Positions 1 through 64,000 of a DNA stretch of 64,000 nucleotides are shown one piece after another; positions within the stretch are counted from its first letter, which is position 1, and every line of letters begins with the position of its first letter. The translations under genes and the position numbers were made by a program. Source of the stretch: Leucocoprinus leucothites (taxonomy: Eukaryota; Basidiomycota; Agaricomycetes; Agaricales; Agaricaceae); the NCBI GenBank assembly GCA_013368445.1, contig JAACJO010000060.1:1-64000 (forward strand), written 5' to 3'. Below the pieces are notes generated by a model. That model worked only from the letters and a program-made list of their open reading frames with translations, made no database searches and was not told the DNA's origin.

Positions 1-1182
1 CGCATCACTTGAGTCATTATCTTCGTCCCTCCGAGGAAGGAAAGCATCATTCAACGATTTTCCAAAGCCCGTTTTGATCAGTAGATAGGCCCTCATCACG
101 TTTCCTGTCATTCGATAACAATCGTACTGACGAAAACCAGATAAGCAACGGAGATGGTTTTTGCAATGTTTTGTGAGGAATGAGATCAAGGAATGAAGAA
201 CTTGCATCACCCGGGTGGTATGAGGGGAAAATCAGCTCATTGACTTATTTAACAATAATATATTGCGGAATATACTTGGTCTTTCGCAAATACTCAAGCA
301 ACAATCAGACTTTGAGGTTTTAAAGGACCCAGACACGAAATGAAAGAATATCTAGTTGGTCTAGTCGTCATGTCCCTTCCATCATCTATCAATACTCATT
401 GGCGAGAGAAGGGAAGGAGGGAGAGAAAAGAAGACAAAGAGAGAGAAAGAGAGAGAGAGAGTGCTATAAATATCAACATTCCAAGCGAGAATCATAAAAA
501 GTCGTGAAAATGGCATCAAAATTGATGCCGGACATAAGGAAGAAAATCCTCGACCACGCGTACGCAGTGACACGGCTAACGTGGCCAATGGCCAATGGTG
601 GCGGTGGGTAGGTAGTGGCGAATAGTATTGGTAGTGGTGGTTACAAGTACCGGCGTTAATACGTTGGCAAAACGTCCAAGTGTGGCGTTAAGTATTGACG
701 GAGTGGCAGGTGACGTTGGGCCTCGAGATAGGACAGTGGCGGCGAAAAGCAGCCGATTGCGTGCTTGAAAATCGAAACCGAACAATCAAAAAAGAAGGTT
801 TTGCTGAAGAGGTCGGATAAAGCCTAAGCGATGGGCGGTTGGAAAAAGCCGAGAACGATCGAGAAGTTTGTGTTCGATAGAGTGAAAATAAATCATAAGT
901 ACCTATATAGAGAGAAAAGAAGCTAGTATATACAACAGACGCGAAGGAAAGAGCATAGCAAACATGAGGGAGAGCTGAAGTTTTATAAACCTCGGTAATG
1001 GGGTGGTAAATAAATGATCAAAAGGCGTCTGGAAAGGTTTATATGTACGTGTTAGGAAAGCCCATAGAGAAAAATATGCAGATGCATGAAAGCATACGAA
1101 AGAAAGCATAAAGGAGATGGATGAGTGGGGGAGTCGAGAGGGGTATGAATTCCTCCAACAGTGAATCATCGAAGCGAAAAAG
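1..1182. other. Intergenic region downstream of the coiled-coil gene
   Basis: I see no convincing gene here. Open frames on either strand are short and do not join through splice signals. The only structure is the purine-rich tract at 411-461. A GTGAGT donor on the minus strand near 1243 could extend the neighbouring gene's last exon into this region, but no downstream exon is convincing. Confidence 0.5.
411..461. repeat. GA-rich simple repeat
   Basis: About 50 bases are almost entirely G and A on the plus strand, ending in an uninterrupted GA run. It is a simple-sequence tract with no visible coding role. Confidence 0.85.
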
Positions 1183-4100
1183 TCAAAGAAAAAAAGCCGC
1201 GTATAGCCGATCCTCAACGTCCAGTAGGGTATCCATCCCTCTGAAAAACTCACGTCGGCCACCCCCGTGCCATCCTCGCTGCACCACCACCAACCCTCTC
1301 AAGCACTCTCCACACCGCCTCCGTAGCCTGCCCATTCCCCGCCATTCCCCTCCAGCACCCGCACCTCCAAGCCCACCATCAAACGCATGCCCACCACCAA
1401 AAGGTAACCACCCCGCAGCAGCAGCCGCTCTCGGGGCAAAAGCAATCCCCTCCCCGCCTCCACCACCAAGTGCATTAAAGCTCGCCCAGGCCGCACGATC
1501 GTAGCCATTCGGTCCGCCTGGGATGTTGGCTAAGGGAGAGAGAGTGGAGAGGAGATATGGTGTTAGTGCTACGAAAACGACTGCTGATGCAGACGCGAAG
1601 AGGAGAGTCTGAGTTGCGAGGTTTGTTAGCGTCGTTGAAAAGGATTTCTGTCCCGAGGAAGATGGTGACGAAGTGGATGGAGTAGAACCATCTGCAGAAC
1701 CGTAAACGTATGTGTTGTAAATGTTGAAGAACCTTCCACTTCTTCGTTTTCCTTTAGCATCATCTGCTGCCGTCGCTGAAGATGACGAAGGATTCGCTAC
1801 AGCATTGCGAGGAATCTTCGTAGATTGTTCAAGGATCTTATCAATCACCAAACACTCTACTCCCAACTCTTCTTTGAGGGCTTTCCACTCTTCAGCCAAA
1901 TCCTCAGCAACACCTCCTTCGATCGGTTCAACTTGCACACCATCATCTTCAGCGCCAGCTGCTTCTTCCTCTTCTTCTTCACCCGTTCGGCGCTTATGCG
2001 AATGTGTATGTGTATGGTCGATGGTAGAAGCAACCAATGACCTCAGCTTGGCGCCGACATGCCACCTCGCAAGCGCCTCATTAACTATCCGCCTCTCCTT
2101 CTCCTCCTCGGCTCTTTGCGCAGCTACCTGGTTATACGTCGGAGGTTCATCTTCCGAAGATAATGTCCTTGCATGCGCTTTCGGTGTCGGCGGAAGAATA
2201 GTCGACGAAGACGAAGCAAGGCTCTCGATCCCTTCTCCCTGAACAGGTGTAGCCGTCCCAGTTGTGGTGGCTGGAGTGTGGTCTTCTTCCTCGGTAATGG
2301 TCTCAGTTTGGATTTCCATCTCTATTGTTACTTTTTTGGGTGATGCTGGAGGAGGATCGGTTTGTATGGCGAAGGTACGGATGGGAATCTCAGGTGGTGT
2401 GATTTGAATGCCGATGGTACTCGTTGGGGTGATGGGAGGAGGGAGAGTCTGTACGCCTGAAGAGACACAGACGAGGGTTGGATCATATTGGATCGCGATG
2501 TCGGAGTATTCTTTGAGTTCTTCCAGGTTGATGCTATGTTCTTGCTCGATCCCGGACGTGCGTTCTTGAAATGTATGCGATTTCTTGCTAGATGGGTGAG
2601 GGAGTTCTTTCGCTCTCGACGCGACTTTCTGTTAAAATTCGTCAGCAAGCGGAAAAACGGCAAAGAGGAAAGAAAACATACCCGCTTCTTGCGCGTAATA
2701 ATCGTTTGTATAACATCTTCATCCTCCGTATCCTCATCCTCCTCAACAGCAGTGACGCTCTCATCCTCACTCCTCTCCGGTACCTCCAAACTACTTCCCT
2801 CATCTAGGCTCTCGTCCACCTCCTGACCACCAGCACCTTCATCATCACCCTCACCCTCCCACTGCATTTTCCCCATCAACTCCGCACCTAGCGTCTTACT
2901 CAACGACCCAGGGCCACTTCCACCAGCGCCTCCACCACCAGGAGGTAAACCAAGAGCCGCATTCGCACGCATTTCGTCCATCTCGAAACGCATTCTGTCA
3001 ATTGTTTCTTTTAGGAGCATATTTTCTTGTTTCTGTTCGTCGAGCTGGACGTAGACACCTTGTGCGACGCCAAGTTCCTCTTCGAGATGAGCAATACGTT
3101 CTTCATAGCTTTGTTGCTCTCTTGCCCATTTGTTGCTTTCGAGTTCGTGTAGGGATGCTGCTTCGCGGAGCGTACGTATGGTTTCTTCTCGTGCGCGTAG
3201 GTCCGAGCGGTATTTCTCGGAAAAGGTGCATTGTTCTTGGTATTGGCGTTGGAGGGAGGTGTATGTTGATTTAGCGGATTCGAGGGCTTTTGTAATCTTG
3301 GAGACCTCGAGCTCGAGAGCAGAGATTTGAGTGGTGTTTTGTCGCTATTTTTGGATGACATGTTAGATGGGCTGCTTAAACTAAATATAGGAATATGTTT
3401 GATTCACCTCTTTCGATCGCAGTTCCTTTTCCTCGCGTTTCGTCGCACTCAGCTCGCTCCGCATTTCCTCCAGCTTTCCTTGCATTTCCTCTAATTCCGA
3501 TTCGTGTTCTGCGAGTCTATTCTGCAACGTCCGTTCTGCCTCCATCAGCTTCCTCCCGAGGTCTGTATTCTGTCTCTGGAGTGCCTCGAGGCGTTCGAGG
3601 GGCTCCATGGAAGCAGTTGATGAAGCAATGTTCCGATCCAATACAAGAGACGAATCCTGTTCGTCATCTGAGTCTGAATCGGATAGGGAGGAGGAAGGCA
3701 TTGGGAGAGATGATATCCCAGCGTTGAAAGATTCGTCCGAACGGTATTCACCACTCGTATTCAACAGTGCATTCGTGACGACAGTTTCGTCGTCGAGGCT
3801 TTCGTCTCCTAGATTCACACCGGGACTTGAACCAGGAGAGAAAATGCTGCCGAAGCTCTGGTTATACGCAGATGCGGATGTAGACCCGCTGCGAGATAAA
3901 GGACGGGGATAAGAATGTGAGAAGGTAGGGGAGCCAATGGGTGAGAACGAGCCTCCCAGGTCGGCGTATGCTGAGGATGGAGAAGCCGGGTTTGAAGGTG
4001 TCCGTGTGCGAATTGTGCCGCTCGTAGAACGGCTGAAAGATGACGGGCTCACTGAGAACTATCAAAAGAAAACAGAGAAACAATTGATTAGATTGGGGTT

Positions 4101-4839
4101 CGTCGGGTATGGTGAGAGGATAAAAGGTTCAATGTGATTGAACACATGATGAATGACGAATGAATGAATAAGGCTCTTAATCAAGATGATACGCACTTCG
4201 GAATCTGGGCGGCCGGTACTCCCATCGATACTCCGTCGACGAGATGCCGGTGCTGGTCGTTTTGCGCTGCTCCAGCTTGATGGTGCAGCATTGAGTGGCG
4301 TTGTGCGCTGCCGACGCTCCATGTCGAAAGGTGATCGTCCGAGGGGTCCACGAGAGGGCGGCCGACTCCCTGAATAGTATGATGCACTGTTTGATTCGTT
4401 ACTGGAGGACCGGTGATATGAATCCCCGGAGTACTGTCTTTCTTGGTCTCTCCCTCTTGATGGAGAGTCCGCTTCGGGGCTCAGCTGTCGTTGCTGGGAG
4501 TCGTCTTGATGGTCCGGGCTAGGGCTGGGCGAATTGCGCGTTTTTTTCGGCAATGAATTGGAGTAGGATGCTAGGAGTAACTTCGAGGCCTGGGTTGTTT
4601 TCGAGAAGAGCTTTAAGCATGGCATTCTCCTCGTCGGAGAGGAGAGGCACACTCGAGACATCGGTAAGGGCGCTGAGAACATCGACGAGAGCGTCTGCAG
4701 GGATGACTGGTTCGCCAGAGTCGTTAACATTGGAGGAGGGGTGGTCTGTGAAGAGCGTGTATAGCTCCCGCTCGATGTCGGTGTGTGATGCCTGCATGTC
4801 GTTAGTGACGGAATGTCAGAAATTGGGACTGCTCACCAT
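1183..4839 (-). CDS. Unrecognised coiled-coil protein with C-terminal membrane segment
   Basis: I do not recognise the family. I read five exons on the minus strand: the ATG at 4837-4839, then 4197-4791, 3408-4058, 2682-3344 and 1183-2628. Introns are 4792-4836, 4059-4196, 3345-3407 and 2629-2681, with GTGAGC, GTGCGT, GTGAAT and GTATGT donors. The order is: an N-terminal acidic/leucine helical region of about 90 residues; a Ser/Pro/Arg-rich low-complexity stretch; a long coiled coil rich in Glu, Leu and Gln (end of exon 3 and exon 4); an acidic linker; a basic segment; and one hydrophobic segment followed by a Gly-rich tail. That layout suggests a scaffold or tether anchored by its C terminus, which is inference. 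The frame needs a one-base correction at 4541-4547. The exact stop is uncertain because of a GTGAGT donor near 1243. About 1,118 codons. Confidence 0.7.
4541..4547 (-). other. Homopolymer frameshift in the coiled-coil gene
   Basis: Seven A's (minus strand) sit where the N-terminal frame runs into a stop 6 codons later. With six A's the frame would continue directly into the long Ser/Pro-rich frame. No GT donor lies nearby to explain this as an intron. It may be a sequencing or assembly error, a real disabling indel, or slippage. Confidence 0.6.
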
Positions 4840-4879
4840 TATTGCATTTGTTTTGAGGGTCTGGTCAATCAACTCACAA

Positions 4880-5420
4880 TGCTGGTTCGAATAGAATGTT
4901 TGTGGTTATTTGTACTCTCGACAATATAGATCTCCACGTGATGCGCGTCGCGGGCTCACTATCCTGGCGTAGACTGCTGGCGGTCTGTGATCCAGGCTGA
5001 AGAAACAACCATTACTTCGAAGTAGGCATTGACGACGGCTATAGGGCGCTGATCACCTGGATTTAATACCAGAGCTACATAATACAGGCGGAGTATTGAC
5101 CGTGAAGCGTGGCACTATGCAAATACAACGACGGAACATGATCAACCAAAGCAAAGTCCATTATTCAAATATTCAAGAGCCAATAATGCGCCAAAACACT
5201 CAATAATACAAAAGATACGAAGGAAAAAGCGGATCATGGTGAAGAGACAAAAGACAAAATAGACTCGGATAACGTGAAGCATCATCTCAAGGTTTTAAGA
5301 CTCGATCGACATGCAAAAGACTGAGATAACGACACCAGGCGGTACTGCATCTTTAGCTCGTCTGAGGGAGCATTTACTGTTTGGCTCGGAGCCGACCCTG
5401 TCCAACATCCTGAATAACAA
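4880..5420. repeat. Left edge of the tandem array (3' flank type)
   Basis: The stretch after the coiled-coil gene's 5' end resembles 56040-56330, 45470-45760, 49690-49930 and 50715-50920. All share the order 'agatctccacgtgatgc', 'tctgtgat..aggctg..gaaac', then 'gatcacctagattta'. In the other copies this sequence lies between the ATM1-like 5' end and the seven-TM 3' end. It marks where the tandem array starts. Confidence 0.65.
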
Positions 5421-5469
5421 CGCAGATGAGAAAAGACATCCCACATACCTCCGAGAATAACCTGACCGT

Positions 5470-6630
5470 CTACACCTTGCCCTCAGCGTCCATCTCTGAT
5501 TCGCCGCCCCTTTCGGGCCTGAGAAGGCTCCTGTTTAACCCTCCATCACGCTCAATAATGTCTGGTTTCTGCTTTCCTCCAACCTTCTTTTTTGCTCGTT
5601 CCTTTTCCATCTCAATTATATCATGAAGGATCCCCAGAATGCCAGGCACCAAGAGAAAGACAGAAATGTTCTGGCCATATGTCCACTGTGACTCTCCAGG
5701 TTGCACAAAAGAAGCGGCCTCCTGGACCATCCACTCTGTACCGACGACGATGCCCACCAAGAAACCAATATCAACAGCGATAGTGTACGCATAGAGTACC
5801 CTCCTGGCACGCGGTGAAATCAGGGGTGTGGTGAGAGGTGCGAAAGTGAATTTCTCTCCTTCCGATGGAGTGCTCTCAGCTGGCTCTTTGGATCTGATCC
5901 CCTTAATCAGACTCATGCTGTTCATGAACACCCCTAACACCGTGCCGAGACCGAAGATCGTGTACAAAGAAAGGAATGCCCCGCGAGTTGCAGGACTGTT
6001 GCTAAAATAGGTATGGCCAAGTATACGGATGGGTATCGGCAGTCCGGGCTCGCATTGATTTGTTGAGCCAAAGGTGTCCACCGTAGCCCAGAACCACAGG
6101 CCAAATCCAGCAAAAAGGCCCATCGAAACATGCATCCAGACCGATAAGAAGGAGTCAAAGAGGGGGGAACTGCCAGGACAGGAAAATGGATCAATGTCGC
6201 CGAAAGTCACAAACCTTCTCCTGGCAGGATCACGATATCCGAGTCGATGATTAACATCAACCGAGAAGGACTCGGTGCTTTGGAACAGCCGATTTATCAT
6301 ACCAATGTTGGAGTACAAAATGTGGCTTGCAAGGTTGACCCATCCAAGATTGAGCACAATGATAGCATGGTACACACTCAGTCCATAATTCCTGGACTGA
6401 ATGAATGCCGACAAGAAGAGCGCACCAGTGGTGAGGATGATCCCAGTCATTTGGGTGTAAACGAGGCGAAGGCTAGTCTGTGGGGTCACCCCGCGCTCTC
6501 TTATTACCGCCCAAATAGCGACAACAAGACATAAAACGTTCTGGATGTAGGCGGTCACTCGGATCCCAACGCCAGCAATGTCAGGATTGGCTGGTATGCA
6601 ATTAGGGGGAATTGCTACGACTACCGTCAT
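5470..6630 (-). CDS. Seven-TM membrane protein, array copy A
   Basis: A single open frame of 386 residues. It is polytopic, with about seven hydrophobic segments near residues 24-45, 60-82, 90-112, 163-185, 215-240, 283-305 and 322-345, and a charged Lys/Glu/Arg-rich tail, so a membrane location is likely. Motifs shared by all copies include CIPANPDIAG near the N terminus, SAFIQSRNYG, LNLGWVN, GFGLWFWATVDTFGS, and TEWM followed by SQWTYGQ. I know no named domain or function for it and make none up. The ATG at 6628-6630 directly follows a 5'-UTR intron conserved in copy B. Copies B, C, D and E lie at 45.9-57.7 kb on the same strand. It is intact and has kept its CpGs, so it may be an active copy. 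Confidence 0.8.
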   Translation of the reverse strand: MTVVVAIPPNCIPANPDIAGVGIRVTAYIQNVLCLVVAIWAVIRERGVTPQTSLRLVYTQMTGIILTTGALFLSAFIQSRNYGLSVYHAIIVLNLGWVNLASHILYSNIGMINRLFQSTESFSVDVNHRLGYRDPARRRFVTFGDIDPFSCPGSSPLFDSFLSVWMHVSMGLFAGFGLWFWATVDTFGSTNQCEPGLPIPIRILGHTYFSNSPATRGAFLSLYTIFGLGTVLGVFMNSMSLIKGIRSKEPAESTPSEGEKFTFAPLTTPLISPRARRVLYAYTIAVDIGFLVGIVVGTEWMVQEAASFVQPGESQWTYGQNISVFLLVPGILGILHDIIEMEKERAKKKVGGKQKPDIIERDGGLNRSLLRPERGGESEMDAEGKV

Positions 6631-6633
6631 GAT

Positions 6634-6755
6634 CTAACGGATTCTGGTATGAGGCCTCGAAACCGGTAGCGACTTGAAGGACATTAACTCACCTTGTCTG
6701 GATGCGTTGGATGGCGCAATGTCTGTGTCGCAGCGGCCGGTCATGCTAACTTATA
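6634..6755 (-). promoter_or_regulatory. Conserved 5'-UTR intron and TATA-like promoter of seven-TM copy A
   Basis: A GTGAGT donor (ending at 6692) and a GTTAG acceptor, just before ATCATG, bound a 59-nt intron in the leader (6634-6692). Upstream, at 6737-6755, lies TTATAAGTTAGCATGAC on the minus strand. The same block, TATAAAG(C)TAACATGA, occurs before copies B (about 47211-47234) and E (about 57862-57888). It is degraded before copy D (52274-52295), where the TATA core reads TGTAAAG. Confidence 0.6.
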
Positions 6756-6769
6756 ACCCCACATGCGGG

Positions 6770-8215
6770 AACAGCAAGGTAACTGGGGGTTTCACACGAA
6801 GACGCTTCTCCTCTGAAGATATTCTCCGATCCCACGTTTTTACACAGCAGAAGAGCGTTTCAATCCAGCGCTATGAATCAGAATCTCCACCATGGTATGA
6901 CAAAACATGGAACACCTACTTTCGTGTCGGTCATGGCGCCTATCAATATCGACTCTCGAATTTGACTTCGTCGGGAAAGATCAGACCCGGACTAAAGATG
7001 GGAGTAGCGCTGGGTTGGGATGCTTTTCTACCATGTAAAAAAGTGTGATTCATGTGGAATGATGCCAAAATCTGTGGAAACCCTACTACATAATCTGTCG
7101 ATATTCTAAGGGGAAAATATGTAAGAATCTCTGAGTCGAAAAACAAAAAAACAAAAACAAAAAAATACAGACTCGGATGTCCTCATCCAGCGTTCAGAAG
7201 ACCCCACTAGACATTCGAATCAAAATAAGAAGCATCGATCATTGTTTCACCAGCGAGCCACTATCTAATTTAACACAGTCCGCTGTCTTCCATCTGCTAC
7301 CTTTTCACCTAGTACTGATCTGAACATCGGAATTAACCGTGTCTACATTGTTGGCCCATCTCCGCAAGATCATAAGGGTCATCATTAAAAACTCACTGTA
7401 CAGGCATGTGCATACTATGCAACGATATTTATCAAACAGGCAGCTTCGCGTGCTGATGTCGTCCGAGAATCCTGTGTGGCCACCGACCTTACCGGAGACC
7501 TGCAGTATGTACTACTATACCGTTCCGGCAGACGCACTCGCGGATGCAGTCAGCCTTCCCGATACAGATTTATGGTTACCTTCATTGCGTGGTGCATGCA
7601 TGCTACTAGGTAGCTCCTCGCAGTGCTGATGCAGCGTGGGTATGACCCACGCCCACCGAGCTGGTATGACGTGCAATCCCGCGGCGGACGCCCTGCCTTT
7701 GTGCCGCGGGTCAGACTCAAATAAGACTCATGCATGGCTGCAAACATGACAGCAGCCAGCCTGTTAGGCGGCACCAGAAATATATACGTCCAGATGGGGA
7801 CTATTTCATTAGCAGTCACTGACGGCTAGAAGACTGGATATGGGAGCTAGCCTATGCAAAACTGCCCGAAATATGATCCAAAGGACAGGTATACCAGCGA
7901 GGAAATTCTCGATGCTATCGCTACAAAGACTATGCAAGTACGGCGTTCCCTGAACTCTACCCAGCGTAACAAACGGAAATCAGCCTTTTGGACAGCAAGG
8001 AGGACATGAAGGGTGAAGGATATCGACAATGACCGTAGACTAGAAGCCATACTCACACTAAGTAACGGAAGACGTTGCAGATAAAAATGGACTCACAGGC
8101 AATATGGTTTCTTGCACAGTTTCTTAAAGGCTACATCAAGTCGGCTGAAACTGGTTCTACTGCACCAAACGCCTAAATATCCGAGACATCACCTTCATAA
8201 TTGCGCTGGAGTTTC
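6770..8215. repeat. Array spacer upstream of copy A
   Basis: There is no gene. Parts match other array spacers: 7870-8215 matches 59240-59510 (shared 'agcaaggaggaca', 'ggtgaaggatatc', 'tttcttgcacagtttctt'), and its right end also matches 53240-53300. Similarity stops near 8215, which I take as the junction between array and mobile block. At the corresponding point elsewhere the 3' end of an ATM1-like gene follows. Confidence 0.65.
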
Positions 8216-9696
8216 GGGAACCTCAGTTATCTGGATGAATACACCACCATGAAAACTCGTACGGCCGGATTAGATTAATCCAAAATCTAGCCAGATGAAA
8301 TCCAGATTACAATTTAACAATTTAACATTGTATGTAGTAGTATTGCCGTATTTAGGTGTATCAATCAAAATCCAGATTTATCAGTAGTGAAGATCGAAGT
8401 AAGACACTTCATACAAGTAATGCCATATAAAATATAAAATGTATTAAAGTAGATTAATCGAGACATATGGAAGAGAATCTAGATTTATCATAAAAAGGAT
8501 GAAGAGTAAAGCCTAATCAATCGAGACATACGGAAGAGAATCCAGATTTATCATGCCTAATCTCGATTCAAGCCAATCCGGCCAAGTCAACGAGGTACCA
8601 CTAGACGGAAATCCGGATAAAATCTGGACAAGGAAGCAAGACGGAAATATTGATTGAGTGCATGGTATAATCCAAAACCTCCAAATATCGCAGATCCTAT
8701 ACATAAATCCCTACGAGTAGCTACAAAAGCCAGAGGTGATGGAGAGGGGTAGAAACAAGTAGATTTCATGATGATATTATAGGTGTTGAGGGTAAGAAGA
8801 TAAATCTAGGAAATACTAGTGGTGGGAAACAAAGCAGAGAGAAATATTCATATGGTTACTGGGACCCACACTATTATATGAAAGAAAGGAACAAGGTGGA
8901 AGAAAGCAAAAGAGGAACATAGGTGGTAACCTATGGACATTTAGGAGCAACGGTCGGACAAGAAGTGGAATGACTGCTAAAACAAATATTTAAGGGATGA
9001 GCTTCGGTCGGTTGAATTATAAGCTCTAACTCAGCGGTGTTGAGGCCAAGTATAAAGAGTGTGTCAGAGGGAGAAAAAGGAAATAGTAATGAAAAAATAA
9101 GAGCCAAGGTTTGAAATGGTAAGGAAAGGAAAGAGAGGAAGTGAGATAGAGGGCGTAGGCAGTAGCTGCATTTGATTGTAGGGCCCTTGTACTAGGGTTG
9201 TACACAATGATTACTAATGATACAGGCCTGTCGTGAATGGGAGTGAGCATTGAAAGGAAAAATCGTCGGTAGTAGGGGAGGGTGGCTGATAGCAGCGGTG
9301 TGACATCAGCGGGAGTCTAATCTCTACAATATATAAAGTAGAAAAAGCGCACATGGTATACAATATGGAAGGTGAATCATTTGCGTTAAATTTTGCAGTG
9401 GACTTTCTTTGTAACAGGCTTGGTCGACCCATTTACAGCCTTCAAGTGACTCTGACCCACCCCATGCTGTGCAGTAGACAAACCTGACAAGTCAAAAACG
9501 ACACTGCCAGTGCTATCCTGGTAATAATATCCAGGTTTTCTGGTATGCAATTCAGTACAAAGGTTTTCAATTCTGCCGAATCAACACACCTTTTAAATGA
9601 CTCTTGTCCTTTATGAACCATGGCTGAAATTGGTTGTGGGGGCCTTGACACACGCTCAGAACAAGGATGAGTAAGGGCTGGGGCAGCGACGATTTT
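8216..9696. other. Unassigned AT-rich sequence at the left edge of the mobile block
   Basis: No supported gene. The stretch contains the direct repeats listed at 8456-8554 and several 'aatccagattta' near-copies between 8280 and 8560. This may be the remnant of an old element whose ends I could not define. Confidence 0.45.
8456..8554. repeat. Two 36-bp direct repeats, 63-bp period
   Basis: 8456-8491 and 8519-8554 share 'aatcgagacata', 'ggaagagaatc' and 'agatttatcat', with only two visible differences, both C/T. Two copies with one spacer are too few for a CRISPR array, and the host is eukaryotic. Confidence 0.75.
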
Positions 9697-11752
9697 TCAC
9701 TTCTTGCTCTTGTTTTCAGCAGGTGAACTTTTATGCTTTTTCGGAACTGAAATGTTGGCCTGAATTTCATTTGGCACGGTTTCGAGTGTGGGCAGTGGTG
9801 TTGTGTTGAAGGGGATGATAGCTTCCACCAGTGTTGATAGTGCAGATGCAACACAGTCAGCTAGGGGGCTGGAGAGTGGAGGGTTGTTCTGGGCAGCTGA
9901 TTCATCACCCCAACGATCAGCACTCCGAGATAGAGGCACTAATCTCAAAGCCGGGCCAGCTGGAGGTCTTCGGGCGAGGCCCGTAGATGTACCCTGTATG
10001 GGGAAATGTCATTAATTAGACTAATAAAATGAAAACTGATCAACAGTAAACACTTCACATTCTTGGGGGAGGGGGACAGATTGCCAACAGCAAGGACCTG
10101 GCAAAGAGGGCTAGAGACACAGGGGCTTGTTGCAAGAAGACACTGTTTAGGGCTAGGTGTTCGAGGTATCTTTGAAAGCAACTGTTGAGCATTTGTTGAA
10201 GAGGGCATCTTTGGAGGAGAATCAGTGTGGATTACTAGAGGTGACTGGACCTTGGGTGAGCAATGGGCTTGGGAATGCTGAGGTCCCTCAGAAGAGCAGG
10301 CTTTGGACAGGGGGGAGGGTGTCCTTTGTGGGGACAACATGGTTGAGGGATCCTGGCTTTGTTGAGGTATTTTGTCGGGTGTCATGAGCCGGGCCTCAAG
10401 AACGGCTGATGGTTTGAACTTGGTAATATTTTCATGAAATACTATCTGTTCTCGCATATCGGTTACTTCAGTTTTTATTGGTCTTTCACCTTCAGACTTA
10501 TTCTGACATCTTCCATTTTATTAATTCATACCACCTTGTTGAAATTTTCTGACAACCGTTTAATAGTAAATTTTCTATCTTCTAGCCTTGTAAAATTTGC
10601 GGACTCCACTTTGATTATTTCTCTGTTTACTACTTTGCTTGTTTTCCTTATCCGATCCTATATTCCGCATCGTATATAAGTAGCACGACTTTGTACTTGG
10701 ATGGGGCAGTCTGATAATCAACTTAGCAATACGCTACTTTCCTCTGCTCTCTGTTCATCCTCTGCTCTCTTATCTAGTCTGAAATTTGGGTCAAGCGTCA
10801 GTAGTCGGCACAACACATAAGTTGAGGCCATGGCCCGCTCCTACGTCCGAAGACCGGCTCCTGCCTTACCTCTGTACCATCTCTGTCCATCTGGTCCTAG
10901 ACGTCGGCTTCTCACCCGTAGCGTTTGCGCGCTTAACATCGGGAGATGATGTAGCTGACCCAGCTGTGTGGCCATCACTTGCACTGGTGATATGATCTTC
11001 TCTATGCTCTGTTGTCACTGGTTTGATAGACCTGTTGGTGTAATTGCTGAGCACTGCAACTGGTGGGGTTGCTGGTTCACATTGGGTGGTTTCTGTATCA
11101 CTGTCATCTGGAGTGACAGCCATGGAAGGTAGATTTACAATAGGTTGATCTTGACCACTTATTAGGTTATAGTTCCTGGCACATAATCAGTAAGTAATGG
11201 TTTCACATTTTCTATGCACATACAAAGGTCCTTCGAAGAGGGAAATGGTGGGATTCACAGAAAGGATAGCTGCAAGAGGGATAACCTTCTCTGATTTCAT
11301 TGAACTGGGATTCAGATTTGGGTATTTGTGGAGAGCTTTATGATTGACACAATAGAGTACTTGAGACTTGGGAGTCTCCATTGTTGACCAAGGAATAGAG
11401 CTAGCACAACCAGAAGCCTCTACAATACAATGTGTTAGTGGCATAAAACAGGTTTAATAGACACACACCCCAATTTTTTGTCATGTACTGTGAAAGTACT
11501 GCCCTCATCTCCTTGGCAGTCACAGTGTCGGGATCAAAGGGGCATACAAAGTACTTTCCACTCAGTGACTGAGATAGAAGAGGGGCATCTTGCTTGTTGT
11601 GATCTTCAACATAAGTTCAGAGAAGCCAAAAGGATCAATACACGAGGTAAACACTTACGTGACAGCCATTCTTCAGCCAAAATCCCCAGCTGTTCATGAC
11701 TGTTATTATCCCAGACTTTATAGAAGTCTTCCTCTTTATCAGTATGCTTTCC
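9697..11752 (-). pseudogene. 3' part of an unknown gene split by the KDZ element
   Basis: Minus-strand exons with clean splice sites: about 11659-11752, 11469-11603 and 11419 downward to about 11200, then 10866 to about 11170, 10059-10457 and 9697-9993. Introns show GTAAGT...GAAG, GTGTGT...GTAG and GTGAAG...ACAG and join in phase. Encoded blocks include EEWLSHHNKQ, GKYFVCPFDPD and a PW...M...SEKVIP segment, followed by a Ser/Pro-rich tail with a Lys-rich end. I recognise no domain. The PW plus 'SSMKSE' pattern recalls unnamed proteins seen around transposons in Agaricomycetes (weak recollection). The first exon runs straight into the inverted repeat at 11760; its upstream exons lie beyond 23896. 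The links around 11180 and 10460-10865 are unresolved. Confidence 0.55.
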
Positions 11753-11760
11753 AATGTTTG
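11753..11760. repeat. 8-bp target site duplication, left copy
   Basis: AATGTTTG directly abuts the terminal CACCTCAGG of the left inverted repeat. The right copy is AACGTTTG. The single difference is TG for CG, the change expected from deamination of a methylated CpG. Confidence 0.75.
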
Positions 11761-12967
11761 CACCTCAGGTTCCCCTTAAACAGGTAATGTAATACATGGT
11801 AGTTGATGCAAGTACCCTGTATTACACTAGCATTCCAGTGGCATCCCCTGCATGGGCTTGCAAAGGTCCTACAAAGGTCAAAAAACTTAGCCCCTCCCCT
11901 CAGTCCTACTCAGACCTTTTGGACATCATAGGCTGGCATCTCTGGCTCAACCCACTCTGCTGATGCCTTCCCGATTAGTCCACACTGTGGACTTCTCTGT
12001 CTTGTCCCACCATCATTCTTGTGATATGTTTCCCACCACTCTCTTACTGTCTCCTGTCATCCTCCCTGCCCTACCTCCTGCCCCACCTTCTGCCCTGTGA
12101 CAAGGTGACACCCAAATTGGCCAAGGCCTTTGCCTCATATGGGCTCCCATGGTTGATTTCCTCCTTCATCCTTGTTACTACCACCCTTCCTTACCCTCAT
12201 TGCTACTCCACCCCCCTCGTCACTGTTGGTAGCAGCAGCAGTGATTGCCATAGGACTACTAACAATACTGCAGCTACTGATGAGTCCCCCCCACTCCTGG
12301 GGGCTTTCCAAATGTGTGTAATGAACAAACTGATGAATGCTCACTGTCTGCTGATGTGGTATCTTACACCAGCACCCTTGTCTTGCCTTGCCCTACTGGT
12401 GGTATCTCACACAAATGGACCTGATGTATTGCTTTACCCTACTGCTTACTGAGGTAGCATCTTGTACTGATGTGCTTGATGTCCCGCTATCCCCCTGCTT
12501 TCCAACATTGAAGGTATGTAGTTGATAGATTTCTATACTCATGGTTTATGCTGATGTAGCATTTCTTTCTGATGATCACATTCACCAGTCCTCTCCACTG
12601 CTGTTCTCAATGATTAACAATACAATGAAGGCCCATTGTCTACATTAGAGCCTCTTGGCTACTGTTGGCATCGACACACCTACGGGAAACGAAATCCTGG
12701 CCTAGGATTTTCTTTCCCAGCCACACCTCTCGGCGATCAGCAAGTACACCAGCCTATTGCCAACATTGGTGCCCAGTCACTGCCCAGTCAAGGTCCCATC
12801 ATGCCTCCCTTTCGTCCCTCACCCCATCCCTCTTGCACATGAAACATCACCACCTTGTTCAGTCCTTGCACATGAAACAAATATGTCCCAATGTCATCAC
12901 ACAAAAGGTATGTATACACCGTATCCTGGTTATGTTTTTGTTGATCACTGCTTTACTCAGTCACTTG
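11761..12967 (+). repeat. Left terminal inverted repeat of the KDZ element
   Basis: About 1,207 bp, the reverse complement of 22693-23895 with scattered differences, many CG versus TG/CA. Both arms start with CACCTCAGGTTCCCC. Open frames in both arms (12021-12452; 23208-23638) look alike only because the DNA is repeated. I do not call them genes. Confidence 0.85.
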
Positions 12968-13034
12968 TACTGCCAAGTCAAGGTCTCATCATGCCTCCCC
13001 TTCGTCCTTCACCCCATCCCTCTCACACATGAAA
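12787..13034 (+). repeat. Short direct duplication at the inner end of the left repeat
   Basis: A block of about 59 bp beginning GTCAAGGTC(C/T)CATCATGCC and ending with a CATGAAA motif occurs at 12787-12845 and again at 12976-13034. The second copy lies just inside the inverted repeat and has no partner next to the right repeat, so it is a left-side duplication. Confidence 0.7.
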
Positions 13035-13906
13035 TATGGCTGTCACTCTCCTTTACCATTGTCCGCTCTCAATGGAGGTAGCTACACACCCCTGCAATCA
13101 CATCCCCAATAGCTCATGAAAATGTGCAGCTCAATAGGAGGAAGGCCCACTGATTCACCCTCAGTTCCTCCCTTGCACCCATCATATTGTCTGCTTGTGT
13201 GATACTATCTCATCATCTTGTCCTTTACTCTTTACCTGCCGTTTGTTTTTGCTTCATTCCTGTATCAGTGCTCATGACATGGTAGTATGGTACATCTCTA
13301 TATCAGCACATATGACATGTCAGTAATGTACATCCTTGAGCTAGCACACATGATATGTAAGTTTGGTGTTCCCCCATGTCCCTTCATTATGAGATCAGAG
13401 ATTTACTTGCCCACTACCCTTCATGTTGTGGTTGTGTGCTTTGAACCTCATGATGCATATGGTACAGCCTAAAGGCCATTGAGATAATAAGTAGTAGGAG
13501 TGATGCTCTGGTACCTGCTGTGTTTGATTAGTGTTGAAGTGGCTGGCGACCAAGCCAGTGTTTTGGCATGGTGTTTACTATGTCATTAACCCCCCTACCC
13601 TATGACGCATGAGGGTCATCAGTTACCTGTGGTGACATTAGGCTGACAGCTTCTGGAGTCCAGTGTTGTGCTGCCAGCTCTCCCATCGCTATTTTAGTAA
13701 ATAAAACAAGGTGCCAGATGATGTGAGATCAATGCGGCATCAGTGGCCTTCAGGTATGTGGGAAGCAGCTGGAAATCCACCACTGTCAGTAAATCAATGC
13801 TGTGATTTCCTATGCTCTTTGGGTACTTTGAAACTGTACTGTTTTATATCACATGTAAACCTCAGTAAAATATATTTACTATGTCAATGAAGTCTAAATT
13901 AATCAT
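12968..13906. other. Noncoding stretch between left repeat and transposase
   Basis: Apart from the short duplication I see no gene. Three 'gcacatatgacat'-like motifs near 13270-13350 suggest a weak local repeat. Confidence 0.5.
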
Positions 13907-16900
13907 TTAGAAAACCACTGCAAGTAATGTTTCAAGATGGTCCCTTAACTTGTCAGACTCAGGGTCTACATTCTCATCATCAGCATGATCCATGTAGGGT
14001 TCATCCTGGTGGCTTGTGGAAGCTGGAGGGATGACATTGATGACGTTAGTTACTAAATGTTTGTTCTGTGGAATTCCTGGTGTTAGATTACCAGTAAAGC
14101 CAGTGGTTGTCTTGAGTTTGTCAAACTTTGTCATGTGGAGCTTGTTGAATTGCATATGTTTGAGATGATAAAGTTGAACTTGATGGGCAAGCAAAGGATC
14201 AGTCACTGAAAGTTTGGCTTCCTGGCTGAGGAGAAACTGTTCCTCATCCTGAATATGCATGACAACACGCCTGATCTCAATGTTCAGCCTTTCAATCTCT
14301 TCCTTGGCCCTTTTGATTTTGAAATGTTGATTCATGAGCATTTGGATAGCTGGCAAGGACCAGGGGCAATCACGTATATCTTGACGTGATTCTTGGAGGA
14401 GATCAAAATCTGAGAGGAATGCATACTCCACCACCTCATCCCAGGTCAGGGTAGGGCATTTTGGTCTCATTGCTTGGGCAGCCGAGTTGTAGTGCTCGAG
14501 TGCCCCCTTGACTGCTTGGGAACAAGCCTGAAGTGCCTTTGAAATATGTTGGTGGAGTTTGTATCCTAGCATTGATTCATGAGTACTTGGCAGCAGCTTC
14601 AAAGATCCAGTAACACACAAACCTGTCCCTGACATATTCATTTTTGAGAGCTCAAACACTCTTGAAACCACCATGCTCTCGAGTTCATCAAGGCATTGCT
14701 GGTACTGCCGCTTTTCAACCATCTCTTTTGCCTTATGCCAGGCATCCGACTCAGCATTCCACCACTCCTCGACATTGAGCTTCACTTCAAGCTCTTGCAT
14801 AGCAGTAAGACACCTTTCTTCTTTTTCTCTTGCATGTTAGTGTTGCACAGCCACTCCTGTACCCTTTGGAGCCCTATATGATGCCGTTCCCCCTGTTGTA
14901 GGCTCCACCCACAAAAATATGTTCTCTCCATTTCCATTAGCTTCATTGGCCTTTCTATCAATATCAAAGGTTCAGGCGTGTTAGGGGTTCAGATGGACAA
15001 TACCTGCATACCTATATCCCTCAAGCTCAGCTAGTCATTGATAGTATTCCATCTCTAACGTCTCTTGAACAGGCTCTGGTTATAATCCCTGCAGGTATGA
15101 CTGTTCTTCTTCGAGCCATACTGTAAACACATTTGTGTCTTCAATGCTGTGATCATCCAATGATTGTTTCAGGGCAGCCTCTCCAGCAATAATACCAAGG
15201 GCTTGTTTATAGTTACTGACAATGAACGAGCCTGAAGACTATGGTAAGCAGAATGAAGTGAGATAAAACAAAAGAGATTACTCAGGCTTTGGGAAGTTTT
15301 ATAAGTGTCTACATGTTGTAAAAATTTGATAATCTTCTGTTGCTGGTGGAACTAACTTGCATACCAAGTCGAAGCCACCAATGCATTTGATCTTGAAAAA
15401 AAACTGCTCACATCCCTCCAAGTCCTCAAGGCCAATTCCCTCTACATAGGTGGCCAGATTTGAAAGCTGGCAGAGACGGTTATGTGCATGACCATGAAAG
15501 GACCCCACAAGTGAAGTGTAGTTGAGGTCCTGAGCACATCGACCAAGGTTGCTCTGACTTAATGTACTTGAGAATTTACAACCAATGTCATAGCCAGCAC
15601 CAATATCTGACCCTAGTGCCTCAAGCAGTGTCTCAGCTACTGCGAGGGGTATTTGGACCTACAATAGTAAATAGTAAATTAGTAATAATCATACAGTAGA
15701 AAAAAAAGGCATACTGTTCTCTGCTCTGAGCCATATCCGCTACAGCAAGTGCATAGCCATGACAACAAAGTGACATAAAGATTCCAGTCTCATTGAAGAT
15801 GCTCCACATGCAGGAGGTCTTGTCAGTCATCATGTTTTTCCAACGAGATGCACATGGATTGTCTTCAGGCACAGAAAGTCGCAAGTCTTCATTCTGCATA
15901 CTACTGTGTCATGTATGGCGGTTTACAGCTTCACGGCTCAAATAATAATCCCCTTGAACCTCACATGAGTCAACAATCTCAGTGGCAGTCATTAGTGGGT
16001 TTCCATCTCCACTGTCCTCTACATTTCTATGAAGAATGTGCTTTAGCAAGTCATTCCTGTCCATTGTAACAAGCATGTTGAATCTCAATTTTTTCTCCCC
16101 CTCCAATTGGTAGGTGCAAGCCAAACAAACATTCTTCAGGCACCAATGGTATGTATTCCGACCAAGTGAGCTCAAAATCCGCAGCCGAACTTCATTATGA
16201 AGCTGGAGAAAGAGGTCGTATGAGATAGTGAATTGTTTTGCCAAGTGTGGATGGTAAACAACACCATGAAGATCAGAGATACTCTTGAGAAAGGCCTCAA
16301 TTGAGAGGTGTGGGCATCACGAGCTTGCATTCCGGTAGTATTCCAAGGTATGTGTTGAGATTACAGTTGATGGTTGAAGAGGAGCAGATGGCATCATGCC
16401 ATGGAGAATTAACTCTGCCACAAGAGTATCTGAGGCAGTGTCGGTACCAACAGTCATCACTTTGGTATCTGAAGAAATGTGAGTCTCTGGTGTACAATAG
16501 ATAACAAATGTTATTGCCCACAGAACATATCCACAACCTCAAGCTTCAAAACTCCTGATGTACCAGCAGCCATAACTAGACCTGATGAATCCAAACCCTT
16601 TGATGTTGATGTCTGCTACCATTCCATGAATGCCTTGGTCATACTCGGCATTTGAAGCCTGAAGGCTTCAGTTCATATTTCAAGACAGTCACTCCTTGAA
16701 GAACAAGAGTCGTATTGAGCTGGTCTAAACCATATTAAATTTATTTCAGTCTTCTCATGGCAACTAGTAGACCACTATACCGAGGCATATCATAGCCCTC
16801 CCAGAGAATTTGGAGCATTTCTCCTCCTGCGTGACTTGTATTCATTAATAAATCCCCTTGAAGAACATCCTGCATGAAGTCTTCATCAGGATGTGACAAG

Positions 16901-17183
16901 TCTGAGCCTGCTGTGCTTGAACAGAGCATCTTGCTGGTTTCTTGCAAGTCATAATCTACTTGATTGATAGGAGACTTGTACACAGCAGTAGGAAGAAGAC
17001 AAATCACTATTTCAACTCACCAGCCTTGCATTTCCGCATGTCAGCTAATTCAGCATCCATCTGCTCTTCAAGTTGTTTTGCATTATAACAATAACCATGA
17101 CCACTATTAGAGTCTTCAGTAAAGCGAGAGGTGACAAAAAATGCCTTTCTGGAGGTGCTGGAGGGTCCAAACTGCTGCTTCAT
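13907..17183 (-). pseudogene. KDZ-family transposase, inactivated
   Basis: Recognisable KDZ blocks in order: an N-terminal piece near 17030-17183; LEYYRN then CPHLSIEAFLK near 16250-16345; CLACTYQLEGE with a degraded 'DGN.SLKR' block reading MDRNDLLKH near 16035-16135; DETGIF-like NETGIF and CCHGYAL near 15750-15800; YDIGCKF near 15573-15593; GSFHGHAHNR.CQ then ..EDLEGCEQFF near 15395-15508; NYKQALGII and WLEEEQSYL near 15110-15220; and a helical C terminus at 13907-14800 (WDEVVEYAFL, HFKI.RA.EEIERLN). These are family landmarks for the RNase H-fold transposase and its HxxHNR..CQ region. Breaks: TGA at 16317-16319, TAA at 15080-15082, TGA at 15035-15037, and an apparent one-base loss in a C run near 15645. 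I found no clear CxC2 cysteine cluster. It cannot make a full enzyme as read. Confidence 0.85.
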
Positions 17184-18569
17184 CTCTCTTGCAAAGTGGG
17201 TGCAGAAAGGAGTGAGTATTTAGGGACAGGTTGTAGCGAAACAAACCTCCGTTGCCAATCAACAAGGTATGATGTATAAGATCTGGTGCCAGATCTGGTG
17301 CAGTTACAGGGTGAATGGAGCAGTGGCAATACCTTGTGAAGCCTCCACAAATTATATTTGAGCATTGACGAGAGAAGCGATCACATTCTTTCCAAGTCTC
17401 AAGGGTGCACACTCCTTGTCAGGGATGCTTTTGAGTTGATTGCCAGCAATCTTTCTACTGATCACCCTGAAAGGGTCCTTATCTCAATGAATCAATGCCA
17501 AAATATAGAGGATCACATTCACTGTGCACTCAAAGGTGTGTTGGAAGACATACTATGTACTGTACAGTGGGTGCTGTTGTTTGATTAACAACATGTATGA
17601 TTAGATGAGGTGTTGATAACTGATCACTGAAACATGAAATGGTGTAAAAGCGGGGGGAGTATGTGCCATATTGTTGCATCAAATATACATCTTGATTGTA
17701 TGCTTGCACTGATTGACTGCATGCAATCATGTATCAACTTAAGTAGTGTACACCATACTATTTAACAATACCACCTATAATCAGTACTGAGTTTGAATTC
17801 AGACACTCTGGTTCGGTAAGTGGCAGTTTATCATGTTCATAAGTGTCCTGAGCATGCATTGAGCTTATACCAATCTGTTGCATGGGACAATGCATTGACT
17901 GGGATATTGCACAGATGCGGTACATTATCCAAAAGTGCACATAGTAGGCACTACCAAGCTCGACTTGTCCAGGTGTTGTCACTCGATCTAGGTTGGAGTG
18001 ATGCAACAACACCCAAAACAAGCTGAAAGCCCACCTCAAGTTGTTCAAGCATGTGCCTCTATCTACATTGAAGTTACATACCATGAATTCACTTGCGGCC
18101 AAACTCTTCCTTGCAGATACTTTATAATTACTATTCTTCACATTGTTGAGTCTGTCAAATCAGCTGGGTTGACCGAAAGTGAAGAATTCAGGTTGCGCTT
18201 TCTGTGTCTTTGAAACCGACTTTATTGTAAGCAGAATGAAGTAAACAAGCCCAGATCAAAAGTTCTATACCTGAAGTGCCCTGCGATGTTTACTCGCTCA
18301 CCACAAACAAGATGTGCTTGGTGTGAGTCAAAATGCTTGGCCCACCACTATGGATTGTGTGATAGTTCACTCTGTCTCAGTGAGCTACCATTATGGCAAC
18401 TCTAAATGAGATGACAAGTCCATTCTGTAATAAGTGCCTGTAACCATTGTAGTGACATTCACAGTATTGCCCTGAATATTGAATTGATGCAATTTGAGGG
18501 AAGAGCCAAGGGCTCATAATCATATCTCATTACAAAACTCAGATATACATGGAGACTTGCTACTATGTG
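17184..18569. other. Unassigned sequence upstream of the KDZ transposase
   Basis: Open frames of 60-130 codons occur on both strands (for example 17758-18141 minus), but none shows a domain or joins by splicing to a longer frame. The region may contain the transposase 5' end and promoter. Confidence 0.4.
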
Positions 18570-20073
18570 CTACAAAACATCATCAGAATTTAAGAATGGC
18601 CCATAGGTTTGACAGATGGTCCCGTCATCATTATAGCAGATCAGATCAGATGTCATGAATGCCATAGTAAAGGCATGATTGGCATTGGCACGGTTATCAA
18701 AGCTTGCTACCTTGGCCTTGCCTGACTTGCTGATAGCCTTCTCAGTAATAGCCCTAAATACATCCATTGATTTTATGAACCCTGAACTTGTGAAAAGTAG
18801 CATACCAATTCCTGAAGACCCCAATGTTTTTCCCATGCATGACAACAAAGAATTCGTTATCATTTTCTGTGTCTTCTGGAGCATGGTGTTAGTACAAGCG
18901 ATTGACATTGACATACAACATACCATCAGAGAGAATATTCTGTATTTTTGCATAAGCATCATCCATGAGGAGGATCGGTAGTGCTGCAATGAAGTCACTC
19001 AATGTCTGAAATCAGAATCTGGGGCCTACATTGCAAGAATAAAACTTACACAATATCCATCACATTATCACCTTGAGTGCCTTCAGTGAGTTGAGGAACA
19101 GGGAAGGATTTTCTATATTGAGCAGTCATCAGACTTATTGGTAAGTGGGTGTTGAAGCTAGGGCACATACATATCAAAGCCGATTTTGTCATCTGGCCAC
19201 CAGACTGGGGGGATCTTCTGGCCTTCCTCACCAACCAAACTGTATTGAAGGGCAAGCTTAAATATAGTAGCTGCTTGATGAATGGTCATGTAGCCCTTAT
19301 AAATCGGCTTAAGGCTTGGGGTATGCCTTGATTTCCAGGCAATCGTGTATGGTTTTGCTATTGCCCTGTAACAGTCATGGTAAGATCAAGCAAGAGTCCA
19401 ATATATGAAACTTACCAGTCGGTGAATATTCCGACTTGCTTGCTGCAAAAGATGATATAGGCGGCAAAATTTTGTCTCTTTGGGCTTTGAGGAGAAGCCA
19501 CCACAACTGTCCGAGTGAACCGGTTATGCACTGGTGTAGCTGGCATCTGAATACGAGAACCTGGAGGAGGAGTCTTGGGTTGCATAGCCAGTGTGACCTG
19601 GGGACTGTCAGTAGCTGAGGTAGCATTGTACCTCGACTTCCATTCGTCACCAGAGAGCACTTTGAGCTGGCTCATGGACTTGGTCAAATTGGAAACATAA
19701 TCTAGGCAAGAATGATTGTTTTGTTAGTAAACAATGAAGCTCGAAATCTGGGTACCAGAAGGCTTTATCATTCCTCAGTCATAGCAGTAGGGTGTAGGGA
19801 GAGGAAGAAAGGAATGACACTAAACAAGTCAAACTCAGCTTATAAGGCATTGCTCAATTTTCCCATGAAGTAATGTCAGTAGAAACCAAAAGTAAACAAA
19901 CGGGATCTCTTACGACGTTTGATATGATTGTCTGTCAGTACAATGAGCTGACCTATGTAATGCGAGCAGAAGGTTTTGTTGCCCTGGATCTCCTCAGAAC
20001 TTTCAGATCTCATCTCAAATGAGCAGTTGTGAGGGCAGAGTGCTGATGGCATTTGAGCAAACCAGCTATACAT
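18570..20073 (-). CDS. Cargo protein with two RNase H1 N-terminal-like repeats
   Basis: Seven exons (19914-20073, 19416-19701, 19171-19365, 19050-19112, 18924-18997, 18806-18875, 18570-18753) total 1,032 nt, joining to 343 residues plus stop. All introns have GT...AG ends; lengths run from 50 nt up. The two repeats read FAAYIIFC-SKQVGIFTDW followed, after an intron, by PIYKGY and an Ala/Phe helix; and FFVVMHG-KNIGVFRNW followed, after an intron at the same place, by VASFDNRANANHAF. The pattern 'xxY/VV..G...GIF.W....xxV.GF....kgF.t...A' matches the small RNase H1 N-terminal (viroplasmin-like) fold, which binds RNA/DNA hybrids or double-stranded RNA in known proteins. No catalytic RNase H domain follows. 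A nucleic-acid-binding role for the element is inference. The start could lie further upstream. Confidence 0.7.
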
Positions 20074-20232
20074 TTGAGTGAAACAGTAGAGCTGAAAATA
20101 AAATAAAAACCTTTTTTCAGAAGCGAGGGAAGGGGTTGTGTACCTTTACAACATAAATAAGAAAAGCTATAAAGCTGGTAAACAATTTTTCACTTCATCA
20201 AAAACCATTCGCTCATCTTGTCCTGTTATTGA

Positions 20233-22132
20233 ATGGGTCAGCATCTCTGTCATGCGTTCACTTACCAAGCTAATAATGAACCAAACCAGAGCCCAGAACC
20301 CCCAGCCTAGGTGAAAGTGCCCATGAGGCCTTGACATCTTCATTGGTTACTCCAAGTCATCAACGAGGACCAGTAGGTTCTGCCAGTGCCGAGCCAGGTC
20401 AGTACAATGAGTGCCATCTCAGAATAGTAATGCTGACACCTGTTGGGGCAGTCATACAGTCCGCTGGAGAGAGTAATCAAGCCAGTGAGGCTGACCATGG
20501 ACCCACCAGCAATGCCAATGCTATCCCCACAGGTAGTGTATATCTGCTTCTCTTTGTTGACTAATAAGCTGATGACACCTCATAGGCTTACAAAATGCTC
20601 AGTGTGACACTTCTAACCTGAATGCTGCCATTGCCAGTGTTAATCAGGTGGCCACTGGTGAATGGAACCACCTACCCTCTCATCAAAGCTACACAGGCCG
20701 CCACCCTTTTCAACCATGCAATCCTGTCTCACATCGCTCTGTACGTCATGAGAAGGCCATTGCCAAGGTCTCTGCATCGAACTTCCGGAGAAAGGCCGCA
20801 CTCCTAAGGGAAGACATTCAGGTTATGAATGCTACTCATGAACAACAGATTATTGACCTTGCAAAGAAGCACCGTAAGAAGGTTGAATACATCAGGCAGC
20901 TTGCAAATCATGCCCCATCCTACAAGCGAGTGGGACAGATCTTGTTGAAATGGGCATTGCTGCATAAGAAGGCCAAGGAGCTCAACATGCATAAGCTTTG
21001 ATTATGCATGAGGGTATCTGTACTCAGACTGATGGAACATTAGACTGACCAGCTGGGGTGAAGGCAAAGCTCCCAGAAATTCGCACAGCATTGGAGGCCA
21101 ATAAAGATCTTCAGCCGGATAAGATGTCACAGCTTGAAAAGGATGAAGCTATCCAGGATTTGGCTGATCATCATAAGCTCAAAATGACTGGAGCCAGAGT
21201 AAGCAATTGCACAGCAACCATGGACTATGTGCATACAGTCAGAAGAGTCCAGTCAGAGGTGAAAAGTCTGTCTTGTCTTGAAGGTGCTAGGGCTAATGTA
21301 ATTTGTTGCAGTTGCTGTCCAGTATGACAGCCTGAATTCTTGCACTGGCATCATTGGATTTGGGATGTTCTCATGAACACATGTCAATGACGGTGCAGTC
21401 CCAGCTTGGGTTGAATCGAAGAGGGCCTTAGACTATGTGAAGGATGAGCTCAAGATGACCATCCCAGAGTTCTCGGGTGGGTTTGAGCTCTGGGCTTGTA
21501 GCAAGGGTGCTAGTAAGTATTGCCTGTATCCATGCTGTTCAGATTTGTTCTCATTCAATCACCCTTTCAGAGAATGGAGACAGGCTGAGTGAACTTCAGA
21601 AAAGGTGCTGTGAAATGATCAATAGCAGCCTCAGTGAGTATGTCTTTGTGTTCTGTCAGGATACCTAGCTCACCCAGTCCTCACAGATCGGGCTCTTGGG
21701 CACCCAAGTGGTCGAATGTATTACAGAGATTACAATACTGCAATTCGCCTTTGTTACAAGATCCAGCTCAAAGGGTGGCCTGATGGTGTGGAATTCAAAT
21801 CACCTTATGAGATCTTGCACATTGACAACATTCGCATACTACATAATGCCTTACATCTCAACCAATGTATTTGGGTGCAAATGACCCTATCTGAGGTCAG
21901 CAAGCTCACCAATGCAGTCAAGGCACAACCAGCAAAGCAAAGGAAGAAACGAAGTGATGCAGGTCAGACTCATAAGAAGCCAGGAAAGCGCTGTGGGCAT
22001 GCTGATCAAGAGAATGTCAACCCAAATGAGTCTGCCAGTCCCATGAAGAAGAGAAGGGTTACAAAAGCTAAGGGTCAGGTACCACTTGCTCCTCATAGTC
22101 AGTCTATTATAGAGAATAGTGACAGTGATTGA
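20233..22132 (+). pseudogene. Lysine/arginine-rich cargo gene of the KDZ element
   Basis: Plus-strand exons join through GTCAGT...GCAG, GTAGTG...ATAG, GTGCTA...TCAG and GTGAGT...CTAG introns. The product has a helical, basic middle (EKAIAKVSASNFRRKAALL; LLKWALLHKKAKELN), a second helical part (KAKLPEIRTALE), a WACSKE block, a GWPDGVEF block near the end, and a C-terminal tail with KQRKKR and KKRRVTKAK, likely nuclear signals. I recall unnamed proteins with this order near KDZ transposases in Agaricomycetes, but know no function. Breaks: a TGA at 21374-21376 inside 'FS*THVND', where arginine is expected, and unclear joints near 21000-21060. The 5' end between the ATG at 20233 and 20331 is uncertain. 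Confidence 0.55.
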
Positions 22133-22692
22133 GCTTATGAATTTGACATGTAGCTAGTCCATCATCACGGAGAATCGTGATGTTGACAGTTACACTATAT
22201 CATGCAGCTTCAATTAAAACCAAATATATCTCATAGACTCAACTACTTGGGTTTACATTGATGTGAGAACAAAAAAAAATGCCAGCAGGTTCTCTATGTT
22301 ATGTGGGGGAGTTCTAGAGATATTCTGTATAGATCCCTGAGGATGGGAAGGTATAAAAGAGTGGACGTTACTGACACCCATGACAAACATATGAAGACAC
22401 ATGGATTCTTGGCCCGAGGGCTGCACTTCATACCCAGGATCAGGGCAAGTTGATAGTGGAGTTGGTGTACAAGACATAAGACAGGCCACAGGGTTAAACA
22501 AGTGTATTGTGTATGGGAAGCACAACAAGATAGGGAGGGAGGGTAAGAACTAGGGATAACATAGCAGCTCGCTCATTTGAAATGTGTGAGTAATGAATGT
22601 TTTGTGATAATGTGAATCAAGATGCTCATCAGTCAGTCCATGCTGTCAAGACAAATGGACATAGTTGATGCAAAGACATCAGGCCTAAAGAC
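22133..22692. other. Noncoding interval before the right inverted repeat
   Basis: No gene, promoter or repeat that I can support. The longest frame (22253-22528, minus) is a low-complexity shadow. Confidence 0.45.
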
Positions 22693-23895
22693 CAAGTGAC
22701 TGAGTAAAGCAGTGATCAACAAAAATATAACCAGGATATGGTGTATATATACCTTTTGTGTGATGATATTGGGATGTATTTGTTTCATGTGCAAGGACTG
22801 AATGAGGCAGTGATGTTTCATGCGCAAGGGGGATGGGGTGAGGGATGAAAGGGAGGCATGATTGGACCTTGACTGGGCAGTGACTGGGCACCAATGTTGG
22901 CAATAGGCTGGTGTACTTACTGATCACCGAGAGGTATGGCTGGGAAAGAAAATCCTAGGCCAGGATTTCGTTTCCCACAGGTGTGTCGATGCCAACAGTA
23001 GCCAAGAGGCTCCAATGTAGATGATGGGCCTTTGTTGTATGGTTAATCATTGAGAACAGTAGTGGAGAGGACTGGTGAATGTGATCATCTGGAAGAAATG
23101 CTACGTCAGCATAAACCATGAGTATAGAAATCTATTGACTACATACCTTCAATGTTGGAAAGCAGGGGGATGGCGGGACATCAAGCACATCAGTACAAGA
23201 TGCTACCTCAGTAAGCAGTAGGGTAAAGCAATACATCAGGTCCATTGGTGCGAGATGCCACCAGTAGGGCAAGGCAAGACAAGGGCGCTGGTGTAAGATA
23301 CCATGTCAGCAGACAGTGAGCATTCATTGGTTCATTCATTACACACATTAGGAAAGCCCCCAGGAGCAGGGGGGACTCATCAGTAGCTACAGTATTGTTA
23401 GTAGCCCTATGGCAATCACTGCTGCTGCTACCAACAGTGACGAGGGGGCAGAGTAGCAATGAGGGCAAGGAAGGGTGGTAGTAACAAGGATGAAGGAGGA
23501 AATCAACTGTGGGAGCCCATATGGGGCAAAGGCCTTGGCCAATTTGGGTGTCACCTTGTCACGGGGTGGGAGGCAGGGCAGGAGGTAGGGCAGGGAGGAT
23601 GACAGGAGACAGTAAGAGAGTGGTGGGAAATGCATCACAAGAATGATGGTGGGACAAGACAGAGAAGTCCACAGTGTGGACTAATCGGGAAGGCATTAGC
23701 AGAGTGGGTTGAGCCAGAGATGCCAGCCTAGGATGTCCAAAAGGTCTGAGTGGGACTAAGGGGAGCTAAGTTTTTTGATCTTTGTAGGACCTTTACAAGC
23801 CCATGCAGGGGATGCCACTGGAACACTAGTGTAATACAGGGTACTTGCATCAACTACCGTGTATTACATTACCCATTTAAGGGGAACCTGAGGTG
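22693..23895 (-). repeat. Right terminal inverted repeat of the KDZ element
   Basis: About 1,203 bp, the partner of 11761-12967. Its outer end reads ...GGGGAACCTGAGGTG and then the duplication AACGTTTG. The inner end falls at CAAGTGACTGAG, matching CTCAGTCACTTG at 12956-12967. Confidence 0.85.
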
Positions 23896-23903
23896 AACGT
23901 TTG
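23896..23903. repeat. 8-bp target site duplication, right copy
   Basis: AACGTTTG directly follows the right end; it pairs with AATGTTTG at 11753-11760. Confidence 0.75.
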
Positions 23904-24966
23904 AGGTTAGATAACTAGCAAATTGACTGATTCAGCAATATTTGAAGAAGCTAGCAAAGCCACTTACTGCTTGGTCAAGATCTTTCCAGAGGGTCAATGA
24001 ACAGCAGTAGATAGAAAAATGACAACATCACCATACTGTTTGTGCTTCCACCCAAGAAGTCTCCACAAGTACATAGAGGCTGTGATAGGTAGGTACTTTG
24101 CCACCTGAGTTAAGATATCAGGACAGAGAGCAACCAATGAATCAATATAAAACAAACTGCAGAGTCACTTCCCTTGATGGAGGCTTTTTACTCTCATCAT
24201 GGAACTTGTTTGCCTTTGCAATATACCCATCCAGTTTCTTCTGGGGCATATCCTTGATAATTTTAGTAATAATGTTGTTCCACTTCCTAAAAAAACTTTC
24301 ATCTGAGTTTTTCACTTCCAGGGTGAAGCTCAGCATTAATCATTTCTTGGTAGTCCTCAGCAATAATTTCCCTCAAACCATGAGTGCGCTGGGAAGGAGG
24401 GAGATTGTCCTTCTCAACATCTGGATCATCCTCAAAATCATCATCATCATCACTATTATTGATGATGGAAGTTGATGAAGGACAAGGAGATGAATGGCGA
24501 GGAGATAAGTGGTGAGAAGATGGAGAAGTAACCTTGATGTTAATGCTCGATTTTGACACTTTACAATTGTTTTGGAAATAATAGTAGACTTTCTGGGGAA
24601 AGAAAGAGAATTAAACATTAATATATTTCAAAGAGAAGGAAAGAACCAATGTCAAGCTCTGCCTTGGGAATCTCATCTTGGAGTTCCTCCTCTTCACTCT
24701 CTGTACCATTCATATTGGAGCCACCTCTGGTGAATCTATTGACATAGGGAGGGTAGACCTCATTTCTGACCCACTCCTTCATGTTGACTTTCCTTGTTGC
24801 AGGGCAAGGTTTCTAGCAACAGTGAGGGGCTTCTTGAAGTCTGCAAGGAAGCGAGAGTGACATGAGGGTAGAACCATGAGTGAGGGCTCAGAAAGAGGGG
24901 AAGATACTCACCAAAGAGTAAAATGCTTTGTATATGTGTAACTCCCAAGCTGAAAGCCAATCTCAA
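23904..24966 (-). pseudogene. 5' part of the unknown gene split by the KDZ element
   Basis: Minus-strand coding stretches continue on the far side of the insertion. They include LPITASMYLWRLLGWKHKQ (about 24045-24105), a W-rich helical block SFFRKWNNIITKIIKD...DGYIAKANKFH (about 24185-24300), an acidic/Ser-rich block with a run of six Asp/Glu (24299-24559), and KEWVRNEVYPPYVNRF (about 24735-24800). Joints between them need splicing or frameshift; one lies at a seven-T run (minus) near 24291. I assign them to the same gene as 9697-11752 because strand, position and the target duplication agree. The function is unknown. Confidence 0.45.
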
Positions 24967-25529
24967 TCAATCTGGCCACCAAGGTTTGAACCATGAAACC
25001 CAAGAGGATAGTTCTAGGTAATAATAATGTGAGATGTAATATTACTCAGTCTACTCACATGAGATCCACCAATTGGTACTGGCCAGAGAGCAGGGGCCTA
25101 CAGGGATGTAGCAGGGAGATGAGTTCCAGTAACCCATAGATTGGGATAACTCAGATACCCTGAAACACTTTACAGAATGGCATAATAGATTGGAATGGAA
25201 AAAAAAGAAGCAAACAGGAAAACTACATTTAGAGAGCTGAACAGGTCAGATTGACCTCAAGTCCATGAATAATTACTGAAGAGAAAGTGTTTCGAAAATT
25301 TCATGCACACAAAAGTGCTCCTTTTAGTCAGATGAGCTACAAAGCCTAATATATATTGAGCAAAAAGCGACTAAACTTTGGAAGCCGGTAGTCAAATAAT
25401 TAGAAGGTACATAAGTTCATTTTAGATCAAAGTGTAGATAAGTATGAGTGGAGAAACACAAGAATAAAAGACAAGTAGGATATAATTATGAGCTTGAGCT
25501 GTTAGGTCACTTGAATACCTAAAGCTAGC

Positions 25530-26283
25530 ATGGAGAAATCAGGCAGACAAGTAATGTCTTGACACCTGAAAAATAGTGTGCTATCTTGTCCCAGGAAAAT
25601 AGCAGTGTCCCATAGAATAGGATGCCAAGAATGAGTGATGCAGTCAAAGAGCTCATATTTGGTACCCTTTTCAACTTCTACATCACCAAGAGCAATTTTG
25701 TGGTTGGAAATATGAAAAGCTCCTCCAGCTGTACAAGGAACATCGACTGACCATGGTTGATCCCAGTTCTAGTTGGAGAAGCATTAGCTAGATATTAGAA
25801 TTGAAATAAAACAACAAACCTCAACCCAGAAATAGAGAGTTACAGAATGGGAATAAATAGCAGTAGATGGCTCAGGGTGAGTGGGCTGCACAAAGTTGTT
25901 ACCAGTTGAGGTGGATCGATGTAGTGACTCTCGAGTGGCAATAAGTGTACCAAATTCTTTATTGCTTCGAAGGAGGTTCTTAATGTCAAGACATTGAGAG
26001 ACCCAATGAAAACAATGGCAGCAATTGCACTATATATCAACTAAGCCTAGTAACATATAAGCCATTAAATATTACTCACCAATTTATACCACCTCCCTGC
26101 ATTCTTCAGAGGCAAATCCTTCCTCTTCGCAAGGCAGAACTGCGGTTTGACATCATGCCTGTAGATAGATGTTTCTGGCAGAGGAACAGTGAGGCATTGG
26201 AGAAAGCTGGACAGTGCTCTCTCATTTTCCTTGTGAAGAGTGTTTACACTGTGGCAATGTGCTGAAGCTGGGGCTCTAGGCAT
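25530..26283 (-). pseudogene. Unrecognised spliced gene segment
   Basis: Two exons join across a GTTTGT...CTAG intron (25769-25819), giving ...SVTLYFWVE then NWDQPWSVDVPC...GGAFHISNHKIALGDV...GTKYELFDCITHSWHPILWDTAIF. A further block at 26065-26283 reads SIYRHDVKPQFCLAKRKDLPL. The repeated 'IALGDVEVEKGTKYE' and 'HSWHP.LWDT' style is clearly protein-like and continuous over about 90 residues, but I know no family. It may belong to the same gene as the segments at 23904-24966 or to a separate neighbour. Confidence 0.4.
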
Positions 26284-26692
26284 GATTGCATACAGCTACC
26301 CAGAACATTTTAGATTATTCAGTTTTAAACTCCTGAGTCTTGTATGCACCAAAAAAGAAACTCAAGACAGGAACCCTTCATCATGTAAAGCCGAAGGGGC
26401 ACTACATGCATGACAAAGCTGGATTTGGATAGTCATGTGAGGAGACAGCGGGCACCAGGAGCATAATCAGGATCTAATTGATTTTTTTTTTGTTATTCAG
26501 CTAACCACTATTTGAACAATACAACTTTAATCACTGTTAAAACCTCATCAGGGAAATGAACATTTACACCCAGAAATAGAATGGGAAAGACAATGGCACA
26601 CAGCTTCCATAGCAAAGTTAGTCACCATAAATTGCAATACATTCGACAAGCTTACCTTTAACTTGCCTATCCTTTCTGGTCCAGCCTCTTTC

Positions 26693-27836
26693 ATGCCAAT
26701 GGCTGAAGCAATATTGATGAGTGACATTATCGATTTGGTTGAAGTTTGTGCCTTCACCCAGGTAACCAGTGAACTCATTCATTATAAATTGACACTCACC
26801 AGCTGTCTAGCCCAATAAAGCCGCAAAATTGTATTATGTTCAGAGTGTCAATGGCATTATGGACTTGTGCAGCAATTCAACTCTTATTAATGAGTCTGGG
26901 CTCCCAGAGGTATTCCAAGCCATGTATGACCTGCTGGAGAATGTTTTTGTTGGCATCCACCCTTGGGGCGGACTCTATCATATAGACAACATCTTACCAT
27001 TCTGGAACATGAAGAGACAAGATTTAGATGTCGAGGATTGTCCACATCTCCATATGTGTTGTGACATTGTTGAGGATAGGTGGATCAAACTTTGTAGCAA
27101 ATCCACTGACAGTCCTCCAGCATTGTATGAGTATCCCTTGACACCACTTTCCTCTACACTATTTCCATCAACACCATTTCCCTTACTATTTCCCTCAACA
27201 CTGTATCCCTCAACACCATATCCCTCAACATTACTTGCAACATCTCCTGTGCCCCCTCTACCATCTCTTTCTTCATCCCTGGTGCCACTTCTGCTGCCCC
27301 TGTCTTTATTGCCAGTGCTGCATCTACCTCTCAATAACTTGGTTGATAATGCCTCAGCTCACAACAGCAGGTCCCCTGACAATTCCCAGGCATCAGAGGG
27401 CCTCGGTAAATGCAAGTGCTCTTATACACCCTTTTCCATCAGCTCGATCGGTACTATGAACATTACAATCAATGTCAAAGAAGAAGCTGAGGTTAGTTTA
27501 ATCTCTATTGACAGTAATATTTACTCACTCATAGCAACAGGTTAATCAAGAGTCAGCCAAACCCCAGCAAAAGAAACTCACTGACCAGGTAGTTCAGGTG
27601 AGGTAACATGTTTCAACACTAGGATTTTTTTCTAATAGCCACAGGCTGGACCTGAGATCGTCATTCTGACTGACAGCAAGGATGAAGTTACTTTGGTCAG
27701 TGCATCATTTGAGCTCAGCAAGCTAGATACTGACCTTGGGGAAGTAGCCAAAGCCCCCCTTGAAGAAACATATTTTGTCCAAGTGAAAGGGCAGAGGCAA
27801 AGCAAGGAAGATTGGTACTGTTGCTTAGAGGCATGA
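26693..27836 (+). CDS. Unrecognised spliced gene with Ser/Pro/Leu-rich middle
   Basis: Four plus-strand exons join in phase: 26693-26761, 26811-27491, 27541-27597 and 27639-27836. Introns of 41-49 nt have GTAACC...CTAG, GTTAGT...ACAG and GTGAGG...ATAG ends. The N-terminal part is helical (MAEAILMSDIIDLVEV), followed by a Trp/Gly block (HPWGGLYHIDNILPFW), then a low-complexity stretch encoded by the minisatellite at 27150-27245, and an acidic C terminus ending WYCCLEA. I recognise no domain. The first exon may start further upstream. It is one of the few frames in this block with no in-frame stop. A minus-strand frame over the same first exon is less consistent. Confidence 0.45.
27150..27245. 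repeat. Imperfect 15-bp minisatellite
   Basis: Units like CCCTCAACA-CTATAT and TTTCCATCAACACCA repeat about six times. They encode Pro-Ser-Thr-rich residues on the plus strand. Confidence 0.6.
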
Positions 27837-29270
27837 TTCCGAAGTAGCAGTATATTACCGACTCACTATTGTTCCATAATTCAGCCTCTTGAGTTGAAAA
27901 GGATTTATCTTAGACTAGTACTTTCCCTTTCTCCTCGTTGCCTCCAATATTCAAGTACCTTACTTTAAATATGAGAATTAATGATTATTAGTTTAAAATG
28001 TGGGATTTTGCACTTTGAGGTCAATATCTGGGTTTATTTCAGAATTAGATAAAACTCCTAAGTGTTTGGGAGTCCTTCAAAGCCCCTAATTGCATTTATG
28101 TGAAATCAATAATATTACTATCAATGGGAAAATATGTACAGGAATATGAAGTACTTGACTGTCAATTTGATGATGGCAAGTCTCCATAACTAATAAAGTT
28201 TAAGGATTAGCACTAATGGAGAAATGTAGAAATGCAGACAAGTACCTTGCACTAGTCAATAAAGAGCTAAGAAGATGGTTGCCAATGGAGCATGCAGAGA
28301 GCTTATTTTGCCTATCGCTACACCCATTGGTCATATAATTAGTTTCAGAATTGGTAGGACATTTGAACAGACAAACCATGAAAGAAATAAGAGATTTGTG
28401 AGTTGAATATTGACAATATACAAAGTTGTAGCTATAAGATCACTGTTGAATACCCATCAATTATTGATCCAAGTACTTGGTCCTGGAAGCAAAATGCACA
28501 GAAAGATGAGATCCACATCTGAGAAAAGTAGAATACTCTGTCACCTCTGATGATCAAGAAGAACAGTGCTTATTGGCTCTTGTCCAGATAACTCTGAAAA
28601 TCTGTAAACATTCTTGTGATCAGTACCAAACTTGATAAATGATAATTGAACCAACCTCATGGGGTAATGAAATTTTTGAGTTTGAGGGTCGAAAACCATG
28701 CTGCCAGCCTCAACTGAGGGAACAGCAATTTTTTTTTTGAGTTAGGCTCAAGTATACATAGTATGATATTGCACACACTATGAAACAAAGGCGGCCTTCT
28801 CCTTGCAGGAAATTTTCAATGAATGCAGGCATATTGAATAATGTAGAACACACCAGCACTATAGTTCTCAAAGCAAGAACTGATCTGCAGTCATAGAGTC
28901 TATTGCTGGAAAAATAAATGGATGAATGACACATACTTGCTACAAAGGACAGGGACAGCCTCAAGTCATTTGAGGCAATGATTTTGGAAGTTACAAGTTA
29001 TCAAGGGCTGACCCGGACAATCCATAGATCATCTGTCATCCTAACTCACATTCAGTCCTTCAGGGAGAAGAAATTCACCCAGCCATACTGGTGAAGGGAG
29101 AGATTGGCAAGGATTAGGCTCAGGGTAAATGCTTCCCATGCTGAGGAGCATTTCTATTGGAAACTGGAATGAAGGAAACCAATAGCAATCAGCTTCCAGG
29201 TAAATATATATAGGGTAGATAGGGTATACACAATCCCCACCTCTCTCCCTCATTTCTTTACCATTACAGA
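27837..29270. other. Unassigned AT-rich sequence
   Basis: Only short frames are present, none joinable. I see no inverted ends or repeats that define an element here. Confidence 0.45.
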
Positions 29271-29946
29271 ATGCCTATAACTCACAAAGAGCTTGACACC
29301 CAACCAGGTTGTGTCCAAGTCATTTGCTACCATACAGTAAGTTCTTTGTCAAAACAACAACAGAAGTAACTGACCTGCTCTAAGGCATGCAAACCTCCTA
29401 GGCTGTTTCATGTCGAAATGCCCAACCAGAGCAAGACAATCTGGTTTTGGGCCACAGATGAATTCAAGGACTTCACAAACTGGCCAGAGAGAGGCCAGGA
29501 AATCTACAACATCTATCAAGGCAAATTCATTCCCTTACATACTGGTGCTACTTATCCAAAGTACACCTGGTATCCCCACTTCATCACAAAACCTGTCGCC
29601 TTGCCTGAAAGGGACTGCTTTGAGCTTGTTGGTCAGATCAAGCAGTTGATCAAATTGGTAATGCACTTACTGCCCTTTATTCCTACATATGTAGTTGTGT
29701 GAGCCCAAGCCTGAGCCACCTTGATGACTCACACCACAACAATTTCTTGAGGATCCCTTTGAAGTAGATGGCACCTGCAAATGAAAGAGGGAGAATACAC
29801 CTGAAGTTGGTTCCGACAAGTGGTGTGCAACCATGGATGCTATGCTAGACATGAGGGAGAAGGAGCTGGGAATCTATGGCAGGAGGCAACCAAGGAGCAC
29901 CAGGAGGGAAAGGAAGTATGGTAAGATGCCTGTTAAAAGGGTCTGA
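29271..29946 (+). pseudogene. Unrecognised small gene with three TGA breaks
   Basis: Exon 1 starts at the ATG 29271 (MPITHKELD...). It joins across a GTAAGT...TAAG intron to a block with KTIWFWATDEFKDFTNWPE, GKFIPLHTGATYP.YTWYPHF and LPERDCFELV. A second intron (GTAATG...TGAG) leads to a basic, Pro-rich C terminus ending KMPVKRV at 29946. In-frame TGA codons at 29722-29724, 29725-29727 and 29782-29784 each sit where Arg would suit a KP-EPP-RR and CK-R-KRE context. The function is unknown. Single-copy neighbours on the plus strand suggest it is cargo of the same old block. Confidence 0.5.
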
Positions 29947-32804
29947 AGCTGTTGTGAGTACACACAGTTCCTAATATCTGATAATAACTCACCTTGGCCT
30001 TCGACATTACTCCACAGCCCAACAGTGTACCAGAGGTGAATACATCTACATCTTCACACTCCTAAAATCATACTTGCCAGCACTGTGCCTGGACAACTGA
30101 CACTTACCTTGTGGCTCTTTAATTCCTTTACTTGTTATGTTCAAACTCTTCAGCATACAAAGCTAAATATCTTGATACATAAGATGCTCATTGATTCTGC
30201 CCTATAGTTACCCTCTATCAGACTAAAGCATTTTCGATAGAATTCAGGATTTCATCAATCTCACATTATGAGACTCTTGTAATAGCTACCATAGTCTTAC
30301 AATCTCCCAATGGTGTGATCAGTGTGGTGTATGTATCTCTGATGTGTTTATTCAAACCTAAATATTATAGAGGGCACCATAATATAGGTAAAAAGAAAGT
30401 ATTACAGTGTAAATCATTAGCAACCTGAGGGACAAAGCTTTAGGGCAGACTGGCCTTGTGACCAATTAACAAACAACAACGTTAATCATGGGCACATTGG
30501 CTGTGACATAACACATTGTTGTGTTCTATTATATTCTAGGGGAGGTGTCCCATATTATTCAAAAGAAAATAACAACTATATACCTATCAGAACGAATCTG
30601 ACATGGCGATCTAGACTCAATCTGGGATTGAGTACACTGGTGCCATGAGGTATAAAGATGTTGAAGAGCCTCCATTCCCACTGAGCAAGATTTATTCCAA
30701 GCATTATTGGGTCGAATTGGCAATGACAGTTATGGAAGAGGCTAATAAAACATCTGTGCAGTCAGACACTAGTAGAAATGAAAGTGTTAGTACTAGATCA
30801 TGGACTTGGCATTACACTTACTCTTGGCTTCCTAGGTCCTGTTCTATCCAGCACTACTCTTTTATTCAGTATATTTATTTTCTGAAATTTATCTTGGTTA
30901 AATGGAAACATTTACTTTGCACACTATATAGTCCTTGTGAATATAATTGGCAGGTATGGCAAAAGACCCAGGCATGGAACCAGCTAGTCAACTGGTTGGA
31001 CTGCTGTGGCACCACATACCAGCTAGGTAGTATAAAAATGCCTTATAGTCCAAAAAAGACTTATAATGCTACAGCTTGATTGGTCAAAACTATCTACTTA
31101 GAATTTCAGTTGAAGAAAGCACTAGACACTTATATTTATAACATGTCCCCACACTTATTCAAGGGAGTGTGTGGGCTGGCAAAGCGATTTATTGATTAAG
31201 GACCAGCAGTACACATATTTCAATGTGCATCCATTGAAATTACTAGTCTTCAATGGCTGGCCCATTTGATCTTGGGTGATCAGAACCTTCATATGTGTCA
31301 GTCACACAAAGAGCAGACACACTCAACAAAGAGACACAGTACCTTATGATTCATGTTGCTTGAATATTTCTAGTGTGTCTCTGATGCATTCATGATGCAT
31401 TTCCAGAGTTGCTTGTCTGTAATGGATACATCAGCCTAACAACATATGGTGCATTCTCACAAGAAATATGATAATGCACACACTTGGGATTGGAAAGCTA
31501 CTGAAACTGCTCAGTTAGAGCTCAGGGTGAATGTCCATCCTCCCACCACCCTGCCCGCTGTGGTAGTTGTGGAAGAAAGCCACAGAGCCAGTTGGTGGGC
31601 ACATGAGCTGCATAGCTTTAGGGCAAGCTTGTCATGTGATATATTGCACCTCCTCCCCTTATTTCTGAGAAAAAGAATATTAGTATTGAGGGCCCTTTTG
31701 TATACAATAGCCCATATTTGAGCACTTTAATATATGCCAGGAGTGGTATAGCTCACATTGCCATTAACTACTGATGTGTGATACATTGCCCCCAAATTCT
31801 GTGGCTCTCTTTCTGCAAGCAGCACACAATACTACTTGACAAAGTTCTCCCCACGAATGCAGACCTCTGGTCTTAATGAAGGCTATTGCATATGCATTCA
31901 ACCTTCTATTTGATCTTGCTGTCTTGGCTTAATAGGGTATTGCAGCATTGTCAACATTCCACACTACAGATATCACTGGAAGGACATTCCTGATTGAAGT
32001 CATCAGGACCTGCTAGGAAAGTGCACTCATGAAATGAAACTCTGAATGTGCCTAACACTTGACCTCAGCATACAATGCCACTGAGCCTGGTTGTTTTGGC
32101 ATTAGGTTCACAATAGAGCACCTGATACTGTATTCTGTTCAAAACCCATGAATGCATTGACAGTTGTAAATGTCATCACAGAAGCTGCCATGCTCATCCA
32201 CATTGATAATTGATCTAGTGACTATGGCCAAATGTATGATCTCACCTTTGTTCTAGCAACATTCTTTGTATTAGAGTAGCTAACCATCATAGTATTACTT
32301 GATTTCAGAATCAAATCAAGTGATGCATTACTTGATCCATTTCTCCAGGCTTGAACAGGTTTAGGTATTGACTATTGACTACTTTCTAGGCATTGCAAGT
32401 GCATTCTTCAGTTTGTATAGTTCTGCTGTAAAGGAGCATGAAGTATTACTAGATATAAAGGCTATTCTATGGTCCAATGATACCTCAAGCAATCCTGTGG
32501 AAGAGTCGAGCCCAAAAACAGATGAACTGAAGGAGAAGATTTGACCATGGCTGTTACCGAAGATTTTCGCAAGTGACCTCATCTTGTTCATTGTGTCAAA
32601 TGCTTGTTGTTTTAAGACAGCTCTATTGAGTAACCAAGGCATAGATATACACAGTTCACTGTTTTATCTCTTGTTCAAAGCATCCTACATTTTATTTGTT
32701 CTGTAAGTTGATATCAGTTGGGCTTAGATACTGGTGTGCCTCAAAGTTCAGACCCGTTAATTAACCTGATGTCATCAAGATCTAAGATCTTAGCTCTGTG
32801 GTGT
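29947..32804. other. Decayed sequence between cargo genes and the retrotransposon
   Basis: Possible coding traces on the plus strand, such as 30645-30785 (KIYSKHYWVELAMTVMEEANK, ending at a GTGTTA-like donor) and 31446-31640 (THTWDWKATETAQ-like), do not assemble into a gene. No inverted or direct long repeats were seen. Confidence 0.4.
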
Positions 32805-33104
32805 TGTTATGTATATTGATTATATCTAGCATTTGTTTCCTATACAATATGAAGTTGATATTAGCTTTACTTAAGTAATATCACAATTATGTTTTCATCT
32901 TATTTGTTCTTGTATTTTCCTAGTTTGTTTTGACTTGTTTACTTTGTCTCGTCATGACTCAGTATGACTTGTTTGGTTTTGTTTACCTTTTTGATGACAT
33001 GTGATTATTAAATATAGCTGCGCTATATTTGGACTATCTTGTGATCTAGTCAGATGATCAAAGAAGAACTTCTAAAGCTTCTTTGACAGATTGCATCCTA
33101 TATA

Positions 33105-34693
33105 CAGTGGCTCAAAAAACTGTCCCAATGTTTTCGCATTTTGGACATATTTGCTAATACCAGGGCAGATATATGGCCTAGCATCCTGAAAATATTCACA
33201 CAGGTACCTTAACATATTGGGAGCATATATTCCCATGATCACATGACCTTGTCCATCAATGAATTATTAATGAATTATCGAAAATATCTACTCATTGGGA
33301 CAGTTTTTTGACCCCCTGTCAGCCTCCTAGTATCTACCTTGTAACATGCCAGGGGAGCATCAGGGCAGGTGTGGGAGTAATAAACAAGATCATGTGACCT
33401 TGGTTGACATATTGAGATGGTTACAACTGTCTTTCTTCCTGCCACCACATCATGAAAGCTATCTCCTCTACCCAATACTCTCAATTTACTTTTCTTCTCA
33501 AAGATGGCTATTCCTTGTGCCAGATTGAACTTAAAACTGGTCTAGGCAAGTTTACTGTTGGGAGGATCAAGTAAGAAGTTGATGGGAACAAGGAAAACAA
33601 CTAGGGAGGACATCCTTCCAAGCTTTCTCCTTGTGATAAAAAAGCAATAATTCACCAAATAACCTCTGGAAAGCTAGACAATGCTGTCCAGGCTACAAAT
33701 TTCATTAACTCTACTCTGTCTGACCCTGTCACACCCCAAACTGTCAGAAATACCCTTCAGGACAATGGATTTCACTCTGTAACCAAGATTCTATAGCCTC
33801 TACTCAAAAAGTGACATCATGAGAAACACCTTGACTTTGCACAGGAACATAGGAATTGGACAGTGGAGGACTGGAAGAGGGTGTTGTGAACAGATGAAAC
33901 AAAGATCAACAGGATTGGGTCAGATGGAAAGGTGTATACCTGGAAGGAGAGGGGGGAACCACTGTCAGATAGGACCACTCTCCCTACTGTCAACATGGAG
34001 GAGGTGGTAACATGATGGTGTGGGGGTATATGGGGTAGAATGGGGTAGGAAAGCTGATAGAGGTTCAAAGGAGTATAGATGCAGTGCAATACTACAAGAC
34101 TTTGGACAATGGGGTGGTGGAAAGCTTTGAAAAGTTGGAGATGGAGGAGGAGAGGATATTCCAGCAGGCTGATAACCCAAAACACACCTCAAAACTGGGA
34201 CAACAATGATTTGTGGACAACAATATTCAAGTTCTATCATGGACTGCACAATCCCCTGACCTAAATCCCATTGAACACCTCTGGACCTACCTGAAGGACC
34301 AGCTGAAGGCATATGAAAGACCACCCAAGGGAGTATTTGAATTGTGGGAGGGGCTAGTAGAGGAGTGGAATAAGATTCCAGCAGAAAGGTGCCAAAGGCT
34401 GATAGAAAGCATGCCCAGAAAGATTGAGGCAGTTATCAGGGCAAGAGGAGGTCATACAAAGTATTGAGTAGGTAGATAACAGAGGGTCAAAAAACTGTCC
34501 CAATGAGTAGATATTTTCGATAATTCATTAATAATTCATTGATGGACAAGGTCATGTGATCATGGGAATATATGCTCCCAATATGTCAAGGTACCTGTGT
34601 GAATATTTTCAGGATGCTAGGCCATATATCTGCCCTGGTATTAGCAAATATGTCCAAAATGCGAAAACATTGGGACAGTTTTTTGAGCCACTG
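33105..34693 (+). mobile_element. Tc1/mariner element, copy 1, inside the 5' LTR
   Basis: A 1,589-bp element flanked by TA on both sides, beginning CAGTGGCTCAAAAAACTG. It has inverted ends of about 215 bp; inner and outer parts share 'AAAAAACTGTCCCAATG'. The uninterrupted site reads TATATAGTTTAATTAGC in the 3' LTR and the solo LTR, which proves a TA duplication. Confidence 0.9.
33452..34467 (+). pseudogene. Tc1/mariner transposase copy 1, inactivated
   Basis: Starts MKAISSTQYSQ and has an N-terminal helix-turn-helix region (LLKDGYSLCQIE...TVGRIK). The catalytic blocks are TDETKINRIGSDGKVYTW (first Asp) and QSPDLNPIEHLWTYLK (second Asp and Glu), typical DDE of Tc1 elements. Stops include TAA after GRIK, TAG in KENN*GG and TAG in KIL*PLL; the centre also has frameshifts around 33990-34200. 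Copy 2 at 42601-43620 is better preserved. Confidence 0.85.
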
Positions 34694-35517
34694 TAGTTTA
34701 ATTAGCATTAAGAAAGCTGTACGCTTCTCTTCTTTCATTAGAAGCCATTAGCCCTAGTTAATAATAGATACAGACTTGTATTGTATATAAGCCATCGACA
34801 TCTACCAAGGAGAAACATTGTTTCTACTTGGTTAGGTGGAGACTCAATACAAGCCTTTATCCACACAAAGTAGAATTGAACTTAAGCCCTAAGATCTCAA
34901 TTACTAAAGTCTTTACTCTTATAATCGCTGTATTATAACTCTGACTTTGTAAACAACTTTGTTGCTTACCGAGAAGGAGTCCCCTTTGATAAGATCAAGT
35001 CAATACTTATCGTGCCAGCTTAGGACCATGCTGGCATCACTATAACATTAAGTATAAACAATCCTTCTCTGTTAGCACAGAACTGTTACTTTGCCCAGTA
35101 ACCCAACAACATTTCAAACACTGTCAATTTGGGTTATCGCGGTTATCACACAAGCTGTCCCAAAACTATTGTGCATAACAATGAAGAGAGGCTTGACACA
35201 CACTGCCAACTAGTGGAATAGTTGAGGATCACTCTTATTGATCTGAGTGAATACCCACACTCTTAAAACATTTGGAGGCTAGTGAGAGCTAAGGTCATAG
35301 CACCTAAATCTCAAATAAGATACCAGACCCGAGGGTAGATAGATACTCAGAAGAGAGAAATTTGCCAGAAGATTTGGCATATCTCTGAAGAATACCAGAC
35401 CCAAGGGTAAATACTCGGAAGACAGTTTATCTGTTGAAAGTCTTAAGAGACTATAAATACACAGTCTTAGTGACTATAAAGGTGAGCCCAAAGCGACTAT
35501 AAACTAATTTTCCAATT

Positions 35518-37723
35518 ATGGCAGAATCAAACTGCAAGTGTGATAATTGTCTTAAGGACAATTTACCATTTAATACCATACCAGATGTCTCTATAGGCAC
35601 CCATAAACATAGTCCACAATGGACCCAGCAGAGTTTGCAAGACAGGTTGAAGTCTTTGCAAGAAAGGAGTTCCCAGAAGAATCCTATAGTACTTACTACA
35701 GTGAAACCCGGAGAACAAGATTCTACAGAAGTAAAGGATCAGGAAGATTCTATTACATCAAAGAACACAAAGGGAAAGTTGCCTATGTCCCAATCAAGAA
35801 AGAATAAGAAGGGATTCTTGAAGCTGAATTTGCCAAATTTGGTCACAAGCAACTTCACAGAACTGTCAAACAACAAATTGAAGGAGGAGCAGGTCTTGAA
35901 GAAGTTCAAGACGTTACCCCAGAGCAGTATACTGAAGAAGCAAGAAAACAACAAAACCCATTTCCAGGAACCCCTGCAGATTCTAGCAGGACCGTCAAAC
36001 CAGAACCAGTCCTCAATGTTATTCCAAGAACTGGAGAAACCTCACAAGAAAATAATTCAGAGCCTAGAGTTGACACTCCAAGCTCAGAAGAATCTGAATT
36101 TGACAAAGAAGACAAAGAAGAAGACAAAGAAGGAACAGATAGCAGAAATAGAAGCTAACAAGAATCTGAAGGAAATTAAACAGAAGAGGAAGCAGAAGCA
36201 CTCACAAGGGCAATCAATAATCTCAAACTCAAATCCCCAGAGAAGCCCAGAGTTGACAGACCCCCTTCTTACACCTTGAGCCCAGCCTTTGGACATAGCC
36301 CAAGATTCCTCAGTCCCATTATGAACCCTATCCCCTTTAGCTTTACCAATTCCCCCACCAATATTGCCAGTACCAGTGCCCTACCAGCAACCAATCCCAA
36401 TGTTACTACAGCCAGTACCACCATCACTGTACCCACTAACACCCAAACAAAAGGAAAAGCAGAGGCAGTTGTCACCAACACAGGAGGTTCTTTGAATCAA
36501 AGAAACCCCACACCGCCACCACCAAGACCACAAGGAGGACCACCAAGTCCTGGAGGTAATCCGCCTGGAGGCCCAGAAGGACCAGGAGGACCAGGAGGAC
36601 CAGGAGGAGGACCACCAAATCCTAATCCAAACCCCCACCAAACCCAAACATGGCACAACCTCAAGCAGGATTCCAGCTCAAATATCCAAAGCCCAACAGG
36701 TTTGATGGCAACCCCAGCTACTACAGACTATGGATGGCTGAAGTCGAACTCTACTTCGACTCATATGGTGTCACAAGTGATACCCAAAGAATCAACTACA
36801 CCCTTGGACTACTCAATGGAGCTGCCAAGTTATAGCAACAGGATTACAGACTTAGTCAAGCAACTGCAGCCACCCAGGCAGGATATGTTGCACACACCTT
36901 CGACCAGTTCAAGAATGCACTCGAACAGTCATTCACTCCAACACAACAGAGCTTTGAGGCTGAAAGAGAGCTCTGTTATTACAGACAATGAAACAAATAT
37001 ATTGAAGAATATATCACCAATTTTTCCGTCCTCGCCTCATGTACAGGACTTGTTGACAGCACTTCTCTCTGATCCTACTTCACCAAAGGACTTGACAATG
37101 ATGTCAGATTTGAAGCAATCCGATCTGACCCCCAAACCCTCGACAAATTGAAAGCTGCTGCAAGACAAGCATACAAAGTTGTCCAAGAGCAAAGGAGATA
37201 CCACATTGGAAATTCTAATTCAGGATCTTCAAACAGATCAAGAAAGACCAAAAAGAATAGTAGACCACACAGACCTCAACCACGATATAATAACATCTAT
37301 AGTCAACCCCTACCTAGACCCAGACAATCCAAGTGGGACATGGATATCGACAGAATATCAAGAGGCATATACCAATTATCAGTCGAAGATGATTGGGAAG
37401 CAGACGATGGAGGTATATATGAACTTGGTGCAGAGGATGATGATAATCCTGAAAAAGAGGAGAGTGAAGGAGAAGACATCAACCAAACATATAATGAAGG
37501 ACCAAGCAACACAGACAGAGACATCTATGGTTTACTATACTCCCACATCATCAATAATGTTCTCACTGACAAGCAGAGAATCACACTCAAGAGAGGAGAA
37601 TGCTTCTTCTGCCACAAGAAAGGACATTTCACTAAATATTGTCCGGCAAGGAAGGTTTGGTTTAAGTCAACAGGAAAGACAAACATGGATCAAAGCAGAT
37701 GCAGAAGTCCCAGTCCAAACTGA
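35518..37723 (+). pseudogene. Chromovirus gag, broken
   Basis: The N-terminal frame from 35518 overlaps the better gag frame at 35619 (MDPAEFARQVEVF...). A Gly/Pro-rich stretch lies at 36480-36640. The capsid-like block is in the frame of 36650 (PKPNRFDGNPSYYRLWMAEVE), with stops at TAG near 36833 and TGA near 36987. The nucleocapsid zinc knuckle CFFCHKKGHFTKYC (C-X2-C-X4-H-X4-C) lies at about 37600-37641. Frame changes show it cannot be translated as one protein now. Confidence 0.75.
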
Positions 37724-37846
37724 AACAAGGGAATTGTAGACCTTTCAAGCCTAAAAGGAAAGATCCCAATGCCATGGTCTACGAAATAGAGTAGACCAAG
37801 CTAGTGATGAAGATGATCTGTTCCAAGAATACTCAAATGAAAATTT

Positions 37847-40800
37847 TTGAGTACTCATGAAGATCAGATAGACAACATTGATCTTCAATCAAACAAAGGA
37901 TTAACAGTACATGTACCAATATTGCTCCATACAACCAGAGCAAAACACAACCTACAAGCACTACTTGACTCAGGAGCTAGTGGAGAATTTATCAACCCAC
38001 AACTAGTCAATATCTACAACTTACCAAAATACAAAATGAAGAAGGCAATCAAAATCTATAATGCCGATGGAACACAAAACCTATCAGGAAGTTGTACTCA
38101 CTATATAAAATTAAAAATAGAAGTGAACAACAAGACTATAATGATCTCTCTAAGAATAGTCAAACTTGGGTCAAACTAGCTATTCTTAGGAATTACATGG
38201 TTAAAGAGATTCAACCCTGATGTAGATTGGCAGAAACTGTCATTACATTGGTGAGATGAAAATTCTCACACCATCAAATTAACCAAAGCAAAAACTGATT
38301 CCATCAATCAGTTGTACTATGAAATCAATGTGAAATCTAACATATCACAACAACTTTACAACTTGGCTACTAAACCTAAACAGGAATCTGACCCTGTAAA
38401 AGCCATACCAAAGAAATTTCATCAGTTTCTCAAAGTCTTTAACAAGGACGAATCTGAGAAATTACCACCCAGATGTCCTTGGGATCATAAAATCAAGACT
38501 ATACCCAAATTTGAACCCAAACGCATGCCAGTTTATCACCTGACACCTCTGGAGAGAACTGAACTTGACAAGTTTATTTCCAAAAACCTATGAAAGGGAT
38601 ATATTCGGAAATCCAAATTACCTATGGCCTCCTCATTCTTCTTCATAGGAAAGAAAGGAGGAGACTTACACCCATGTCAAGACTATCAATTCCTTAACAA
38701 GAATATGATAAAGAATGCTCATCCTATACTGAGCATATCACGAATCATGGATAAACTCAAAGGATCTAATTGGTTTACCAAGTTAGATGTCCGACTAGGA
38801 TATAATAATGTCTGAATCCATGAAGGACATGAATGGAAAGCGGCATTCCGCACTCCTAATGGGCTATATGAACCCACAGTCATGTTCTTTGGAATGACAA
38901 ATTCCCCCACTACTTTCCAATCTATGATGGATCACATCTTTAAAGACCTTACTGAGAAAGGCAGAGTTATTATCTATATGGATGACATCCTTATCCATGT
39001 GAAAACAAAAGAACAACTCAAAAGACTTACTAAACAAGTCTTAAGAATCCTACAAGAAAATGAGTTGTATTTAAAGACTGAGAAATGCGAATTCGAGAAG
39101 CAACATCTAGAGTATCTCAGAGTTATCATAACTCCTGACTCTATTGAGATGGACCCAGTCAAATTAAAGGGTATACAGGATTGGCCTGTGCCCAAGTCTG
39201 TCCGAAATATCTGACAATTCATTGGTTTCTGTAACTTCTACAGAAAATTTATCCACAACTTCTCAGCTATCACACAACCACTTAATGCATTACTTTGCAA
39301 AACAACGAAATTTGAATGGAATCCAGAAGCACAGAAAAGCTTTAAGAAGCTAAAGGAACAATTCCTTAAGCAACCCATACTTCAAATAGTTGACGAATCA
39401 AAGCCATTCAAAATTGAATGTGATGCTTCTGCATTTGCTACTGGTACAGTACTACTCCAAAGAGATTCAAATGGAGATAAGCACCCTGTGGCTTATTATT
39501 CACAAACCCTTAACCCTGTGGAACAAAACTATCATGTGTCCAACCAGGAATTCCTTGCTATTATTAGAGCACTAAAGGAATGGCAACACTACCTCAAAGG
39601 ATCAGCACACCCTATCATCATATGGTCCGATCATGAGAATCTCACCAGATGGTGAGAACCACAACAATTAAACTGAAGACAAGCTAGATGGATGCTATAT
39701 ATGACATGCTTCCATTACTCCATAAAGCACTTGGCTGGTAATAAAAATACTCTTGCTGATGCATTGAGTAGAAGACCAGACCTAGTCCCAGATGGAAAGG
39801 ATAATGAAGATCTCGTTGCAATACCATCAGAAAAGTTCATTAACTTCCTTTCTAAGGAAATTAAAGAAGAGATTAAAAGTAAACAAGAAGAGATTGCCCC
39901 ATCTGAAAGATTTACAGAAGACAATGGCATTTATAAATATCAGGGAAGACATGTGATACCTGAAGATGCTGAACTAAAAAGAAGACTTCTACAATGTGTA
40001 CATGATCATGAGACATCAGGACACCCAGGAACAGCCGAAACGTTCTGTAAACTATCCAAATTAGTTTACTGGCCTGGAATGAACACATATGTTCAGAACT
40101 ATGTGAAAGGATGCCCTATTTGTCAACAATATAAAATCAACCATCATCCAGTTAAACCACTGATGCAACCAATTAAAGGCCCTTCTTCCACAAGGCCCTT
40201 TTCCCAAATATCCATGGATCTTATCACAGATCTACCACCTGACAACAGATATGATTGTATATTGTCCATAGTGGACCATAGACTTATGAAAGGGATAATC
40301 CTAACTCCAACAAAGAAGACAGTAAATGCCAATGGCATTGCCAAAATTCTTATTGACAAAGTATTTTCAAAATATGGAATGCCCAATAAAATCATCTCAG
40401 ATCGAGATCCACGATTTGCTGCTAAATTGATGCAAAAATTATACAAAAAACTCAATATTACACCAGCCCTGTCTACAGCATATTATCCACAGACAGACGG
40501 TACTACTGAAAGATACAACCAAGAAATCAAGTTTTACTTAGCAGTTTACACATCACAAAATCCAACCATATGGAAACAAGCACTTCCAATGATTGAATTC
40601 ATATACAATACAAAACCCCATTCTGGAAGAAGACACTCACCATACAAATTAATACTAGGATATAACCCACAAGTGTTCATCTCAGATAAAGAGACAGACA
40701 CACCTTTTATCAATGAGAAGTCCCTATTCTTAGAACAAGTTCGAGAAGCAGCTCTAGAGGCACATGAATAAACATGTCTCATGAAGGCCCAATGAAAGAA

Positions 40801-41224
40801 CCAACCATGGACACCATTCAAAGTAGGAGACTGAGTTTGGTTAGATAACCGAAATCTTCCCTTGCCCTATGCTTCTAAGCTCAACCAAAGAAGAGAAGGT
40901 CCATTTACTATTGTTAGAAAGACCTCTCCAGTCAACTACAAACTCAAACTACCACCAAAGTGGAAAATTCACAACAAATTCCACACTTCACTTCTCATGC
41001 CAGTAACTGAGAACAACATTTATGGGAAACACAACCCTAAACCACCACCTGTTCTTGTCTCAGGAGAAGAACAATACGAAGTTGAAGCAGTCCTAAATCA
41101 TAGAACTCGCAGACTACACTCAGGAACAAAAATAGAATACCTAATTCAATGGAAAGGATATGGGCCTACTGAAGACTCATGGGAACCAGAGAAAAATCTT
41201 GAAAATTCAAAAGAAATTATTTGA
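37847..41224 (+). pseudogene. Chromovirus pol with protease, RT, RNase H, integrase, chromodomain
   Basis: Protease with catalytic DSGAS near 37968; RT with TKLDVRLGY near 38780 and YMDD at 38975-38986; RNase H with CDAS and NQEFLAI (39420-39570); integrase with the H-H-C-C zinc region (HDHETSGHPG...CPICQQ), first Asp in SMDLITDLP, second in SDRDPRF, and Glu in TDGTTERYNQE; a C-terminal chromodomain at about 41065-41224 (WKGYGPTEDSWEP). This gene order and the chromodomain place it among chromoviruses, whose chromodomain steers integration to marked chromatin. Stops at 38252, 38591, 38813, 39212, 39653 and 39674 are all TGA where Arg is expected; a TAG (about 38177) and a TAA at 40769 also occur. 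Confidence 0.85.
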
Positions 41225-41269
41225 GAGTATAAAACCCAGCACAATCTCTCTTAACATTCCCCAGCTTCA

Positions 41270-42244
41270 ATGACTACTCCAGAAGTCAGTGAACAACTAA
41301 CAGTACCAGTCTTTGGAACTATTATTTGCAAATCACCCTTACCTCTTACTCCTCCTATTACTCTGACCAACACCATCGATGATGCAAACAAGGTCAAAGA
41401 AAGTCCTGGTCTTGCTCCATTGCAAGAACAAGACACTACTTCCCCTGCCAGAGATAGTGCAGGTAGAGACTCTAGCAGTGAAAACTCTTCACCCTATAAG
41501 GAGAATGCCACCCTGCAATGCACATTTCTTTGAGAACAAACAGCTGTTGACTTTTTGTTTACCTATGGCAGCAATCCTAGACTCACTTCATATATCTACA
41601 ACATCAGGAATTCCCTTGATGCTCTTACTTCTACAAGAAGTGAATACAAGTGTCTCCAGGAAGAAAAGGACTTCCACATTAGTAATCTGGCATGCCATAT
41701 CCCTAGGGGTCCCTATACTCAGAACATCATCTGACATGTCAAATGCACTGACCCAGACAGAGATTACTTTGCTATGCTTAAACATCAACAAGCTCCAGAG
41801 CAATGTGCACAGAATTCTAAGTGCACCCCAGCTGATGACAAAGGAGAAACTTCCACACCTAGTGTCAAACCTCAGTAACATCATGATGTGGCTGCACACG
41901 ATGCCATATTACCATGTACCCCCCTCCAATGCCTACTAACAAGCCTCCTCAAAATACTAATCGAGACACGACTCAGCCTAGATGTCCTAGTTGAACCTAT
42001 GACATATGTCACAGAATGGGTCATATCAAGATGCTTTGCCTGGGATATCATTGCACCTGGTGCAACACTTTCACCCCCAGCCATTTCACCAAGTATTGTT
42101 CCCAAAATCCTTATAAAGGAATTGCTTGACAGGACCTACCCCTGGTTTGCCCTGGCAGCACTTTCCATTACTGAGGGAGTCAATGCTGCCAAGGCTCTTG
42201 CTCTGCAGTCCATCTCCAGATCTACCAGAATACAGCCCCAATAG
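41270..42244 (+). pseudogene. Third open frame downstream of pol, unknown
   Basis: One reading frame runs from MTTPEVSEQL (41270) to 42244 with TGA at 41531-41533, TGA near 41732 and TAA near 41877. Between the stops the sequence stays protein-like (EEKDFHISNLACHI; CTDPDRDYFAMLKHQQAPEQC). In the neighbouring frame at about 41990-42120 lie spaced Cys/His residues (DICHRMGHIKMLC and HCTWCNTFTPSHFTKYC) that resemble paired zinc knuckles. The mariner at 42375 interrupts the region; a possible tail continues to 44216. A post-pol frame of this kind is not standard for chromoviruses. Confidence 0.4.
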
Positions 42245-42374
42245 TCTGGTGTACCAACTGGCAATCACAGTGCTCCCATCACCAATGTTGATAGACTTTG
42301 ATCCAAATGACATAATCCAACATCCATAGCTGTTAACACCACTGCTCTTGGCCCCACCTACAACCCTCCTTTTA

Positions 42375-43967
42375 CAGTGGCTCAAAAAACTGTCCCAATG
42401 TTTTCGCATTTTGGACATATTTGCTAATACCAGGGCAGATATATGGCCTAGCATCCTGAAAATATTCACACAGGTACCTTGACATATTGGGAGCATATAT
42501 TCCCATGATCACATGACCTTGTCCATCAATGAATTATTAATGAATTATCGAAAATATCTACTCATTGGGACAGTTTTTTGACCCTCTGTTATCTACCTAC
42601 TCAATACTTTGTATGACCTCCTCTTGCCCTGACAACTGCCTCAATCCTTCTGGGCATGGTTTCTATCAGCCTTTGGCACCTTTCTGCTGGAATCTTATTC
42701 CACTCCTCTACTAGCCTCTCCCACAATTCAAATACTCCCTTAGGTGGTCTTTCATATGCCTTCAGCTGGTCCTTCAGGTAGGTCCAGAGGTGTTCAATGG
42801 GATTTAGGTCAGGGGATTGTGCAGGGCATGATAGAACTTGAATGTTGTTGTCCACAAACCATTGTTGTCCCAGTTTTGAGGTGTGTTTTGGGTCATTATC
42901 CTGCTGGAATATCCTCTCCTCCTCCTCCATCTCCAACTTTTCAAAGCTTTCCACCACCCCATTGTCCAAAATCTCGCAGTATTTCACTGCATCCATATTC
43001 CCTTGAACCTCAATCAGCTTTCCTACCCCATTCCACCCCATACACCCCCACACCATCATGTTACCACCTCCTCCATGTTTGACAGTAGGGAGAGTGGTCC
43101 TATCTGACAGTGGTTCCCCCCTCTCCTTCCAGGTATACACCTTTCCATCTGACCCAATCCTGTTGATCTTTGTTTCATCTGTCCACAACACCCTCTTCCA
43201 GTCCTCCACTGTCCAATTCCTATGTTCATGTGCAGAGTCAAGGCATTCCTCACAATGTTGCTTTTTGAGTAGAGGTCATTTGATCTTGGTTACAGAGCAA
43301 AATCCATTATCCTGAAGGGTATTTCTGACAGTTTCGGGTGTGACAGGGTCAGACAGAGTAGAGTTAATGAAATTTGTAGCCTGGACAGCATTATCTAGCT
43401 TTCCAGAGGTTATTTGGTGAATTATTGCTTTTTTATCATGAGGAGAAAGCTTGGAAGGACATCCTCCCTTGTTGTTTTCCTTGTCCCCATCAACTTCTTT
43501 ATTGATCCTCCCAACAGTAGACTTGCCTAGACTAGTTTTATGTTCAATATGGCACAAGGAATAGCCATCTTTGAGAAGAGAAGTGACTTGGGAGTATTAG
43601 GTAGAGGAGATAGCTTTCATGATGTAGTGGCAGGAAGAAAGACAGTTGTAGCCATCTCAACATGTCAACCAAGGTCACATGATCTTGTTTACTACTCCCA
43701 CACCTGCCCTGATGCTCCCCTGGCATGTTACAAGATAGATACTGGGAGGCTGACAGGGGGTCAAAAAACTGTCCCAATGAGTAGATATTTTTAATAATTC
43801 ATTACTAATTCATTGATGGACAAGGTCATGTGATCATGGGAATATATGCTCCCAATATGTCAAGGTACCTGTGTGAATATTTTCAGGATGCTAGGCCATA
43901 TATCTGCCCTGGTATTAGCAAATATGTCCAAAATGCGAAAACATTGGGACAGTTTTTTGAGCCACTG
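42375..43967 (-). mobile_element. Tc1/mariner element, copy 2
   Basis: A 1,593-bp element flanked by TA (42373-42374; 43968-43969), with the same ends of about 215 bp as copy 1 but in the opposite orientation. It lies in the 3' internal region of the retrotransposon, after the third frame. Confidence 0.9.
42601..43620 (-). pseudogene. Tc1/mariner transposase copy 2, two stops
   Basis: About 340 codons starting MKAISST. It has the helix-turn-helix region, catalytic TDETKINRIGS, then FQQDNDPKHTS, and QSPDLNPIEHLW. Only two nonsense codons remain: TAA at 43597-43599 (CAA in copy 1) and TGA at 43276-43278 (KIK*PLL, Arg expected). Everything between 42601 and 43209 is open. A defective, recently active family member. 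Confidence 0.85.
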
Positions 43968-44250
43968 TATGCCACAATGAGGCTGTAAACCACACCACAA
44001 GGATGACAATATGGTTGTCTCCAGACCTCAGTCTGTTCCTCCCATCCAAACTATCAAGGACACAGTCTGAATAGATGCCCCCATCATGGTTGAACTTCTC
44101 ACATCTATGAAGGAGACTGCCCCCTTACACCCCCATATGAAGATGGCAATTACAAACCTTATTATGATGATGAAGCCAACTTCAACATAGATAGTGAAGG
44201 TAATTTACCTTAGTGACTTGGATAGTTACTAAGATATGAACATCTTAGCT

Positions 44251-44263
44251 AGGAAAGGGATAA
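44251..44263 (+). other. Polypurine tract before the 3' LTR
   Basis: AGGAAAGGGATAA lies directly before the LTR's TGTTATG. It is the expected primer site for plus-strand DNA synthesis. Confidence 0.6.
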
Positions 44264-44931
44264 TGTTATGTATATTGATTATATCTAGCATTTGTTTCCT
44301 CTTCAATACAAAGTTGATATTAGCTTTACTTAAGTAATATCACAATTATGTTTTCACTTTATTTGTTCTTGTATTTTCCTGTTTTATTTTGACTTATTTC
44401 CTTTTGTCTCATTATGACTCATTATGACTTGTTTTGTTTTGTTTATGTTTTGATGATATGTGATTGTTAAATATAGCTGTGCTATATTTGGACTTACCTT
44501 GTGATCTAGTCAGATGATCAAAGAAGAACTTCTTTAGAAGAACTTTTAAAGCTTCTTTGACAGATTGCATCTTATATAGTTTAATTAGCATTAAGGAAGC
44601 TGTATGCTTCTCTTCTTTGTTAGAAGTCCTTAGCCCTAGCTAATAATAGATACAGACTTGTATTGTATATAAGCCATCGACATCTACCAAGGAGAAACAT
44701 TGTTTCTACTTGGTTAGGTGGAGACTCAATACAAGCCTTTATCTATACAAAGTCAAATTGAAACTTAAGTCTTTAAGCTCTCAATTACTAAAGTCTTTAT
44801 CTCTATAATTGCTGTATTATAACTCTGACTTTGTAAATGACTTTGTTGCTTACCAAGAAGGAGTCCCCTTTGATAAGATCAACTTGATACTTATTGCACC
44901 AGCTTAGGACCAGGCCAGCATCACTATAACA
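44264..44931 (+). repeat. 3' LTR of the chromovirus
   Basis: 668 bp, TGTTATG...CACTATAACA. It holds the empty site for mariner copy 1 near 44575. Many differences from the 5' LTR, so the insertion is not recent. Confidence 0.9.
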
Positions 44932-44933
44932 CA

Positions 44934-45515
44934 GGGCATGTAAAGAATGGGCCTACATCCAAGAATTATTGAACCAGCAATTATCCTGGCTGTTGGAGGA
45001 GATGCAAGGTCAACATTCAGAGAATCAATAACTATCTTATATAGTGCTGGCACTTGGACATTCAGCAACTAGAAAGAAATGAATATCAGTGTTTTTATCT
45101 TGTTTTTTGTGCACACTTTAGCAGATACCAGAAGTATAAAACCAAGTAAGACAGTTCCTCAAGTATGCCAGTCATCCTTTGGCCAGACATCAGCAAACAA
45201 TTGCTTTACAATAATCCAATCATTCTGCCTCTGCTCTGCCTCCATCGGATACTGAACTTCTTCCTTTGGGGATCTTTGTTTCAGTTTTGCCTTGGGCTTT
45301 TTTGCAGATTTCAGGGGAGAATTAGTTCTTGAGCAAGATGGCCAGAGTGTCAGAGTGCTATCAGTTGCAATAGTTGACAAGGCAGCAACAAGGTCCAAAA
45401 CAGGCTGAGCACTGGCTGTTGTGTGTGTACAGTGTGAGCACAACTGAGGTGAGTGACATACAATCTTTGTGGTTGTTTGTGCTCTTGACAATGTAAATCT
45501 CCACGTGATGCACAT
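44934..45515 (-). pseudogene. ATM1-like ABC exporter, 5' fragment (copy B)
   Basis: Matches 55519-56077 of copy E base for base except for scattered changes. It encodes the basic N-terminal leader and the region up to the exon 1/intron 1 area ([31 protein letters not shown]). Translation stops at TGA 45159-45161, where copies E and F have CGA (Arg). Nearly all CpG sites of copy E are TG or CA here. The gene is cut off at the 3' LTR; the rest is missing. Confidence 0.8.
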
Positions 45516-45942
45516 CTAGAGGTGCCATTGGCAGAGGTTGGTGGTCTGTGATCAATTATCTAGGCTGGAGAAATGACTTGTGCTTTGAAGGGACATCAAG
45601 GTTGGCTATGGGACATTGATCACCTAGATTTACTACCCAAACTATCTACTGCGGGCAACCCAGAGAATTACAACTATGGAGTACCAATCAAGGTAGGAAA
45701 TTCATCGTTCAACCTGAACCAATGATGTACCAAGGTATTAAATAATATAGAAGATACAAAGAGAAAAGCAGATCATGATGAAGAGATAAAGGGGAAAGCA
45801 GCCTCGGATAACATGAAATATCATGACAAGGTTTCAAGAGGTTGACATGTAAAAGACAAAGACAACATCAGCAGATACTGCATTTTCAAGGAACTCAGAG
45901 GAACATTCTCTGCTTGGTTTCAAGTCAACACTATCCAATACT

Positions 45943-47104
45943 GTGAGTAACAGTGCAGATGGAAAGAGAGTATCCTACATCATACCTCCAAGGATGGCTT
46001 GGCTGTCCACATCTTGTCTCCAGTGTCCACTTCAGATCCACTGTTACTACCCCTGTGACTCCCATTTAATCCTCCATCATGCTCAATGGTGTCCAGCTGT
46101 TGCTCCTCTGTATCCCTCTTCACTACCTGCTTCTTTTTCTCCTCCTCAATCAGATCATGAAGGATTCCCAGAACTCCAGGCGCCAAGAGAAAGACAGAAA
46201 TGGTCTGGCCATATGTCTACTGTGACTCTCTGGGCTGTACAAAGGAGGGGGCCTCCAAAGCCATCCCCTCTGTACAAGCAATTATGCCAAGCAAGAGGCC
46301 GAAATCAATGACAAGGTAGCATCATGCCTTTTTAGATAATGAAAGGAATGGCTCAGAAGCGCATTTGCCTCCTGATGAAGCACTCTGAGTTGGCCTTTTG
46401 GGGGCAATCCCCATAATTAGTGTCGAACTGCAAGTGTAAAGCCCAATGGCTATGTTGGAAGTAATAAGTGTGTAAATAACAAGGAATGCTATGCAAGTTC
46501 CAGAACTATTGCTAAAGTAAGTATGCCCAAGTATGCGGATTTATATCGGCAGTCCAGGCCCACATTGGCTTGTTGAGCCAAAGGTGCCCATGGTAGCCCA
46601 GAACCACAAGCTGAATCCAACGAAAAGGCCTGATGAAACATACATCAAGATGGATGAGAAGAGGTCAAAACAGGAAAACTTGCCACCAGAATAAGAAAGT
46701 GGATCTGAAAGGGTGGCAGCAAGATGTGATCCAAGGGAATTGAATGGATTGCATTGGGCCAAGGCAGAGCTATTGGATAACCAGAACATGACAATAATGT
46801 TAGAGTACATAAGGCTACTTGCAAAGTAGACCCATCCAAGATTGAGCATGATTATAGCATGGTATGTATCCAGCCCATAACTCCAGGACTGAATGAATGC
46901 CAATAAAATGAGCACACCAGTGGTGAGAATGTTCCCAGTTACTTGGGTATAAAGGAGGGACATCGACCATCCTGTTGATGCCTGGTAAATAACAGCATAA
47001 AGGAATAAGGTATTCTGGGAGTAGACAGTTGCTCAGATCCCAATACCAGCAATGTCAGGATTGGCAGGTATGCAATCAGGGGGAATTGTTACATGTTCTG
47101 TCAT
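45943..47104 (-). pseudogene. Seven-TM membrane protein, array copy B, decayed
   Basis: Readable blocks run from the ATG at 47104 (IPPDCIPANPDIAGIG region at 47030-47095) to the charged tail near 45980. They include 46541-46963 (NILTTGVLILLAFIQSWSYG; GFSLWFWATMGTFGS). The frame breaks several times, including TGA near 47035 and changes around 46400. It retains the same 5' leader and TATA-like block as copy A. CpG loss is heavy. Confidence 0.75.
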
Positions 47105-48663
47105 AATCTAACAGTCATTTTTGGGTGAGGCCTCAGCCCAGCTGCAACTTGAAAACATCAACTCACCTTGTCTGGATGCAATGGATGGCACAGTAGTAGG
47201 GTCACAAGGATCAGTCATGTTGGCTTTATAAGTAGCTTGGTATTATGCAGGAACAGCAGTGCAGTTGGGGGCCAAAGAAGCTTCCCTTCTCTCCTATTCT
47301 CCAATCTCACGTTTTGATATTGGAGGAATTTTTTTTAACCCAGTGCTATTCTCCATCAGGGCTGCATGGCAAAGCATCGAGCACAGCCCTATTACCAGAT
47401 TGGTGCCTATTGATATCAATTCTCTGTCAAATCAGGCAAGACCAGACCCAGAATAAGGATGGGAGTTAGAAATGAAAAGCCTTCCACATCTAATTGGTAT
47501 AGTAAGAATCCAAGTATCCCTCAAGGTGATTGAGAATGCTGATGCTCTGAGCCCATAAAGCCACCCCACTGATCAGCATGTTCCAGACATGAGGCAAGAT
47601 AAAAATCAATCCTTCAAGGTGGTAGTGACAATTTTCGTGAACGGAACTTTGGGAGTGAGCAGGAACCAAGAGATAATGGTGCATGAGCTGTTATCACTTC
47701 ACACCAAAAGCCCATCAAGGCTTGTCCCATCCACCACCCAAAGTAGGTGCCATCCCCTGGGCTGTGACATTTTAAATCATATCCTAGATTTTTAGATATG
47801 ATATGATGTAGCTAATAGGATAGACTATACATAAAAATGCATTGAGTTTTGGTGGAGATTGTGCCTGGTTAGTCTATCAAGACCAAGCTCCCAAACTCTT
47901 CTTCACTTCAGGAATCAGCAAAAATGGTAACTAGAGTCTGTGTTGATAAGTGTCAATATGGTAAAGAGTGAAGAGAGTGTACTTCCCCTAGTGACAAAAT
48001 AAAGTACATGCACAGCTAGATGAGCAATCCAACAACCGTTGGATTTCCAAGCCAAAGGCAACATTCAAGGAGTCAAAAACTATGAAGAAATGAGTGGAAA
48101 TTGAATGGAGAAGAACCTGAGGGAGAATGTTTGAGACAAAAAGAGAGCTGGATAAAATGAAATGAATTCAAGATAAAACTTGATTGATTTCAGACAATTG
48201 TAAATGAGAGAGGTAGATGGTGGATTCACTACTAGGATACAACTATACAAGGTATGCTATTTAAATACAGCAAGGCAATATTATTTTGACGAATATTTTG
48301 TGAAGTACAAATGATAGAAGAGCAAAAGTATCAGGTTGAAAGGGATTATTTGAACCACTATTTTGTAGTTTTTTATACACAAAAGAGCAAGTATAGATGT
48401 GTAGTACTCATCACCATTCATTGGTTCATAATCTTTCTCATGGAAAATTCTCTCATGCTGACTCAAGCTCATACCAGGACTAATAGTGTTAATGAATACA
48501 GTCACAAGCTCACAGATTGTCAAGCTGTTGACATGGTCAAGTATGTTGCTGAAGTCCCCCAAAATTTGGCCCATATCAACTGCTGAAGAAGATGTTATTG
48601 GCTACTAACCTGCACAATAACATGCCAGAGCCCATGTTAAATGGCTACACAATTGTCAATGGA
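47105..48663. other. Promoter/spacer remnant of copy B and unassigned sequence
   Basis: 47105-47640 matches the upstream region of copies D and E (for example 52560-52720), including the TATA-like block at 47211-47234. From about 47650 to 48663 I see no gene. The open frames at 48281-48586 overlap each other on both strands and lack support. Confidence 0.5.
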
Positions 48664-49326
48664 TGTTATGTATATTGATTATATCTAGCATTTGTTCCAT
48701 TTACAATACAAAGTCAATATTAGCTTTACTTAAGTAATATTGCAATTATGTTTTCATCTTATTTGTTCTTGTATTTTCTAGTTTGTTTTGACTTGTTTAT
48801 TTTGTCTCATTACGACTCATTATGACTTGTTTGGTTTTGTTTATGTTTAATGACATGTGATTATTAAATATAGCTGTGCTATATTTGGACTTACCTTGTG
48901 ATCGATCAGATAATCAAAGAAGAACTTCTTTAGAAGAACTTCTAAAGCTTCTTTGACAGATCGCGTCTTATATAGTTTAATTAGCATTAAGGAAGCTGTA
49001 CGCTTCTCTTCTTTCATTAGAAGCCCTTAGCCCTAGTTAATAATAGATACAGACTTGTATTGTATATAAGTCATTGACATCTACTAAGGAGAAACATTGT
49101 TTCTACTTGGTTAGGTGGAGACTCAATATGAGCCTTTATCTATACAAAGTCAAATTGAACTTAAGCTCTAAGATCTCAATTACTGAAGTCTTTACTATTA
49201 TAATTGCCATATTATAACTCTGACTTAGCAAACAACTTTGTTACTTACCGAGAAGGAGTCCCCTTTGATAAGATCAACCCGATACTTATCGCACCAGCTT
49301 AGGACCGGGTCGGTGTCACTATAACA
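48664..49326 (+). repeat. Solo LTR of the chromovirus family
   Basis: 663 bp with the same ends, TGTTATG...CACTATAACA, and no internal region on either side. It carries the empty mariner site near 48973. Flanking 5-mers (atgga and ataga) do not match exactly. Confidence 0.85.
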
Positions 49327-50159
49327 ATAGATCTACACACATAGATATATCAAAGCAACTGACTTTGCCTCAATTTAGTGGTGAAATAATCTATATTCAC
49401 TTCAAATGCAGCAGCAATGATTAAGCCAGCCATCAGTGACTTTGGCTCATCTACTGACACAGATTGTCCAGGCACTCAGCCCAAATGGTACCTAGTCTGG
49501 GTTATCATAAGTTATCATAATTTATCCCATTGATAATCTAGCTCTTTTTTGGTCCCTGTGTTAGGCACTCTTCAGGCTCGCTGTGTTATCACTGAAGTGG
49601 TGCTTGCTTCCGAAGTTCTGTTCATGAAAATTGTACATACCTGGGCCCCCTTCAAGGCCACCTCAAAGCATCTGCATGTTGAACCTTGAGCCACAGGAAA
49701 AACCTCCCAAGAAATGTAGATCTCCATGGAATGCATGTCTAGAGGAGTGACTCACATGATCTGTGATCTAGGCTGAAGAAACAACTTATATTTCAAAGGA
49801 ACATTGGGAATGGCTAGCCACACTGACTACCTAGATTTACTACTGAACTATATTTTACAGCCAACATGTCAATGTGAAACACAGGGAAATACAATGATGG
49901 AATATCAATCAAATCAATTGGATGTACCGAGATGTTAAAATAGTACAGAAGAGATGAAGAAAAATTGGATTATGGTGAGGTGACAGAAGATAAAATGGAG
50001 TCGAATACCACAAAATATTGCACCAAGGGCCTGACATGAGAAGAAAGCGGGTGCTGCATCCTATGTCTGGAGGGAACATTCATTGTTTGACTCTGGATCG
50101 ATGCTGCCCAGCACTGTGAATAACATGCAGATGGCAAAAATGCATTCTAGCACCTCTAG
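49327..50159. other. Array flank remnant before copy C
   Basis: 49690-50000 resembles 56060-56450 (the 'agatctcca', 'tgatctaggctgaagaaac' and 'ctacctagatttacta' blocks). It is thus the 3' flank of a seven-TM unit. The rest, 49327-49690, has no recognisable content. Confidence 0.5.
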
Positions 50160-50720
50160 GCTCCGAGAATAACCTGGCCATTTACACTAAGCCCCTAACA
50201 TCTGCCTCTAATCCCCCCCTCCATGCCTGGAACTCAGGTTTACTAACCCTCTATCATACTCAGCAATGCCCAGCTGTCACTTCTCTGTGTGCCCCTCCAT
50301 TACCTGCTCCTTTTTCCCTTTGTCCCTGTCCTTGTCCTGCTCTTTCCTCATCTTAATCAGGCCATGAAGGATCTTCAGTATGTTTGAAGCCAAGAGAAAG
50401 AGGGAAATGATTTGCTCATATGGCCATTGTGACTCCAGGTTTTACAAAAGAGGCGGCCTCTGGGGCCATCCACTCTGGACCAACAATGATGTCCACCAAG
50501 ATGCTGATACCAACAATGATGGTGCCCACCCAGAAATCCAACTGTGGTGGATCTGTGGACTTAGTAACAGGTTTGGACATAGTCCCCTGACCAGTGCTAG
50601 ACTGTTCACAAACATTCCAAAAGCCATGGAGAGGGCTGAAAATCCAGTAAAATAACAAGGAATATCAAGCACATTTCGGGTTTGTTGCTGAAAATTGTAT
50701 GGCCAAGTAAAGTTGTGATC
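50160..50720 (-). pseudogene. Seven-TM membrane protein, truncated copy C
   Basis: Only the last two membrane segments and tail are recognisable, in shifted frames: near 50416-50560 (GTIIVGISILVDIIVGPEWM) and a charged tail at 50280-50400. It ends at 50715 where the 3' flank of copy D begins, so the 5' two thirds are missing. Confidence 0.65.
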
Positions 50721-51158
50721 TAGGCTGAAGAAGCAATTTGTGCTTCGAAGCAAAATTGAGGTCAGCTATGAATATGATCACCAGATTTACTACCTGAGCT
50801 ATATACTACAGGCAACCACAGAGAAATACAACTACAGAGTATCAATCAAAGCAGGAAAACTATCATTCAACCTGAACCAACAATGTACCAAGACCCTAAC
50901 TAATACAGAAGATATGAAGAGAAAAGTAGATTACAGTGAAGAGAGGAAAGGCAAAGGTTTAGATAATGTGAAATACCATATCCAAGGTTTCGAGATGTCA
51001 ACATGTAAAAGGCAGAGAGAATGGCAGCGGGTACTGCATTTTGAACCCTGAAGAACATTCTCTGTTTGGTTTCAAGTCGGTGCTGTCCAATCTTATGAGT
51101 AACAGTGCAGATGGTGAAGAGGTGTCCTACATCATACCTCCGAGAATGGCTTGGTCAT

Positions 51159-52148
51159 CTACATCTTGTCCCCAGCGTCCACCTCGGATTTACCGTTTCT
51201 GCCCCTGTGGCTCCCATTTGATCCTCCATTGCGCTCAATTGTATCCAACTGCTGCTCTGCCAGTGTGCTCCTCTGCATTCTTTGTCTCTTTGTCTCCTCC
51301 TCAGCCATATCACGGATAACTCCCAGAACTCCAGGCACCAAGAGGAAGACAGAAATGGTTTGGCCATAAGTCCACTGTGACTCTCCGGGTTGTACAAAGG
51401 AGGCGGCGTCATGGACCATCCACTCTGTACCAACAATGACGCCCACCAAGAGGCCAATATCAATAATGACCCCGTACACATAGAGGAACATCCTAGACGA
51501 TCTAACATCTGACAGAGTAGCCGTCCGATCCAGCCCCTCGAAGATGGCCCCCGAGGTGATCAGTGTCGAACCACTCCTAATAAACCCAAGAACCGAGTTG
51601 AAACCAAAAGTTGTGTAAATAACAAGGAATGCTATGCGAGTTGCAGAACTGTTACCAAAATAAGTGTGGCCAAGTATACAAATTGGTATGGGCAGTCCAG
51701 TCTTGCATTGGATTGTTGAACCAAAGGTGTCCACCGTAGCCCAGAACCACAGGCCGAATCCAGCGAAAAGGCCCATTGAAGCATGCATCCAGAAGAATGA
51801 GAAGGAGTCGGGGAGGGAAGTATTGTCAGGATCAACGATGCCGGTTTGCAAAAGGCTGCTCGCAAAATTGACCCATCCAAGATTGAGGAGGATTATAGCA
51901 TGGTATGCACTCAGCCCGTAACTCCTGGACTGAATGAATGCCGATAGAAAGAGTGCGCAGGTGGTGAGAGTGATCCCAGTTATTTGGGCGGAAATGAGGG
52001 GGATCCCTTCGCGCCGTCTTGCTATCGTCCAGATACCAACCAAGGCGCATACGGCATTCTGGAGATAGATTGTCACTCGGATTCCAACGCCGGCAATGTC
52101 GGGATTGGCTGGTATGCAACCAGGGAGAATTGTTACGACTTCTGCCAT
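51159..52148 (-). CDS. Seven-TM membrane protein, array copy D
   Basis: Open frame of 329 residues from the ATG at 52146-52148 (MAEVVTILPGCIPANPDIAG). It has the full set of seven hydrophobic segments and the shared GLWFWATVDTFGS, TEWM and SQWTYGQ motifs. It is shorter than copy A by about 40 residues in the loop after segment 3 and in the tail. The frame stays open upstream to 52211 because the leader intron's GTTAG acceptor reads GCTAC here, so an N-terminally longer protein is possible. Its TATA-like block is also altered. It may be translated, but expression is doubtful. Confidence 0.7.
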   Translation of the reverse strand: MAEVVTILPGCIPANPDIAGVGIRVTIYLQNAVCALVGIWTIARRREGIPLISAQITGITLTTCALFLSAFIQSRSYGLSAYHAIILLNLGWVNFASSLLQTGIVDPDNTSLPDSFSFFWMHASMGLFAGFGLWFWATVDTFGSTIQCKTGLPIPICILGHTYFGNSSATRIAFLVIYTTFGFNSVLGFIRSGSTLITSGAIFEGLDRTATLSDVRSSRMFLYVYGVIIDIGLLVGVIVGTEWMVHDAASFVQPGESQWTYGQTISVFLLVPGVLGVIRDMAEEETKRQRMQRSTLAEQQLDTIERNGGSNGSHRGRNGKSEVDAGDKM

Positions 52149-52211
52149 GATGTAGCGGCTTCCGGGTGTGAGGCCATGATACCGGTTGCGACTTAAAGAA
52201 TATCGACTCAC

Positions 52212-53608
52212 TTTATCTGGATGAAACGGATGGCTCAGTGGATAGGCGAGAGGTACAAGCGGAGTCGCAACGATCAGTTATGTTAGCTTTACAACCTTGT
52301 ACCGTGCGGGAATGGCAAGGTGCTTGAAGGCCTAACGGTCTTTACTTTTTATACTCGAAGACGCCCCCCTCGTCTATTCTCCGAGCCTTCTCACGTTTTG
52401 ACGCTGCAGGAAAAATTTTCAACCCAGCGCTATTCTCCATCAGAGCCACATGACACTGGAGCACGAAGCCCCGAAGCACGGAGCACAGCCCTACTACCGC
52501 CGTGGCGCCTATCGATAATCAACTCTTGAATTTGACTTTGCTGTCAGGTCAGGAAAGATCAGACCCAGACTAGGGATGGGAGCTAGAGATGAAAGGGCTT
52601 CAGTACCTAGAAGAATCCAAACATCCCCAAAAGTAACTGAGAATGCCGGTGCTCTAAGTCCATAAAGCCACCCCACCGATCAGCACGTTCCAGACATGAG
52701 GCAAGATAGAAATCAACCCCTCAAGGCAACCCCAAAGCATTCATACAATATGTTGAACAGTAACCTTGAGAAGTACTAGTACTCGCGAATCACAGCCCAA
52801 CCTGTAAATCAGCAGCGGCTGAATGTCAAGAATCGTGAGGCCGCTCACCGATAATTCAGGTGTTTTAAGGTGGCTTTGATCAATCAACACCTCCAATCCC
52901 AATTTCATGGCTTAGAGAATAGCACTTGAACTTCATATGCGATTGCTTCAAGTTGTACTTTCAGTCGGGTCGGCCTTCACGTGATCGCTGCATTGTGAAT
53001 GTTTGTGCCGTGCGGGCCATGCAACTGTTCTGTTCATTCAAACTTCACCAACCGCTCGCTATGCCGAGACCGGCGCTAAGGCTCGGCCATGCTCACTGTA
53101 CTGATCCCGGTCATAGGTCATTAGATCTCGAGGTCCACTGTAAAACTCAGTCCGAGCACACCATAGCGGGGTTCCTCAACTGGTCACTAGCGGATGTACA
53201 ATTCACCGGTCTAGTAGTCGGACAAAACTATGTAGTTCTATCAAATGCCTAGATAGCCGAGACATCACCTTCATAATCGCACCTGAGTTTGGCAGGTCTG
53301 CCCCTACGTGAACTAGGGAGATGGAATGCAACAGTTCTCTCAAAGCCTCGAAGTTACATTATCTCACTCACGATTGGCTGTGTACTCTATGTAGAAAAGG
53401 TGTTATGTGATTGATTAGATGACCATTTCCAAAATATTGACGAGCGGCCGCGACGTTAGATCAAAAACTAGAAAGTAGCCTTGTAATGCATTAAGATACA
53501 AATGCGGCGAGCGAAATACTGAAGTAAAAAAAAGAAATGAGAGGACAGTTCTAGACGATTCATTACTCGAAATATAAATAATCTACGGTAGTACTCATCA
53601 TACCAAAA
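52212..53608. repeat. Array spacer between copy D and ATM1 copy E
   Basis: No gene. 52930-53580 matches 58480-58740 plus 59440-59790 ('cacgtgatcgctgc', 'tcactagatctcgagg', 'tcaccttcat.atcgcac', 'gatcaaaaactagaaagta'). This spacer precedes each ATM1 3' end. Confidence 0.6.
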
Positions 53609-56077
53609 TCACGCTTTCATCTGTTCGTCAACCACCTCCAACTCTTTCACCTTCTTCTCCTCAGGAACACCATCCTCACTCGCGGTTTCACTCACAACGG
53701 CCTCCTCACCACCGTATGAGCTTTGCTGCACCCGCATGCTCCTATACAATCCATCGAGCGCCAAAAGCTCCTCGTGTGTGCCTTGCTCGACTACCTGTCC
53801 GTCTTTGAATACAATGATCAGGTCCGATTCGACGACTGTCCATAGACGATGTGCGATGAATATGCTGATACGTGGTTTGCCATGTGGCGGAGAGAGGAGA
53901 GGAGAGTGGATAGATTTGAGGAGTTCAGATTCGGTATGTGCGTCTAATGCGGACGTCTACTCCATCAACGTCAGTATCCGCAGGAAAAGGATCAAGCAAG
54001 ACATGGGAACGTACAGCCTCATCGAAGAACAGGATCTCAGGATCCTTCAGCAAAACTCTGGCCACCACCAACGTTTGCTTCTCATCACCACCACTTATCA
54101 TCAACCTTCTCTCCCCGACCTTCGTATTATACTGCTCGGGAAGTCTCATTACTATCGTGTACATTTGCCTTCTTCACCACCTCTTCATTCATAGTTGTAG
54201 GCCTGCCATGTCGAATATTATGGAGGACTGTACTATGGAACAACGGCGTATCTTGCAGAACGATCCCTATGCTCTTGGGAAGAGATTGAAGCGTAATGGC
54301 AGATATATCTTGCCCGTCGATGGTGATAATTCCAGATGATGGGTGGTAGAACCGGAATAATAGCCGGAACACAGTGGGCTTGCCGCACCCTGAAGGAACA
54401 ACAATAGCCACCCTCTTCCCGGCCGGGATTTCGAAATTCAACCCTTTGAAAATCGGCCTATCAGGGTGATAACCGAAATGAACGTTCTCAAATTTGATCG
54501 AGCCTCCTTTTTGCCAACGCCAGAGGTTTCGCATTAGGAGGGTCGGCAATGAGAGTGTTGGTGTTGACAAGGGTGACAAGGGTCTCCATGTCGAGTAGAT
54601 TTTGCCGCATTTCGCGGTAAATCATACCCAGGAAATTGAGTGGGAGAGAAAATTGGAAGATGAGCTGGTTGACCATGACAAGGTCACTGATGGTCATTGT
54701 TCCTTGAACTACGCCTTGCGCAGCGAGGAACATGGCCCCGGTCAGAGCGGAGGTAAAGATCACGTTTTGACCTGAGTTGAGGAAGGTGAGTGAGGTTGTG
54801 ATTTTAGTAGAAGATTTCTCGTAATTACGTAGGTAGGTGTCATATTGTGCGACCTCGTATTTCTCGTTGTTGAATATCTTTTGGTGAATGAGCGCTCGGG
54901 TGAGGATGAATGTCAAAACAGGAAACAAGCTTACCTTGACAGCTTCGAAGTTGATGAGAGAGTCAACAGCAACTGTTGCAGCTTTGTTATCCGCTTGGTT
55001 TGCTTCTCGACGAAACCGTGTCCTACAGAGTTGGAAACCAAGTAAGAACGAGTAGGACAGGAAGGGATCCAACATACCGCCATGACGTCGTGCGCACCGT
55101 AAACCATGTGAATGCAGCGAGAGCAATGGTCGTGATAGCCGCGAAATCCCAGCCGAATTTATATGCCTACCCAAGTCTTGTTAGCTCTCGACTTGAATAC
55201 AGCTCTCTCTAACAGGTACTCACCAGAATACCACAGACGAGCGAGATCTCTAGTACCGTAGGAGCAATTCGAAACGAGATTGCCTGCATCAGGAAAGCAA
55301 TCTCCTTCGTTCCCCTATCGATTGCGCGGGTCAGGCCGCCTTTCTGATGAGTCAAATGGAACTTGAGGTCCAGGTTGAGGCGTTCGAATGTTTCTCGTGC
55401 CACTTTGCGGATTGCACGCTGACCGACGTTGGCGAAGACCGCGTTGAGCAGTTCGTCCGAGAGTGCTGTACCAACACACGCAAAACCATCTGTCCAGAGT
55501 GATTTGGTATTCAAAGTCAGGGCATGTAAAGAACGGGCCTACATCCAAGAATCATTGAACCAGCAATTATCCTGGCCGTTGGAGGGGATGCAAGGCCGAC
55601 ATTCAGAGAATCAATAACTATCTTATATAGTGCCGGCACTTGGACATTCAGCAACTAGAAAGGAATGAATATCAGTGTTTTCGTCTTGTTTTTTGCGCAC
55701 ACTTTAGCAGATATCAGAAGCACGAAACCAAGCAAGACGGTTCCTCGAGTACGCCAGTCATCCTTCGGCCAGACATCAGCAAACATTTTCTTTACAATAA
55801 TCCAATCATTCTGCCTCTGCTCTGCCTTCGTCGGGTACTGGACTTCTTCCTTTGAGGATCCTTGTTTCGGTTTCGCCTTGGGCTTTTCCGCAGATTTCAG
55901 GGGAGAATTAGTTCTTGAGCAAGATGGCCAGAGCGTCAGAGTGTTATCAGTTGCGATAGTCGACAAGGGAGCAACAAGGCCCAAAACAGGCCGAGCGCCG
56001 GCTGCTGTGTGTGTACAGCGCGAGCACAACCGAGGCGGGCGACATACAATCTTTGTGGTTGTTTGTGCTCTTGACAA
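53609..56077 (-). pseudogene. ATM1-like ABC exporter, copy E, inactivated
   Basis: Same exon plan as copy F with stop TGA at 53609-53611. Defects: a 13-nt loss near the N terminus (about 55905) that changes the leader frame; one extra A in the run at 54508-54512 (five versus four in copy F), which shifts the frame just before the nucleotide-binding domain; a 2-nt loss near 54149; loss of three codons before 'KKANVHDS'. Motif damage: the Walker A region reads VPSGCGKPT instead of GPSGCGKST, and the signature reads LMISGGDEKQT instead of [10 protein letters not shown]. It cannot make a working exporter. It retains most CpGs. Confidence 0.85.
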
Positions 56078-56565
56078 TGTAGATCTCCACGTGATGCACG
56101 TCTAGAGGCGCCGTTGGCGGAGGTTGGCGGTCTGTGATCGATCATCTAGGCTGGAGAAACGACTTGTGCTTTGAAGTAACGTCGAAGTTGGCTATGGGAC
56201 ATTGATCACCTAGATTTACTACCCAAACTATCTACTGCGGGCAACCCAGAGAATTACAACTATGGAGTACCAATCAAGGTAGGAAATTCATCGTTCAACC
56301 CGAACCAATGATGTACCAAGGTATTAAATAATACAGAAGATACGAAGAGAAAAGCAGATCATGATGAAGAGATGAAGGGGAAAGCAGCCTCGGATAACGT
56401 GAAATATCATGACAAGGTTTCGAGAGGTCAGCATGTAACAGACAAAGACAACATCAGCAGATACTGCATTTTCAAGGAACCTAGAGGAACATTCTCTGCT
56501 TGATTTCAAGTCAACGCTATCCAATATTGTGAGTAACAGTACAGATGGAAAGAGAGTATCCTACA
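56078..56565. other. Intergenic flank between ATM1 copy E and seven-TM copy E
   Basis: About 490 bp with the same 'agatctccacgtgatg' to 'gatcacctagattta' flank seen in the other units. Being the shared upstream side of the ATM1-like gene, it should contain its promoter. No distinct motif stands out. Confidence 0.5.
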
Positions 56566-57740
56566 TCATACCTCCGAGGATGGCTTGGCCGTCGACATCT
56601 TGTTCCCAGTGTCCACTTCAGATCCACTGTTTCTACCCCTGTGACTCCCATTCAATCCTCCATCACGCTCAATGGTGTCCAACTGTTGCTCCTCTGTGTC
56701 CCTCTTCACTAGCCGCTTCTTTTTCTCCTCCTCAATCAGATCATGAAGGATTCCCAGAACTCCAGGCGCCAAGAGAAAGACAGAAATGGTCTGGCCATAT
56801 GTCCACTGTGACTCTCCAGGCTGTACGAAGGAGGTGGCCTCATTGACCATCCACTCTGTACCAACGATGATGCCCACCAAGAAGCCGATATCAATCATGA
56901 CAACATACATATAGAATACCCTTCCAAACGATGAAGGGCCCCAAACAACGAAGGAAATAGTGTGAAAATAGATCTGCCTTCTCCTGACGGAGTGCTCTGA
57001 GCTGGCTTTTTGGAAATGGTCCCCATAATCAGCGTCGAACCGCTCCTGTAAAGCCCAACAGCTGCGTTGGAACCAAAAGACGTGTAAATGACAAGGAATG
57101 CTATGCGAGTTGCAGAACTGTTGCTAAAATAAGTATGGCCAAGTATACGGATTGGTATCGGCAGTCCAGTCTTGCATTGAATTGTTGAGCCAAAGGTGTC
57201 CACCGTAGCCCAGAACCACAGGCCAAATCCAGCGTAAAGGCCCATGGAAGCATGCATCCAGAGGGATGAGAAGAAGTTAAAGCGGGAGAAATCGCCGCCA
57301 GAATTAGAATATGGATCCGAAACGGCGCCGACGAAACCTAATCGCAGGGAATTGTATGGATCTTGCAGATCCGAGACGGAGGTGTTGAGCAACCGATGCA
57401 TAATAGCAATGTTGGAGTACAAAAGGTTACTTGCATAGTTGACCCATCCAAGATTAAGCACGATTATAGCATGATATGCACTCAGCCCATAATTCCTGGA
57501 CTGAATGAATGCTGACAAAAAGAGCGCCCCAGTGGTGAGAATGATTCCAGTTACTTGGGCATAAATGAGGCGAATGCCGCTTTGCGGGGTCCCGGTCCCC
57601 TCGCGTCGCCCTATTATCGTCCAAATAGCGACCAAAACACATAAAGTGTTCTGGAGGTAGACAGACACTCGGATTCCAATGCCAGCAATGTCAGGATTGG
57701 CTGGGATACAATCGGGGGGAATTGTTATGACTTCTGACAT
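56566..57740 (-). pseudogene. Seven-TM membrane protein, array copy E, one frameshift
   Basis: Starts at 57740 (MSEVITIPPDCIPANPDIAG) and is open to about 56895, covering five membrane segments. The last two segments and charged tail (56566-56910; MIDIGFLVGIIVGTEWM) are in another frame. The switch lies around 56925-57000 where copies A and D read through; there is no GT donor to make it an intron. Its leader retains the TTAG acceptor and a good TATAAAGCTAACATGA promoter block. Apart from this single shift the gene is well preserved. Confidence 0.75.
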
Positions 57741-59813
57741 GATCTAATGGCTTTTGGGTGAGGCCTCAAAACTGACTGTCACTTGAAGAACATTTGACTC
57801 ACGCTATCTGGATGCAATGGATGGTACAGTGTCTGGACGGGGGTGCAGATAAGGTTGCAAGGATCAATCATGTTAGCTTTATAGCTTCGTACCATGTGCG
57901 GCCGCTGGAGCCCAACGGCCCTTACTTTTCGCACCCGAAGGCGCTTCTCAGGCTCACCTACTACCCCGTCTCGCGGCAGAAAGCATTTTTGACTTTCCGG
58001 CGCTATTTTCCATCATGACATGGCAGATGACATGGAACGCAGCCTACTACATTCATGTTCGCCCTGGCGCCTATCGATATCGACTCTCGAATTTGACTTC
58101 ATCGGGAATGATCAAACCCAGACTAAGGGTAGAAGCTAGAAATCAAAAACCTTCAGCACCTAAGAAGCACCCCCAAGGTGATTGAGGATGCCGATGCTCT
58201 AAGTCCATAAAGCTACCTCACCGATCAGAGCGCCCCAGACATGACACAAGGTCCCTCGAAGCCACATTTGAAGTGCCTGCGTGTTGAACAGTAGCCTTGG
58301 GAAGTACTCGCTCAAAGCCCGAGTGGATTGCTAGCGGCTGAGCGTCAAGAGTTGTGAGGTTGCTCACCGATGATCCATGTGTTTTGAGGTGGCTTTGGTC
58401 AATCAACGCCTCAAAATCTCAACTTTCAAGCTTTCATGGGGCTCAGAGAATAGCGCTTCAGCGTTTGAGTGAATGCCTGTGCTTTCGGTTGGGTCGATCT
58501 TCACGTGATCGCTGCGTTGTGGATGTACTATAATTGAATACCAGATTGCGCAATGGGGCTGGGTGGCTGTTCCGTTCATTCGAACTTCACCAGCCACTTG
58601 CTGTGCTCAGTGCTCAAACGCTCACCAGTCTGTGCTGACCCCGTTCATGGGTCACTAGATCTCGAGGTTCACTATAGCACTCAGTCTGAGTTCACCACGA
58701 CGGGGTACTCATCCGGTCACAAGCCAATGTGCGAGCAGCCGCTCTGGTTAGCCGTTCCCCAGTGATGGTTCGACCGAACTCATGGACATTGGGCGGCAAC
58801 CTCCAGGTACAGGCACAGTACAGCATCTACAGACAGCAATATGTCAGATACCGCCGTATTCACTACAACTATCACCTGAACAATGCCCCAAGCAGAAACG
58901 AAAAGGACTTCAAAGCCCAAGGCCCATGCACTGCGGACTGAAGACCATCAGCCAGTCAGCATATACCATCTTCGACTCGTTCTTCTCCTGCATCTACTCG
59001 AGAAAACTTAGCCCTGTCGGACTGGATGACAATCTTCAATTGTAAGGATGAAAATCCGGGCATAACCCAGTCCGATATTGTCGCTCAGTCGAAACCTTAA
59101 ACGACAGGATAAACTTCAAGTGAGGATATCATCAGGCCTGGATGAGCCTGGGCTCCTCAAAGCGACCTAGAATCGTGACCTGAACCCACGCTGGCAAGGC
59201 TCTCATAACCTGGGTAGCCCGGAAGGAGGAGGAAAAGACCACACAAGTACGGGATTCCCTGAATTCTACCCAGCACAACAAACGGGATTCAGGACAGCAA
59301 GGAGGACACGAAAGGTGAAGGATATCAACAATGGCCGTGGATTAGAACGGAACGGGTAAAATTTGATTCACGGGCGATATAGTTTCTTGCACAGTTTCTT
59401 ACTAAAGGCTATATCAAGTCGGGTGAAGCTAGTTCTACTGCATCAAACGCCTAGATAACCTAGATATCACCTTCATGATCGCACTTGAGTTTGGCAGGTC
59501 CACCCCTATGTGAACTAGCGAAAGGGACTTTATGCAACAGTTATCTCAAAGCCTCGAAGTTGCATTATCTCACTTGCGATTGGTCGTGTGCTCTATGTAG
59601 AAAAGGTTTTATGTGATTGACTAGACGATCTTTTCCAAAATATTGGCGAGTGGTCGTGACATTAGATCAAAAACTAGAAAGTAACCTTGTAATGCATTAG
59701 AACACAAGTGCGGCGAGCGAAATGCTCAAATAAAGGAAGAAATGAGAGGGCAGTTCTAGACGATCCATTACTCGAAACATAAATAATCTACAATAGTACT
59801 CATCACGCCAATA
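57741..59813. repeat. Array spacer between seven-TM copy E and ATM1 copy F
   Basis: Holds the leader intron and TATA-like block of copy E (57744-57888). It then holds spacer blocks shared with 52930-53580 and, at 59240-59510, with 7870-8215. I see no gene; frames at 58553-59045 lack support. Confidence 0.6.
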
Positions 59814-62301
59814 TCACGCTTTCGTCTGTTCCTCAACCACCTCCAACTCTTTCACCTTCTTCCCCTCAGGAACACCATCCTCACTCGCGGTTTCACTCAC
59901 AACGGCCTCCTCACCACCGTACGAGCTTTGCTGCACCCACATGCTCCTATACAATCCATCGAGCGCCAAAAGCTCCTCGTGTGTGCCTTGCTCGACTACC
60001 TGTCCATCTTTGAGTACAATAATCAGGTCCGATTCGACGACTGTCCGTAGACGATGTGCGATGAAGATGCTGGTACGTGGTTTGCCATGTGACGGAGAGA
60101 GGAGAGTTGAGTGGATGGATTTGAGGAGTTCAGATTCGGTATGAGCATCTAACGCGGACGTCTATTCCATCAACGTCAGTATCCGAAAGCAAAGAATCAA
60201 GGAAACGTATAGGAACATACAGCCTCATCGAAAAACAGGATTTCGGGATCCTTTAGCAAAACTCTGGCCACCGCCAACCGTTGCTTCTCACCACCACTTA
60301 TCATCAACCCTCTCTCTCCAACTTTCGTATCATACCGCTCGGGAAGTCTCATAATACTATCATGCACATTTGCCTTCTTCGCCACCTCCACAACCTCTTC
60401 ATCCGTTGCCGCAAGCCTTCCATATCGAATATTGTGGAGGACTGTGCTATGGAACAATGGCGTATCCTGCGGAACAATACCTATGCTCTTGCGAAGGGAT
60501 TGAAGCGTAATAGCAGATATATCTTGCCCGTCAATTGTGATAGTTCCAGATGATGGGTGGTAGAACCGGAATAAGAGCCGGAACACAGTTGACTTTCCGC
60601 ATCCCGAAGGACCCACAATAGCTACCCTCTTCCCAGCCGGAATTTCGAAATTCAGCCCTTTGAAAATTGGCCTATCAGGATGGTAACCGAAATGAACATT
60701 CTCAAATTTGATCGAGCCTCCTTTTGCTAACGCCAGAGGTTTCGCATTTGGAGGGTCGGCAATAGGAGTGTTGGTGTTGACGAGGGTGACAAGGGTCTCC
60801 ATGTCGAGTAGATTTTGCCGCATTTCGCGGTAAATTGTACCGAGGAAATTGAGTGGGAGAGAAAGCTGGAAGATGAGTTGATTGACCATGACAAGGTCGC
60901 CAATGGTCATTGTTCCTTGAACTACGCCTTGCGCGGCGAGGAACATGGCCCCCGTCAGAGCGGAGGTAAAGATCACGTTTTGACCTGAGTTGAGGAAGGC
61001 GAGCGAGGTTGTGATTTTAGTGGAAGATTTCTCGTAATTACGGAGGTGGGTGTCATATTGTGCGACCTCGTATTTCTCGTTGTTGAATATCTTTTGGCGA
61101 GTGAGCACTCGGTTGAGAATGTATGTCAATACAGGAAACAAGCTTACCTTGACAGCTTCGAAGTTGATGAGAGAATCAACAGCAACTGTCGCAGCCTTGT
61201 TATCCGCTTGGTTTGCTTCTCGACGAAACCGTGTCCTACAGAGTTGGAAACCAAGTAAGAACGAGTAGGACAGGAAGGGATCCAACATACCGCCATGACG
61301 TCGTGCGCACCGTAAACCAGGTGTATGCAGCGAGAGCAACGGCCGTGATAGCCGCGAAATCCCAGCCGAATTTATATGTCTACCCAGGTCCTGTTAACTC
61401 GCAACTTGAACATAGCTCCCCCTAACAGGTGCTCACCAGAATACCACAAACGAGCGAGATCTCTAGTGCCGTAGGAACAATTCGAAACAAGATTGCCTGC
61501 ATCAGGAAAGCGATTCCTTTCGTCCCCCTATCAATTGCACGGGTCAGCCCGCCGGTCTGACGAGTCAAATGGAACTTGAGGTCCAGATTGAGAAGGTGTC
61601 CGAATGTTTCTCGTGCCACTTTGCGGATTGCACGTTGCCCGATGTTGGCGAAGACTGCGTTGAGCAGTTCGCCCGAGAGCGTTGCACCAACGCGTGCAAA
61701 ACCATCTGCCCAGAGTGCTCAGTATCAAGAGTCAGGGAATGTGAAAGACAGGCCTACATCCGAGTATCACAGAGCCGGCAAGTATCCAGGCTGTTGAACT
61801 GGATGCGAGGTCGACATTGAGGGAATCAATAACTGTCTTAAATAGTGCCGGCACTTGAACATTCAGCAGCTGGAAATGAATCAATATCAATGTTTTCGCC
61901 TCAGTCCTCGCACGCACCTTGGCAGATATCAGAAGCACGAAACCAAGCAAGACTGTTCCTCGAGTACGCCAATCGTCCTTCGGCCAGACATTAGCAAGCA
62001 ACTGTTTGACGATAATCCAATCACTCCGCCTCTGCTCTGCTTTCGTCGGGTGTTGAACCTCTTCCTTCGGAGGTTCTTGTTTCGGTTTCAACTTCGGCCC
62101 TTCCGCGGATTTCAGTGGAGAATTAATCGTTGTTGGCTTGTCTTGAGCAAGATTGCCAAAGAGTCGGAGTGCTATCGGTCGAGATGGTCGGGGCGGCGGC
62201 AACGAAGTCTGAAATAGGCCGAGCGCCGGTCGTTGTGTGCGTACAGCGCGAGCACAACCAAGGCGGGCGACGGCGAGCCCGCGCGGAGCGAGAGAGAACA
62301 T
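59814..62301 (-). CDS. ATM1: ATM1-type mitochondrial ABC exporter, intact copy F
   Basis: Seven exons (61918-62301, 61758-61869, 61437-61705, 61291-61379, 61148-61235, 60221-61090, 59814-60161) total 2,160 nt: 719 residues plus stop, the usual length. An Arg/Ala-rich N terminus fits a mitochondrial presequence. The membrane domain includes [32 protein letters not shown] and [10 protein letters not shown]. The nucleotide-binding domain has Walker [10 protein letters not shown] (about 474-482), Q-loop PQDTPL (about 521), signature [10 protein letters not shown] (about 576-585), Walker B EILFFDEA (about 597-604) and H-loop AHRLRT (His about 640). ATM1/ABCB7 proteins export a glutathione-linked sulfur compound from mitochondria for cytosolic iron-sulfur assembly; as a half-transporter it would form a homodimer in the inner membrane. 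It is the only complete copy in the window. Confidence 0.92.
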
Positions 62302-62493
62302 GGCGAACAGGAACCGGCATCGCGTGCTCGATATATTGTCTCCGCGCCATTTCTTGGATGGACATCACGTGCATCCATTAGTCGAGGATCAAAACACTTC
62401 AAAATAATCCTCTAGAAATTCGCTCTGCCACTTAACGATAGAGAAATACAAACACGCCATTGGGATTATCTACTATTTATTACATTGGAGTTA

Positions 62494-64000
62494 TCAAAAT
62501 TCATCAAAAGGAAGCGGAACCCGTATAGGCTGAGGCGAATCTACAAGCGGTGCGTCCACATCATTTTTCATCAATGGCAAAGGATCAAGTCTGCCAGAGG
62601 GCGACTCAGAAGTGAAAAGTGAAATGGGAGGCTCTTTATCAGAACGAAGGATCGGATCCTGGCGAAAAATGGAAGGGCCGATTTGTTCCTCCGCATTATT
62701 CATCTGCAGTGGGGGACAAGGTTCAGTGATTGACCTATAAAGTTTAAGTGAAGCGAAAGAGGTAGAAGGCGTCGTTAGTGATCGAGCAGGAGAATAGGGC
62801 GTCCATGAAATGGCTTGATGCAGTAGGAGGGTAACATAAAGGGTACGTGGATCGCTCCCTAGTTCAACGTTCAGGATTCTTGGCGTGGATGAACTTAAGT
62901 CTTCATCCTGAAAACCAAATTCGTGAAGATATCCAGCAACATCTGGGACGTCATGCTCGAGGGAAAGGGTTGGGACGCCAACAATTGGTGTTAAGCCAGC
63001 ATCAATTAGACCTGGAGCAGCCTCGCGAATGCGGATTAGAGAGTCAGAAAGAGGGCCCTAAGACGGAGAAATCAGCGAGGCACGGTAACAGAAGGTACCC
63101 GACATTACTCACCAGACGATATAGCCAGAGGAGGAAGGTACCAAAATCCTCCGGCGCCTTTTGTAGCCCACTAAACTCAAAGGTTTCGAATTGGTTGATC
63201 AGCGTTGGTACTGACTCCTGACGAACCGAGCAGCACGCATTCCACCCAACCTCTGCTGAATACTTGTCAAGAGAATGCAGGACAGAATCCCAGTCGTCCT
63301 GCCTTCTAACCCATTTGAGTTTCGGGTAAGTACGTGTGCCTATGCAATTAAATATCAGAAAACTATTATTCAAAAAGGGAGAAAACAAACAACCTCGAGC
63401 GGCCAGGATCATATGATTTTGCCAGCGCAGGGATTTGGTTGCTACATCCAGATGAATCAACCCTTTATCCAAGCAAAATCGCCCGGAACGCGATGGATCC
63501 CTCAGGAAATCGGAAAAAGATGCATGATATACGCGAATGGGCTCGGAGGACGCTTTTTGCGCAAGTGGTATGTCAAGGACTGAGTGGAGGTGCTGTAGCG
63601 ACCTATAAAACGCCGCCTGATCGAGCTCGAGAAAGTTGGCATGATTCTGAGCGGGAAGGTCATGTTGGGTAGGATATAAGATCAACATCCCCACAATCCT
63701 CATAGTAGTAGGCAGATCTCGGTCAGGGACGTTGGAGAGAATTTGATAATACAGGAGGTCAAGGGCATGAAGAGGGTTAACAGGTCCCTGTGACTCTGGA
63801 AGGCGTTTGAGAAAACGGATGCACACCCGGAGCTGACCAGTCGGGTCGCTGTACTGTTCATCCCCGATGAATCTCAGGACAAAAGATACGAAACCAAGAT
63901 GACCCGAGGCTATCGTGGCGATCTTTTCAAGGTCTATGTAGCGCGGCCATTCGGGGTCAAGCTGATCCATGTAATGGCGACGGATATCAGCAAACCCACT
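62494..64000 (-). CDS. NACHT/STAND NTPase-like protein, C-terminal part (runs off the window)
   Basis: Three exons: 63394 to beyond 64000, 63113-63339 and 62494-63057, joined in phase by GTTGTT...ATAG and GTGAGT...TTAG introns. The first exon reads DIRRHYMDQLDPEWPRYID, then ASGHLGFVSFVLRFI, LDLLYYQIL and a final YHASFSDFLRDPSRSGRF. This is the helical and winged-helix region that follows the nucleotide-binding domain in fungal NACHT (NWD2-like) proteins. The P-loop would lie outside the window. The last exon encodes a Ser/Pro-rich tail with no repeats. Such proteins often act in self/non-self recognition or cell death in fungi; here that is inference. Confidence 0.75.

What the first reader, a model, noticed from the sequence alone, without database searches (positions are those of the whole stretch)
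11761..23895. KDZ composite transposon with 1.2-kb terminal inverted repeats and an 8-bp target duplication
Both ends, both duplication copies and the three internal genes can be read directly. Inverted repeats of about 1.2 kb are much longer than the short ends I associate with KDZ/Zisupton elements. The target copies AATGTTTG and AACGTTTG differ only by CG to TG. The cassette (transposase, RNase H1-N-like protein, Lys/Arg-rich protein) may be a standard mobile module in this fungus.
Basis: partly seen in the sequence, partly recalled or inferred. Interest (0 to 1): 0.85.

Follow-up and report, generated by a model that had tools for sequence, protein, structure and literature searches.

The report
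Decayed fungal transposon with kilobase-long ends
This is a dead copy of a cut-and-paste jumping gene in a mushroom genome, with precisely mapped ends that are unusually long mirror images of each other, and it belongs to a small group of related elements in the same genome that share this build.

Summary
The element spans 11761-23895 (12,135 bp), with inverted repeats of 1,207/1,203 bp at 93.6% identity. Three copies of the repeat it inserted into are uninterrupted elsewhere in the genome and carry one 8-bp target copy, AACGTTTG in C22, so the left AATGTTTG is probably a later CpG-to-TpG change. The transposase has a KDZ domain but is broken by a frameshift and in-frame stops.

No second copy of this family was found in the 47-Mb assembly. 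Four related elements (three families; C2 and C49 are one) share the build: TIRs of about 0.75-0.82 kb, CACCT...AGGTG ends, perfect 8-bp duplications, and a Lys/Arg-rich gene divergent from the transposase. All four were picked through that gene. They and the window fall in one KDZ clade (0.994). Loci of the other clade have a CxC2 domain, and 6 of 7 examined lack long inverted repeats.

"Composite" is unsupported, and the RNase H1-N-like gene is not a standard cassette part here. KDZ elements with 139-241-bp TIRs and 8-bp duplications are published (PMC12810828), so this is a long-TIR variant.

The parts
11753..11760 (.). left target-site duplication AATGTTTG (probably the CpG-decayed copy)
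   Evidence: the empty site in C22 reads AACGTTTG
11761..12967 (+). left terminal inverted repeat, tip CACCTCAGGTTCCCC
13910..16316 (-). KDZ transposase gene, disrupted (frameshift near 15.35 kb, several in-frame stops in conserved exons); the N-terminal end was not resolved
   Evidence: Pfam PF18758 within 15302-15908; tblastn to homologues; stops listed
18757..19723 (-). RNase H1-N-like gene remnant (two domain copies), one recognisable intron
   Evidence: homologue P0123 with PF01693 in two stretches; weak own Pfam scores; intron read by eye from the sequence printed; start coordinate worked out from the frames
20576..22129 (+). Lys/Arg-rich accessory gene in about four exons (exon limits not resolved), divergent from the transposase
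   Evidence: homologues P0121 (43%) and P0122 (42%) in Leucocoprinus birnbaumii; relatives beside four other KDZ genes
22693..23895 (-). right terminal inverted repeat, ends in ...GGGGAACCTGAGGTG
23896..23903 (.). right target-site duplication AACGTTTG (same as the C22 empty site)

Best explanation
This is a single, now inactive KDZ-superfamily DNA transposon. Shown: exact ends, kilobase-long TIRs, an 8-bp target duplication, insertion into a repeat that still exists uninterrupted elsewhere, and a broken transposase. Inferred: it moved by cut-and-paste, with the DD(E/D) transposase binding the TIRs and joining them to target cuts staggered by 8 bp; the Lys/Arg-rich protein is a conserved second element gene, perhaps a DNA-binding partner. 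After insertion the element was probably methylated and its CpG cytosines decayed by deamination, while the transposase was lost. It is one of a small clade of KDZ elements in this fungus, of which the five examined members all have long TIRs and CACCT...AGGTG ends (one tip base is changed in C34).
For: TIRs. Three empty sites with one 8-bp copy each. KDZ domain and homologous exons. Four relatives with the same architecture and perfect 8-bp duplications: TTCATTGT (C2), CCTAGCTA (C49), ATTTCAGC (C20), CTTTGTTT (C34). C2 and C49 are two copies of one family (94-96%) whose likeness stops at the TIR tips on both sides. The C49 copy sits in sequence like the inside of the C34 element, where C34 has the uninterrupted site with one CCTAGCTA. 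The Lys/Arg-rich gene lies 5.6-7.3 kb from a KDZ domain, on the opposite strand, for 4 of 6 non-self hits. CpG decay: 67 transitions, 6 transversions; 44 of 73 substitutions at CpG-derived sites, including 17 CA/TG swaps, against a mean of 0.67 and maximum of 4 in 2,000 random simulations.
Against: No second copy of the window's own family was found (the tool calls its counts lower bounds), so its ends rest on the empty sites, not on aligned copies. The transposase N-terminus was not resolved and no CxC2 match lies at C60. The four relatives were found through the Lys/Arg-rich gene, and two of them are one family, so they are neither an unselected nor a fully independent sample. Function of the Lys/Arg-rich protein is unknown: no Pfam match above cut-off, no PDB match, poor model.
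Confidence: 0.95

Rival explanations
1. A composite element: two copies of a smaller mobile repeat inserted in opposite orientation around a KDZ gene.
For: The repeats are long, 1.2 kb.
Against: The repeat was found nowhere else. No KDZ match lies in it and 7 of its reading frames gave no Pfam match above cut-off. Three other families have TIRs with no sequence match to it at E 1e-3 but the same plan. The inner edges were not tested for duplications.
Confidence: 0.02
2. The KDZ gene was captured by another long-TIR transposon superfamily (for example a MULE-like element), which did the moving.
For: Long TIRs and duplications of 8-9 bp recall other superfamilies (recalled, not tested). The window's transposase is dead, so which enzyme moved it is inferred.
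Against: KDZ is the only transposase recognised in the window element among 16 pieces or gene models scanned with Pfam TIR frames; not every frame was scanned. A KDZ domain lies inside all five elements. Cryptococcus KDZ elements have TIRs and make 8-bp (KDZ1) or 4-8-bp duplications on new insertion (PMC12810828, passages).
Confidence: 0.04
3. As to the role of the long TIRs (not exclusive of the best explanation): they grew from short ends by subrepeat expansion or conversion, and only the tips matter for movement.
For: Left TIRs of C2, C49 and C34 contain internal direct subrepeats, longest 336, 302 and 215 bp. Between families the TIRs have no match at E 1e-3 although the tips share CACCT.
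Against: The window TIR showed no such subrepeats. Its arms differ at 17 CpG sites hit separately in each arm, so conversion has not kept them alike recently.
Confidence: 0.35

Closest known systems
Cryptococcus neoformans KDZ1, KDZ2, KDZ3 (PMC12810828, passages read)
   Same: KDZ transposase; about 9-11 kb; TIRs of 241, 139, 169 bp; 8-bp duplications (KDZ1) or 4-8 bp (KDZ2, KDZ3)
   Different: Their TIRs are about 5-9 times shorter than the window's 1.2 kb; they carry CxC1, which was not found in this genome (where no control rang either); here a divergent Lys/Arg-rich gene, whose presence in theirs I did not check; this copy is dead
Zisupton and Dileera DNA transposons (PMC12730594, passages read)
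   Same: KDZ group; 8-bp duplications; Zisupton is described there as having TIRs
   Different: No TET/JBP domain turned up in the pieces scanned (no genome search for it was made); assignment to Zisupton or Dileera not made here, for lack of named reference sequences
Kyakuja (PMC12730594, passages read)
   Same: KDZ group in Agaricomycotina; CA...TG termini
   Different: The two Laccaria families described there have 7-bp duplications and no TIRs; this has 8 bp and 1.2-kb TIRs

Membership tests
KDZ superfamily | KDZ transposase domain (Pfam PF18758) | tested here: met
   two frames, 105.6 and 58.4 bits, cut-off 26.6
KDZ superfamily | 8-bp target-site duplication (Zisupton, Dileera, Cryptococcus KDZ1) | tested here: met
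   7 of 8 bases alike in the window, polarised by empty sites; 4 of 4 relatives perfect
KDZ superfamily | terminal inverted repeats (TIR-bearing lineages) | tested here: met
   1,207/1,203 bp; relatives about 0.75-0.82 kb
Kyakuja | 7-bp duplication and no TIRs | tested here: not met
Zisupton or Dileera lineage | placement on a transposase tree with named members | not tested
   no named reference sequences were held; the tree only separates this clade from the CxC2 clade
KDZ with CxC2 or CxC1 domain | Cys-rich N-terminal domain | tested here: inconclusive
   no CxC2 match at C60 (16 matches elsewhere); CxC1 rang nowhere, including controls
composite transposon | ends are independent mobile elements | tested here: not met
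   TIR not found elsewhere in the genome; no transposase domain in it

The most novel reading that the evidence does not exclude
In this fungus one KDZ clade is a distinct two-gene transposon type: kilobase-scale TIRs with CACCT...AGGTG ends, an 8-bp duplication, and a transposase paired divergently with a conserved Lys/Arg-rich protein that is part of the transposition machinery.
Probability: 0.55. Interest if true: 0.5.

Novelty: new variant of a known kind. Interest (0 to 1): 0.38.

Why it matters
It fixes the ends and target duplication of a mushroom KDZ lineage firmly (three empty sites for this element, one for a relative, and four relatives with perfect duplications), shows that KDZ TIRs can exceed 1 kb, and points to a second conserved element gene that can be tested. 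The two TIR arms, alike by descent, give an internal record of CpG decay after insertion.

Tried and rejected
Searching for other DNA-level copies of the family: only a 69-bp partial repeat beside the left TIR and three weak matches (67-76%). A 26-bp exact match of the right tip lies at C6:2251654, with no partner end found; left unexplained. In one search the backwards control pattern gave 3 matches against 5 for the pattern, but the three zero-mismatch matches were the two window ends and C6. The PF01693 family search gave 3 matches, all on C7, and missed the window's split gene, so the homologue P0123 was used instead. PF18802 (CxC1) rang nowhere, including controls, so its absence is not shown. 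A local search of 8 KDZ loci (7 of them with 10 kb on both sides, one with one side) with 15 window protein pieces, those of the Lys/Arg-rich and RNase H1-N-like genes among them, found nothing; these loci are all of the CxC2 clade, and even the KDZ pieces found nothing there, so this says little. A first tree was wrong because minus-strand loci were not turned; redone. The 'TSD' lines printed by my scripts for C49 and C34 were off by 2 and 1 bases; the duplications were read from the flanks printed in the same calls, and C49's was rechecked. C23 has a fragmented 82% inverted pair around its KDZ gene with no duplication seen in the flanks printed; not counted as a TIR. The structure model of P0121 failed (mean pLDDT 38.7; collected), so no fold search was made. 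Paper searches for KDZ or Zisupton with long TIRs: (none); searches showed nothing longer in the listings or in the passages I read. Supplements, Repbase and most subscription papers were out of reach, so absence from print is not shown. PMC3411680 (passages), PMC9674265 (passages) and PMC12510652 (passages) gave no KDZ TIR lengths.

Full report
What is there. Window 11761-23895 is a 12,135-bp element. Its ends are inverted repeats of 1,207 and 1,203 bp, 93.6% identical, with the tip CACCTCAGGTTCCCC. Outside lie AATGTTTG and AACGTTTG. The TIR search of the 47-Mb assembly gave the two arms and a 69-bp partial repeat just inside the left arm, nothing more. The inside gave three weak matches elsewhere (67-76% identity over 95-318 bp). 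So no second copy of this family was found; the tool calls its counts lower bounds. The first 26 bp of the right end recur exactly at C6:2251654, followed by other sequence.

The boundaries are shown by empty sites. The surrounding DNA is itself a repeat. Searches with each flank found places at C22, C47 and C55 where both flanks run on without the element. The junctions carry a single 8-mer: AACGTTTG (C22), AACGTTGG (C55), AATATTTG (C47). Thus the insertion duplicated 8 bp, and the ancestral state was most likely AACGTTTG, the left copy having lost its CpG later.

Genes. The KDZ domain lies on the minus strand within 15302-15908 (105.6 and 58.4 bits). KDZ-matching or homologous frames run from about 16.1 kb down to 13.9 kb; a further frame to 16316 looks like the same gene by eye. 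This copy is broken: P0013 aligns in one frame and then the next across a continuous stretch, and stops fall inside aligned exons. Between about 18757 and 19723, minus strand, are remnants of a gene with two RNase H1-N-like domains. Its own Pfam scores are below cut-off (13.6 and 16.7 bits), but its homologue P0123 from Leucoagaricus has the domain in two stretches (28.8 bits) and is 40-46% identical. At 20576-22129, plus strand, is a Lys/Arg-rich gene; 2 of 2,061 candidates passed the homologue search, both from Leucocoprinus birnbaumii. No known family or fold was found for it. The host is probably in or near the Agaricaceae; this rests on these few protein hits and is an inference.

The same plan recurs. 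Of six non-self matches to the Lys/Arg-rich exon, four lie 5.6-7.3 kb from a KDZ domain, on the opposite strand and divergent; the other two (C2:2826 kb, C34:190 kb) do not. With 19 KDZ loci and a 10-kb radius, chance is about 6e-8 if hits fell at random and independently, but C2 and C49 are copies of one family, so the true figure is weaker. All four of those elements have long TIRs: C2 785/770 bp, C49 770/770, C34 769/818, C20 about 754 bp in the right arm with an extra 0.66 kb in the left. All four have CACCT...AGGTG ends, except that C34's left end begins with T, and perfect 8-bp duplications: TTCATTGT (C2), CCTAGCTA (C49), CTTTGTTT (C34), ATTTCAGC (C20). Their lengths are 10,250, 10,231, 13,175 and 13,362 bp. 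C2 and C49 are 94-96% alike and the likeness stops at the tips on both sides. The C49 copy lies in sequence like the inside of the C34 element, and C34 there has the uninterrupted site with a single CCTAGCTA: a fourth empty site, and a nested insertion of one KDZ element in sequence of another. Between families the TIRs have no match at E 1e-3.

The RNase H1-N-like gene does not recur with them. P0123 matched only the window and C16; no KDZ domain was found on C16. The insides of the four relatives were mostly not fetched, so diverged versions could have been missed.

Contrast with the other KDZ clade. A tree of the domain's second half, with 18 of the 19 KDZ loci (the second C55 copy left out) and 6 outside proteins, puts the window, C2, C49, C34a, C20, C34b and the 6 outside proteins on one side (support 0.994), and the other 12 loci on the other (0.955) (midpoint rooting). 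All 13 loci of the second kind have a CxC2 match within a few kb, none of the six of the first kind does; 3 of the 16 CxC2 matches lie away from any KDZ match. Of 19 KDZ loci I examined the ends or surroundings of 12: five have long TIRs; of seven CxC2-clade loci, six have no inverted pair around the domain better than E 0.09 within about 10 kb on each side, and one (C23) has an 82% fragmented pair without a visible duplication. Seven were not examined.

How it decayed. The arms were presumably alike at insertion (inferred). They now differ by 67 transitions, 6 transversions and 4 gap positions. Seventeen sites read CA in one arm and TG in the other, best explained by separate deaminations of one ancestral CpG on opposite strands. 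Random placement of 67 transitions gives a mean of 0.67 and a maximum of 4 such sites in 2,000 trials. Ten more are CpG against TpG or CpA; six CpGs survive in both arms; 29 of 73 substitutions are not of CpG type. CpG observed/expected is 0.22 in the element and 0.10-0.32 in 4-kb bins from 12 to 52 kb, against 0.75-1.0 at 1-8 kb and 52-64 kb. In the relatives, CpG-type changes account for 8 of 11 TIR substitutions in C2, 24 of 26 in C49 and 16 of 26 in C34; C20 was not counted. Methylation itself was not measured. CpG-biased hypermutation in Agaricomycetes is known (Rhizoctonia solani AG8, PMC4014442, passages). Because of it, TIR divergence is not a plain clock.

Known or new. KDZ elements with TIRs and 8-bp duplications are known: Cryptococcus KDZ1 is about 11 kb with 241-bp TIRs, and KDZ2/KDZ3 have 139/169 bp (PMC12810828, passages). 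Zisupton and Dileera make 8-bp duplications; the two Laccaria Kyakuja families make 7-bp ones and have no TIRs (PMC12730594, passages). KDZ elements of about 30 kb are known in algae (PMC12477816, passages). In the searches made and the passages I read, I saw no KDZ TIR near 1 kb and no account of the Lys/Arg-rich partner; supplements, Repbase and most subscription papers were out of reach. I rate it a long-TIR variant of a known superfamily.

Noticed in passing
window 8001-52000: A CpG-depleted block (observed/expected about 0.1-0.45 in 4-kb bins) between two CpG-normal flanks (0.75-1.0), as expected of a methylated transposon island.
   Followed up: partly
window 33102-34695 and 42373-43970: Inverted copies (95%) of a 1.6-kb element with 217-bp inverted ends and a DDE-like reading frame (by eye); similar 217-220-bp inverted pairs, 1.6 kb apart and 98-99% alike, lie near KDZ loci C3a, C23 and both C27. 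That they are the same element was not tested.
   Followed up: no
window 35500-41900: Frames resembling a retrotransposon polyprotein (zinc knuckle, integrase-like stretch), recognised by eye only.
   Followed up: no
window 4891-6725, 44932-47598, 50718-53197, 56044-58730: Repeated copies (67-80%) of a membrane-protein-like gene family (by eye), one copy inside the CpG-depleted block.
   Followed up: no
window 53240-56043 and 59442-62271: An 88% direct duplication holding an ABC-transporter-like frame (by eye).
   Followed up: no
L050 (C6:2251654): The first 26 bp of the element's right end occur exactly at one other place, followed by unrelated sequence with short repeats; no partner end found.
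   Followed up: partly
window 10761-10938: A 178-bp stretch of a high-copy repeat (capped list) whose copies often lie about 7.64 kb apart in pairs, suggesting ends of an LTR retrotransposon.
   Followed up: no
C55:56218-57002 and C55:70761-71545 (G000): Two KDZ loci of the CxC2 clade in opposite orientation about 14 kb apart with equal scores, perhaps an inverted duplication.
   Followed up: no
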